Positions 1-64,000 of a stretch of 64,000 nt of DNA are shown piece after piece. The position numbers and the translations under genes are program-made. Position 1 is the stretch's first letter. Each line of letters opens with the position of its first letter. The notes beneath the pieces are model-generated. The model was not told where the DNA came from and searched no databases. It was given only the letters and a program-made list of their open reading frames with translations. Source of the DNA: Escallonia rubra (Eukaryota > Streptophyta > Magnoliopsida > Escalloniales > Escalloniaceae); contig JAVXUO010003193.1 in NCBI GenBank assembly GCA_033065855.1, positions 62,001 to 126,000 of the forward strand, given 5' to 3'.

Positions 1-189
1 GTGTCCGGAGGTACGTGTCGATGGGTGTCGGACACGTGTCCGAGGGCGGGAGGTGTCAGACACGTATCTGACACCATATCGACACCCTATATGAGGTGTC
101 AGAATTGAGATTGTTGACTGTGCATTGAATTTAGGTTAATTAGGTTAACGCGACATTTTTAACATGCACCCCCTAGAATCTCATCGTGG

Positions 190-1110
190 CTCCAGCACTG
201 GATATAATTAGCCCTAATTAACAATATTTTAATAAATCAATTAACCCTAATTAGCTATAACGAGCCTAATTAGTTTTAATTAACCCTAAGAACCCAATGA
301 AAATCAAATTAGCTGTAATTACCCCAAATTAGCCCAAATGAACCCAATTACGCGCATATTGATTATAGTTAGCCTAATTAGTCGTAATTAGCCCTAACAT
401 AATCCAATTAAGCCTAATTAGCGCTAATTAGGACTAATCAGCACTACTCGGCACAATTAAACCCTAATTAGGACTAAATAACCCTAATTAGTCATAATCA
501 ACCCTAATTAGCTATAATTATCTGAAACTAGCTCTCATTAACAATAATTAGCCCTAACATAACCCATTTAAGCCTAATTAGCCCTAATTAGGACTAATCA
601 GCCCTACTCGGCACAATTAAACCCTAATTAGGACTAAATAATCCTAATTAGTCATAATCAACCCTAATTAGCTATAATTATCCGAAACTATCCATCATTA
701 ACAATAATTAGCCCTAACATAACCCAGTTAAGCCTAATTAGCCCTAATTACTACTAATCAGCCCTACTCGGCACAATTAACCCCTAATTAGCTATAATTA
801 TCCGAAACTAGCCCTCATTAACAATAATTAGCCCTAACATAACCCAATTAAGCCTAATTCGCCCTAATTAGGAATAAGCAGCACTACTCGGCACAATTAA
901 ACCCTAATTAGGATTAAATAACCCTAATTAGTCATAATCAGCCCTAATTAGCTATAATTAGCCCAAGGTACTCTTCATTAACACTAATTAGCCCTAACAT
1001 ATCTTCAGAAATCCTAATTAGATTAATTAAACCCATAATGCTAAACCCTAAACCTTAATACTCGTAATTAACCCTAATAACCCAGTTAGCCCTAATTAGC
1101 TCTTGTACAT
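190..1110. repeat. AT-rich degenerate tandem array with telo-box-like units in CACTA A
   Basis: This stretch is dominated by variants of TAATTAGCCCTAATTA, with higher-order units of about 120-160 bp. The marker ACTCGGCACAATTAA recurs near 446, 606, 766 and 886. Several units contain TAAACCCTAA, identical to the plant telo-box. Related copies occur in element B (20900-21560, fewer units) and reversed in element C (55990-56650). It lies between the terminal region and the TNP2 start, so it is probably 5' non-coding or regulatory DNA of the transposon. It is not a telomere, because the array is irregular and flanked by transposon sequence. 1111-1844 is the remaining untranslated lead to TNP2, with no other feature seen. 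Confidence 0.8.
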
Positions 1111-1844
1111 CCCATAATTACTTCATATTGCTCAGAGATGGTTCAATTACTCGTTGTTTACAAACCCTGCATTCTTTATACTAGTTGTTGTTTTGAGAAG
1201 TCCATTGGCAACGAGATGGTTCAACTCGTTGCCAACGAATTCTATTTAATGTGGAATTGGTAACATATGTAACGATATTTCTGCAGTTTTGATATTTTGG
1301 AAAGATTCTTGCATATGTTATCAATTTTTGAACGCATGCATGCATAAAAACCCTTAGTTCCCGTTCAAAGGTATTCATTACAAAGTAATGCTTTGTAATG
1401 TGCCTTTGGATGTCCAGTTTGGACAATTTGGAAAAGCTAATTGTTTATAAAACAGTGTTTTGACTCATGCTTTGTGTTCTATGTCGTGGATATTTGGTAC
1501 ACGTTCTCGTGTGTTTCTCCGGGTGCATACAGATCTGGTGTTCTAACATCCGTCAAACCTTTCTGAGTAAGGTTAGATGAATGTTAGAACACATAATCGA
1601 TGTCGTGTACTTGGAGAAATGTGGGGAGGTGTTGCCGAATTTTCCGCAGACATGGGACTAAGCATGAGTTATTCACTATTTTATAAACATGTGCTTTTTT
1701 GAATGGGATAGGACCACTACCTGTTAGAGAGTGGATGGGAAATATGTAGACATGTTGTAACATTCATGCATTCATATTTACATCAGCAATGCCTAATGAC
1801 TGGTCATTATTGAAGGTGGTATACAGTACGATAATTCAGTCGTC

Positions 1845-2552
1845 ATGTCAGTCGATCGAAGTTGGATGAAAATGAAGAATGCTGAAGATTTTGAGTGTCG
1901 CGTTGACGAATTTCTCGACTTCGCTTATGCGCATCCTGCACATGTTGACCTTGATAAGATAAGGTGTCCGTGCGGTAGATGTGAGTTGTTGCACTGGAGA
2001 AAAAGAATTGAAGTAAAATGGCATCTTCGTCGGTACGGTTTTATGGGTGGATACACAAGGTGGACGCAGCACGGGGAAACGATAGTATTGTAGTCCAACC
2101 CGGCTAGTCAAACTGAAGTTAGGGAGGAGGCACGATATGATTACCGAGATATCATTATGGATGTTGGGCATGCTAATATTGACTGGAGTAACGACAGTCC
2201 ACAACCGCCGAACGAGGGGGCTCATCAGTTTTATGAGTTGTTGAGAGCTGCGGAAGAGCCGCTGTGGGATGGAGCTTCGAAACACATACGACTGTCTGCG
2301 GTTAGTAGGTTATTACAGTTGAAATCAGACCACGGGCTGAGGGAGAAAGGTTTTAACGAGTTTGTTACCTTAATCAAAGAAATACTGCCTGAAAGTGCAA
2401 AGCTACCGCCGCCGTACTATGACGCGAAGAAGATGATGAGGAAACTTGGGTTGAGCTATGAGCGGATAGATGCGTGCAATAACGATTGTGTATTATTCTG
2501 GAAAGAGAATAATGATTTGTCACGGTGCAAACTGAAAATGATTGACTTGTAA
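1845..2552 (+). pseudogene. TNP2-type CACTA transposase, N-terminal fragment (A)
   Basis: The ATG at 1845 opens MSVDRSWM followed by a Cys-rich stretch (CPCGRC, residues about 46-51) typical of the transposase-associated domain PF13963. That domain begins plant En/Spm TNP2 proteins. A TAG at 2091-2093 interrupts the frame; the sister copy in element C has TCG (Ser) there. The same frame resumes to 2520. There the sequence jumps to DNA equivalent to the extreme 3' end of TNP2, seen intact in element F near 32500, giving a missense tail and a stop at 2552. The whole catalytic core, DUF4218 and DUF4216 regions are missing. The product could not cut DNA; at most it is a truncated DNA-binding or decoy protein. 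Confidence 0.9.
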
Positions 2553-2706
2553 TGTTGTAACATCACGGGAAAAATGTAGTAACATTTTAGAACTTTGTTC
2601 ATATTGATGTGTTTTTGCACCTCCGTTCATATATATATATAGTGCCGATGATGATTTTTGCCAAATTATTGTTTTTAACATGTTAATGTCTTTGTAATTT
2701 ATCTAT

Positions 2707-4335
2707 ATGAAGTCAGATATGGATAGGATACGGGCTATTCGAGGCCGGGCTGGACGCCGAGCTGCTTCCTCCCCGGTGGGTCCCACCTCATCATTGCCTA
2801 CTGATGACGAGACACAGAGTGATCGAGTACAGAAGATGGGGCCCCAGCCCCAGCCCCAGTCGTCACCCCAGCCCGACGCAGATTCATCCCACATGCGCGT
2901 GCATTCTCCTTCTTCTGTGGGTTCTACCTCAGGTATAGTTGATAACGGTGTTTAGTACATTTTCGCTAGCCTTATATTTAAAGTATATTTGAACTGTATT
3001 AATTTCTGTGTTTTGTAGGATCTCGACGAGGCCGTGGTCCGACATGCGGGGTACGCATCGACCCCCAACGTAAACAGAGAGTTACGCTCACCCAGGAGAG
3101 CCTGTAAATACTAAAAATATCACATCATGCCTTATATTTAAAATTTTGGGGTGTTAATTTATATTTGAATTGTATTAATTTATTTATTTACTTATTTGGC
3201 AGTATCCTGGAGAATCAGGCGAGGACGAAGATCGGCGTTCTTGTGAAGGGCCGATTCTTCGAGCCACGCCTGTACTGGAAGGACTGGGATGCCACTGCGA
3301 GGGAGTCCCTATGGGAGGAGTGGCTGGTACGATGAAGTATTTTTTTCAGCGATAGTGTTTGTTTAATTAGAGTGTGTTTTCTGTTGTTAATTTGTTTTAT
3401 TGAATGCCTTACAGGAGTGGTTCACGTTTGACTCGCCTGAGCAGCAGGCACTGGGGCAGCAGGCCTTCTTTGCTTACATCGGCAAGAATTACCGCCGATG
3501 GCTCCACGACGCACGGGACCGGGCGAAAAAGATGCTGCCCGAGGGTGCCTCGATGACGGAGATGACGAGATATCCCCCACATTGGATATCTCACGGTGTA
3601 TGGGGGGAGATGATAGATCGGTGGGCTGTGGATCCAGGCTGGGACGCCAAGAGTAAGAGCGGGGCCGAGAACAGACAGAACAGAGATCCGACGCACACGG
3701 GGGGGTCGGTGCCACATGACATCGTTCGACACATGAACGCAGTCGAGCACCCGGATCTGGAGGAGGATGAGGTCATAGCTCTGACGTATAGTCAGACGCA
3801 CGTGCGGAAGAAGGACAAGGACGAGGTGCACCAGGCGGGCGACTATATTTCAGATATTGCCCGGCGGATCGATGTGAGTCAATTTGTATAAGTTGTTAAT
3901 GTTTTGTCTTTCTATCCTCAATGTTCGTTTCGTTAATTAATGCCCTAACATATCGTTAAACTACTATTTTTGCAGGCCTCGTATGAATAGCTTAGGGGGT
4001 CCGAGCAGCAGTCCGGACAGCCATCAGCGTCCACTAGTACAGGTGCGAGTATTGGGGCGTTGAAGCGATGGCTGGATACGCCGGAGGTTGTTAATCGGCC
4101 TAAAGGCCGCATACGCGGCCTGCCTAGCACGACTGCTCATGCCGTGATAGGAGCGTCCTCACCCCCTGCTGCCCTTTCACAGACCCCGGCTCCTCAGCGT
4201 CCATTGGACGATGAGGAGATCCAGCGCATTGCTACAGTGGTGGTGAGGATGATCAGGGAGAAGAGTACCGCTGCTGGACATGCCGAGCCGGCCCCGGATC
4301 AGCAGGATCCAGATCCGGGACTCGGCAACCCCTGA
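2707..4335 (+). pseudogene. TNP1-like PF03004 (Transposase_24) gene, five exons, one nonsense codon (A)
   Basis: This is the second CACTA gene, an accessory DNA-binding protein of the Ptta/En/Spm family. Predicted exons are 2707-2932, 3019-3103, 3203-3326, 3415-3873 and 3976-4335, all with GT/AG borders. The order is a Pro/Gln-rich N-terminus, then the PF03004 core in exon 4 (FTFDSPEQQAL, then RDPTHTGGSVPHD, the family's conserved PxHTGGS motif), then a C-terminal part with RPKGRIRGLP and an Asp/Pro-rich end. In exon 5 the phrase reads SYE-stop-LRGSEQQ (TAG at 3988-3990). Element C has CAG here, so this is a C-to-T nonsense mutation. Exon 4 is otherwise open. It starts about 150 bp after the TNP2 remnant, as in C and F. 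Confidence 0.88.
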
Positions 4336-4579
4336 TGAGCCCCTTCTCGTGCCCGTTCCTAGTTTCCCCCCTCCCCACCCCCTTTCCCCGCGCCCGGCTT
4401 GTACTCTTCTCTCCTCCCCTAACCGGCTGTATCAGGTTCCCAGCTTGTACATAATGAGTCTTTTTTATAATAAACATTTTTTATGAGTGATTATATATAT
4501 TTCTTTGTGTATTGATTATTGCGCGTTGTTGTTGAGAAATGAAAATTTTAAAGTCTGGGTAATAGAAAAATAAAAATAA

Positions 4580-4977
4580 AATTCAAATTTTTTTTGACTT
4601 TTGGCGACGGGCGACGGATTAATTACGTCGCTAAAAGTGTCCTTACAATCAGTTAATTAGGGACGGAATATTCCGTCGCTAAAAAGCTTATTTAGCGACG
4701 GAATAGTCCGTCGCTAATTTAACAAAAAAGAAAATAAATTAAAATATTTAAAATATAATTAAAGACAGATATTCCGTCGCTAATTAAAAATAAATCCGTC
4801 GCAAAAACTTACATATTTGACGACAGATTTGAACATTCCGTCGCTAAACTATTAATAACGGACTTTTATACGAGAGACTTTGAGCGATGGTAAATCCGTC
4901 GATAATTGTTTTAGCGGCGGATTTTAGGCTTTTAGCGACGAATTTACCCGTCGCTAAAAGCCTTTTTTCTTGTAGTG
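4580..4977. repeat. 3' subterminal repeats and terminal inverted repeat of CACTA A
   Basis: About 15 copies of a motif close to TTTTAGCGACGGA occur here in direct and inverted orientation, many mutated in the CG steps. They end in the 13-bp terminus at 4965-4977. In En/Spm elements such subterminal repeats bind the TNPA-type accessory protein. 4336-4580 is the 3' untranslated region: it is C-rich and holds a poly(A)-signal-like AATAAAC near 4470. Confidence 0.85.
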
Positions 4978-7405
4978 AAATATCCATGTTGGATCGAAGA
5001 AAAGAGATTAACTGATCTCGAAGGTTTGGTTCTAGCATAGAACCAATCCGCAGTTGTCGCTCGTCTTCTTCTTCTATTAGCGGTATAAAAACGAGTGCCT
5101 CTATAGGTTCCGCATGTCTTATCGTCCTCTCATCACATTGATCGTCAATAGAGAGCGTCTCATCGGCTTTGCAAGAGGCCACATAACACCTTCAAGCTAG
5201 TGTCTGGTCTCCTTTCACAAAACCAACCCCTTTTGGTGTAGGGAATTTCATAACGAGGTGGTAGGTTGAAGCCACGGCTTGCAGCTTGCTAAGACCTGTT
5301 CGACCCAATATCCCGTTTTATGACGATTTGATAGACACGATAAGAAAGTCGAGTGTGTGCGTTGCTTGATGCGGCCTTTCTCTAGCAACAACTGTGAGCG
5401 AAGTTATTCCCTTCACCGGTGCAGAGGCACCCATAAAGCCATATAGGGGAGAAGATATTGGCTTTACCTGATCTTCCAAAATTTCCATTTGAGAGAATGC
5501 GTATTCGAAGATGATATCTGTCGAGCTCCCGTTATCAACTAGAATGCGTTTGACTTGGAAAGCATCTATACGCAAGGTGATGACGAGAGCGTCATCATGC
5601 GGCAAACTCACTCCATCAAGGTCTGCATCATCGAACTCCAAGGTTGCATATGCTTTCGTCCGCTTGACAAGACCTTGTGTTAGATTGACCAGCCGAGCAT
5701 AAGCTTTACGGGAGGAGCTGGAAAATCCTCCAGTACTCGGCGCTCCAAATTTGGTGTTTATCACCGGACGGCCTCTTGGAAGCGTCTCCTCTGTTCTCCG
5801 CTGATTCCCTCTTCTTATATTCTATTGTCGATCATTGGTCTTGAAAAATTGCTTGAGGTGCCCCTTGGTTATGAGGTTTTCGATTTCACACTGAAGCACC
5901 TTGCACTCGTCTGTTATGTGACCGTGATCTTTATGGAAGTGACAGTATAGTTGAGGATCTCTCTTCTCGGCTAGTCCTCTCATGGGCTTTGGCCACTTGA
6001 GGATGTTTTGACCCTTGATCTGATGCAAGATGTGCTCACGAGAGGTGTTGAGAGGGGTGAATGATTTGGGAAGAACCGTTTGTAAATGCTTGAGTTCATC
6101 TGGGGTTCTTCCATCTGGACGATCTCGTCTCTTTTGCCCTGCATGCGTCTCTTCGTGTTGTGAGATCGTTAAATCTTCTTCGGCTCGAAGATACTTTTCC
6201 ACCCTGTTGAGGAGATTAGACATATTCTCTGGCCTTCGTTTGTTTAAAGAGAAGCGTAGGGGTGTTCCCGGCCTTACTCCCATAGCCATTGCTGCGAACG
6301 TCACTCCCGGATCCAAGTAGTCAATGAGAAGTTTCTCCGAATTAAAGCGAGTATAGTAAGACTTCAGTGATTCTTTTGGCCCTTGGATTATGCAAAAAAA
6401 TGAGGAGGAATTCTTCCTCTGTACTTGACTTGTGAGGAAATTGCTTCGAAAAAACTCGAGGTGTTGGAACCACACATGAGCAGCTCTCTTCAGCGTCACA
6501 GGAAAAGCTCTGCACATGATCTGGTCGGGGACCAGATGTAGGTTCATGCCTGAGGTAAAACGAGCCAAGTGTTCCATCGGGTCTCCTGTGTCATCATATG
6601 ACTCACATGGAGGCATTTTGAAATTGGGGGGAGTTGGGAAGAGATCAACTTCCTCCATGAATCGTCGTCTGATGATGATTGGAGCATTCGAGTAGCGCTA
6701 TGCACGGTTGCCACCAGAATTGACGTAAGTATTTCTGGTGGAATGTGCCTCGTAGTAGCTCTCTTCATGTCTTCCGGACCTTGGATTTTGTCGTTCGTCA
6801 TCGGAATGCTCATCCTCCACTTGTATCACATATTGATTGTGATTTGCTTTGTTCAGCATCTTAGAGTTGCCTGGTCCTTCATGGAAATTCAACCGTTGGT
6901 GGACAGACTGCCTTTATGCGTCAGTTATGTATCTTTCCTTAGGAGGCCTGAAAAACTTCGGCCGCGGAGGTGGATTTTCAATGGCGGCTTGCAGCTTCTC
7001 GATGGACCGCTGCATTACTTGGATGACTGTTAGTAAGTCAACTTGGTTGTCAAAGGCTAATGGAGTGATGTTGGCGGTTCCAATCGTTGTGACTCCGACC
7101 GTAGAGGGTTCGGACGGCCCAGCAGGTTGAAGTGGAGTTGAGACAAGATTTACGGGGGGTGGAGTTACCGTCATGGCTGTTGGTATCATTGTTGTGGCTG
7201 CTGGTGTTGCCGTAGCAGTTGTTGGTGCCTTCATTACGACTGCTGGTGCCGCCGTTGCGACTGTCGGAGTATTCGTCGCCCTCTTGCCACGATTGGGTGG
7301 CTGAGAAGTGGCTCCTCCGTGAGTAAGGCCAGTGATTAGCATTGATGACGAACTTAATGGAAGTGCTCCATCTTGTTGAGCTTGTGGATTAGGATTTTGA
7401 GTCAT
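4978..7405 (-). pseudogene. gag-protease polyprotein, broken by in-frame stops
   Basis: One reading frame runs from ATG at 7405 down to the CACTA junction with no frameshift but five stops: 6914-6916, 6698-6700, 5822-5824, 5318-5320 and one near 5195. The domains in order are a low-complexity Thr/Ala/Pro N-terminus, the Retrotrans_gag core (7405-relative residues about 270-400; hallmark AAHVWFQHL), the zinc knuckle YCHFHKDHGHITDEC (about 5940), and an aspartic protease-like segment with ILVDNGSSTDI (about 5545). Protein-coding similarity continues past the last stops to about 4980. Normal pol (RT, RNase H, integrase) is not in the window. The element is dead but not old enough to have gained indels in this part. 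Confidence 0.87.
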
Positions 7406-7423
7406 GATCTATTCACGAATCGG

Positions 7424-7441
7424 GTCCCACCGATGGCGCCA
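7424..7441 (-). other. Primer binding site of the Tat-like element
   Basis: On the minus strand TGGCGCCATCGGTGGGAC lies 3 nt inside the LTR end (7445), the standard position and the usual TGG start of a plant tRNA-primed minus-strand origin. Which tRNA it matches was not determined. Confidence 0.75.
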
Positions 7442-7444
7442 AAA

Positions 7445-7882
7445 TGTTGTGGATGAAATTCGGAACGCACTTCGTGAATAGACCTGCACAGCAAAGATAA
7501 CAACGGTGACTCGCCGGAAGGATTTCCGGCAAGAAATCTCCGATACTTAAGTCAGAAGATGCTTAAGATGGATCTTTTGTAAACTCGGATTAAGTTACTT
7601 ACCTTTCTTCATTCCCGCATTTTCCTTTTATAGGGTCTCCCATTAGTGGTTAGTTACTTCCCTCCTAATTAGGGAGTTATCAGATTAATGGGAGGTTACC
7701 CTTGTTAATGGACATTTATTTGTCTTGAATATGGGGTTATTGCCATAATGGATGGTGTAAATAGTGGGGAAGATGGATAGCCTCCATTTCCCACCTATTC
7801 ATGAGTGGTGTGACATGTTTGATGTCATCAGATGGTGACACGTGTCACTATCTTATGGGTACTATTTTTCACCCATATCACA
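7445..7882 (-). repeat. LTR of the Tat-like element, 438 bp
   Basis: In element orientation it runs TGTGATATGGG...CCACAACA (TG...CA ends). On the minus strand a TATA box CTATAAAAGG lies at 7633-7624. A perfect 14-bp palindrome GTGACACGTGTCAC with a G-box core sits at 7835-7848 in the presumed U3. The right boundary is fixed by comparison with units 2 and 3 of the nsLTP2 repeat, which are uninterrupted at this point. Confidence 0.82.
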
Positions 7883-8490
7883 TATAATTAATCAAACAGA
7901 ACTCTTCCTCAAATATTTCCCCAATTGCTTCCTTAATTTTTGCTAGAATCCAAAATTTGATTGAGATTTTATTGTGAGGTAATTGCTATTGTAATAGTTG
8001 TTTCGAATGCCATTTTGGACTATCACTCTTCTATTACATTACAGAGTTTACAATAACTGGAACAAGCTGTGCAGCTCTCGTACGGAAAATATATTAGGCA
8101 TGGACTATTATCCCTGATAAGTGTGATAGATTGAAGTTGATGTTTTTGAGCCGAAATATATAAACCAGAACTTCATACTGTAGTTGGCTTATCTGTTAGC
8201 TTATCTATCAGAGGCTTAGGCCAAGGAAGCGGTTGACAATCATTCTATCAGATACTTGAGTTCATGTATTGTACCTGCATTCTTGCATAAAACGACTTAT
8301 ATTAATGATTTTGGGGGGAGGTGTAATTTGGGAAGACTAAATTAATTGATTTCAAACCCCATCCCCCCTAATTCCTTTTTTCTTCCTATCCCTTGTTTAA
8401 AAATTTTGAAAAGTCACCACACTTTTTCTTAAGTTTCCAAAAGAATCACACCTTCCACAAATATTTATTCCCAAAATCTCTTAGTTCCTA

Positions 8491-8794
8491 GGCCCCGTAC
8501 GCTTACCATATTTGTTTTATGTTTTCATTTTCTGTTTTCATTTTCATGATTTTCATATTCAGTTTGAAAATCCGTTCCTGTACTTTTATCATTTTCACAA
8601 AAAAAAATTTAGCTATTTTTTCTTATATTGGGTTAAGTTTAAGTGAAAAAGCTGAAAACACCTTTTAGGTGTTTTCGGTTTTTTGTTACTATTTGAATAA
8701 TTTTATCCAAAACGAAAACAAAAATAGTAAAAGTACGCAAAAAAAGAATCTTTTTCATCATCATTGCTAAAACAGAAAACGAATATGGTAACCG
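8491..8794. mobile_element. MITE, 304 bp, private to unit 1
   Basis: The insert is absent from units 2 and 3: unit 2 reads straight through at 13981-13990. Its ends are imperfect inverted repeats: GTACGCTTACCATATTTGTT at the left against, reversed from the right, TTACGGTTACCATATTCGTT. It is AT-rich with no ORF. TA on each side (8489-8490, 8795-8796) is compatible with a 2-3 bp target duplication. Superfamily is undecided, with PIF/Harbinger or Tc1/mariner type possible. Confidence 0.72.
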
Positions 8795-9554
8795 TAAATT
8801 TTCCCAATACATTTTTCTCGGGCTCAACCTGCCTTGTATCTCCGCGTTCAACGGGCCACAAGTCAAAATTGGTGAAAAGCCACTGCGTGTCTGAAAGAAG
8901 AGAAGAAATCGCGGTGATGATTCATTTGACACGCTATTGACTTGGAGTCATGGCCAACTTTTGGAGTCATGGTCTATGGATCCAATAATGCACATTGCTT
9001 GTCTGTACATAATTAAAATTCTTAATTTCAAATAAGGAATGTTTATTTTGGCAGATTAAATGCTCTATTGTTAAAACAAAATTACTAAATTTGTTAGATA
9101 AATCACTATTAGTGCTGAAATTAAATAATTATATAAAAAATCACTAAAAATGATTAATTAATCACTAAAATAGTTTATTTAAAACAATTGTTGTTGACTA
9201 ACCTTATTAAGTTAGATAAATCACTATTAATAGTGAAATTATATAGTTAGTTAGTAGTCAAATTGAGTAATCAATTGTAAAGATTTTTGTTATATACTCA
9301 ACCATTGATGATTTTTTGTGACTGTAAAGAATACCGAGTTCTGCTTTGACCATCGATTCATACATATTAGAAAAGTTTTTTATGTTTTCTTGTTTTGTGA
9401 AATCTTGATAAACTACTTATAAGTTCGATATTTTTGGTTTTTCAAGTTTTATGTGAATTTGAATCTCTCGAATTCTCTTTTATATTAGTCATTAATTTTT
9501 TATAACTTTTTGGTCCTCCCGACGAGACTTTCTGAATCTGCCTCTAACAAATGG

Positions 9555-9730
9555 GTAAAGTTGGTTTGATAGATCAAAAGCGCGCAAGAAAATTCCTTGC
9601 GACAACGAACGTGTGAAGCTGGTTTGAAAGATCAAAAGAGCGCAAGAAAATTCCTGGCAATTTATCTTGTCCGGTTGTGAGAAAATTCCTGGCCTGGTCA
9701 TTACCGACGACTCCTCTGAAAATATAATGA
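9555..9730 (+). promoter_or_regulatory. nsLTP2-1 upstream region with duplicated box and weak TATA
   Basis: A box of about 38 bp, centred on TTGATAGATCAAAAGCGCGC, occurs at about 9561-9598 and again at 9619-9657 (GAAAGATCAAAAGAGCGC). The best TATA-like sequence is AATATAATGA at 9721-9730, about 100 bp before the ATG. Copy 3 has a consensus TATATAAGG at the same place and only one box, so promoter strength may differ between copies. Confidence 0.55.
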
Positions 9731-9827
9731 GATGAGACCCAAGCCAATTCAAATGCAAATTTGCCTCAACTGCCTTTCTTTCCCTTTTCCTCTCATAAAG
9801 TTTTGGCCATCTTTGAGTGAGTGAAAC

Positions 9828-10118
9828 ATGAAGGCATCATCGTGCACTACAGTATGCGCTGTGCTGGTGCTGGTGCTGCTCACGGCTGAAGCAGTGCAGG
9901 TCTCGGTGGCTGTGACATGCAACCCAGTCGAACTAAGTTCTTGTGTGAACGCGATTACGTCGTCAGCACCACCGTCTCAACTCTGCTGCAGCAAGGTCAA
10001 TGAGCAGAAGCCTTGCCTTTGCCAGTACCTCAAGAACCCAAGTCTCAGGCAGTTTGTTAGCTCCCCCAATGCGAGGAGGGTTGCTAGCACTTGTGGGGTT
10101 CCTTTCCCCACGTGCTAG
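9828..10118 (+). CDS. Non-specific lipid transfer protein type 2, copy 1
   Basis: This 96-aa secreted protein binds lipids in the apoplast or cuticle (family knowledge). It has an N-terminal hydrophobic signal peptide (VLVLVLLTAEA, residues 12-22), with likely cleavage around 28-29 just before TCNP. The mature part has exactly the type 2 spacing C-X7-C-X13-CC-X8-C-X-C-X23-C-X6-C, with Cys 31, 39, 53, 54, 63, 65, 89 and 96, so all four disulfides can form. The CXC central residue is Leu64, hydrophobic as expected for type 2. It has no intron, which is usual. The ATG follows GTGAAAC and is the first in the predicted transcript. An AATAAA lies at about 10281 in the 3' flank. It differs from copy 2 by one base in 291 (Thr7 here, Ser7 there). 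It looks functional. Confidence 0.95.
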   Translation: MKASSCTTVCAVLVLVLLTAEAVQVSVAVTCNPVELSSCVNAITSSAPPSQLCCSKVNEQKPCLCQYLKNPSLRQFVSSPNARRVASTCGVPFPTC

Positions 10119-10556
10119 AGCCCCTCCCCTGCAGCGTTGTTATTGTAATTTCCTTTTTATGCAGCGATACAGAGTCAGGAAGTCTACTTAATCTCAGCTT
10201 GCTAGGCTATCGTTGTCAGAGTCTCATCTAAGGCCCAGTTCTGTAGTCCTGAGTGAGGTTCGAGCTCCGTTAGAGCGCAAATAAATACTCGAAATAAGAA
10301 ATAACATCGCTTATTGAAACATGAGCAGTAGTTGTGATGGATTTTAGGTAGTTTTCTTTCTCATGAAACTTGTGATGACGCTATTCAAGTGAGTTACAGT
10401 GCTTGGACTGTGACAGCAAACCCCCAAATTGAAGTAACCAAACCCGATATCAAAACTACAACACCACAATGAAGGCAACATGCACGAACACAATGAATAA
10501 AACTGCGAGATCGACTACTACTCTTTACAAAGATAGGAAAAACCCTGCAGCCGCAC

Positions 10557-11140
10557 TCAAAACCAACAAGAATGCGTGATCAATTGCAATGACAAGGAAG
10601 GTCTAGCACCAATAGCATATGCCACTATTGCATTTTGCCATTGTTTAAATTCCCCATCAATATCCTTCAGTGTATATTCTACACCTTTTATGCCATGTAC
10701 CTCTCGTGGAGCAACATATAAAAGCTTCTCCAATACAAATTCCCAATTTTGCCGAAGAGAGGCTACATATTTTTTCTTGTTCCTTATGCTGACAGGTAGC
10801 AATTTTCGGGGTTGAAATTGGAGAAGGAAGATTTTTTTTAGGGTAAGGCAAAGAAATCCCCTTCATTTTCTTGTCTTAATTCCGTTACTCGTCTACTTAG
10901 ATCCTTAATCAATTCTCTTATCTCCTTCTCCTTATCCGAATCTGAGCTAGTAACCATGATATTGCTCGGTTGGATATCTGCAACACCAAGGAGTTTTTTA
11001 AGTTCCCAACGCCACCGGCGCCAGAGCTTTCGATCTCGTGCCTTTCACCTCATGATTATTTATCCATTGCTTAGCGACCAAGTGTTTCACATATGGATCC
11101 TTTGGAGGGCCCCGAAATTGGCTCGATCATAGTTGAGAAG
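10557..11140 (-). pseudogene. LINE ORF1 fragment (DUF4283-like), unit 1
   Basis: The minus strand encodes pieces resembling plant L1 ORF1/DUF4283 proteins. These include VASLRQNWEFVLEKLLYV and IDGEFKQWQNAIVAYAIGA (the family's 'W-x-N-A-x-V-x-Y-x-x-G-A' phrase) and, further upstream, DPYVKHLVAKQW. Frames change several times and no full ORF remains. It begins exactly where unit 3 stops matching units 1 and 2 (about 10590 versus 42132), so it inserted after unit 3 separated. The copy in unit 2 is split by a later LINE. Confidence 0.6.
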
Positions 11141-11934
11141 CCAAGAGCACGATGAGGATTTAACTACTAGCGGAAACCCTAAAATTCTAGAGAGAAGTGA
11201 GAGTTTCTCTCTCTAAAATAGTCCATTTTTGTCATCCATGAACTAAACTAAATTACTCCACTCAAAATTTGTTCATATGACTCAAACGAAATAAATCTCT
11301 AGTCCTTCACGCTTTCACTGTGGCGCTACTCTAATGAGATACCAAATCATACCCTTTGCAGAATATACCTACTAGTAATATGCATAACTTTTATCCTAAA
11401 GTGTACCAATGTACAAAAAGATTTCCACATCACATATACCTTGTACTCTACAGGTCCCAACCTTGAGTATTAACTTTCATTCTCGTAACCTCCCAACCTT
11501 ATACTAGCAAATTGGTGATCGAAAATCTATGCCTATGCAAAGCCACAAATGGAGTCATATCAATACTCTCTTGATGACATTTCAATGACAACTAAGGCTA
11601 ATTACAAGCTAAAGTTTGTTTTCCCAATGCACCGGTCACACCATTAACTTTTCAAATATGATAATGGGAGCTTATCTATTGACAGCGGAGGCAATTTCAG
11701 TTAAGTTACCTGTGTCATCTGGTCGTCCATCCATCAAGGACGGACGGACCAGATCTTGCATTAAAAAAAAGGTGGTCCACTGTATTATGTAGCGGACGAA
11801 AATTTTGTCCAAAATACCCCCATATGCACATCCTTTATGTGGAACAGTGCCCGTCCACTACATTAGGTAGCAGAGAAGAGTTGCTTCTCTGGCACACATT
11901 AAATATGCCCTTTCGTCCGCCAGATTATTAAAGC

Positions 11935-13068
11935 GGTGGCTAAATACACCAGGGGTCGTCAATAGGCCAAAAGGCCGCATATGCGGCCTGCCCAACACGA
12001 CTGCACGTGCCGTGATAGGAGCGTCCCCACCCCTTCTGCCCTTTCACAGAAGCAGACACTGACCACGATCGTTACACGAGGACGAGATCTGTCGCAGTGT
12101 CGAGGAGGTGTTCATAAAGATCAAGGCACATGATCAGATACAAAAACTATATACGTTTACTAAACAATACATATGATTGCTATCGAGAGTAATATGCGTC
12201 GGTGCCTTTACATGCAAAGCATTACAGCTGGACATACCGAGCCGGATCCAGATGATAGTACCCCTGTGGACGAGGACGATCAGCAGGATCCGGATCCCGA
12301 ACTCGCCGACCCCTGAGCCCTTCCTCTCCCGTGCCCTTCTATTTGTTATTTGTATCCCGCTCCCGCTCCCGTGCCCTTCCCCCCCCCCCCCCCCCACCAA
12401 CACTTTATTGTATCCCGTTCCAGTGCCCTCCTGAACTTTGTATACATTTTATTTTGCGATTAGTATACAATTTGTAAATTTATATATATGTATTGTGTTT
12501 GTTTTAGGGTTAAATAATTGCTGATCCACTATGTAACCCTAATGTGCATTAGAAATATTTGCTGGGTTGAGATTGTTTTGTTGACAATTTGTAACTATAT
12601 GTTTGAGTATTAAAAGAATAAAATATTTTAAAATTAGCTTGACATTTAGCGACGGATTTTATTTCATTGCTAAATTAAAGTCTTCAATTAAAATGCACAT
12701 AATACTTTTAGCGACGGAAAAGGTTTTACCAACGGACTTTTAGCGATGGATATTCCGTCGCTAAAAAGTCATTTATTTAGCAAATAATTTTTAGCGCCGG
12801 ATGTTCCGTAGCTAAACTTCCGTCGATAAAACTTTTAGCGACGTGCTTTTCCGTCGCTAAATATTTTACTTTATAAATTATTTAATTGAATTTATCTCCC
12901 CGTCACTAAAAGTCAATTTTTAGGCGACGGATTTCAAACTTTTGGCGACGGGGTAATAAGCAACAGACTTTTCGCGACAGGGTGTTCGTCGCTGAAAGTC
13001 TGTAGCGACGAATTTAAGGCTTTTAGCGACGAACTTGTCCGTCGCTAAAAGCCCAATATGTTGTAGTG
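11935..13068 (+). mobile_element. CACTA remnant E (3' end only), unit 1
   Basis: The left edge is abrupt. From about 11935 the DNA matches the last coding part of the TNP1-like gene: the motif encoding RPKGRIRGLP in A is still visible at 11970-11995 as GGCCAAAAGGCCGC. A terminal exon (about 12221-12315) encodes an Asp/Pro-rich end, EPDPDDSTPVDEDDQQDPDPE, and stops TGA at 12313-12315. The splice acceptor before it reads TGCAAAG here but TGCAGAG in unit 2, so unit 1 has lost the AG. A run of C (about 12380-12397) and subterminal TTTTAGCGACGGA repeats (12645-13050) follow. The terminus TTGTAGTG ends at 13068. It is not autonomous. Confidence 0.82.
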
Positions 13069-13084
13069 CGCTAGGAAGAAATTC

Positions 13085-13430
13085 TTATGCCCAATTTTGA
13101 GACTCGATTGCCTTTTCTCCCCATAAATATGTGACACATGCCATCAAGTTTTGCTCCCTCAACGCGTATATCCACATCTTAAATTCTTTCCTCGTATAAC
13201 AAGCCGTTTCTGAAAGCAAATAAATCCAATCTTTCAGCCATAGTGACAACACCAATTCCTGAAAGGTCGCATCTTCAGTAGCTAGTTCATCTGCATAAGA
13301 TTTTCGGACAAATTGCGATTGCATGTAATTAATCAAACAGAAATCTTCCTCAAATATTTCCCCAATTGCTTCCTTAATTTTTGCTAGAATCCAAAATTTG
13401 ATTGAGATTTTATTGTGAGGTAATTGCTAT
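13085..13430 (-). pseudogene. Unidentified coding-like fragment, unit 2
   Basis: An open minus-strand stretch includes ILAKIKEAI, then FVRKSYADELATEDATFQ and LVLSLWLKDWIYLLSETACY. The same protein is encoded by unit 3 (23196-23546) with conservative changes but different indels. It ends against the CACTA E terminus of unit 1. I do not recognise the family. Reading-frame preservation over more than 80 codons in two diverged copies suggests it was once an exon of a real gene, perhaps cut off when the tandem unit formed. Small plus-strand open stretches here look like shadows. Confidence 0.45.
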
Positions 13431-13615
13431 TCCAACAGTTGTTTCGAATGCCATTTTGGACTGTCACTCTTCTATTACATTACAGAGTTTACAATAACTG
13501 GAACAAGCTGTGCAACTCTAGTACGGAAAATATATTAGGCATGGACTATTATCCCTGATAAATTGAAGTTGATGTTTTTGAGCCGAAATATATAAACCAG
13601 AACTTCATACTGCAG

Positions 13616-13843
13616 GTGGCTTATTTGTTAGCTTATCTATCAGAGGCTTGGGCCAAGGAAGTGGTTGACAATGATTCTATCAGATATTTGAGTTCATGTA
13701 TTGCACCAGTTGTAAGAAAATTAACAACTGAATATTTACAAAAAAGTGACAAGCATTTTTTAATAACTGTACCTGCATTCTTGCATAAAACGACTTGTAT
13801 CAACGATTTTGGGGGGAGGTGTAGTTTGAGAAGACTAAATTAA
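13616..13843 (+). pseudogene. Small coding-like fragment of unknown origin, unit 2
   Basis: It follows a splice-acceptor-like ACTGCAG and reads LLAYLSEAWAKEVVDNDSIR and further, 75 codons. Unit 1 carries a 50-bp deletion and a stop, and unit 3 is split here by the TR-GAG/CACTA F complex. No family was recognised. It may be chance. Confidence 0.25.
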
Positions 13844-14809
13844 TTGATTTCAACCCCCCTCCCTTCCTTTTTTTTTCTATCCATTGTTTAGAAAATTTGA
13901 AAAGTCACCCCACTTTTTCTTAAGTTTCCAAAAGAATCACACCTTCCACAAATATTTATTCCCAAAATCTCTTAGTTCCTAATTTTCCCAATACATTTTT
14001 CTCGGGCTCAACCCGCCTCGTATCTCCGGCATATAAGGTGTTACTGGAGTAGAACATGGTGTTTTGGGATTTGAATAACTATTCAAATAGTAAACGTTAT
14101 CTCCTCGTTCAAACGGGCCACAAGTCAAAATTGGTCAAAAGCCACTGCGTGTCTGAATGAAGAGAAGAAATCGTGCTGATGATTCATTTGACACGCTATT
14201 GACTTGGAGTCATGGCCAACTTTTGGAGTCATGGTCTATGGATCCAATAATGCACATTGCTAGTCTGTACATAATTAAAATTCTTAATTTCAAATGGGAA
14301 ACGTTTGTTTTAGCAGATTATGTGCTCTTCTATAATACTGTCTATTGTTAAGCAGTACATTTAAAACAAAATTACTAAATTTGTTAGATAAATCACTAAA
14401 AATGATTAATTAATCACTAAAATAATTTATTTAAAACAATTGTTGTTGACTAACCTTATTAAGTTAGATAAATCAGTATTAATAGTGAAATTATATAGTT
14501 AGTTAGTAGTCAAATTGAGTAATCAATTCTGAAGATATATACTATAAATTCGATCATTGATGACTTTCGTGATTGTAAAAAATGCTGAGTTCGGCTTTGA
14601 CTATCGATCCATACGTATTAGAAAAGTTTTTTATGTTTTCTTGTTTTGTGAAATCTTGATAAACTACTTCTAAGTTCGATGTTTTTGGTTTTTCAAGTTT
14701 TATGTGAACTTCAACCTCTCGAATTCTTTTATGTTAGTCATTAATTTTTTTATGACTTTTTGGTCCTCTCGATCAGACTTCCTGAATGCCTCTGACAACG
14801 AACGGGTGA

Positions 14810-14970
14810 AGTTGGTTCGAAAGATCAAAAGCACGCAAGAAAATTCCTGGTGATAACGAACGTGTGAAGTTGGTTTGAAAGATCAAAAGAGCGCAAGAAA
14901 ATTCCTGGCCTGGTCCCGTTGTGAGTGGACCAGTTCCTCATCACCGACGACTCCTCTGATAATATAATGA
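14810..14970 (+). promoter_or_regulatory. nsLTP2-2 upstream region with duplicated box
   Basis: Two copies of the box (GAAAGATCAAAAGCACGC at about 14818 and GAAAGATCAAAAGAGCGC at about 14876) and a weak TATA, AATATAATGA at 14961-14970, match copy 1. The CCTGGTCCCGTTGTGAGTGG block just after the second box is present here and in copy 3, but is degenerate in copy 1. Confidence 0.5.
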
Positions 14971-15067
14971 GATGAGACCCAAGCCAATTCAAATGCATCT
15001 TTGCCTCAACTGCCTTTCTTTCCCTTTTCCTCTCACAAAGTTTTGGCCATCTTTGAGTGAGTGAAAC

Positions 15068-15358
15068 ATGAAGGCATCATCGTGCAGTACAGTATGCGCT
15101 GTGCTGGTGCTGGTGCTGCTCACGGCTGAAGCAGTGCAGGTCTCGGTGGCTGTGACATGCAACCCAGTCGAACTAAGTTCTTGTGTGAACGCGATTACGT
15201 CGTCAGCACCACCGTCTCAACTCTGCTGCAGCAAGGTCAATGAGCAGAAGCCTTGCCTTTGCCAGTACCTCAAGAACCCAAGTCTCAGGCAGTTTGTTAG
15301 CTCCCCCAATGCGAGGAGGGTTGCTAGCACTTGTGGGGTTCCTTTCCCCACGTGCTAG
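15068..15358 (+). CDS. Non-specific lipid transfer protein type 2, copy 2
   Basis: This 96-aa protein has the same signal peptide and the same eight cysteines at type 2 spacing as copy 1. It is identical to copy 1 except for Ser7 in the signal peptide (AGT for ACT), so the predicted mature proteins are the same. There is no synonymous difference to copy 1 in the whole CDS, although the 3' untranslated region next to it already differs by several bases in the first 60. It has no intron. The same ATG context and downstream AATAAA are present (about 15520). It looks functional, and its product is redundant with copy 1. Confidence 0.95.
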   Translation: MKASSCSTVCAVLVLVLLTAEAVQVSVAVTCNPVELSSCVNAITSSAPPSQLCCSKVNEQKPCLCQYLKNPSLRQFVSSPNARRVASTCGVPFPTC

Positions 15359-15673
15359 AGCCCCTCCCCTGCAGTATTGTTATTGTAACTTCCTTTTTAT
15401 GCAGCGATACAGAGTGAGGAAGTCTACTTAATCTCAGCTTGCTAGGCTATAGTTCTCAGAATCTCATCTAAGGCTCAGTTCTGTAGTCCTGAGTGAGGTT
15501 CGAGCTCCGTTAGAGCGCAAATAAATACTCGAAATAAGAAATAACATCGCTTATTGAAACACCACAATGAAGGCAACATGCACGAACACAATTAATAAAA
15601 CTGCGAGATCGACTACTACTCTTTACAAAGATAGGAAAAACCCTGCAGCCGCACTCAAAACCAAGAAGAATGC

Positions 15674-15993
15674 GTGATCAATTGCAATGACAAGGAAGGT
15701 CTAGCACCAATAGCATATGCCACTATTGCATTTTGCCATTGTTTAAATTCCCCATCAATATCCTTCAGTGTATATTCTACACCTTTTATGCCATGTACCT
15801 CTCGTGGAGCAACATATAAAAGCTTCGCCAGTACAAATTCCCTATTTTACCGAAGAGAGGCTACATATTTTTTCTTGTTCCTTATTCTGACCAGTAGCAA
15901 TTTTCCGGGTTGAAATTGGAGAAGGAAGATTTTTTTTAGGGTAAGGCAAAGAAATCCCCTTCATTTTCTTGTCTTAATTCCGTAACTCGTCTA
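15674..15993 (-). pseudogene. LINE ORF1 fragment (DUF4283-like), unit 2, interrupted
   Basis: This is the counterpart of 10557-11140. It breaks at CTCGTCTA (15993), where the LINE inserted, and resumes at 18334-18455. About 8 bp present in unit 1 at the insertion point are absent, so a clean target duplication is not visible. Confidence 0.55.
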
Positions 15994-18333
15994 TTTTTTA
16001 TTTTTTTATAAGCAAGTTCATTCATGAAAAAAAACAGCACACAGAAAGAGTCTAGTTCCCCTCATCATCCATTAACAAAAGGAGATGGTGGATGGAGGAT
16101 GTTGGAACTTCACCCACAAAAAGATTGTAGTCTGCCCATTTAGCCAGAGTATGGGCAAGCCTATTTACATGTCTACTTACTTTAACAAAACACCAGCAAA
16201 TTAACGCTTTCAGCTTATCTCGCGCATCTTCAATGGTTGCATAGCATCTCCAATTTGGTGTTGCCTCGAAGTCGTTGAGCCATCTTATCACAGTTTGGGC
16301 ATCTCCCTCAAAAATGATATGGGTGTACCTGTATTGAAACGCCTAATGAATGGCAAAAAGGGCTGCCAATGCCTCTGCATGCTCTGGGTCTGTGGCGGTA
16401 TTTTTGGTAACATGGGCTGCCAAGATGATAACCAGATGGTTCGATATGATGATCGCTTGTATCGAATTATTTGCCCTTACCGCCGCGTCAAAATTAATCT
16501 TGATCCAGAAAGGTGGGGGGCTACTCCAATTGTGCAAATCCAAAATTGCATTTTCCTGCAGATTCAATGCCTCACAGTGTTTTTTGAAATTCTTGAGAAC
16601 AGATTTTGCCACATCATTGGCATTAATCACTGTTTGATGAAATACTCTGCGATTTCTACTCATCCAAATATATTCCATAATAGTGCTTGCAAACAAAGTG
16701 AATCTGTGGCTTAGGTTTGTGTTCTGCATACCTTGGATTTGAGGTGTGAGGATGTCCTCCAGCCATCTTACCAGGGAGAGTTCTGATTCATCAGAATTTG
16801 GGACAGGGGGACGAAAGTTTTCCGGATATGTGATCCATAAAGCTCGCGCCAACGGACAATAGAAGAAAATGTGGATTAGTGTTTCTTGTTCCGAATTGCA
16901 GAGAGGGCATTCCGTGTCAATATCTTGGATGTACACTTGGATTTTGCTACGAGTTGGAAGAATTTCCCAAGCAATACGCCATATGAGTATTTTTTGTCGC
17001 TCACAAATTCTAGCTTTCCAAATAGATTTCCATATTGAATTCGCCGCTAGAAGACAACCATGGAATTTCTGTTCATTTTCATTGATGTATACCGATTTGC
17101 ATGAAAATTTCCCAGATTTAGAAGGAGTCCAGGCTAAGAAATCCTGGGAGTTTAAGGTAGAGATTTTGATCTTCAGAATCTTCGAGATTATCGAATCCGG
17201 AAAAGTTTCCTGCAATTTTGATATTTTCCACGAAAAGGTTGTCTGATCAATCAGATGCGATACCTTAGAAGTGCCATCACCATCAGCTGAGTTTCCCAAT
17301 TCCACTGATGAAAGTACCGTAGGAACAAAGCCCGACAAGGAGGGGATCCAAGGATCTCTTCTATAATCAATTGACTTCCCATTACCTACCACAAAACAGA
17401 CACCCTTCTTTAAACTTTTTATGCCCGAACATATTCCTTTCCATATGCACGAGGCACTCTTTGGAGGGGTATACTCCAGGAATGGAGCACCCTTAAGGTA
17501 CTTAGATTCCATGACTCTACTCCAAGACTTCCAAGGTTGGTTCAAGACTTCCCAACTCAGCTTTGCAAGGAGGGCTTTGTTAAAGTCCTTCATCAATTTG
17601 AACCCCATACCTCCATAGCTTTTCGGTATACTCAAAGATGACCAAGCTTTAGGAGTATAAAAATGCCGCTTAGCTTCATTGTGACCCCACCAAAACCTTC
17701 TCATAGCTCCATCCAAATTGTCACAAATACTGGTGGGTAATGCAAAGGTGGACATTGTGTAGGTAGGAATTGCCATTGCCACGGCTTTGATCAAGGTCCC
17801 CCTTCCCGCTTGTGATAAGCATTTAGATTTCCAGCCACTTAACCTTTGTTTCACCCGTTCCACAAGTGACTTAAAGAGATTTCTCTTACTTTGATTGGTG
17901 AAGAAAGGTAAGTCCAGGTACCTGTCATTTGACGGTGCAGCCTTGAACTCCAAAATTCTGCTCATTTCCCTTCTATCTGATACAGACATGTTCTTGCTGA
18001 AAAATATTCTGGATTTGTCTCGATTGACAGTTTGTCCTGACCACGTTTCGAACTTTTTTAAGCACCGTAGGACTGTCTCCGCTTCATTCTTTTTGCCCTG
18101 ACCAAAATGGTCCCCTGACCAAAATGGTCCCCAGACCACTGGGATGAACAACTTGCTTCGAGACACAGCCATATGGCATGTGGAAGTTCCACATACTAGC
18201 ACCATACGACGGCATATAGCTTCCTCATCGAACTCTTTTCCTTCAGAATCTGACTCCGGCACACTTTCCATTACCCCAACACTACCAGCATGAGCATCAA
18301 TGAGGGAAGTTCCCACTGGAGTACCGGGTACCA
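15994..18333 (-). mobile_element. 5'-truncated L1-type LINE inserted in unit 2
   Basis: A T-rich tract at 15994-16008 marks the poly(A) end, as the element lies on the minus strand. The right edge at 18333 is fixed by the uninterrupted sequence of unit 1. Only the second half of the reverse transcriptase, the zinc-binding domain and RNase H are present: 5' truncation, the usual outcome of target-primed integration. A 17-bp direct repeat GACCATTTTGGTCAGGG sits at the truncated end (about 18101-18135), together with about 200 bp of sequence that does not look like RT. Confidence 0.87.
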
Positions 18334-18334
18334 C
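16052..18334 (-). pseudogene. LINE reverse transcriptase-RNase H C-terminal half, one in-frame stop
   Basis: The frame is open from 18334 to 16346, has TAG at 16343-16345, and continues in the same frame to the stop at 16052. The order is about 85 codons of non-RT sequence, then the end of RT (EAETVLRCLKKFETWSGQ, then NRDKSRIFFSKN), the L1 thumb/connection region (RRFWWGHNEAKRHFYT), zf-RVT (residues about 480-560; CPLCNSEQETLIHIFFYCPL), then RNase H with INFDAAV (Asp), EHAEALAAL (Glu), FEGDAQ (Asp) and RHVNRLAH (His). The single stop falls between the RNase H Glu and the second Asp. The YADD catalytic motif of RT is absent, so it cannot be autonomous. The first 85 codons include MVPGTPVG, of unknown origin. 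Confidence 0.88.
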
Positions 18335-19435
18335 TTAATCAATTCTCTGATCTCCTTCTCCTTATCCGAATCTGAGCTAGTAGCCATGATATTGGTCAGT
18401 TGGATATCTGCAACACCGCGGAGTTTTTTAAGTTCCCAACGCCACCGGCGACAGAGCTTTTGATCTCGTGCCTTTCACCTCATGATTATTTTTCCATTGC
18501 TTAGCAACCAAGTCTTTTGCATATGGATCCTTTGGAGGGCCCCGAAATTGGCTCGATCATAGTTGAGAAGCCAAGAGCACGATGAGGATTCATCAACTAG
18601 CAGAAACACTAAAATTCTAGAGAGAAGTGAGAGTTTCTCTCTCTAAAATAGTCCATTTTCGTCATCCATGAACTAAACTAAATTACTCCACTCAAAATTA
18701 GTTCATATGACTCAAATGAAATAAGTCTCTAGCCCATCATGCTTTCACTGCGGCGCTACTTTGATGAGATACCAAATCATACCCTTTGCACAATATACCT
18801 ACTAGTAATATGCCTAACTTTTATCCTATAGTGTACCAAAGTACAAAGAGATTTCCACGTCACATATACCTTGTACTCTACTGGTCCGAACCTTGAGTAT
18901 TAACTTTCATTCTCGTAACCTCCCCAACCTTATACTAGCAAATCGGTGATCGAAAATCTATGCCTATGCAAAGACACAAATGGAGTCATATCAATACTCT
19001 CCTGATGACATTTCGATGACAACTAAGGCTAATTACAAGCTAAAGTTTTTTTGCCCAATGCACCAGTGACCAGTCACACCATTAACTTTTCAAATCTGAT
19101 AATGGGAGCTTATCTGTTGACAGTGGAGGCAATTTCAATTAAGTTACTTGTGGACCAGATCTGGCTAAAAAAAAAGGTGGTCCACTGTATTATGTAGCGG
19201 ACGAAATTTTTGTCCAAAATGCCCTCATATGCACATCCTTTATGCGGAACAGTGCCCGTCCGCTACATTAGGTAGCAGACAAGAGCTGCTTCTCTGGCAC
19301 ACATCAAATCTGCCCTTTCGTCCGCTAGATTATTGAAGCGGTAACTGGATACACCGGGGGTCGTCAATAGGCCAAAAGGCCGCGTATGCGGCCTGCCCAA
19401 CAAGACTGCACGTGCCGTGATAGGAGCGTCCCCAC

Positions 19436-22165
19436 CACTACAAGAAAAGAGGCCTTTTGCGACAGATTTTCAGCGACGGAAACACTTCCTTCGCTAAATA
19501 ATCTTTCATCAATGGAAAGTCTCGTCGGTAAAAATTCCGTCGTTAAATACTATTAGCGTCGGAATCAGACGTCGTAAAAAGTTGTTGGCGACGGAATTTT
19601 TTCGGCGGTCTTTTAGCGAAGGAATTTCCGTCGCTAAAACTTTTTTAGAATTTTTTTATTTCCAATGGTTTAATAAAAATATTTTAGCGACGGAATAACG
19701 CCGTCGCTAAAAGTTTGACCTTCACCGACAGCTTCATTCCGTCGCTAAAAGTGTTTAACAAATCCCCCCGATCTGGTTTTCTCTCTTCCCGTTTCTCTCT
19801 TCGAATACTTTGAGTTCTCACCGCTGGCGATCCCACGATGCCCACCTCCACTGACCCGTTCTCACTGTTGTTCTCATCTCCAATGTGCCCCACCGCCGGC
19901 AACACCTCATCCTCCCCCGATGCCGCGTGACCAACATATCCACCTCCACTGCAGCCGCACCACCAACACCGCCGCGGCGCCTCACTCCGGCGAAGCACAA
20001 ACCGGCGACGACGGCCAGGAGCCCACGACACGAAGCCACGACGGACAGCGACGTCTACTGGATCTAGATCTACGCCGCTACGCACCGATGGACGGCCTCA
20101 CGACGACCTCTGCACCGGCAGCACCGGTCTGAGTTCTGAAGACCTCCGTCCTCCGGTCACTCCACTAGTCCACCGGCGCTAACAGGCCACAGCTCTGAGC
20201 TCCCAAATCCCAATCTTCTTCGATCTTCACCACCGGCGGAGCAATCGGCGACAAAGGTATGTTCCGATTCACCTTAATCTTGCCATGATGCCATCTCTAC
20301 AACTCTACAAGACATCATTCCTAGGTCATACTTTTTTTTTCCTTTGACAAGAAATAACACTACAAGTAATCTGGCAGAGATGATACTGTTGGTTAGCATA
20401 AACACATAAAACCTACTTTAGATTGTTAATTGTGCATTGATGATTTTAGGTTGTTAATTGATTATTTTAGATAGTTAATTGTGCATTGAGCATTTGAGAT
20501 ATTGAGATTATTGACCGAGGATGGGACCCAGTTGGATTGAATGTGTGATTTTTGTTAATTTTTATTGCATTGAGCATTTGAGAATTGTGAATTGAGATTG
20601 TTGACGGAGGATGGGACCCAATTGGATTGAGATACCTGTTAGTTAGCGCAGACATGGATATCACGTCTGATCGACGGTGTCTGACATTTAAAAAATAAAT
20701 CAACGTATTCCGATGTGTCCGGAGGTGCGTGTCGATGGGTGTCGGACACGTGTCCGGGGGCGGGAGGTGTCAGACACGTATCTGACACCATATCGACACC
20801 CTATATGAGGTGTCAGAATTGAGATTGTTGACTGTGCATTGAATATAGGTTAATTATGTTAACGCGACATTTTTAGCATGCAGCCCCTAGAATCTCATTG
20901 TGGCTCCAGCAATGGCTATAATTAGCCCTAATTAGTCCTGATTAACAATATTTTAATAAATTAATTAACCCTAATTAACTATAACGAGCCTAATTAGTTT
21001 TAATTAACCCTAAGAACCCAATGAAAATCAAATTAGTTGTAATTACCCCAAATTAGCCCAAATGAACCCAATTACGCGCATATTGATTATAGTTAGCCTA
21101 ATCAATTGTAATTAGCCCTAACATAATCCAATTAAAGCTAATTAACGCTAATTAGGACTAATCAGCACTACTCGACACAATTAAACCCTAATTAGGACTA
21201 AATAACCATAATTAGTCCTAATCAACCCTAATTAGCTATAACTATCCGAAACTAGCCATCATTAACAATAATTAGCTCTAACATAACCCAATTAAGCCTA
21301 ATTAGCCCTAATTAGGAATAATCAGCACTACTCGGCACAATTAAACCCTAATTAGGACTAAATAACTCTAATTAGTCCTAATCAACCCTAATTAGCTATA
21401 ATTAGCCCAAGGTACTCCTAATTAATACTAATTAGCCCTAACATATCTTCGGAAATCCTAATTAGATTAATTAAACCCATAACGCTAAAACCCTAAACCT
21501 TAATACTCGTAATTAACCCTAATAACCCAGTTAGCTCTAATTAACCCTTGTACATCCCATAATTACTCCATATTACCCAGAGATGGTTCAATTACTCGTT
21601 GTTTACAAACCCGGCCTTCTTTATATTAGTTGTTGTTTTGAGAAGTCCAACGGCTGTATCCGGTTCCCGGCTTGTACATAATGAGTCTTTTTTATAATAA
21701 ACATTTTTTATGATTGATTATATATATTTCTTTGTGTATTGATTATTGCGCGTTGTTGTTGAGAAATGAAAATTTTAATACAGGTCTGGGTAATAGAAAA
21801 AAAATTCAATTTTTTTTTGACTTTTAGCGACGAATTAATTCCGTCGCTAAAAGTGTTCCTACTATCAGTTAATTAGCAACGGAATATTGCGTCGCTAAAT
21901 AATCTTTTTAGTAACAGGCTATTCCGTCGCTAATTTAACAAAAAATACTTATAATATAATTAAAGACGGATATTCCGTCGCTAATTAAAAATAAATCCGT
22001 CGCAAAAACTTACATATTTGACGACGGATTTGAACATTTCGTCGCTAAACTATTAGCAATAGGCTTTTATACGAGGGACTTTTAGCGACGGTAAATCCGT
22101 CGCTAATTGTTTTAGGCTTTTAGCGACCGATTTACTCGTCGCTAAAAGCCTTTTTTCTTGTAGTG
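19436..22165. mobile_element. CACTA B: 2,730-bp gene-less derivative with TSD CAC
   Basis: Left end CACTACAAGAAAAGAGGCC (19436) and right end TTTTCTTGTAGTG (22165) are both intact, flanked by CAC at 19433-19435 and 22166-22168. The matching place in unit 1 (12021-12035) is empty and has a single CAC. Inside, the order is subterminal GCGACGGAA repeats (19455-19750), a GC-rich leader (about 19760-20260) ending in a splice-donor-like AAAG/GTATGT, the GTGTCCGG repeat region (20650-20820), a short AT-rich telo-box array (20900-21560), then a jump at about 21650 to the 3' untranslated region and right subterminal repeats. Both transposase genes are missing. It would depend on an autonomous relative; termini and TSD suggest a fairly recent insertion. 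Confidence 0.93.
19760..20260 (+). promoter_or_regulatory. GC-rich 5' leader of the CACTA family (in B)
   Basis: A 500-bp block rich in CCACC/CGGCG with no long ORF starts just inside the subterminal repeats and ends at ACAAAG/GTATGT, a good plant donor site. It probably represents the transcribed leader exon and first intron border of the transposase gene. The equivalent block in element C is at about 60780-61020 reversed. Short ORFs here are compositional. Confidence 0.45.
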
Positions 22166-23201
22166 CACCCTCTACTGCCCTTCCAAATAAGCAGACACTG
22201 ACCGCGATCGTTACATGAGGACGAGATCCGTCGCAGTGCCGATGAGGTGTTCAGGATGATCAAGGCACATGATCAGGTAAAAACACTATATACGTTTACT
22301 AAACACTACATATGATTGCTATTGAGATTAATATGCACCAATGCCTTTACATGCAGAGCACTACAGCAGGACATACCGAGCCGGATCCAGATGATAGTAC
22401 CCCCGTGGACGAGGACGATAAGCAGGATCTGGATTTCGAACTCGCCGACCCCTGAGCCATTCCTCTCCCATGCCCTCCCCCCCCCCCGCCCCCCTATCCC
22501 ACTCTATTGTATATCGTTCTAGTGCCCTCCTAAACTTTGTATACATTTTTATTTTCAATTAGTATAGAGTTTGAAAATTTATATATATGTATTATGTTTG
22601 TTTTAGGGTTAAGTAATTGATGATTCATTATTTAACCCTAATGTGCATTGAGAAATATTTGCTGGATTGAGATTGTTTATTGAGAATTTGTAACTACATG
22701 TTTGTTATTAAAAGAATATAAAAAATTAAAATTAGTTTGACATTTAGCGATGGATTTTATTCCATGGATAAAAGTCTTCAATTAAAATGCACATAATACT
22801 TTTAGCGACGAAAAAGGTTTTACCAACGGACTTTTAACAATGGATATTCCGTCTCTAAAACGTCATTTATTTTGCAAATAATTTTTAGCGCCGAATGTTC
22901 CTTCACAAAACTTCCGTCGATAAAACTTTTAGCGACGTACTTTTCCGTCGCTAAATATTTTACTTTATAAATTATTTTCAAAAAAATATAAAAAAATACA
23001 GAAAATTGAATTTATCTCCCCGTTGCGAAAAGTCAATTTTTAGGCGACGGATTTCAAAATTTCGTCGTCAAACTTTTGGCGACGGGGTAATAGGCCACAA
23101 ACTTTTTGCGACAGGGTGTTCGTCACTGAAAGTCTTTAGCGATGGATTTAGGGCTTTTAGCGACGAGCTTGTCCGTCGCTAAAACCCAATTTGTTCTAGT
23201 G
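22166..23201 (+). mobile_element. CACTA remnant E, unit 2 copy (right part)
   Basis: This continues remnant E after insertion of B; the left part is about 19341-19435. A terminal coding exon (about 22359-22455) encodes DDSTPVDEDDKQDLDFE, with TGA at 22453-22455 and an intact TGCAG acceptor before it. Then come a C-run (22477-22490), mutated GCGACGGA repeats (22740-23180), and a decayed terminus TTGTTCTAGTG (23191-23201; G-to-C against TTGTAGTG). About 1 kb, non-autonomous. Confidence 0.8.
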
Positions 23202-23546
23202 CGCTAGGAAGAAATTCTTATGCCCAACTTTGAGACTCCATTGTCTCTTCTCCCCACACGCCATCAAGTATTGCTTATTCAATGTGTTTATCCACATCTT
23301 TAATTCTTTCCTCATATAACAAGTCGTTTCTGAAAACAGATAAATCCAATCTTTCAGCCATAGTGACAACACCAATTCTGAAAAGGTCACCGCATCTTCA
23401 GTAGCTAGTTCATCTGCATTAGCTTTTCGGACAAATTGCAATTGCATATAATTAATCAAACATAACTCTTCCTCAAATATTTCCCTAATTGCTTCCTTAA
23501 GTTTTGCTAGAATCAAAAATTTGATTGAGATTTTATTGTGACGTAA
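23196..23546 (-). pseudogene. Unidentified coding-like fragment, unit 3
   Basis: This is the counterpart of 13085-13430. It reads ILAKLKEAIREIFEEELC, then ELVLSLWLKDWIYLFSETTC and MRKELKMWINTL. It is open for over 100 codons on the minus strand and starts after an AG that could be a splice acceptor (near 23548). The last codons run into CACTA E. The family was not recognised; helical, with clustered acidic and basic residues. Confidence 0.45.
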
Positions 23547-23767
23547 TTGCTATTGCAACAGTTCTTTCGAATGCCATTTTGGACTGTCACTCTTCTATTA
23601 CATTACAGAGTTTACAATTACTGGAAGAAGCTGTGCAGCTCTAGTACGGAAAAGATATTAGGCGTGGACTATTATCCCTGATAAGTGTGATAAATTGAAG
23701 TTGATGTTTTTGAGCGAAATATATAAACCAGAACTTAATACTGCAGCTGGCTTATCTGTTAGCTTAT

Positions 23768-26239
23768 TGTTCCTAACCTATTCTGGTCGTACCCAAAGGC
23801 CCACTACGGTCCCATTTTGCATGACACGTCCGCACAAGCAACAGACATTTTCAACGCTCACAACCGGTCAAAGCGTGCACGCTCAAGTCACGTGCACTTC
23901 TTACTTCTTCTACGCGACTTCGTTGCCAAGAAACTCATCATCGTGCGACGCCGCATCACGCTTCGACCGTCGCACTTCGCACGTTGTCCGTCGATGCGCC
24001 ATGGCACTTGCCCAAGGAGGTTGGCCTTGGCCTCCCCCTTGGGGTCGGCCTCGGCCTTGGCCTTCCCCTTGGGGTCGGCCTCGGCCTCCCCCTTGTGGTC
24101 GGCCTCGGCCTTCCCTTGGGGTTGGCCTTGGCCTGCCCCCAAGGGTTGGCCTTTGGCCTCTATCCTTAGCACCTTCACTTCTCTTCAAGAGGCCTTGCAT
24201 CCTTCGCGACGCCCTTCGCCCGTCATCCGGACGTCAACCTCGCGACGTCCGTCGTGCATCACCTTACGGACGTTCGTACATCAACCTCGTGACGTCCGTC
24301 GTGCATCACCTTACGGACGTTCGTACATCAACCTCGCGACGTCCGTCGTGCATCACCTTACGGACGTTCGTACATCAAGCTCGCGACGTCCGTCGTGCAT
24401 CACCTTACGGACGTTCGTACATCAACCTCGCGACGTCCGTCCTGCAACAACCTCCCGACGTCTGTTCGTACATCAACTTCACGACGTCCGTCGTCCGTCG
24501 TCCATCAACTTCGCAACTTCCGTCGTCTATCAACTCCGCGACCCCCGTCGCCCGGACACAACTCCGCGACCCCGTCGCCCAGACACAACTCCACGATGCT
24601 CATCATCCGTCGCCCGGACGTCGTCTCCGTGACCCCCGTCACCGACGTCTGGGCATCACACTCTAACACTTCACTGCGCCCGTGCGCCGCGCCGCTGATA
24701 CAGCCGTGCCCCCAGGCTCTCTGTCACACTACCGTGCCCCCGGTACCTTACACACTCTGTCGCGCCCATGCGCCACCATTGACACAAGCATGCCCCCGGC
24801 ACCTTACGCACTCCGTCGCGCCCATGCGCCGCGCCATTGACATAGACGTGCTCCTGGCACCTTACTCACTTCATCGCGCCCATGCGCCACAATCATATCA
24901 TCATGCCCCCGGGCACCACACTCATTCATCACACCATGCGCACCTTGCCTTGGTCATGGAACATGCTTCAACCCACTCTCCGGAGTGTACATCATCCGCG
25001 GGGATAGGCGACTCCTCCGGGACACTATCTCTGCCAGGGAGCTCTTCAACTCCCCTTCCGCCAGGTAGACGGCTCCTCCGGGATGCTACCTCGGCCAGTC
25101 GGGTAGACGGCTCCTCCGGGATGCTACCTTGACATGCTCTGAGTGCTCCGGCATAAGGACTCACCCGCGGGGATAGGCGACTCCTCCGGGACACTATCTC
25201 TGCCAGAGAGCTCTTCAACTCCCCTTTCGCCAGGTAGACGACTCCTCCGGGATGCTACCTCGGCCAGTCGGGTAGACGGCTCCTCCGGGATGCTACCTTG
25301 ACTCGCTCCAAGTGCTCCGGCATAAGGACTCACCCGCAGGGATAGGCGACTCCTCCGGGACACTATCTCTGCCAGGGAGCTCTTCAACTCCCCTTCCGCC
25401 AGGTAGACGGCTCCTCCGGGATGCTACCTTGGCCGGCCAGGTAGACGGCTCCTCCGGGATGCTACCTTGGCCTGCGGAATAGACGACTCCTCCGGGACAC
25501 TATCTCCGTCAGGGTGCCTGCGTGACTGGCCTACGTGCTCCGGCACTGGGGGCTTGCGTCGGCACCCCTAGGGACTATGACCCCCGGGTCACTCCGAGAC
25601 GGGAGCAGGTCTTCGGAGGGCATCGCGCCTAGTTCACCTGGCAGTTGGGCGTCGGGTCTTCCCCACCGCTGCCAGGCCTGTGGGACTCCGCAAGGGCTTG
25701 GATTGGAGGCTAGATCAAGGGGGTTCTCTGGCCACACCGATGCGGTGGGAGCCAGTCTTTCCAGACAGACAGAGCGACGCTGTGAGGAGCAGGCCGGTTG
25801 AATATGCGATCTGACAGTCCATGGAGCACCGGCACTCGTGGACCCCCCGGTGATGTGTCACTCCCGGGGAGCGCCACGTGTCGGTTAATGACATCATCAT
25901 CTCAATCTCTATAAATAGAGGTCTTGAGAATTCATTTTAAAGGGATGAACAGTTGGACATTTTCAGAACATATTTCACTTTCTCACTCTAGAATCCTAGA
26001 GAGAGAAACATACACCACCCTGACTCTGGACCTAAGCATCGGACTGTGACTGTCATCGTGTATTCATCTCGCGCTATCGCCCTCGCAGCACTGCCACCCT
26101 CGAGTTCTGTCTGGGAAGCCCTTGGTCTCTGCCCTTGTTCCACCCTTGCTGTCTCTCACTTTACATACTTGGAAGCTGACTCGGACTGCAGCCTTTGTGG
26201 CACCTCCACGTAAGTACGAACCCACATTCCTTGGCATCA
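23768..26239 (+). repeat. 5' LTR of the TR-GAG element, about 2.47 kb
   Basis: It begins TGTTCCTAACC directly after unit 3 sequence (AGCTTAT) and ends CA, at 26236 or 26239, just before the PBS. It contains 30-bp TTGGGGTCGGCCTCGGCC-type repeats (24000-24150), four units of a roughly 45-bp repeat with CCTTACGGACGTTCGTACAT (24230-24430), and three units of about 169-170 bp with ACTCCTCCGGGACACTATCT (24997-25500). The 3' LTR has one extra 30-bp unit and only one copy of the 45-bp repeat. Long open frames over this region are products of the repeat composition. Confidence 0.82.
25870..25920 (+). promoter_or_regulatory. TR-GAG LTR core promoter with G-box and TATA
   Basis: CTATAAATAG at 25909-25918 is a consensus TATA box. 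About 35 bp upstream is GCCACGTGTC (about 25872-25881; G-box/ABRE-like CACGTG core), followed by TGACATCAT. Transcription would start about 30 bp after the TATA box, giving an R-U5 of about 290 bp. Confidence 0.6.
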
Positions 26240-26242
26240 TTT

Positions 26243-26260
26243 TGGCGACTCCGCTGGGGA
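26243..26260 (+). other. Primer binding site of the TR-GAG element
   Basis: TGGCGACTCCGCTGGGGA lies 3-6 nt after the LTR end. Its complement ends in CCA and resembles the 3' end of a plant tRNA-Arg, the primer reported for Ogre-type elements. The tRNA identity is from memory and needs checking against a tRNA set. Confidence 0.65.
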
Positions 26261-26306
26261 GGTGAGCATCGTACTGCAGTCTGTCTATCTTCCGCACTCA
26301 GTCTCC

Positions 26307-28046
26307 ATGCCTAGACAACGAAAAGCTACGAAGGCTGCCAGCCAAGGCCTTATCCACACCGTACAAGAGGAGGATCACCTCGGCGAACAAGAAGGGACTA
26401 GTGCCATGCGTCTCCAAGACCAGCCACAAACTACCGCACCTGACATACAAGTTGCAGTCAATGCGGCCATCCAGCAGTTTTCGCCTACTATAGCCACTCT
26501 TATGACAGCCATGGTGGAAATGCAAAAATCAATCCAAGTCTTGACTTCACAATCACCGATTTCCCAAAGCCTTAGAGCTCCGCACCCTGTGCCCATTACT
26601 CACCCCGTGTTATCCCAAGATCCAGGTTTGGCCCCTCCTGCTCATATCCAACCTTCAAGGCCTGGGCTAGTTTTGGACACTGCTCAGGTCCCAGTGTCGC
26701 GACCACCGCTGCCTTGGTCCTTCGGGCCCTCGACAGTAGGACTCGCGGCACCTCAGCCCCCGGCGCCACGCATTGCCCTTGCTCGAAGCACTTCGGAGAC
26801 TCACGAATCAATTGAGATGGAGCCTAACCCGAACATAACTAGCCGAAACCTAAACACAAGTCATTCTCCCGGCTTACTCCAGTCGACCTTTCCTGACGAC
26901 CGGCCTCCAGCAGCTGACACTACCCATATGCAAAACATGCCCCAACAAGTTGCTCACCATCACCAACCCCTCTCTACCATCGTCATCCCCTCAATGCCTC
27001 AGGTTGTACCGTCTGGGGGCTCTGGTGCTCGGATCATCACGACATGGCACAAGCCCTCACATGCGTCGTACGTCACCAAGCATGACTTAGACGCTCTCCT
27101 TCACCGTCTCAAGCAGTCATCCTCACCCCACTCCGCCTCTAAGCTGTCAGGTCATGCTCCCTACTTTGGCAGCCTCGCTACTAAGCCCTACCCTGTCAAG
27201 TACAAGCAACCATCCTTCACATTGTTCAACGGCAAAGAAGGCAACGCCCGCGAGCATCTCACCCGTTTTGCTGGCTCCCTCGAGCACTACGGGGAAGACG
27301 ACACTTTGAAGCTTCGGGAATTTCACAAGTCCCTGACTGGCCTCGCCTACTCTTGGTATCATCAGATTCCTGACAGTACTATCCACTCATGGTCCGACAT
27401 GGTCCAGCTCTTCCTTGACAAGTTTCACTATGAGACGGAACGTGTGACCATCGTTGACATTGCCGGGATCCGCCAGAACCCCGGCGAAGACCTCAACACC
27501 TATGTTACGCGATTTCATCACAAGTGCTTGGAGTGCACTGACTTCAGCAAGGATGAAACCCTTGTGCCCATTTGCATCAAGAACATGAAGGACACCTACA
27601 GGGTCTACCTTGAAAACCTCCAGCTTCGGTCTTGGAGACATCTCAAGGAAGCTGCACGACGCACCTATGACTCGGTCGGTCCGTCAAAGACTCCAAAGCC
27701 CCCACCTCATATTGCCTTGGCCACGACGATGGAAGCAGCTAGTAACGACGACAACAACCGCAAGCGTCAGTCCCAAGGAAGGGACGGGCGTCCTGACAAG
27801 AGAGGGCAGCCGATGCCTGCCCCGGAATACCCGTATGACTTGAAGACTGTTAGAGATCTCCTCGAGACATGGATCGACGACAATGCCATAACCCTGCCCA
27901 ATGTCGACAGTGAACCTACCCCGGAAGACTTAGCCCATCACAACTACTGCCCCTATCATCGAAAGGTCGGTCATGGCCTCAAGTGGTGCAGGGGCCTCAA
28001 GTTTGTCTTCGCCGACAAGATTGCGTCCGGAGAGCTCAAACTCTAA
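26307..28046 (+). CDS. Retrotransposon gag protein (TR-GAG), intact
   Basis: This is 579 codons from the first ATG after the PBS (MPRQRKATKAA); the upstream open frame has no ATG. The structural protein would form virus-like particles in the cytoplasm. The Retrotrans_gag core (PF03732) is at about residues 310-420 (GKEGNAREHLTRFAGSL, LTGLAYSWYHQIPDSTIHSW, LFLDKFHYE). The first 290 residues are Pro/Gln/His-rich. A zinc-knuckle-like end, CPYHRKVGHGLKWC, is near residue 555: Cys-x2-His variant as in Tat-type gag. TAA follows at 28046 and no pro or pol is fused to it. An open frame of this length in a dead-end element suggests recent activity or selection for gag function. Confidence 0.86.
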   Translation: MPRQRKATKAASQGLIHTVQEEDHLGEQEGTSAMRLQDQPQTTAPDIQVAVNAAIQQFSPTIATLMTAMVEMQKSIQVLTSQSPISQSLRAPHPVPITHPVLSQDPGLAPPAHIQPSRPGLVLDTAQVPVSRPPLPWSFGPSTVGLAAPQPPAPRIALARSTSETHESIEMEPNPNITSRNLNTSHSPGLLQSTFPDDRPPAADTTHMQNMPQQVAHHHQPLSTIVIPSMPQVVPSGGSGARIITTWHKPSHASYVTKHDLDALLHRLKQSSSPHSASKLSGHAPYFGSLATKPYPVKYKQPSFTLFNGKEGNAREHLTRFAGSLEHYGEDDTLKLREFHKSLTGLAYSWYHQIPDSTIHSWSDMVQLFLDKFHYETERVTIVDIAGIRQNPGEDLNTYVTRFHHKCLECTDFSKDETLVPICIKNMKDTYRVYLENLQLRSWRHLKEAARRTYDSVGPSKTPKPPPHIALATTMEAASNDDNNRKRQSQGRDGRPDKRGQPMPAPEYPYDLKTVRDLLETWIDDNAITLPNVDSEPTPEDLAHHNYCPYHRKVGHGLKWCRGLKFVFADKIASGELKL

Positions 28047-29039
28047 GTACGGGACATAAGGGCATGCCTTAGTGCATTTTCCACACTTGTAATTTTTTCG
28101 TTCATTTTGCAAGTTTCCATACCCATGTATCAAGGCATGTTGCCTATCCTTCGTTATCAATGAAGTTACATTTTCCAGACTTAGAAAATTTTCAAGCTAC
28201 ATTGATCTTGCACAAGTCTATTGATATCACCCTTCTTGCCATCACCCACTCCCTTGGGGGCTTCACCCCTTCCCAATCCCTTCGGTCTCACATTGCAATG
28301 ACTTGGTACGTGGTGCACGGGGTGGCTCGAGCCGCGCTACTACGGTCGCATCATCATCCTGCATTCACTTTTCTAACACTTAGAAAAAATTTCATTTTTT
28401 TCACAACCGGTCATCGATGATCATCCTCAGTGGTCTCCCTCGGCATCCTTGTCTCAGCCCAACACTTAGAAAAATTTTCATTTTTTTTTTCGCAACCGGT
28501 GATCAATGACCACCCTCAACGGCCTCCCCTTAGCATCCTTGCCCGAACTCAAAAAAAAAAAATTTCAACACTTAGAAAAATTTTCAAGTTTTTCATCTCC
28601 CCACATTCATGCCCTCATCACTCTCCCTCTCACACTTTCCTGTCCTCCCTCACCATCCAACACCCCATCACCCTTTCCCCACTTCATAAACAACTTCTCT
28701 CTTTCTCATGGAAAAGCTTCATTCTTTTCCCATTCCATTTTCTCTCACTCTCATCTTGCACATTATGAAAATATTCTTGGGGGGCTCCCTCCTTAGGGCT
28801 GCCCAAAAAAAAATAAAATTTATTATTATTTTATTATTTTGTTTGAATTTGAATTTAAAAAAATCTGACCAAACCCTACCCGCGAACCCGTATTGACCCG
28901 CGCGCCCCCGACCCGCGCCCATTCCCTCTCTGTGGTGTACCCGACCCAACCCGGATCTAGACCCGTTTACCCGAAAAACCCTAATTTTTCTAAACCCTAA
29001 TTTTTTCCCCATCTCTTTCTCTTCTTCTTCTTCGCGCCG

Positions 29040-29745
29040 CCCAGCCTTGCGCCGCCGCCTTCTCCTTCGGCCTCGGCCTCCACGGCCCATCGCCTCCGCC
29101 GACCCTCGGCCTCGCCCCCACCTCCCTCTCTCCTCCCTTCTCTCCCCCGCCCCTCCTCCCCCCCTCGGCCTCGCGCCGCGGCACCCCGCCGCCGCCGCCG
29201 CCCCCCTTCTTCCCCCTTCTTCTTTCTTCCTTTCCCCTTCCTTCCTCCCTCCTCCCCTGCCCCTTCGGCCTCGGCCACCCCTCCCTCTACCACCTCGGCC
29301 TCGGCCCTCCCTCTCCCTTCCCCTTTCCTCTCTCCTCCCTTCCTCCTCCTTCCCCCCTTCCCTCTCCCTCTCCTCTCTTCCCCCCGCCCCTCGCCCACCC
29401 GCGGCAGGCCGCCACCGCCTCCCTTCCCCCTTCCCTCTTCCTCCCCCATCCTCCTTCGACCTCGGCCATCCTTCCCCCTCCCCCTTCGGCCTCGGCCCTC
29501 CCCCTCCCTTCCCCTTTCCTCTCTCTCCCCTCCTTCCTCCCCCCACCCGCGCCCCCTCGGCCTCGACCACCGCGGCACCCCACCGCCGCCGCCATCCCCC
29601 TTCTTCACCTTCTTCCCACTTCCCCTCTCCCCTTCTCCCCAAGCTCGGCCTCGGCCCACCTCCACCTTCCCCCTTCTTCCCCTTCCTCTCTTCCCTCCTC
29701 CCACCTCTTCCCCCCATCCCCATCCCTTCCCCTTCGGCCCCCATC
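29040..29745. repeat. 700-bp polypyrimidine tract in TR-GAG internal region
   Basis: The plus strand is almost entirely C and T (CTTCCCCCTCCCC-type runs), interspersed with CGGCCTCGGCC blocks every 50-100 bp. Long ORFs on both strands (for example Arg/Gly/Glu-rich on the minus strand) are low-complexity artefacts. Such strand asymmetry could serve as an extended polypurine-like region or adopt triplex structure; this is inference. Confidence 0.8.
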
Positions 29746-29952
29746 AAGGCCATTCATTTCGGCCTTCCCCATACCAAGTTCATCAACCTTCCACCACCTC
29801 TCCATCTCTCATTTTCCTTCATACCAACAACTTCTTCACTTCAGTCACAACACCCAAGTCCACCCCGCCACCTTCGAACTTCTCACCTTCACATCATGGC
29901 TGACATCCAAGGCTGGCAACTTAAAAAATTTGTCGCCCGTCGTCCAGACGTC

Positions 29953-30204
29953 GGACGTCAACTCCGCGACGCCCGTCGCCTGTCGTCCGGACGTCAACTC
30001 CGCGACCCCCGTCGCCCGTCGTCCGGACGTCAACTCCGCGACGCCCGTCGCCCGTCGTCCGGACGTCATCTCCGCGACCCCCGTCGCCCGTCGTCCGGAC
30101 GTCAACTCCGCGACCCCCGTCGCCCGTCGTCCGGACGTCAACTCCGCGACCCCCGTCGCCCGTCGTCCGGACGTCAACTCCGCGACCCCTGTCGCCCGTC
30201 GTGG
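29953..30204. repeat. 36-bp tandem repeat, 7 copies, in TR-GAG
   Basis: GGACGTCAACTCCGCGAC recurs at 29953, 29989, 30025, 30061, 30097, 30133 and 30169 with exactly 36-bp period and few mismatches. Because 36 is a multiple of 3, open frames cross it on both strands; I do not regard these as genes. Diverged relatives are in the LTR at 24470-24640. Confidence 0.88.
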
Positions 30205-30570
30205 ACTGCCCCTGCATCGCGATGCTCGATCGCGCACATCGCGCCCCTACACATTTCATGCTTTTTTACACTTAGAAATTTTTTTGCAAATTTGATCACA
30301 TCCCATGTGACGATGTCCCTCGACATCAACACCCTTGGTAGGTGGTGCGCGAGATAGCTCGAACCACTTACTCCTATTCATTATCTAATGCTCGCCGTCA
30401 GCGCCCGCGCGCCGTCTTCACGACGCTTGTCGCCCATCGCCCGGGTGACGTCTCCGCGACACTCGTCGTCTGTCGCCCGGGCGCCGTTTACATGCTCGCG
30501 CCCCTGCGCCCTATTATCGTGCCTTGGTCTCAACCCCCAAGCATTCCAAGCTTTCGTAGGTGGTGCACGA

Positions 30571-30586
30571 GGTGGCTCGAGCCACC
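30571..30586. other. Perfect 16-bp palindrome GGTGGCTCGAGCCACC
   Basis: It is self-complementary and set in a longer GTAGGTGG...CCACCTAC inverted repeat (30556-30589). Two diverged relatives in the same element are near 28323 (GGTGGCTCGAGCCGCG) and 30343 (decayed). Its position shortly before the 3' LTR suggests a structural RNA motif of the element. Confidence 0.5.
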
Positions 30587-30713
30587 TACTCTTTATCATC
30601 ATGCAGACGACCTCAACAACACTCCAGCCAAACAACATAAAATCTTCCTAAGTGTTTATGCGTGCGGTGCCCGCTCGGGTTACCCTTCCGCGCACACCAC
30701 ACGCAGGGGCTTA

Positions 30714-31337
30714 TGTTCCCAACCTATTCTGGTCGTACCCAAAGGCCCACTACGGTCCCATTTTGCATGACACGTCCGCACAAGCAACAGACATTTTCAA
30801 CGCTCACAACCGGTCAAAGCGTGCACGCTCAAGTCACGTGCACTTCTTACTTCTTCTACGCGACTTCGTTGCCAAGAAACTCATCATCGTGCGACGCCGC
30901 ATCACGCTTCGACCGTCGCACTTCGCACGTTGTCCGCTGATGCGCCATGGCACTTGCCCAAGGAGGTTGGCCTTGGCCTCCCCCTTGGGGTCGGCCTCGG
31001 CCTTGGCCTTCCCCTTGGGGTCGGCCTCGGCCTTGGCCTTCCCCTTGGGGTCGGCCTCGGCCTCCCCCTTGTGGTCGGCCTCGGCCTTCCCTTGGGGTTG
31101 GCCTTGGCCTGCCCCCAAGGGTTGGCCTTTGGCCACTTCTCTTCAAGAGGCCTTGCATCCTTCGCGACGCCCTTCGCCCGTCATCCGGATGTCAACCTCG
31201 CGACGTCCGTCGTGCATCACCTTACGGACGTTCGTACATCAACCTCGCGACGTCCGGCATAAGGACTCACCCGCATGGATAGGCGACTCCTCCGGGACAC
31301 TAGCTCTGCCAGGGAGCTCTTCAACTCCCCTTCCGCC
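30714..31337 (+). repeat. 3' LTR of TR-GAG, internally deleted and truncated
   Basis: It starts TGTTCCCAACC and matches the 5' LTR to about 31255. It then jumps about 0.9 kb (from the 45-bp repeats to CATAAGGACTCACCCGC) and ends at CCTTCCGCCA (31337), fused directly to TNP2 coding sequence of CACTA F. The purine-rich CAGGGGCTTA just before 30714 is the best polypurine-tract candidate, though a weak one. Confidence 0.78.
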
Positions 31338-32514
31338 AATATTTTGGGCGTGATGTTGATACAAGGTTAAACCAACTAGGCCGAAATGACCCCGGATCAA
31401 GCACAAATTTGGAAGGACAATTGTCAAAATTCAAGCAATCAGGTAGTCTGTTCGGCCGAACGTATACTCGATGGCTAACGGATGAAGAGTACAGTGCTAC
31501 AACAATATATTCCCTTCTAAATTGTGATGAAATTTTGGCATTCGTAGAGTAAGTTAATGTCTTAATTCACTTACATTGCTGTACATAATTGAAAGTGTGA
31601 TAAACGAGTCAACAATATTGGTTTGCAGTGAGTTCGATGCGGAATCTTTAATCACTGATCCCGCTAGATTTGAATTTCATCAGAAATCACAATTTGTACA
31701 ATGGTTCAGAAGGCGTGTAAGTCTTTAACGAAATTATATTATGTGTTATATACAGCTTTGTGGCCAATTAGTATACTGATTTATCCTTAATTTTTACTGT
31801 CATCTACAATAGGTTCAGTCAATGAATAGACCATTGGCCTCCTGCTTAAAATTATTAGCTCAAGGCCCTAACAAACAAGCATCCTGTCATGGAGGCTATA
31901 TCATCAACGGGTTTAGGTTTAACGTAAAAGATGATGACCGAACAAAACAAACACAAAACAGTGGAGTCTTGGTTAACGACGACTGTTATGCTGAGAATTG
32001 CATGAACTTTTACGTAGACCTAGATGAGATTGTTGAGTTAACATATCTGGGTTCCCAAAATTGCCTGATAATGTTCAAGTGTACGTGGTTCGATGTCACA
32101 TGCAATAGAGAAATTCGTGTTAGCTCTCAAGGGATTGTAGATGTCAATGTCAAGTTAAGACTTGCATCAGACGAGCCCTTTGTGTTTGCTAGTCAAGCTG
32201 CAAAAGTCTTTTATGCGGAGGACGTCGCCAATCCCAAATCTCATTGGTAGACAGTTATCAAGTCCAAGAAATTACCCATGACATATGACAGTGAGCTAGA
32301 AACCTTTCAAGCCAACCAACCACCTGTCTTGTTACCTGTTGACGTCAACAACGAGGATGGCGATCTTCCTCTTCCAGCAACACTTCATGCAGGAGAAGAA
32401 GTCGTAGATGATGACGTGGAATTAGAAGATGAAGAGGACGACGAGTCCCACGAAGAAGAGGACGACGAGTCTAGTGATGAAGATGATGATGATTCCCAAA
32501 CTGAAAATAATTGA
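31338..32514 (+). pseudogene. TNP2-type CACTA transposase, C-terminal fragment (F)
   Basis: Exons with GT/AG borders are up to 31548, 31629-31716 and 31813-32514. The first encodes the end of the DUF4218-type region (RTYTRWLTNEEYSATTIY). The third encodes DUF4216 (NGFRFNVKDDDRTKQTQNSG and FKCTWFDVT), then a strongly acidic tail (Asp/Glu runs, residues about 180-230). A stop (TAG at 32248-32250, where C has a Tyr codon) interrupts DUF4216, and the same frame continues to TGA at 32512-32514. The catalytic half is missing. Confidence 0.88.
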
Positions 32515-32683
32515 CTTGTAATGTTGTAACATCACGGAAAAAATGTAGTAACATTTTAGAACTGGGTTCATATTGATGTGTTTTTGCACCTTCGTTCATA
32601 TATATAGTGCTGATAGTGATTTCTGCCAAATTATTGTTTTTAATGTGTTAATGTCTTTGCAATTTATCTATACGAAGCCAGAT

Positions 32684-34255
32684 ATGGATAGGATACAGGC
32701 TATTTGTGGCTGGGTTGGACACCGAGCTGCTTCCTCCCCGGTGGGTCCCACCTCATCATTGCCCACTGATGACGAGGCACAGAGTGCTCGCGTACAGCAA
32801 ATGGGGCCCCAGCTTCAGCGATCGCCCCAGCCTTAGCCGTCGCCCCAACCCCAGCCGTCGCCCTAGCCCCAGTCGTCACCCCAGCCCGACGCAGATTCAT
32901 CCCACACGTGCGTTGATTCTTTTTCTTCCGTGGGTTCTACCTCAGGTATAGTTGATAACGGTGTTTAGTACACTTTTGCTAGCCTTATATTTAAAGTATA
33001 TTTGAACTGTATTAATGTCTGTGTTTTGTATAATCTCGACGAGGCTGTGGACAGACACGCGGGGTACGCATCGACCCCCAGCGTAAACAGAGTGTTACGC
33101 TCACCCAGGAGGTCCTGTAAGTAAACAAAATCACATCATGCCTTATATTTAGAATTTTGGGGTGTTAATTTATATTTGAACTGTATTAATTAATTTATTT
33201 ACTTCTTTGGCAGGATCCTGGAGAATCAGGCGAGGATGAATATCGGCGTTCTTGTGAAGGGCCGATTCTTCGAGCCGCGCCTGTACTGGGGTGCCGCTGC
33301 GAGGGAGTCCATATGGGAGGAGTGGCTGGTACGTTGAAGTATTTTTTTCTGCGATAGTATTTGTTTAATTAGAATTTTTTTCTAAATTAATTTGGGTTAT
33401 GAATGCCTTGCAAGAGGGGTTCACGTTTGACTCGCCTGATCAGCAGGCAGTGGGGCAGCAGACCTTCTTTGCTTACATCAACAAGAATTATCGCTGATGG
33501 TTCCACGACGCACGGGACCGGGCGAAGAAGATGCTCCCCGATGACGGAGATGAAGACATATCCCCCACATTGGATATCTCCGACTGTATGGGGGGAGATG
33601 ATAGTTCGGTGGGCTGTGGATCCAGGCTGGGACGCCAAGAGTAAGAGCGGGGCCGAGAACATACAGAATAGAGATCCGACGCACACGGGGGGGTCGGTGG
33701 CACACGACATCGTCCGACACATGAATGCGGTCCAGAACCCGGATCTGGAGGGGGATGAGGTCATAGCTCTGACGCATAATCAGACGCACGTGAGGAAGAA
33801 GGACAAGGACTAGGCACATCGGCCCGGTGACTATGTTTCGGATATTGCTCGGTGGATCGATGTAAGTCAATTTGTTTAAGTTGTTAATTTTTTGTCTTTC
33901 TATCCTCAATGTTTGTTGTGTTAATTAATGCCCTAACATATCTTTAAATCACTGTTTTTGTAGGCCTAGTATGAACAGCTTAGGGGGTCCGAGCAGCAGT
34001 CCGAATAGCCATTAGCATCCACGAGTACAGGTGCGAGTACTAGGGCGTTGAAGCGATGGCTGGATACACCGGAGGTCGTCAATCGGCCGAAAGGCCGCAT
34101 ACGTGGCCTGCCTAGCACGACTGCTGGAGTCGTGATAGGAGCGTCCCCACCCCCTGCCCCTCCACAGACACCGGCTCCTCGACGTTCGTTGGACAATGAG
34201 GAGATCCAGCGCATTGCTACTGTGGTGTAGAGGATGATCAGGGAGCAGGATCACC
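32684..34255 (+). pseudogene. TNP1-like PF03004 gene, decayed (F)
   Basis: This is the counterpart of 2707-4335. The upstream ATG of A is ACG here and the next ATG is 32684. Stops occur in the Pro/Gln-rich exon 1 (near 32835 and 32864), the core exon has a short deletion near 33540 and a TAG near 33812, and exon 5 opens with TAG. The conserved RDPTHTGGS phrase is still readable at about 33675. It is non-functional. Confidence 0.85.
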
Positions 34256-35225
34256 CCCGCTCGGATTGTACTCGATCTTCTCCCCTCCCCTAACCGGCTG
34301 TATCCAGTTCCCAACTTGTACATTACGAGTTTTTTTTATAAGAAACATTTTTTAAAGTTGATTATATATAGTTGTTTGTGTCTTAAGGATTATGAGTTGT
34401 TGTTTAGGATTGAATTTTTTATTACAGGATTGGGTATTAGAAAAAATATATATATATTTTAAAAAAATGACTTTTAGCAATGGATTAATTCCGTCGCTAA
34501 AAGTGTACTTAATTCTAAAAATTTTAGCGACGGAATATTCCGTCGCTAATTTCACAAAAAAGAAAATAAATTAAAATATGTAAAACAGAATTAGCGACGG
34601 AAACTCTGTCGCTAATTTAAAAATAAATGCGTCCCAAAAAGTCAATATTAGACGACGAATTATAAAATTCCATAGCAAAACTTTTAGTAACAGGGTTTTA
34701 TACGAGAGACTTTTAGCGACGGTATATCCATCGCTAAAAATTTTAGTGACAGATTTTCATGTCGCTAAAAGCCTTATTTCTTGTAGTGTTGCAAGAGAAT
34801 TAACAACTAAATATCTGCAAAAAGTGACAAGCATTTTTGTATAACCGTACCTGCATAATTAATTAATTTCAAACCACCCCCTCCCCCCCCCCCCCCCAAT
34901 TTTTCCCTATCCTTTATTCAGAAATTTTGAAAAGTCACCCCACTTCTTCTTAAGTTTCCAAAAGAATCACACCTTTCACGAATATTTATTCCCAAAATCT
35001 CTTGGTTCCTTATTTACTCAATACATTTTTCTCGGGCTCAACCCTCCTTGTATCTCCGGCATATAAGGTGTTACTGGAGTAGATTATGGTGTTTTAGGAT
35101 TTGAATAACTATCCAAATAGGGAATGTTATCCCCGCGTTCAACGGGCCACAAGTCAAAATTGGTCAAAAGCCACTGCTTGTCTGAATGAAGAGAAGAAAT
35201 CGTGGTGATGATTCATTTGACACGC

Positions 35226-36064
35226 TCTAAGGACATTAAGAGAAGTAAACTCTCTTCTTATCACCTTACATCCACCTAATGTAGAGTAGCCTGATAAGGT
35301 GTGGTGAACTCTAAATCCCAGTGGCCAATTCATTATAAAATTAACTTGGGAAGGCATAAGAACTCATTGTACCCTGGATCTTATATGGAAACTGATTTGG
35401 TTTTCAGGGCATATTCCTAAATGCTCAATGATCTTGTGGTTGCTATGTAAAGGTGGTCTCAGAACTAGGGCTAAACTAAAGCCTGGAATATTGTTCAAGA
35501 TGAGCACTGTGTTTTGTGTTTGATTCTAGCTGAGACTGAGAACCATTTGTTCACACAATGCCCCTATAAAAAAGACTTCTGGAGAATAGCTTTTTAAGAA
35601 AATGCAGACGCAGATACCTCTACTATCATGGCCTCAAGTGTGTAATGATGCTTCAACATTGTTCAAAGGAAAAAGCTTAAGAGCTAAATTAGGCAAGCTA
35701 ATGGTGGTTGTAGTAGTCTATGGGATATGGCAGGAAAGGAATTCAAGAGTATTTGAAAGGAGGTGCTGAAATGTACAAGGATGTATGCATGTCATCCAGC
35801 ACAAATGTACAAGGATGTATGCATGTCATCCAGCAGTGGATCAAATACAGAGTGTACACATGGAAAAAAGTACCAACCGCAACAAGGAATAGAACCATGT
35901 GCAATTTGCGAGGGATTGATGAAAAAATAGTGATGCAGGATAGTAATGAAGAAATACCATGAAGCTGATGTAAAGAAATGTGTTATACTGGTTGTATATA
36001 AATTATGAGAATGTAATGTTTTGCACTTAATGGAATAAAAGGACATTTGATCACCCAAAAAAAA
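35226..36064 (+). mobile_element. LINE 3' fragment in unit 3
   Basis: The insertion is into unit 3 DNA that is continuous in unit 2 (around 14195-14205). It ends in a short A tract (36056-36064). Translation near 35510-35600 shows a zf-RVT pattern, ETENHLFTQCPYKKDFW, and at 35710-35760 the typical L1 phrase VYGIWQERNSRVF. Several stops are present. A 36-bp direct duplication (ATGTACAAGGATGTATGCA...) lies at about 35771-35835. Confidence 0.72.
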
Positions 36065-37110
36065 ACTTTGTTCGAGTCATAGCCAACATTTTTGAGTCAT
36101 AGTCTATCAATCCCTTAATGCATATTGCTAGTCATAATGTACATAAATTCGTAACTTTAAATATGGAGCGATTGTTTTTGTAGATTATATGATCTTCCGT
36201 ACTATGTTCATCGCTAAATGGTACATTTATAAGAACTCATTAAATCCGTCAGCAACATATTAATCTAGTATAAACAAACATAATATTCTGGTATAAAAAT
36301 ACACACTAACTTGATTCATGTCAAAGATTTGATTGCAATCGTGAGCAGTGTTATCAAAGGCGCGCCTAGGTGAGCCTAGGCGCAAGGCATACTCCCGGTG
36401 CCTCGCCTAGGGCTAGGTACAGCCCCCTTCGAAAAGGCTTGCGCCTTCCGCGCCTAGGCGAGGCGGAAAAAAAAACCCAAAGATCGTAATTTTTTATTCT
36501 TGCATCATGGCATCATCTCAACCGTTCATTATTTTTTATTCTTTGTTTCATAACATAATAAATCAATATCTAAAACACAAAAATATCTGAAACCCCAAAC
36601 CCTTAATAAATCGATTCCCTTATTATTATTCATTATGCTAGCGTCCCGTTAGAGATGTCAATGGGCCGGGCTTGGGCCGGCCCAGCCAAAGCCCAACGGG
36701 CCTGCCCAGCCAGAGCCCAACGGACCTCCGATGAAAACGGGTCGGGCCTGAAATCTGGGATATATGGGCCCAGTCCAAGCCCTGGCCCTAGGCCCAATAA
36801 AAAAAATTTAGTTCCCAACTACTTGTTATTTACCTGCGTCGATGGACAAAAAGAATACATCAAATTAAGGTTGAGATTGATACATGTTAATTTGGTGTAA
36901 TATTGACAAACCTTTTTTGGCCTACTACAATTATAATTTATAAGTAGCATTTTTCGGAAGTTTGGTAAATAGAAAATGACGATTACATCTATCAAATTGC
37001 TTAATACAGTAGCTCTTTAAATTTTTGCAAATGTTTGCACGGTATTTGGCTTTTCTTTCCTTTTTTAATACAGTAACATCTTCTTCTCTCTTTTCTTTCC
37101 TTTTTTTTTT

Positions 37111-38450
37111 GGGTTAAATACAAAACTGTCCCCTGAGGTTTACACGTTTTTGCACTTTGCTCCTCGTGTTTACAACTTTTGCAATAGTGTCCCCCGAGGT
37201 TGACAAAACCATTGCAAACAGCTCCAAAATTGGACGTCCGTTCAATTTTGGACGTTAAGTCCTCATGTGCGGTGCACATGCTATTTTGGCATGGGCAAAT
37301 TTGTAACTTCCCCTACCCATCTTCTCCACAAACCACAGTGTTCATCTCTTTCTCTCTCTCTCTCTTCATCTCTCTCTCTCTCTCTCGTCAACTGTTGATG
37401 GGATATAGAGAAACCCCATTTCTGCGAACTGGAAGCTTAAATGCTGGATCAGTGATAACGACTATGTTGCTTTTGGGCATCATAACCTGCAGAAATTCTC
37501 CTCGATAGCTTCGAGTTTGAATACATCTGTTCCTCATTGCTGTAATGGAAGACACAATGCACGTACCCATACCGTCTCCGGCCACATATTCTTCTTGTGG
37601 TAGGCAAAATCCTGAGACTACCGCCCTAACGGTACCCCATTCCAATTCCACTCCTTGATATGTAAAATTTGGCTTGCCTCATTCAAAATCAACCTGGCAC
37701 AACAGGTACCTCTCCTCCACCACTAATCGAATCCACCTGCCCTCACCTAGGAAGTGAGATCCATGGCAAGATCAGGCCAATATGGCATACGAAATGTCTC
37801 CAAATGAGATGGTTTCAGAGTCAAGTTCACCAAACATCCGCCATCTGACTAATCGAACCATTTTATCTGCAACGCCTCCCTCGACCCCTACCTCTGGCAT
37901 ACACAAAAATCTAGATCTACCTCCTCCATCACCTCAACAAGCATGAATCAGCCACCACGATTAGTGACGCAGAATCCAGACACCTCTGGATATAAGCCAT
38001 AGCTCCTTGAAGAACCTTCTGGATCTACTCTAGGCTTCTTCATGACATCTGCAGACCCACTTAAGTTCATAGGCAAATAGAAGGACTTCACTGGCAACGC
38101 CTTCCTCTTTCTCTATTATCTTGAGCATTCTCTTTCCTTAACGAGTTTCTGCAGATAGATCGAAGGTCTTCCACGCCAACTGAAAGATGAGCTGCTCTTC
38201 CATTTTTGTCATGAAAACAATTACAAAGTATGTGGGGAAGATGGGTAGGGGAAATTACAAATTTGCCCATGCCAAAATGGCTTGTGCATCGCACATGAGG
38301 ACTTAACGTCCAAAATTGAACGGACGTCCAATTTTGGAGCTGTTTGCAATGGTTTTGTCAACCTCGGGGGACACTATTGCAAAAGTTGTAAATACGGGGA
38401 GCAAAGTGCAAAAACGTGTAAACCTCATGGGACAGTTTTGTATTTAACCC
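37111..38450. mobile_element. Mutator-like (MULE-type) element with about 220-bp TIRs
   Basis: Left arm 37111-37332 starts GGGTTAAATACAAAACTGTC. Right arm 38229-38450 is its inverted copy, ending GACAGTTTTGTATTTAACCC. The arms are close to identical. Flanking 9-mers are T-runs (37102-37110 and 38451-38459, 8 of 9 matching), compatible with a 9-bp duplication but ambiguous. Between the arms are a CT microsatellite (37341-37386) and about 840 bp of unique sequence that may be captured host DNA. There is no MURA-type transposase. Confidence 0.78.
37388..37651 (-). pseudogene. Possible captured coding fragment inside the MULE
   Basis: An open minus-strand stretch of 87 codons reads ELEWGTVRAVVSGFCLPQEE, then GTCIVSSITAMRNRC and VVITDPAFKLPVRRNGV, ending at a stop beside the CT repeat. 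Similarity-free to me, but the composition is protein-like and open frame sense extends further upstream in another frame (to about 37900). If it matches a host or LINE protein elsewhere, this element is a Pack-MULE. Confidence 0.35.
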
Positions 38451-41049
38451 ATTTTTTTTTTGCAATAAACATCTGTTGAAGTCATATGCACAAACTTTTT
38501 ACCTTATGTGTATGCAAGCAAGTAGTAGCAACGTTAAATTGTCCTAGACACGCACACAATATAAGTTAGTTATGCGTATAACAAAATAAGTTAACAAAAT
38601 ATTATCATCATATCAAACTTAAATTTAATTTTTAACTAAAGTTTTTTTGTTAAAACCAAACATGTGCAAAGATTAAGCAAGTAATATGATATTTTTGTAA
38701 TATCAAGTTTGAGCTTTATAATTTATTTTAACTATTTTTTTAATAAAGTTTAATTTATGAAAACTAAACATGTCTTTATAGGTAATTATTACCATTTAAG
38801 ATTTGTATTTTGTGTCATTTGTCAAAAAAAACTCTTCAAATGTCACTTGTCAGCATTCTAAATAAATAGTCGATAACACGAAAGAGGTGTTAAATCAAAA
38901 GAAGTTTTGCCTTTATATATTGTGTGTGTGGAAACAAAAGATGGTGGTGGTGTTATACCTTTGAAATTTTTTATGGTAATTTACAATGAAAAAAGCAATT
39001 ATTCCTTTATTTGAAGCCGACACGTGTTAATTATTAAGGACATCAAAATGAATTCTTTTAAATTTCGTAATCTTAATGACACCCTAATTCCTTTTAAAAG
39101 TGAAATTTTCGGAATTATTGGGGAATATAGCCGTTGAGAGGAAAAGGGGAGGGAAAATAAATTTTGAACATAAGTGGGGCCTGCCAGGAAAAAGGGCCAG
39201 ATTTGGGCCTAATTTTGGGCCGATTTCGGGCCGGGCCAAAATCAGGGCTTTTTTGGGCGGGGCCTGGCCCGGGCTGTTTTGGGTGAAACCCTGGCCTGGT
39301 CCAAGCCCAGGTCCAAAGCCCTTTTTTTTTGGGTCGCCACTGTTCACTGGAGGGTCGGGCCAACCCGAGCCAAAAATGGGCCGGGGTGGGCCATGGGCCA
39401 CCCGGCCCTTTTGACATCTCACGTCCCATCCCCAATTGTTACTCTCTTTTAAGTAAATATACTCATTCACTTCACTCTGTAGATGAATAAGATGAAATTG
39501 AAAAGGAATCTCAACTAGACGTGGGAGCCTATGATTTCCTTTTGAGAAAAACATTGTTACCTTAACCCTCACTGATAATGAGGATGACATTGTCACATTC
39601 GCTTAGGATTAACTACGTCTTATTGGATTTGAAACTTTTTCTAGTGTTGAAAATTTGTTTAATTGTCATGTTTAGAATTTTTTTTACGTGATTATATTAG
39701 TTTAATGCACTAATATCTATTTTAATTTTATTTTGCGCCTCACTTCGAAAAGGCGCGCGTCTGCTTCTTGCGCCCAGGCTCCAAGGACACTTTGCGCACA
39801 GGCTCCAAGGACACTTTGCGCGTTAGGTACCCCTGCACCTTTAATAACTATGATAAGGAAATTTGTGGGATGATTTTGCCAGGTATCCGCTGTATTCAAT
39901 GTTATTAAATATGCTGTATACATCCTGAACTAACCCCTTTCGGTGCAATAACTCTTGCTCTATGTGTCCCATGATGTTTCCCTGTCTACACCAGCTCACA
40001 CTCAAAGTTAACTGCTAAATTTTACAATTTGCATTTTATGCTGTCGCAGGTAGTTTTCCTATCAATTTATTTCTTGGAGTTCATTAGTTCTAGCTGGAAG
40101 TCTACAACGCCCTGCACAATGCATTGCTTAAAAGTGCAGTTCAAAGTTAGTGTTGTCGGTATTTGTTCTAGACAACCATCTGCCGCAGATCTGCGTGCCA
40201 TTCTTGTGTAAAATCCGGGGTTCAATTGAAATCGAAACTTTAAAAACTTTTAAAGCCAAGGTATGCGAAAAATAATAAGCTCTAAGTGCAACACCACCCA
40301 TATTTATCGTTCACGTAAAAAAATGTTTTTTGAACCTTACGCGAATAATTACGTTATGTCTGTGCTCCCTTCTACTGCTTTAAGTGAATAAGCAGATTTT
40401 CTACTACTTGGTGTATTATGTTTGTAAAATATTTATGGTTGCTTTAGTTTTTGGGTTCTCAACACAGTTTTATGTGTTAACCGGTTGTTGCATTTTCCTA
40501 GTTTGCTTTTTAGAACACAAGAAATAATTTTGTCAAACTCCTCACCAACTATATTGACATTAAAAATGTGTGGATAAACGATATCCAATTAAGACATACT
40601 ATTTTCATATACTTTAAAACAATGTCCATGTTTTCTACTGTCATGGAAGAAAATTAAGTTTTTATCGTTTTAAAAATGTTAAAAACAGAACTAAGGAAAA
40701 CGCGCTATCAAAACATACAATTTGCTTTGGCACGCGGGGTTGTAGTCATTGTAATGACAGGCACCGCTAGTGATGAAAAAAATTTGGCTGAGTAACTCAG
40801 GTTGAATGAACTTTCTTCCTACTTCCATGCAGCAATAAATAATGGTCGCTAAATGTTTCTAGTAATTTTTATTAAGTGACGCACAAAATATTGTTAAGGA
40901 TTGTCGCTGAAATATTAGCAAAAAAGCCACTAAAAATATATAGCAACTATTAATTGTCGTCATGTGCAGATTCTAAAGAAAGATTCTTAGAACCTGGATA
41001 GGAGTCAAAATTTGTTACTAACAAAATATCTCGCCGAGTGCACAACCGA

Positions 41050-41200
41050 ACGTGTGAAGTGGGTTTGAAAGGTCAAAAGTGCGCAAGAAAATTGATACCA
41101 CTTTATCTGGTCCCGTTGTGAGTGGATCAGAAAATTCCTGGCCTCGTCCCGTTGTGGGTGGACCAATTTCTCATCACCGACGCCTCTGGTGTATATAAGG
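41050..41200 (+). promoter_or_regulatory. nsLTP2-3 promoter: single box, W-box and consensus TATA
   Basis: One copy of the upstream box is present (about 41060-41094, GAAAGGTCAAAAGTGCGC). GGTCAA here is a reversed W-box core, while copies 1 and 2 have GATCAA at this place. GTCCCGTTGTG occurs twice (about 41112 and 41148). A consensus TATATAA at 41192-41198 is about 100 bp before the ATG. 39858-41030 upstream has no recognised feature. Confidence 0.6.
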
Positions 41201-41295
41201 AGATGAGACCCAAGCCAAATGCATCTTCGCCTGATCAACTGCCTTTCTTTCCCTTTCCTCTCCTAAAGTTTTGGCCATCTTTGAGCAAGTGGAAC

Positions 41296-41586
41296 ATGAA
41301 GGCATTATCGTGCAACACGGCATGCGCTGTGCTGGTGCTGGTGCTGCTCACGGCTGAAGCAGTGCAGGTCTCGGTGGCTGTGACGTGCAACGCAGTCCAA
41401 CTAAGTCCTTGTGCGGGCGCGATTTCGTCGTCATCACCGCCGTCTAAACTCTGCTGCAGCAAGATCAGGGAGCAGAAGCCTTGCCTTTGCCAGTACATCA
41501 AGAACCCAAGTCTCAGGCAGTTTGTTAGCTCCCCCAATGCGAGGAAGGTTGCTAGCACTTGTGGGGTTCCTTTCCCCAGGTGCTAG
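41296..41586 (+). CDS. Non-specific lipid transfer protein type 2, copy 3
   Basis: This 96-aa protein has an intact signal peptide (VLVLVLLTAEA) and the eight cysteines at the same type 2 positions (31, 39, 53, 54, 63, 65, 89, 96). An upstream in-frame ATG exists, but homology with copies 1 and 2 and the signal peptide set the start at 41296. Relative to copy 1 the mature part has changes such as Pro33 to Ala, Glu35 to Gln, Val40-Asn41 to Ala-Gly, Gln51 to Lys, Val57-Asn58 to Ile-Arg, Arg84 to Lys and Thr95 to Arg, making it more basic. It is intron-less. The 3' flank has a tandem duplication of about 60 bp (41715-41838, with GAGCTCGAATAAGTACCC twice) carrying the poly(A)-signal region. It looks functional. 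Confidence 0.94.
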   Translation: MKALSCNTACAVLVLVLLTAEAVQVSVAVTCNAVQLSPCAGAISSSSPPSKLCCSKIREQKPCLCQYIKNPSLRQFVSSPNARKVASTCGVPFPRC

Positions 41587-42132
41587 AGTCCCTCCCCTGC
41601 AGTATTGTTATTGTAACTTCCTTGTATGCAGCAAACGAGTGTGAGGTTAAGTCTACTTAAGCTGAGAGTCTCATCCAAGGTTCAGTTCTCTACGTACGTA
41701 GTCCTGGGTGAGGTTCCGATCTCTATTAGAGCTCGAATAAGTACCCAGAATAAGAAATAATGTTGCTTATCGATTCGAGCTCCATTAGAGCTCGAATAAG
41801 TACCCAAAATACGAAATAATGTTGCTTATCGAGACATGAGCAGTACTTGTGATGGATTTCAGGCAGTTTTCTTTCTCATGAAACAGGTGATCACTCTATT
41901 CATGTGAGTTATAGTGCTTGGACTGGGACAACAAACCCCCAAATTCACGTAACCAAATCCGATATCAAAACGACAATAGCACAATCGAACACAACGAATA
42001 AAAGGCCGCGAGATCGATTATGTCTCGTCGCTAAGATAAAGATACAAAGACGACCCAGGAAAATCCCTGCAGCCGCACTCAACAATTAGATGATAGATCC
42101 GCACTCAAAATACGTGATCAATTGCAATGATT

Positions 42133-43690
42133 ATGGAATTGTTCCCTTAAAAAACCAGAGTTATTAACTGTTCCATGACAGACTTGCTGTCCAGCAGCCA
42201 GCCAAAAGTCGATTTGCTTTACCAATTCCTTCCTAAATGGCCACCAGTTACAAAAATGGGGGCCAACGATGGTAATGATGATGATGCACTAGCCCAACTA
42301 GCGGTCCAGCATATTCCCAAGCTGTGGTGTAGCACTATGCGTGTGCTTCGGACACAAGATTATAGACGCAACCACCATTAGTGCCTTCCTTAACTGTTGG
42401 TCTTCGAATTTTCTTGCAACAGATACTACTAGGTGCAAAGGAGCTCTTATCCTGATTACTCTGCTCCATCTTTGTTTCTTCATAGAGGCAAGGAATCTTG
42501 ATATATTGATGCATGTCGGTAATGCTTGAGAAGGCATATCAATCAAGATTAGGAAGTTAGAAATAATGATACGTTATATTTATCTTTCACATTATCTTAT
42601 ACTCAGTATTACTTATCGTTCTATCATTTCTTCTTTTATAAACCCTTAGTGGTGGTAAGTTGTATACAAGAAATGAAATCATATTTTATATTTCTACATA
42701 GTATCGGAGCAGGAAGATCCTGTTTTGAGAGTCCCCTCCACAAGTCGACATATGTGCTGCTGTCTGCATTTTCCTACTCCTCTCCATCGAAAAATACATG
42801 TCGTCCATTGTCGGCCCCTTTAGTTTTGTCGCAATCAGAGATGAAGAGCTGGGGATGGAGACGACGACAGGATGTAGTAAAGTACCTACAAAATATTTCT
42901 TAATTTGAAAATGAGCAATTTTTGTGGGACAGCCCAAAAATGAAATATGATCAATTTTTGTAGGACAGAGGGAGTATATTTTATGTGTTTCTCATTTTAT
43001 CCTAAGAGAGAAAAAGAGAGGGAGGGATTGGAAGAAAGTGGACCAAGAGAAAAATAGGTTGGTAGAAGATTAAATGTTGAGAGAGAAGTAGAATAAAAAA
43101 GGTACAAGATGGATAAACATGGAAAAATATCTATGGTATCTTTCTTAATTTAAAAAGTGATCAATTTTGTTTGGATAGCCCAAAAAGAAAAGATGATCAA
43201 TTAATTAGGGGCGAATGGAGTAGTAAAAATGCTTTGGGCGGCATACAAATTCTATAGAGGAAATAAAAGACCGGAAAAGGCAAAGAATAGGAGCCAAATT
43301 AGGGCTGCAACTTTGGGATGGGTTTATGGGTTTAACTTACCCAACCTACCTAATTATAGAATGGGTTTCACTAGCATAAAATAATTCTTTAATTTTAAGA
43401 CAAACACCTTTTCCTCGAAAACAAAAACGTGTCTTCAAAAGACACGGCTTTTGGCTAAAAACAGGTTGTTAGGACAAGATTTCGAGGTGAATGCGGTTAT
43501 GCAGATACGTCATTTTTGAAATTATTGAGCATTGGAGTTTTTTGACCTGATGGGCTGTTCTGGAAATATTAAAAATGGCATAGCTGACTTTAGTAAAAGT
43601 TTGTATGGATTCTAGTTTTATCATTAACTAGATGAAGTATTGGGACTATTTTAGATACAATAAGTTAGTTAGAGGTACCTACGTAGAATA
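42133..43690. other. Non-coding stretch with LTR-element and Stowaway-like traces
   Basis: No gene was recognised. Near 42701-42715 TAGTATCGGAGCAGG resembles, with two mismatches, the TGGTATCAGAGC initiator-Met primer site of Copia elements, and TATAAACCC at 42637 could be the promoter of the LTR before it. Two direct copies of an AT-rich block end in GGACAGAGGGAGTATA (about 42962-42977) and GGGGCGAATGGAGTAG (about 43208-43223), reminiscent of Stowaway ends (GGACGGAGGGAGTA). All are degenerate. Confidence 0.35.
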
Positions 43691-43693
43691 GTG

Positions 43694-44215
43694 ATTTTTT
43701 TTTTTTGTGGAAACCAGGAGAAATATTATTCAAACAGCTAGATTTGGCTCATGATTACACCGCTGGTATCTGTATTGCTAATTTTTCAGCCTGCTTTGCC
43801 ATTAAGTCCGTAAAAATTTGATTTATCTATATACATGAGTAAAAAAACACCCTCGAAGGACGCTTAAGAATTTCCCTGCACTCAAGCACCAAAGTCTCAA
43901 TACGAGGAGGGAGGGGAGGGGGCTCATAGTATGTAAAAATATGGGCAACGCTATTATGATCCACTTTCAGCTTAATGCTGCGGTCACTTTCTTCCCACGC
44001 AAGGAGTATACCATCACAAATAGCCCACTATTCAATGGCATGGCTATCGGTTGTAGGGATTTTTCGAGAGCAACCCATCAGCTATTTACCTGTATTGTCA
44101 CGGATCAGAGCCCTAGTTCCTGCATAGTTAGAATTTTTTTTGTACGCTACCATCTGTGTTGAATTTAAAACGGTTTACAGACATCCAGTTTTCCCCCTCG
44201 CTGGATAAAAAACAA
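43694..44215 (-). pseudogene. LINE RNase H 3' fragment
   Basis: The T-run at 43694-43706 is the reversed poly(A) tail. Minus-strand translation gives an RVT_3-type RNase H: NTDGSV (catalytic Asp), AGTRALIRDNTGK, a Glu-containing SHAIE, LLAWEESDRSIKLKVDHNSV (second Asp), and the Ala-rich end LMAKQAEKLA. At least three stops interrupt it. The RT is not present. Confidence 0.62.
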
Positions 44216-45733
44216 GTATCACGAGCTTAGGACATGGCTTCGTTTATTATACTCTCACTCGGGAGAAGTTTTTAATTGAAAAGCGCAAGCAAGTTTCTGT
44301 GTTTTCAAATAGTAGTCATAAGGAAAGCATAAAGGGTGTTCCAGGCTATACACTATAAGTCCATAGGTTTATGTGTTTTCATCATATATCCTATAATGTA
44401 ATTAATCATCCACATGATAATTTAGAATAATATAAAATTGCACCATACAACAAAGTGCCCAAGGACTCCATCGAGCCCTATTGGCATTCTAATTATTTAA
44501 AACAAAAGTAAACACATAAGTTTATTTAGAATATCAATCTAATATCCATCCATTTAACCTAAAACTAGCATGCTCAAATAACAAGTTAAAAGACAATTAA
44601 ATAGATGAATAGGCCACATCCTCCTTCCAAGGAAAACGGGCGCGAAGGCCTTGAAATTGGGTTTAAAAAGTGTAAGCTTACTAAAGCCCAACAAATATAA
44701 TTTTAATAAGAGCATATTTAAACCATAACAATAATCAAGGCAAACAAATAAAACAGAATTCATCTATGTCATATAGCTCTCCAAAATATTTTTTTCTTCC
44801 CACGAAGTGCAAAAAAATTATATTTTGCGCATTATTCGTATTTTTTTGGGACCACAAAAATACTCACAAATAGCCCAAAAACGAGAGATAAATTCTGAAA
44901 AAATGACAAACAGTAAATTTAACCCTAATATACCATCTGGATTCAAAGAAAAAATTATGTGTATAAAACAAATTTTTAAAGCTAATTTCTATAGAAAAAA
45001 TCATTTAAAAATTAAACGAAAAACACATAGAGGGTACAAAGGTAAATTTAACACCATAGAAAAAATTATCGGGCCAAGGTGGAGCTTCACTCGCCGACGG
45101 TGACAAAATACCGGCCAAAAAACAGCCTCCACGCGCCACCAGACGCGTGGGGCAGCGTCTGGGTTCTCGAGTAGGAGCGTGGCAAGCACGCGCTTGCGTG
45201 GGGGCGCGTGGAAGAAGCCTGACGTGTGGAGCTTGTGGCGCATGACAGGTGTGGCTTCGCACGCGTGCAGCGCATGGGCAACTGGCTTGGTGCGTGGCGC
45301 GCCGCTACAGCTCGGTTTGAGCGCGTGGGTCCACTGTTCATCTTCTTCCTTTAAACCCTAATTTTTCAGCGGCCGCCATGCCGCGATGCCAACTTTCGAA
45401 AGCCATATCTCTCTCCTTTTTTAGCCAAATAATGCGTGCCCTTTATCGTTGGAAAACTTATGCGACATAGATTAATTTTGTACCAACCGATCATGATAAA
45501 AACTAAGGCTAATTACACCCATGTTCCTAAGGTTAGGGTGTAATTAAATGGAGTTCATCCTCAAACATAGGGGAACAAAACCATATAATTAATTTTCAGA
45601 ATAACATGCTTAAAATTTTTGATATTTTTTTTATGGGTCTCATATATGTATCCGGAAAAAAAATTGCAACATGCACATAAATCATACTAGCATGTTAAAG
45701 GCGAATCAACAAGTAATCATGCTCTGATACCAA

Positions 45734-46272
45734 TGCTGAAACAATTAAATGCGCCTACAACGTAACAAGTAGTGGGTTCAGAAACATACCATACGAACTA
45801 CCCGAAAATTCCGACGAACGATCTTTTTGTTGTTACAAGCCTCCAACACGCTTGATCTTTTTCGCAGGTACGAAAATGGCTACTAGAGTCGAGTTCTTCG
45901 TCCATGAACCAAATCTTAGAGTTTGGTAATACGCTAAAGAGAGTGCAACAGATAGAGAGATTGTCTTGTAACTTATTATTGTCTGACTTATTTTTTCTTA
46001 GGATATCTCGAGCCTAAAGATAGTATTAGAGACTGACTTTACCTCAAATACTTAAGAGATAGAGATTATATTTATCTTAAACACCAAGGAGATAAATATT
46101 GTATTTATCTCAAACACTTAGCAGATAAATATTATTTAATTAACTGTAATAATTCAGACTAACAAATACACATTATCTGTTAGTGAGCGGATAATGGGTC
46201 CACTGACCTAATTTATTAACACTAGATGCACTCGAGGTTTAATTTGACAACAAAGTGCATGGGAGTGCTACA
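45734..46272 (-). repeat. LTR of an unidentified (LARD-like) retrotransposon
   Basis: GCTCTGATACCA at 45721-45732 is the exact reverse of the TGGTATCAGAGC primer site (initiator tRNA-Met). TGCTGAAACAATT from 45734 would be the inner end of an LTR lying to the right, on the minus strand. The outer end is a guess (GTGCTACA, 46272). The internal side (44220-45720) has no gag or pol and only a GC-rich patch (45060-45310), so it may be a large non-coding derivative. No second LTR was seen. Confidence 0.42.
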
Positions 46273-46333
46273 TAAAACACAGCAAATATAGAGCAAATAG
46301 AAACTTGAATTTTGGTGCATGATTGAAATATAG

Positions 46334-46925
46334 CTAGGTGCTTATCATGATAGGGAGATTCAAGGTAGCAAAAGCAAGAAACTCCGGATCCGCTTCCAGT
46401 ACATCCATTTCACGTTGATCCAAGGTCACACAAGCATCAATATCACCTTCCTTTGCCCCATCCAAGAGAAAGGTAACATTCTTGTACCGTGAAGCACCCC
46501 CAATAAAGCTTACCCATGCAGGTTTCCCCCACCCTAAATCAACTTCAGTGAGATCCATGTCAAACCAATTATTGAACACGTAGGGATTAGCATTTCTAAT
46601 GGAAGCATATCCATGAATCTCTTGAATTGACTGGGACATTGCCTCGTACAATTCAGGCCCTTCTAGCCCAGGAACGAACTTGTCCTTCAATCTGTCCAAG
46701 GCCTTTCTTAGTAGGCTCACCAACCCATCTAGTTCTGCAGGTCCACCAGTACACTGCTTGTCTGTGAATAGAATCGAAAGGATGTTGCCAACCAAATGGC
46801 GGGAGAACGGTGGCACCATGCATCTCCTTATTTTTTTTTATGTCAGCAGAGACACACATGAAGCAAGTGGTCACTTCGAAACGGCAAGGCTTGGGCACAT
46901 GCTCACTGCCAGCTACGGCTCTGAG
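46334..46925 (-). pseudogene. BAHD acyltransferase C-terminal fragment, frameshifted
   Basis: BAHD enzymes transfer acyl groups from acyl-CoA to alcohols and amines. The frame from 46819 to 46334 holds PPFSRHLVGNILSILF, SQSIQEIHGYA, then VDLGWGKPAWVSF, the family's DFGWG structural motif with Leu for Phe. It ends ADPEFLAFATLN, as in vinorine-synthase-like members. Upstream VPKPCRFEVTTCFMC (about 46920-46875) is the expected preceding segment but is in another frame and about 20 residues are missing between the two. The HXXXD half was not found up to 47700. This is a gene remnant, possibly moved by a transposon. Confidence 0.78.
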
Positions 46926-47707
46926 TCCTTACACTGCCGGCTCAGGTTTCCGGCCTGCTCCCAAAGCCAAATATGCTGAGGTTCCTTGCATTTCTGAGGG
47001 AATAACAATATTTCCCAAGTTATGAATTGCCAACTTGCGAATTAACAAAAAATTAAATTTTGGCATGATAGCTGCATCTTTGCCATTTGGCTCCGAGATA
47101 GGAATCTTGACTATTCCAAGTATCTATTAAACTCTCCCACTTGCTCGAAACTTGCTTTCTCGAGTAACTCTTTTTGGTATAACATCCCAGAAATTTTGGC
47201 TGTTATTTGGATTGTAGAAAATATAGATAATCCTCATAAAGCGAAAATTAATAGTAGCTTGATATGCTTGGTGACATATTTATCAGCACTGTCATTTTTA
47301 GCAACTCTTTTCGCATTACTAAACGAATGCCAAAGATAACGGTCTTGCGATAAGATTATGCGATCCCATCACACGCAAGACCACTTTTACATATAGATGG
47401 CATTCACTCAATACTGAAGGTGGAATCAAACTCACATAACATAAACTTCACTTTTGGCATTTGAGCCAAGAGAGAGCTCACTCACTCAGTACAGCCAAAG
47501 ACATTATTCTATCCGGCACCTTAGAAGCGAAATGGCAGGTGATCACATAAATATCCTATGTACAACCAATTCCACATAAATGATTCCCCTGCGTGACATA
47601 CGTTCTTTGTGTACATATATCTCCAAACATTTTTTAGAAGTTGTTACAAAACCAGTTGACTCTGTGCGGTCATGGATACAACATTTGATCTGAACAAAAT
47701 GATTTAA
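46926..47707. other. No recognisable feature
   Basis: AT-rich sequence between the BAHD remnant and CACTA D. No ORF, repeat or terminus that I can support. Confidence 0.5.
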
Positions 47708-49039
47708 CACTACAAGAAAAATGACTATTAGTGACGGAATTTAGAGATGGAATCAATTCCATCGCTAAAAGCCACCTAATCTGACGGAATTAGGTTCCGT
47801 CACTATTATGACTCCAAAAATAGTGGAGGGAAAAAATGCGCGGGAAAGAAAAATTTGCGACGGAATTTAGCGACGGAGTTTAGTGACGGCGTTATTTCCG
47901 TCGCTAAATGTGTTATTCTAATTTTTAATTACAAAATTGCTTTAATTAATTATTGAAAAATAGCAGAGTATATATAATAAAGCAAGAAAAATAGCAGAAC
48001 ATAAAACAAAACAAAACAAAAGAGAAGAGAAAAAAGGGTTCGGCACAAAAGAACACAACAATGGTGGCAACCCTTCGCACAAAAGAACATAGTAGTGGCG
48101 GCAACCTTTCGCGCCACCATCCCTCCCACCCTGTCGCGATTGTTGAGGTAACGTTCACCCTCTGAAGGTTTGTGCGAAGCCCCTTGCTCCATCTTCTTTC
48201 AATAATGGCTTTGATTTTTGTATGAAACCTTAATCCCTTGATTGACGTAATAATTAAATTAGGGTTCTTGTTCATTTGGGTCTTCAATTTGCCGATCTTC
48301 CTCTGAATCTCATCTTCTTGCCAAGTAATTCTTCCTCTCACGTCTCAATCGCTTATCCTCAAGTCTATGTGGATGTTCTTGGATCACAACTTACTCAGGA
48401 GTCAGTGCAAGCAACTACTCCACAAATTTTCATATTAGCAATATCTGTTGTACTTTTGTGTTCTGTGTTCTGAGGGAGAGGTGGCATTATTAATTTGGAG
48501 GAGAAGGAACAAAAACTAAACAGAAAAGGCGATTCTTGGCGCTTATGAGAGGAACTTGTCTGGGAATACTCAACCATGGAGACATATAAGTATGGTAGAA
48601 ACTAAAACAAATGCTAGTGGAGGAAAACTGTCAAGAATATGTGTTGTTTAGGTGATTAGATTGTTTAGTCCCTTCTGGATGCATCTGAAAGTAGTATAGT
48701 CGATCTGAATTATGTATTCAGATTGATTAATGGTGTTACATACATTTGTGTGGTTGCGAGTGACTAAGTCTAAGACTTAACTATGTGTTTGCATGCTGTA
48801 TTCAGCTTAGGAACCATCTATCTACACTGTGCTTTGTGGCATGAGCACACACCTGCACATGTAGACACTTGTAAGTCTCCTGTTTTCCAACTATTTGGGA
48901 TATATTGCATAATTACACTTCATGTAAATCCAGCAGATGCATAAACACTTAGTAATATTATTTTTATTTTGAGCATATGCATGTAAATCCAGCAGCCGCT
49001 GAGGCAACTACATTATCACTAGTATGTTTAATGTGGCAG

Positions 49040-49211
49040 GGGTACTTTGACTTTGAGTCTCCTGAGCAGGAAACAACGGGAAGAGTTGTTTTTTTCCATC
49101 ACATTTTTACTAACTATACAAAGTGGATGGAAGGAGCGAGGAAATTTGCAATTAGCAAGGTAGGAGAAGATGCACATCCAGAATTATGGAAGAATCACCC
49201 CCCCCCCCCCC
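49040..49211 (+). pseudogene. PF03004-type transposase gene of D, exon part before the C insertion
   Basis: It follows a splice acceptor GTGGCAG (49033-49039) and reads YFDFESPEQETTGRVVFFHH and TKWMEGARKFAISKVGED, the start of the Transposase_24 core (compare FTFDSPEQQALGQQAFFAY in A). It ends in a run of 14 C (49198-49211, Pro codons), at which element C begins. Confidence 0.82.
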
Positions 49212-49833
49212 CACTACAAGGAAAAAGGCTTTTAGCGACGGGGAAATCTGTCGCTAAAAGCCTAAAATCCGTCGCTAAAATATTTAGCGACGGATTTACC
49301 GTCGCTAAAAGTCCCTCGTATAAAAGCTCGTTACTAATAGTTTGGCGACAGAATTTTCAAATCCGTCGTTAATATTTAAGTTTTTGCGACGGATTTAATT
49401 ATTAATTAGCGACGGAATATCCGTCTCTAATTATATTTTAATTTCTTTTTTTAACATTAGCGATGGAATAAATGTTTTAGCGACGGATTATTCCGTCGCT
49501 AAATAAGACATTTAGCAACGGAATAATCCATCGCTAAAAACTTATAGTAATTAAAAATATTTAGCGACGGATATAATCCCTCGCCAAAAGTAAAAAAAAA
49601 ATTAATTTTTTTTTATTTTTCTAATGCCCAAACCTGTAATAAAAAAATCAATCCTCAACAACAATACGCAATAATCAATAAACAAAGAAATATATATAAT
49701 TAATCATAAAAAGGACTCATTATGTACAAGCTGGGAACCGGATACAGCCGGTTAGGGGAGGGGAGAAGAGTACAAGCCAGGCGCGGGGGCCGGGGGGGGG
49801 GGGAAGCTGGGACCGGGCACGAGAAGGAGCTCA

Positions 49834-51467
49834 TCAGGGGTTGCCGAGTCCCGGATCTGGATCCTGCTGACTCGGGGCCGGCTCGACATGTCCAGCTGCG
49901 GTACCCTGCTGATCCTGCTCCCTGATCATCCTCAACACCACTGTAGCAATGCGCGCGATCTCATCGTCGTCCAACGGATGCCGAGGAGCCGATGTCTGTG
50001 GAGGGGCATCGGGGGGTGAGGACGCTCCTCTCACGGCACGAGCAGTCCGACTAGGCAGGTCGCGTATGCGGCCTTTCGGCCGATTGATGACCTCCAGCGT
50101 ATCCAGCCATCGCTTCAACGCCCCAGTACTTGCAGCCGTACTAGTGGACGTTGATGGCTGTCTGGACTGCTCCTCGGACCCCCTAAGCTGTTCATAGGAG
50201 GCCTGCGAAAACAGTGATATAAAGATATGTTAGGGCATTAATTAACGCAACAGATATTGAGGATAGAAAGAAAAAAAATTAACATCTAAAACAAATTGAC
50301 TCACATCGATACGCCGGGCAATATCTGAAATATAGTCGCCCGCCCGGTGCGCCTCGTCCTTGTCCTTCTTCCGCATGTGCATCTGACTATACGTCAGAGC
50401 TACGACCTCATCCTCCTCCAGATCCGGGTGCTCGACCGCATTCTTGTGTCGGACGATGTCGTGTGGTACCGACCCCCCTGTGTGCGTCGGATCTTTGTTC
50501 TGTCTATTCTCCGCCCCGCTCTTACTTTTGGCGTCCCAACCTGGATCCGCAGCCCACCGATCTATCATCGCCGTCCATACAGTCGGAGATATCCAATGTG
50601 GGGGATATCTCGTCATCTCAATCATCAGGGTACCCTCGAGCAGCATCTTCTTAGCCCGGTCCCTTGCGTCGTGGAGCCATCGGCGGTAATGCTTGCCGAT
50701 GTAAGCAAAGAAGGCATGCTGCCCCAGTGCATGCTGCTCAGGCGAGTCAAACGTGAACCCCTCCTGTAAGGCATTCAATAACAAAAATTAATTACAGAAA
50801 ACAAACTCTAATTAAACAAATACTATCACTGAAAAAATACTTCACCGTACTAGCCACTCCTCCCATAGGGACTCCCTCGCAGCGACATCCCAATCCTTCC
50901 AGTACAGGCGTGGCTCGAAGAATCGGCCCTTCACAAGAACGCCGATCTTCATCCTCGCCTGATTCTCTAGGATCCTGCCAAAGAAGTAAATAAATTAATT
51001 AATACAGTTCAAATATAAATTAACACCCCAAAATTTTAAATATAAGGCATGCATGATGTGATTTTTTTTTACTTACAGGCCCTCCGGGGTGAGCGTAACT
51101 CTCTGTTTACGCTGGGGGTCGATGCGTACCCTGCGTGTCGGACCATGGCCTCGTCGAGATCCTACAAAACACAGACATTAATACAATTCAAATATACTTT
51201 AAATATAAGGCCAGCGAAAATGTACTAAACACCATTATCAACTATACTTGTGGTAGAACCCACGGAAGAAGGAGAATCAACGCGCGTGTGGGATGAATCT
51301 GCTTCGGGCTGGGGCGACGGCGACGGCCTGGGCTGGGGCTGGGGCCCCATCTACTGTCCGCGATCACTCTGTGCCTCGTCATCGGTGGGCAATGACGAGG
51401 TAGGTCCCACCGGGGAGGAAGCAGCTCGGCGTCCAACCCGGCCACGAATAGCCCGTATCCTATCCAT
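49834..51467 (-). pseudogene. TNP1-like PF03004 gene of C, nearly intact
   Basis: Predicted exons on the minus strand are roughly 51467-51253, 51164-51078, 50976-50850, 50765-50306 and 50203-49834. The core exon has FTFDSPEQHALGQHAFFAY, ISPTVWTAMIDRWAADPGW and KDPTHTGGSVPHD. The last exon has RPKGRIRDLP and ends DQQDPDPGLGNP. The only disabling lesion I see is TAG at 51353-51351 in the Pro/Gln-rich first exon (GQ-stop-MGPQ; A has Lys). It starts at MDRIRAIRGR because the earlier ATG of A is ACG here. The gap from TNP2 is 173 bp. Confidence 0.87.
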
Positions 51468-51640
51468 ATCTGACTTCGTATAGATAAATTACAAATACAT
51501 GAACACATTAAAAACAATAATTTGGTAGAAATCATCATCGACACTATATATATATGAACGGAGGTGCAAAAACACATCAATATGAACCAAGTTCTAAAAT
51601 GTTACTACATTTTTTTCCCGGTTTGTTACAACATTACAAC

Positions 51641-54600
51641 TCAATCATTTTCAGTTTGAGAATCATCATCATCTTCATCTTCATCACTTTCTTCATCGTC
51701 CTCTTCTTCGTGGGACTCATCGTCCTCTTCATCTTCTAATTCATCCTCTTCATCAGTAGACTCGGTCACATCATCTCCAACACTTTTCGCGTCATCATCT
51801 ACGACTTCTTCTCCTTCATGAAGTGTTGTTGGAAGAGGAAGATCGTCCTCCTCGTTGTTGACCTCAACAGGGAACAAGACAGGTGGTTGGTCGGCTTGAA
51901 AGGAGTCTAGCTCACTGTCATAGGAAATTTCTTGGACTTAATAATTGTATACCAATGAGATTTGGGATTGGCGACGTCCTCCACGTAAAAGACTTGTACA
52001 GCTTGACTAGCAAACACAAAGGGCTCGTCTGATGCAAGTCTTGACTTGACATTGACATCTACAATCCCTTGAGAGCTAACACGGATTCCTCTACTGCATG
52101 TGACATCGAACCACGTACACTTGAACATTACCAGGCGGTTTTGGGAACCCAGATATGTTAGCTCAACAATCTCATCTAGCTCTCCGTAAAAGTCCATGCA
52201 ATTCTCGGCATAACAGTCGCCGTTGACCAATACTCCACTGTTTTGGGTTTGTTTTGTTCGGTCATCATCTTTTACGTTAAACCTAAACCCGTTGATGATA
52301 TAGCCTCCGTAATAGGATCTTTGTTTGTTAGGGCCTTCGGCTAGTAATTTCAAGCAGGAGGCCACTGGTCTATCCATTGACTGAACCTATTGTAGATGAC
52401 GGTAAACATTAAGGATAAATCAGTATACTAATTTGGCCACAGAACTGTATATAACACATAATATCAATGATAACAATCTTACACGCCTTTTGAACCACTG
52501 TACAAATTGTGATTTCCAATGAGATTCAAGTCCAGCGGGATCAGTGATTAAAGATTTCGCATCGAACTCACTGCAAACCAATATAGTTGACTCGCTTAAC
52601 ACACACTTTCAATTATGTACAGCAATGTAAGTGAATTAAGACTTTAACTTACTCAACGAATGCCGAAACTTCATCGCAATTTAGAAGGGCATATATTGTT
52701 GCAGCACTGTATTCTTCATTCGTTAGCCATCGAGTATACGTTCGGCCGAACGGACTACCTGACTGCTTGAATATTGACAATTGCCCTTCCAAATTTGTGC
52801 TTGATCCGGGGTCATTTCGGCCTAGTTGATTTAACCTTGTACCAACATCAGGCCCTAAATATTGACTACAAAAGTTTACAAGTTCTTCCATTACGTAAGC
52901 CTCCACAATTGAGTCCTCAACCCGAGCCTTATTGCGGACTTTTTTTCTTTAAATGGAACATGAACCTAGAAGTTTAGCGAATCGAGTTAGGTGGAATATC
53001 AATGATAACAGGTGTCGCATTAAGTGTAAACGAACAACTGTAACAATTTAAAGATTACCTCTCGAAGGGATACATCCACCGATATTGCACGGGTCCACCC
53101 ATCTTAGCTTCATATGCCAAGTGAACAGGCAGATGCTCCATTGAATCAAAGAACGAAGGTGGGAAGATTTTCTCCAGCTTGCAAATAGTCACCACAATGT
53201 TCTTCTCAAGCACTTTCATGTTACTCACCCGGATTGTAGAAGAACATATATCTCGAAAGAAATGAGATAATTCGGTCAAAGTCTCGCAAATAACCCGTGG
53301 CAACAGTCCCCGGAAGGCAATAGGAATGAATCTCTCCATGAATACGTGGCAGTCGTGACTCTTCATCCCTTGAAACTTGCATTCCGATACATTGCAACAA
53401 CGAGATATGTTGGACGCAAACCCATCCGGAAGCTTCAAATTCTTAACCCACTGACAGACCTTCTCCACTTGTTTCTTGTCTAGACAGTAAGGTGCTTTCG
53501 GAAGTATCGTCCTCCCACTGACTGTCCGAGGATGCAATTCACGGCGTACACCCAACTGTTGTAGATCCCTTCTCGCTTTAAGGTGATCTTTCGATTTGCT
53601 CTTGACATTCATCACTGTGTTGAACATATTATCAAAAACGTTCTTCTCAATATGCATCACATCCATGTTGTTTCAGATAACGAGAGTCCTCCAGTAGGCT
53701 AACTCCCAAAAGATACAAAATTTTCTCCAGTTGTGCTATTTCCCGTACCCTGGAATCTTCTGATCTGGCACACCCTTGCCGTGTGGTATGTCAGTATCAA
53801 GTGCCTCCAGGTGTGAGAGCACTTCTTCACCAGATGGGTAGTCCAGTGTGACAACCTCACGCTCAATTGTCCCGTCAAATTTATCCTTCTGCCTACGAAA
53901 CTGATGGCCCGGTGGCAAAAGCTTACGGTGACATCCGAACCACGAGGGCTTTCTGCCGTGCTTTAACGTATGACCGGGGTTCACGCCCATACAAGCAGGG
54001 CATGCTAGCTTCCCATGTGTGCTCCAGCCACACGTCATTCCCAATGCGGGGAAATCATGTATAGTCCACATCAAAGCAGCCCTCATCTGAAAATTCTGTT
54101 TACGGGATGCATCATATGTTTCGACTCCATGATTCCATAACTGTTTTAACTCATCAATCAACGGCCTTAAATACACATATATGTCTTAGCCGGGACTTTT
54201 CGGCCCCAGAGTAAGCAATGACAAGAACATGTACGGCTTCTTCATGCACATGCCTGGTGGAAGGTTATACGGGACAATAATAACAGGCCAACAGGAGTAA
54301 GGCGTGGTAGACTGACCGAAAGGGTTGAACCCATCGATTGCCAGACCAAGTCTAACATTCCGAACTTCCTGAGCAAAGACTGGATGCCTGTGGTCAAACT
54401 CCTTCCACGCCTCTCCATCAGCTGGGTGTGTCAGCACATCGGTATCGTTGCTACGAGTCTCAAGGTGAGCCCTCATATGTTCAGCCGTATTAGAGGAGTA
54501 GTACATTCTCTGAAGCCGTGGTGTGACCGGGAAATATCGCAATATCTTTCATGCAATGTTTTTCTTCTTCCCCTTGTCCGGTTTGTACCTCGAATAATCA

Positions 54601-55303
54601 CATACTGGAACCGTGGCAAATCCTTATTCTCTTTCCAGAATAATACACAATCATTATTGCACTCATCTATCCGCTCATAGCTCAACCCAAGTTTCCTCAT
54701 CATCTTCTTCGAGTCATAGTACGACGGCGGTAGCTTTTCACTTTTGGGCAGAATTTCTTTGACTAAGGTAACAAACTCGTTAAAACTTTTCTCGCTCAGC
54801 CCGTGGTCTGATTTTAACTGTAATAACCTACTAACCGCAGACAGCCATGTGTGCTTCAGAGCTCCATCCCACAGCGGCTCTTCCGCAGCTCTCAACAACT
54901 CATAAAACTGATGAGCCCCCTCATTCGGCGATTGTGGACTGTCGTCACCACCGTCGTTACCCTAGTCAACATTAGCATGCCGAGCATCCATAATCATATC
55001 TCGGTAATCATACCGTGCCTCCTCCCTAACTTCAGTTTGACTAGCCGGGTTGGACGACAATACTATCGTTTCCCCGTGTTGCGTCCACCTTGTGTATCCA
55101 CCCATAAAATCTTACCGACGAAGATGCCATTTTACTTCAATTCTTTTTCTCCAATGCAACAACTCACATCTACCGCACGGACACCTTATCTTATCAAAGT
55201 CAACATGTGCAGGATGCGCGTAAGCGAAGTCAAGAAATTCGTCAACGCGATCCTCAAAATCGTCAGCATTCTTCCTTTTCATCCAACTTCGATCGACCGA
55301 CAT
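51641..55303 (-). pseudogene. TNP2-type CACTA transposase of C, full length but with stops
   Basis: All regions are present in order: transposase-associated domain (55303-55070, CPCGRC), catalytic TNP2 core (54540-53740; RLGLAIDGFNPFGQ, SCWPVIIVPYNLPPGMCM, RAALMWTIHDFPALG and CGWSTHGKLACPACM, the TNP2 hallmark), the MDVMHIEKNVFDN segment and DUF4218 (53666-53055), then smaller exons (52970-52660, 52570-52480), DUF4216 (52377-51907) and an acidic tail. Stops lie at 55114-55112, 54964-54962, near 54555, 54188-54186, 53738-53736 and about 53675. One frameshift is near 54615. It supplies the best view of the family's protein but cannot make transposase. Confidence 0.9.
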
Positions 55304-55989
55304 GACGACTGAATTATCATACTGTATACCACTTTCAATTTTGACCAATCATTAGGCAGGGTCGATGTAAATATGAATGCATGAATGTGACAACATGTCT
55401 ATGTATTTCCCCTCCATTCTCTAATAGGTAGTGGTCCTATCCCATTCAGAAAAGCACATGTTTATAAAACAGTGAATAACTCATGCTTAGTCCTCTGTCT
55501 GCGAAAAATTTGGCAGCACCTCCTCGCATTTCTCCAAGTACACGACATCGATTAGGTGTTTTAACATTCATCTAACCTTGCCTTGCAAGGTTTGACGAAT
55601 GTTAGAACACCAGATCTGTATGCACCCGGAGAAACACATGAGAACGTGTACCAAATATCCACGACATAGAACACAGAGCATGAGTTGAAACACTGATTTA
55701 TAAACACGTAGCTTTTCCAAATTGTCCAAACTGGACATCCAAAGGCTCATTACAAATCATTACTTTGTAATGACTACCTTTGAACGGGAACTAAGGGTTT
55801 TTATGCAAGCATGCATTCAGAAATTGATAATATATGCAAGAATCTTTCCGAAATATCCAAATTGCAGAAAGATCGTTGCATATGTTACCAATTCCACTTT
55901 AAATAGAATTCGTTGGCAACGAGTTGAACCATCTCGTTGCCAATGGACTTCGCAAAACAACAACGAATATAAAGAATGCAGGGTTTATA

Positions 55990-56650
55990 AGCAACGAGTA
56001 ATTGAATGCTAATCTGGGCTAATTAGTGTTAATGAGGGCTACCTTGGGCTAATTATAGCTAATTAGGGTTGATTAGGAGTAATTAGGGTTAATCTGAGCT
56101 AATAGCCGGGTTTTATTGTGCGGAGTCGTGTTGATTAGTCCTAATTAGGCTTAATTATTGTGCGGAGTCGTGTTGATTAGTCCTAATTAGGCTAATTAGT
56201 GTTAATGAGGATTACCTTGGACTAATTATAGCTAATTAGGGTTGGTTAGGACTAATTAGGGTTATTTTGAGCTAATTAGGGTTTAATTGTGCGTAGTAGT
56301 GTTGATTAGTCCTAATTAGGACTAATTAGGCTTAATTGGGTTATTAGGCTTAATTACGACTACTTAGGTGCGTAATCAGAGTTTAGTTAAGTTTTAGGGT
56401 TTAGGGTTTAATTAATCTAATCACGGGTCTACAAGATGCTTTGTCATTAGGGCTAATTAGGGCTTAATTTGGACTGATTGGTGTTAATTAGGATCAATTT
56501 GGGGTAATTACAACTAATTTAATTTTCATTGGGTTCTTAGGGTTAAGTAAAACTAATTAGGTTGTTAGAGCTAATTAGGGTTAATTGGGTTCATTAGGGT
56601 TAATCGGGACTAATTAGGGCTAATTATATCCAGTGCTGGAGCCACGATGA
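55990..56650. repeat. AT-rich telo-box-like array in CACTA C
   Basis: Reverse complement of the arrays in A (190-1110) and B (20900-21560), with TTAGGGTTTAATT-type units. A roughly 70-bp unit with GCGGAGTCGTGTTGATTAG is duplicated at 56118-56190. A second isolated piece lies at about 58905-58995, so part of the region was duplicated within C. Confidence 0.75.
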
Positions 56651-56819
56651 GATTCTAAGGGGTGCTAAAAATGTCGCGTTAACCTAATTAACCTAAATTC
56701 AACAACCAACCATTCAACTAATTCACAGATATCTCAATCCAATTGGGTCCCATCCTCCGTCAACAATTTCAATTCTCAAATTCTCAATGCACAGTCAACA
56801 ATCTCAATTCCCAATACCT

Positions 56820-57830
56820 CATAAAAGGTGTCAGTATGGTGTCTGACACCTCTGGACACGTCGGAAGTCATTGATTTATTTTTTAAATGTCAGACACCGT
56901 GTATGTCACCCCATGAAGAGGTGTCCACAAGTATAAAGCCAAAATGTGACATTTTTCGGTGTCGGTGTCGATCGGACGGGATGTCCGTGACCTACCGACA
57001 CCTCGACACCTCATCGACACATTCGAAAATGTGTCGGACACCTCCGGACACGTGTTCGACACCTCCGGACACGTGTCCGACACCTACCGACACGTGTCCG
57101 ACACCTCTGGACACGTCCGAAGTCATTGATTTATTTTTTAAATGCCGGACCCCGTGTCCGTCACCCCTTGAAGAGGTGTCCGTCACCCCTTGAAGAGGTG
57201 TCCACAAGTATAAAGCCAAAATGTGACATTTTTCGGTGTCGGTGTCGATCGGACGGGATGTCCGTGACCTACTGACACCTCGACACCTCATCGACACATT
57301 CGAAAATGTGTCGGACACCTCCGGACACGTGTTCGACACCTCCGAACACGTGTCCGACACCTACCGACACGTGTCCGACACCTACCGACACGTGTCCGAC
57401 ACCTCTGGACACGTCCGAAGTCATTGATTTATTTTTTAAATGCCGGACCTCGTGTCCGTCACCCCTTGAAGAGGTGTCTGTCACCCCTTGAAGAGGTGTC
57501 CACAAGTATAAAGCCAAAATGTGACATTTTTCGGTGTCGGTGTCGATCGGACGGGATGTCCGTGACCTACCGACACCTCATCGACACATCCGGAAACGTG
57601 TCAGACACCTCTGGACACGTGTCCGACACCTACCGACACGTGTCCGACACTTTCAGACACGCTCAAAGACAATGATTTATTTTTTAAATGCCAGACGCCG
57701 TGTCTATCACCCCTTGAAGAGGTGTCCATAAGTATAAAGCCAAAATGTGACATTTTTCGGTGTCAATGTCGATCGGACGGGATGTCCATGACCTACCGAC
57801 ACCTTGACACCTCAATTCTCAATTCTGAAT
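56820..57830. repeat. Array of GGACACGTGTCC palindromes in about 250-300-bp units
   Basis: Four units share TTGATTTATTTTTTAAATG (near 56871, 57126, 57424 and 57672) followed by CCGTGTCCGTCACCCCTTGA, AGAGGTGTCCACAAGTATAA and GACGGGATGTCCGTGACC. Between them are 27-bp-spaced repeats CGGACACGTGTCCGACACCT, each centred on the G-box CACGTG. The related region in A and B is shorter (1-110; 20650-20820). It is upstream of the transposase genes, so it is a candidate regulatory or transposase-binding array. Apparent ORFs rich in His/Thr/Asp here are repeat products. Confidence 0.85.
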
Positions 57831-59164
57831 CCAATTGAGTCCCATCCTCCGTCAACAATCTCATTTCTCAATTCTCAAATGCTCAATGCAATAAAAATTA
57901 ATAAAAATCACACATTCAATCCAATTGGGTCCCATCCTCCGTTAAAAATCTCAATTCTCAAATGCTCAATGCAAAATTAACAATCTAAAATCATCAATTA
58001 ACAACCTAAAATTAAGGTGCACAACCGTCAAGTGCATAAATAATTAGAGTGCAAATTGTGCTATCGAGGGGGGGGGGGGGTTTGCGAATATTCAGGAGGG
58101 AAGAATCGAATTCAAAACCTTGTGAAAATTAGATATCTGATAATACCAAAATCATGATAGCCCTTTCAGTTGTTTTCTTCTTTGATAGCCCTTTCAGTTG
58201 TTTCCTTTCACTACTAAATCAACTCTTGTTGTTAGTTTAAAAAAGGCTCTGCCTAACTTAAAACACGCCAAGGATTGAAAACATTAGCTCATCCACATTC
58301 AAGACAAGTAGACACAATCGTATTGCTGCAGTTTGAACCCCATTATTGTAAGCTTAAATGGTTGATGCAATCTTTCTACAAAATTCAGCACTAGAACTGG
58401 CATCCTAAAATAGCTGTCACTAGCTGGTTTATATGTCATCTGTACATCTTAAGAGTGACTGCTACTGATAACCTAGCAAGTGGCAACTACGTGAGATAGA
58501 CTCGATCAGTGCTACACATACTACCACATAGTTTTCGCCATCATACCAAAAGTAATCAAGAATTTCATTCGATGCCTCTGCACTAGTTAACTGATCATGT
58601 TTACTTTACTCAGGCTGGCAGACTTGGGAGCTTTAATCTGCACCAGCATTAACAGTGTCACAACCACAAGTTTGCCCAAGAAATTTTGAAAATAAATAAA
58701 TAAAATGACTACCACAAAAATCTCAACTACACACATCATCATTTCACCACCCAAATAGCCACCTATACTGTTGAACGTCACTCACATATTACAAATAACA
58801 CCCCAAAAATCTCAAACCAATCACTGAATGAAACCTAACCCTAGTGCAAATCCAATCACTGGATCTCAATGAAGACAAAAAAAAAAAACCACCAAAGTTC
58901 AAAGATTTGCTAATTAGGGCTAACTTGGGGTAATTACAGCTAATTTGATATTCATTGGGTTCTTAGGGTTAATTAAAACTAATTAGGCTCGTTAGACACG
59001 TGTTCGACACATACCGACACGTGTCCGACGCCCACCGACATGCACCTCCGGACACATCGGCATATGTTGATTTATTTTGTAAATTTCGGACACCATTTAC
59101 AAATTCGAGCAATCAAGAGGGTGAGCTGCAAAAGTTACCTCAACCTGATGCCATGAGTATGAAA

Positions 59165-59265
59165 ATCGGAAGAGCCTCTGGACAAAATGGGACAAGGCTG
59201 CGTACATCTAACCCTTTCCAAACCCTAAAGTGGCAGAAGCCTCAAGCACCGGGGCACCCTTACTA
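59165..59265 (+). mobile_element. Au-SINE-like fragment
   Basis: GGGACAAGGCTGCGTACATC followed by CCCTTTCCAAACCCTAAAG and CACCGGGGCACCCTTACT resembles the 3' body of plant Au-type SINEs (consensus style: AAGGCTGCGTACA...CCCTTCCCCAGACCC...GCACTGGG..CCCTT), judged from memory. The tRNA-like 5' half was not identified. Confidence 0.45.
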
Positions 59266-60606
59266 ATTTTACTATGACAGAAGGATACATCGGTGATGTG
59301 CTCTTACAGCCGGAGTTATAACCAACCCTGTAAATAACAACCTGGATCCTGGCTGCAGCAGCTGTACAGATCTGGATTAGCTAGGACACCTCTTAAACCG
59401 GTCATCTTCTAGTTCCCTTGGCACAACCTAGTCTGGTTCAAAGGCATTTTTCTGGTATATGGACAGACTGAAAGTTCGATGGGCTAAAACAACGTTAACA
59501 TGCTAGACACCATGCAACACTAAATATTGAAATATCCGCTTTTCGTTTGTGCCTAGTCTAAAGAGATTTAGGGAAACACTTGTCATGTGTTCAATTCAGA
59601 AGACTCCAGTGAGCTGAACTCAAGAGGTCTCTTGGTCTTTCAGCGTCAACACTCAATGTTGCAGAAACCTTGTCTTTCGTTTATAAACTTTTCCCGAGTG
59701 CCGTTAATTGCGTATACATACAAAAGGAACAAAGTCTTAGGAGACGAAGAATACTTGCCGCAGTACTTCTGCAACAGATGTTAAGGGTACTAAAAGATTC
59801 AGAATTCCAAAAATTAAGAATGCGGGAGGGTATTAAACTTTCATCTTCTAAACAAGCCAATAGTCAGAGGTATAAACAAGCCGCTCAGCTTCTGATATAC
59901 TATCGTTTGGATTCAGCTTGAGCTCTAATACAATTCAAGGACGCCTAAAAATTGGTTTGACTTGGCTTGAACTCTGAAATGAGCCCATTCGAGCTAGAGA
60001 TTAAGCTTCATTCTGATGAACTTCTCTCTTCATTTCAACATAACTATGTTTGTGGCAAATTCTACTGCAAGGACCCTGACTTTTTGAGCAAGATGAATGA
60101 TGATTGTAAGTTTTTTGATTATTCATAGTATATGACTAGTAAGTGGGTTGAGATCGGAAACACTAATGCACCATGAGCTGACCTTGAGCTAAGCTCAACA
60201 AACGGGAGGAACTCGCAAACTTACTACAGCATGCAAGTGGTTTAGGCCCTAGTGGCTTATCTTTCTTATGAGCTCAAGTTGAGTGACCAATAACAGATTA
60301 GAGTACGTATTGGGCACTCAAGCAGAGTAGACTTGCTAGTTCTGGAATACTGCTAATAGTATTACGGATCATATTCTATCCTTTTGATGTTGTTAGTTTT
60401 CTGTAGGATTTTTGCCTGCTTTGCTTCTTCGTGCTTTTTTTTTCCTTCCTGTTCAGAGTGGTATCCAGACTATAACATTTACATCGTTGATGTTGGTGTC
60501 AAAATCCCAAATTCGGTACACATCGAGGCGGATCTGACATAGATGTTATGAAATGGAACCTATACCTCTCATGGTAGCTACTTGTTTTATTCTCTCACTC
60601 AACCAT

Positions 60607-60704
60607 GTAAAACCAATCGTTTAAAACCAATGTAAAACCAATCGTTTAAAACCAATGTAAAACCAATCGTTTAAAACCAATGTAAAACCAATCGTTTAAA
60701 CAAG
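60607..60704. repeat. 25-bp tandem repeat, 4 copies
   Basis: GTAAAACCAATCGTTTAAAA recurs at 60607, 60632, 60657 and 60682 with 25-bp period, the last unit slightly changed. It is upstream of the leader of CACTA C. There are no spacers, so it is not a CRISPR array. Confidence 0.9.
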
Positions 60705-61020
60705 CATACACATTGTTGCATTGCATAGATACAATTACAAGTAAATTCGTGAAAAGGGTGCAAATGGATATGAAAAACTGGTGCAAAACCTACCTAAAAA
60801 TCAAGAGACTGCAAGAGAGATCGGCGGCAGTGGCGGCGGCGGTTCTTCGGTTTTGAAGATCGACGGCAGTGGCGGCAACAGTGGCGGTGGCAGGCTATAT
60901 TCCGTCTGGGGGTGGGTTGCCGGGGATGGCGACGGAGGTGGCGTCGAAGGAAATATCGCCGATGAGAGTTAATAGAGAGAGAGAGAGAAACGGGAGAAAG
61001 AAAAGCGTAAGGGGATCTGT

Positions 61021-61376
61021 GTTTTTTAGACCTTTACCGATGGAACACACCCGTCGGTAAACATCCGTCTGGAAAACTCTACTTTCACCGACGGGTATTT
61101 TTACCGACGGCATTATTCCGTCGCCTCTATGTTTTTGAAAATCATCGAAAATTAAAAAAAACCTATAAAATATTTATCGACTGTACTTTTCGTCGGTAAA
61201 AAACCGACGATGCAAAATCCGTCGATAAAAAGATTTAACGACGGAGTGTTCTGTCATTAAATATTTTTACCGACGGATTTTCATCGACGGTTTTTTTCGT
61301 CGCTGAAATGGCTTTTAGTGACGAAATTTCTTCCGTCGCTAAAAGTCCATCATTAAATCCTTCTTTTCTTGTAGTG
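61021..61376. repeat. 5' subterminal repeats and terminus of CACTA C
   Basis: The repeat here is partly ACCGACGG/CCGTCGGT rather than GCGACGG, changing to GCGACGAAA towards the end, then TCTTTTCTTGTAGTG. The opposite end (49212-49620) has only TTAGCGACGGA types, so the two ends of one element carry different subterminal units. Confidence 0.82.
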
Positions 61377-63198
61377 CCCCCCCCCCCCCCCCCCCCCCCG
61401 CCCTCCCCGAATGGATCCGTAATGATATTTGGCAGGAGATGGTGGATGTATGGGCAACCACGAAATGGCAGGAAAAATCCAGATGTGCAAAGACAAATCG
61501 ATCTGCAAATGATGAGCCATCTCACACAGGTGGTTTCGTGTCGCGTGCTGTTATTGGAGTTGAATTGAAGGAAAAGATGCTAGATATTAGCGCCGCAAAG
61601 CTGAACCTAGAGGTGTACGAATTAACACATAAACTTAAACATGATTCTAATGGTCAGCCATTGGAAGAGCAAGACCGCCCACATGTCTCAAAGAAGGCAA
61701 AGGCTATTCGCGTAAGTTTGTTTTTGCAGCTGATTTTTCATCTATCTTGTTTGATGAATCTCTAACTCGACTTGCATTTTGCATGAGTTACAGGATGCAT
61801 ATGCTGTGAGGTTTGATGAAATTAGTTCTCAGGAACCCAACTCTTCCTTGCTAGATTCTGATGCAGCAGAATTGTGGCGACAAACGCCTGGGGTTCGCGA
61901 CAAGAAATGACGTATACGTGGTACTCATGAAACCGCACGAGAAGCCAGGGCATCGATGCGTATTCCATTAGACCAGCCTCCGAAAATTGGAAAGACGAAA
62001 TTGCTAAGATTGTGCTTCTTTAGGTGCAGAAGATGAAAGAGATTGAAATTGCTAAGCTTACAGAGATTGAGGTGGAAAAACGGATGAAAGAGAAGGACCT
62101 GCAACATGTATCAAACCTCATGCTTCATTCATGTTTAAGGCCATCTGGTAGAGTATTGTTTGGATTAGTTTTGCAAGGAAATGACAGGAATATCATTAGA
62201 GGTTGGTATAAGTTGAATAACAGTCTTACAACTAACTCAATATTAAGTATCAGTTCAGCAATGTTTCTGTGAAAAGTTGAACAATAATGACACAATCAAG
62301 AAAATGGTGTCTACATGGTTTGACTAGCCGATGCTTAAAGCATGAAAACCAAGCTTTGAGTCCAAGTTTGGTATAGGCAGTACAGTTGGAGTTTGAGGTG
62401 CTGGTACCGTGCCTTAGTGGCTTGACCCCAAGGAGTTTTTAAACTTTTGCTGGTACTGTGTCTTAGTGGTTTGAGCTGCTGGCACTATGTCTTAGTGGTT
62501 TGACCCCTAGGACAAGACTTGAAATTTCTACTTGATACATATTTTAGGTGCTAACAGGCCCGTGATTATGGCAGCAAGGGTGATCATTGTGAAGTAATTT
62601 CACATGTTGATTTCATGGTTGCAGTGGCTGGGGCCTAAAATGATTTCATGGTCATTGTGAATATCCTTTTCTTGGTGGTGTTTGGGGTGTAGTTCTGCCT
62701 ATTCAAGATAGATAAAAGTACAGTTTGCTGGTTATTCCCTATTTGCAGCTTGTTTTTTGCAGCAAATAGGGAATAACCCAGCAAATAACAAGCTTGTTAT
62801 TTGTTGGGTTCCCTGTTTGCTGCCAATAACAAGCTTGTTATTCCCTATTTGCTGCCCATTCTTTAGTAGCTTGTTATTTGCTGGGTTATTCCCTATTTGC
62901 AGTTTAGGTACTCATGCAAAAAAATGTTGTTAGCTTTCAAGCATGCTTAACCATTTTGTATAGAACTTGCCATTGTTAATTAATCTAGATGGTCCCAACT
63001 ATGTGTAGCTTCTGATGGCTAATTTGGTTTAGGGAGTAGCTATCACTATGCTGTAGTTACCATGTTGGATTCATGGGTAGGCTTGGTTATGCAAGTACAT
63101 TGGTACATCCTTTAATTGCTTTGTTACAGGCCGAATTTACCGCGACTGATGTTACTGAGGATGGCAATGATGAAACATTCGACGAGCTTGGTGGATGA
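61377..63198 (+). pseudogene. PF03004-type transposase gene of D, part after the C insertion
   Basis: After a 22-C run the core continues: IWQEMVDVWATTKWQEKS, then NRSANDEPSHTGGFVS (the PSHTGGS family motif; last Ser is Phe here), then a helical segment to CGC/GTAAGT (61713). The next exon starts after TTACAG near 61793 (DAYAVRFDEISSQEPNSSLL) and meets TGA in KK-stop-RIRGT (near 61909), where KKGRI is expected. A Lys/Glu-rich coiled segment follows (about 62024-62107). A last exon fits 63130-63198 (EFTATDVTEDGNDETFDELG, TGA). It is disrupted both by C and by the stop. Confidence 0.78.
62727..62842. repeat. Hairpin and palindromes in D intron
   Basis: GTTATTCCCTATTTGC (62731-62746) pairs perfectly with 62762-62777 (16-bp stem, 15-nt loop), extended by GCTG/CAGC with one bulge. 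Two perfect palindromes follow: ATAACAAGCTTGTTAT (62785-62800) and AATAACAAGCTTGTTATT (62825-62842). All are built from the same TTATTCCCTATTTGC and AACAAGC words, suggesting a decayed local inverted duplication. Confidence 0.7.
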
Positions 63199-63308
63199 TT
63201 GCCTTATGTGACCAGATTTTATGTTACATTTGTTGGGATATTTGTTCATTTTGGTAACCAAGCAACTGTTTGATTTAGATACATTAACTCAATTGTTAAC
63301 TTTTGGAT

Positions 63309-63695
63309 GTATTTGGATATAGGATTTGAACTGGGGATTTGACTTTGGTAGGGTATTTATAAATCACTTGGACAAAATATCTTGTTTGGATAGTTCAAAA
63401 GAGAATTTTTGAAATTTCGAAGTGATTTGAACTGTGGATTTGGGGTCACCAAATCCACAGTTCAAATCACTAGTTTGAACTAGTTATTTGTCAAATCCAC
63501 TCCAATCAGTAATTTACAAACCCACAATAACTAGTTCCCTATTTTTTAGGAATCTTACCTCCCACCTTTTTAACAACTTTTTGCTTCCTTTCTTCCAAAC
63601 AAGATATTTCAAAATGATAGAATTTGTAAATCAGGAGATTTCGAAATGAAGGCATTTAGAAATACCCAGTATTTCAAAATCCCATATCCAAACAC
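63309..63695. mobile_element. MITE, 387 bp, with internal 23-bp hairpin
   Basis: Ends GTATTTGGATATAGGATTT and AAATCCCATATCCAAACAC are inverted repeats (17 of 19). Inside, AGTGATTTGAACTGTGGATT (63421 onward) pairs over 23 bp with 63449-63471 around the 5-nt loop GGTCA. There is no ORF. It lies between the last exon of D and its right subterminal repeats. Confidence 0.7.
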
Positions 63696-64000
63696 ACCTA
63701 TTCAACAAATGCTGAATATTTGTTATCTTCAGTTCATTATCGGATGTTTGATTATTATTGTCACAAGTTGTTGCATTAATTAAGAAAAGTATAATCTATT
63801 ATGCATATTTAATAATTTTTAGCTCCTAAGTATGATTTTTGAGACGGAATTAGCGACGGAAAATTTTCCCTTTTTTTGCGACGGAAAGTTTTTTAGCTCC
63901 AATATATGGTTTTTGCGACGGAATTAGCGACGGAAAAAATTATTTGCGAGATATGATTTTGTGACGGAAAATTTGTCTTCTACAAAATTTGGCGATGGAA

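Follow-up and report, generated by a model that had tools for sequence, protein, structure and literature searches.

A GACAC/G-box array inside a CACTA transposon of Escallonia rubra probably stems from the ends of a hAT-like element

The window analyzed here is a 64,000-nucleotide stretch of the Escallonia rubra genome (positions 62001-126000 of contig C1131), and the genome searches were made in the host's own assembly, which comprises 566 Mb in 3,222 contigs. The window carries a CACTA transposon, element D (Table 1), whose termini, CACTACAAG from 49212 and CTTGTAGTG ending at 61376, are CACTA terminal inverted repeats. D is flanked by a C on both sides but, as it lies within a poly-C run, its 3-bp target duplication is uninformative. 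The domains of a tnp2-type transposase are present even though the gene is interrupted, within Transposase_21, by an in-frame stop at 54186-54188. No RNA family reached the gathering threshold in D, and a Transposase_21 piece has no relative in the viral_contigs collection. D is perhaps nested in another CACTA element having its left end at 47708 and covering the regions 47708-49211 and 61377-64000; the Transposase_24 match of this putative outer element comes after D, in the frame 61343-61765.

Two related CACTA elements, A and B, are found in the same window. Within 1142-4977, element A matches D on either side of a gap of about 2.95 kb, and therefore lacks the catalytic part of tnp2. This part is likewise missing from element B. 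All three elements carry in their 5' region an array of TAATTA, a homeodomain-type core. B is bordered by CAC at either end, and a closely similar site that lacks the element is found at 11990-12070, within a paralogous stretch (10.9-13.6 kb vs. 18.3-23.8 kb of the window); hence, B probably moved after the local duplication. Elsewhere in the window, a 663-aa open frame with a zf-RVT domain (16343-18334, minus strand) is presumably LINE-like, and the GC-rich region 24000-31200 contains several tandem arrays (36-, 47-, and 169-bp units) around a Retrotrans_gag frame (26214-28046).

Table 1. Features of the window related to the GACAC/G-box array and to the CACTA elements that contain it.
Feature	Position	Strand	Description
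CACTA element A	cut by window start, ends at 4977		one GACAC block; parts ordered as in D
GACAC block in element A	1-110
TAATTA arrays in the 5' regions of the three related CACTA elements	385-1021, 21040-21445, 56008-56625		10-bp steps prevail
CACTA element B	19436-22165		internally deleted; one GACAC block; parts ordered as in D
hAT-like block in element B	20634-20817		single; one perfect GGACACGTGTCC; 11 half-sites within 20640-20830
CACTA element D	49212-61376	-	12,165 bp; CACTACAAG... ends; CGACGG subterminal repeats at both ends; target is a poly-C run
Transposase_24 (tnpA-like) match, weak, and adjoining open frame	49837-50787	-	below Pfam cut-off
tnp2-type transposase gene of D	51907-55348	-	Transpos_assoc, Transposase_21, DUF4218, DUF4216
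TAATTA array of D	56008-56625		mostly 10-bp steps; between GACAC array and tnp2; common to A and B
GACAC/GTGTC array	56826-57815		9 CACGTG; three long units and a partial unit at each end
Long units of the array	56872-57126, 57127-57424, 57425-57672		255, 298, and 248 bp; 90-97% alike
Second, small GACAC cluster of D	58995-59093		two CACGTG 21 bp apart; adjoins a TAATTA-array piece

A sequence-only reading of this region had described a dense array of G-box palindromes inside a CACTA element, upstream of the transposase genes. This location is borne out by the ends of D, by the tnp2 domains and by the genes being on the minus strand. The array lies 3.6 kb in from the 5' end of D; the first in-frame ATG (55303) of the Transpos_assoc frame is 1.5 kb downstream of it, beyond the TAATTA array. 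The dense array is real, its limits had been placed accurately to about 15 bp, and the long units had rightly been put at 250-300 bp. The repetition of CACGTG is also confirmed, but the 12-bp palindrome GGACACGTGTCC is perfect at only two of the nine sites, the other seven having one mismatch, and the step is exactly 21 bp instead of 27 bp.

The basic unit of the array is not the 12-bp G-box palindrome but the 5-mer GACAC/GTGTC, present in 64 copies (36 and 28) over 990 bp. When the array itself was dinucleotide-shuffled 1,000 times, the mean count was 8.2 and the highest was 17. Within groups, successive GACAC sites are nearly always 10 or 11 bp apart, and the spectrum of each of the three groups peaks at 10.5 bp. 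CACGTG arises where two such half-sites meet head to head. The nine copies form groups of three, four, and two, always with the 21-bp step inside a group; 25 copies are found across the window, for which 8.8 are expected by chance. Tail-to-tail pairs (GTGTC-N-GACAC, 11 cases) are more numerous than the head-to-head GACACGTGTC (six cases). The core of the DRE (RCCGAC) is also frequent (10 vs. a shuffle mean of 2.2).

Two other properties of the array were considered and set aside. A coding role of its open frames was rejected, as the 21-bp unit leaves frames open on both strands. Folding scores are strong (z of -5.4 and -7.5 for the two strands of one unit, and -14.3 for one strand of the whole array). 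However, z falls between -6.3 and -7.5 in three unrelated arrays of the window, and the first 300 bases of the GACAC array score -6.8; as these fold about equally well, the hairpin score is not diagnostic and a hairpin RNA was rejected as a special property. Short array patterns have no exact match in viral_contigs or genome_contigs, and the array has no match in the plasmids collection.

The array is related to sequences dispersed in the host genome. The 19-mer GGACACGTGTCCGACACCT occurs at 514 exact places (none for the reversed control). Twenty-three distinct loci, taken from the first places listed, were examined, and 10 kb were read for matches to D. Nineteen of them also match D otherwise (TAATTA array, GGATGGGACCC repeats, gene or end parts). 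In such CACTA-type loci, the GACAC runs vary from about 10 half-sites, as in A and B, to 124 half-sites in 1.9 kb with 23 CACGTG (L007), so that copy number does vary between related loci. At the four remaining loci (L014, L018, L020, and L022), nothing within 10 kb matches D besides the GACAC block. Complete elements are present at three of these four loci; they measure 826, 770, and 782 bp, have the ends CTAGGWAGCAC..., and are flanked by perfect duplications of 8 bp (GAGAAACT, CCTTCTAG, and CTCTTTAA). Short copies with similar ends also lie inside TAATTA arrays (L012, L017, and L024).

The 17-bp terminal inverted repeat of this separate element, CTAGGWAGCACNGACAC, has 1,496 exact matches in the genome (none for the reversed control). 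Among the first 100 places listed, 21 facing pairs are separated by less than 6 kb, and flanks were fetched for 17 of them. Direct repeats of 8 bp, with no more than one mismatch, border 14 of the 17 pairs (nine exactly), against 6 of 272 mis-paired controls, and all six control matches stem from three copies sharing the target ATTAGCAC. These three, along with a fourth (GTGCTAAT), resemble copies internal to the TAATTA array; once the four are removed, the duplication is seen at 10 of 13 pairs (six exact) vs. 0 of 156 controls. Exact repeats of 9 or 10 bp were not found at any of the 17 pairs. Three of the pairs have no 8-bp duplication, one of which (C259) has a 7-bp repeat. Of four pairs outside this set, L018, L022, and L037 have a perfect duplication and C16 has two mismatches.

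The hAT target signature is nTnnnnAn. The duplications have T at position 2 in seven of 14 cases and A at position 7 in nine of 14, a preference that agrees weakly with it. The lengths between paired ends range from 114 bp to 5.4 kb; the three short copies (114, 131, and 141 bp) all retain GACAC sites and two retain the G-box. The 8-bp duplications and the 17-bp terminal inverted repeats point to a non-autonomous family of the hAT type. As no transposase gene with these ends was found at the places examined, this assignment depends on the 8-bp duplications together with the weak T2/A7 preference. A search of the host genome for the hAT domain gave 1,924 first-look candidates, of which 150 were scored. 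None of the 900-bp 3' flanks of 20 of these candidates has a GACAC cluster, and none has these ends together with one; three of the flanks have, at the same place, an 11-mer two mismatches off the end repeat, which was not counted. Inspection of one candidate place for an autonomous partner was negative. The 5.4-kb family member L037 (G000:C137:99400-105050; with a perfect GAGTGCTT duplication) holds a Helitron_like_N match under the curated cut-off (E 1.8e-5), and none of its four open frames of at least 90 aa matches a hAT domain. One stretch of L037, which has no Pfam match, is presumably glycosyltransferase-like.

The array aligns with the ends of this element. Over 136 bp, it shares 80% identity with the L022 copy at the left end (E 8e-29), and for the blocks of A and B the alignment begins at base 13, a little inward of the element end. 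Compared with the left end of L037, long units 1-3 score 81, 114, and 110, the best of 300 dinucleotide shuffles being 52, 51, and 49. For the 70-base right end of L042, the scores are 44, 45, and 44 (best of 300 shuffles 40, 36, and 38), and in units 2 and 3 this match directly follows the stretch matching left-end bases 95-187. The right-end support is weaker than that of the left end: when only the final 35 bases of L042 are used, two, three, and two of the 300 shuffles reach the score obtained in the three units, and the right ends of L037 and L022 do not score above shuffles against the array. The L042 right end is also recognized in L009 (score 40, best of 200 shuffles 31), where the left end begins at element base 11, so that the outer ten bases are missing. 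These outermost ten bases of the left end are likewise absent from the GACAC block in CACTA. In element B, the block is bordered directly on both sides by ATTGAGAT (ATCTCAAT on the opposite strand), a candidate target repeat; as ATCTCAAT is also native at that place in CACTA, its presence on the flanks is no proof of insertion.

The half-sites are conserved among dispersed copies. In 20 aligned copies chosen by their end sequence alone, half-site columns are 0.925 identical vs. 0.796 for the other columns (p 1.6e-5), a comparison biased in favor of conservation because it used half-sites taken from the consensus and an alignment partly anchored on the motifs, and because AT-rich columns align poorly. 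A better control is given by the variable bases beside the fixed GACACGTGTC: its ten bases are held in 17-19 of 18-19 copies, when the adjacent single bases are held in 10 of 19 and 8 of 19. CACGTG itself is present in 16 of 21 end-chosen copies and absent from five. A search for symmetric co-variation between the bases on the two sides of the palindrome gave no convincing result. Inside the CACTA elements, a comparison of the three units of D gives half-sites no significant advantage in conservation over other positions (P 0.13-1.0). None of the 50 half-site columns differs between A and B, and 2 of 110 block columns changed vs. 40 of 610 outside (P 0.02-0.05), a weak signal; a later A/B stretch is equally well conserved.

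We consider it likely that the array consists of sites from the subterminal regions of a hAT-like element, which became trapped in a CACTA transposon and were amplified there. A non-autonomous hAT-like transposon would have inserted long ago into the 5' region of a CACTA family and would then have lost its outermost left bases. In D, we infer that an internal deletion was followed by head-to-tail multiplication, giving three long units, each made up of a left end and a right end. The GACAC half-sites and the head-to-head GACACGTGTC would then be subterminal motifs of the hAT-like element. In the well-known Ac/Ds system, also of the hAT type, subterminal repeats bind the transposase. In the parent element, the GACAC sites most likely bind its transposase, putatively with one site per helical turn, and in CACTA they would be passengers, expanded by unequal exchange or slippage. 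The array does not seem to be of CACTA's own making. Its sequence recurs as the terminal region of a distinct hAT-like element having its own terminal inverted repeats and 8-bp duplications. Because the array looks like the tandem remains of such a transposon, it was probably not built as a CACTA promoter, even if it could still act on nearby transcription. Binding by an element's own protein, one of the possibilities raised from the sequence, comes closer than control by ABA or light, but the binder would most likely be the transposase of the hAT-like element. The array is real and striking, but its origin appears fairly ordinary.

Other origins and uses have to be weighed against this reading. 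It is unlikely that the array is a platform for a CACTA-encoded TNPA-like protein, which would coat the noncoding 5' region and prevent its silencing, in the way of the VANC and Spm TnpA sites. The array contains 19 copies of CCGACAC, which corresponds to the first seven bases of the En/Spm motif, but the 12-bp Spm motif itself is absent. Also in favor of such a platform, CpG is not depleted in the array (observed/expected 1.24 vs. 0.67-0.87 in three other parts of D). GACAC is nevertheless missing from the ends of D (first 500 and last 1,100 bases), where the repeats are CGACGG, and a different mobile family carries it as its end motif. Short motifs repeated in tandem in noncoding DNA beside genes, with a half-site number varying more than tenfold among related loci, are also reminiscent of VANC targets as described in the accessible portions of two studies (PMC5735166, PMC10398659). 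The proposal that bZIP or bHLH factors bound to the G-boxes of a host-controlled promoter or enhancer would couple CACTA transcription to ABA or light seems very improbable. In its favor, the array lies upstream of the Transpos_assoc frame and GACACGTGTC, which has ACGTGTC on both strands, fits the ABA-element consensus (ACGTGKC is found 19 times on the two strands of the array vs. a shuffle mean of 1.0). In addition, the same 10-mer is reported, in the available part of one article, among motifs enriched in the promoters of drought-induced Arabidopsis genes (PMC4417316). However, the G-box is one of several pairings of a commoner half-site, and the ends of the hAT-like element already explain the sequence. 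Moreover, a promoter would drive nothing useful in these three copies, given the stop inside the tnp2 gene of D and the absence of the catalytic part from A and B.

A plain minisatellite born inside CACTA, with no special origin, is the most doubtful of these explanations. The neighboring TAATTA array indicates that short tandem expansions do occur here, the 10.5-bp phase could follow simply from the 21-bp unit, and the folding of the array is about matched by that of three other arrays of the window. Yet, homology to a separate element having end repeats and target duplications, together with the conservation of half-sites among its dispersed copies, largely refutes a minisatellite as the origin; for the last step, the expansion itself, a minisatellite-type process is possible. 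Trapped hAT-like sites may also have acquired second uses, and a CACTA-encoded binder (as for VANC or TnpA) and host bZIP factors are possible in this respect; a part in host regulation through the G-boxes, or in protecting CACTA from silencing, is at this stage possible but unsupported. It is quite improbable that the CACTA family took over the hAT-like site array as its 5' control region and amplified it, so that a hAT-like transposase, or host bZIP factors via GACACGTGTC, would govern CACTA transcription or silencing. If this were true, the hAT-like family would also scatter hundreds of ready-made ABA-type G-boxes genome-wide.

The trapped hAT-like element can be compared with several known systems. 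Like non-autonomous (MITE-like) hAT elements, it has 8-bp duplications with weak T2/A7, short terminal inverted repeats, many small end-only copies and repeated short motifs near the ends; unlike them, it is found here inside a CACTA transposon, multiplied head to tail, and no transposase partner was found for it among the candidates examined. The VANC targets of Arabidopsis VANDAL, as far as the consulted portions of the articles describe them, are likewise tandem short motifs in noncoding DNA with fast changes in copy number, but there VANDAL's own protein binds, whereas here the motif, a putative binding site, belongs to the ends of another element (PMC5735166, PMC10398659). In Jozin of Chenopodium, a tnp2-type CACTA is also associated with a tandem array; according to the parts available, the Chenopodium arrays either sit close to the 3' end or originate from a fragment of tnp2, whereas the present array is 5' and hAT-like (PMC8978399, PMC7320549). 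The En/Spm TNPA sites, subterminal repeats whose general role is covered in PMC2613891, similarly consist of a short motif in direct and inverted orientation. CCGACAC resembles the En/Spm motif, but the GACAC array is not subterminal in D, which carries CGACGG repeats at its ends. Such an array in CACTA is not described among the literature matches listed, mostly outside subscription journals, nor in the accessible portions of PMC8195511, PMC4938662, and PMC4158355. As a literature string, GGACACGTGTCC appears in two of the papers covered, both unrelated by title.

These results correct the promoter reading, as another transposon's ends can take the form of a dense, palindromic, and helically phased array located 5' of a gene. 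They also give the motif grammar of a high-copy hAT-like family, with GACAC once per turn and GACACGTGTC fixed between variable bases, which makes binding by the transposase directly testable. Finally, since the core is also a good match to a G-box and to the ABA element, this family would be a natural test case for transposons that spread regulatory sites.
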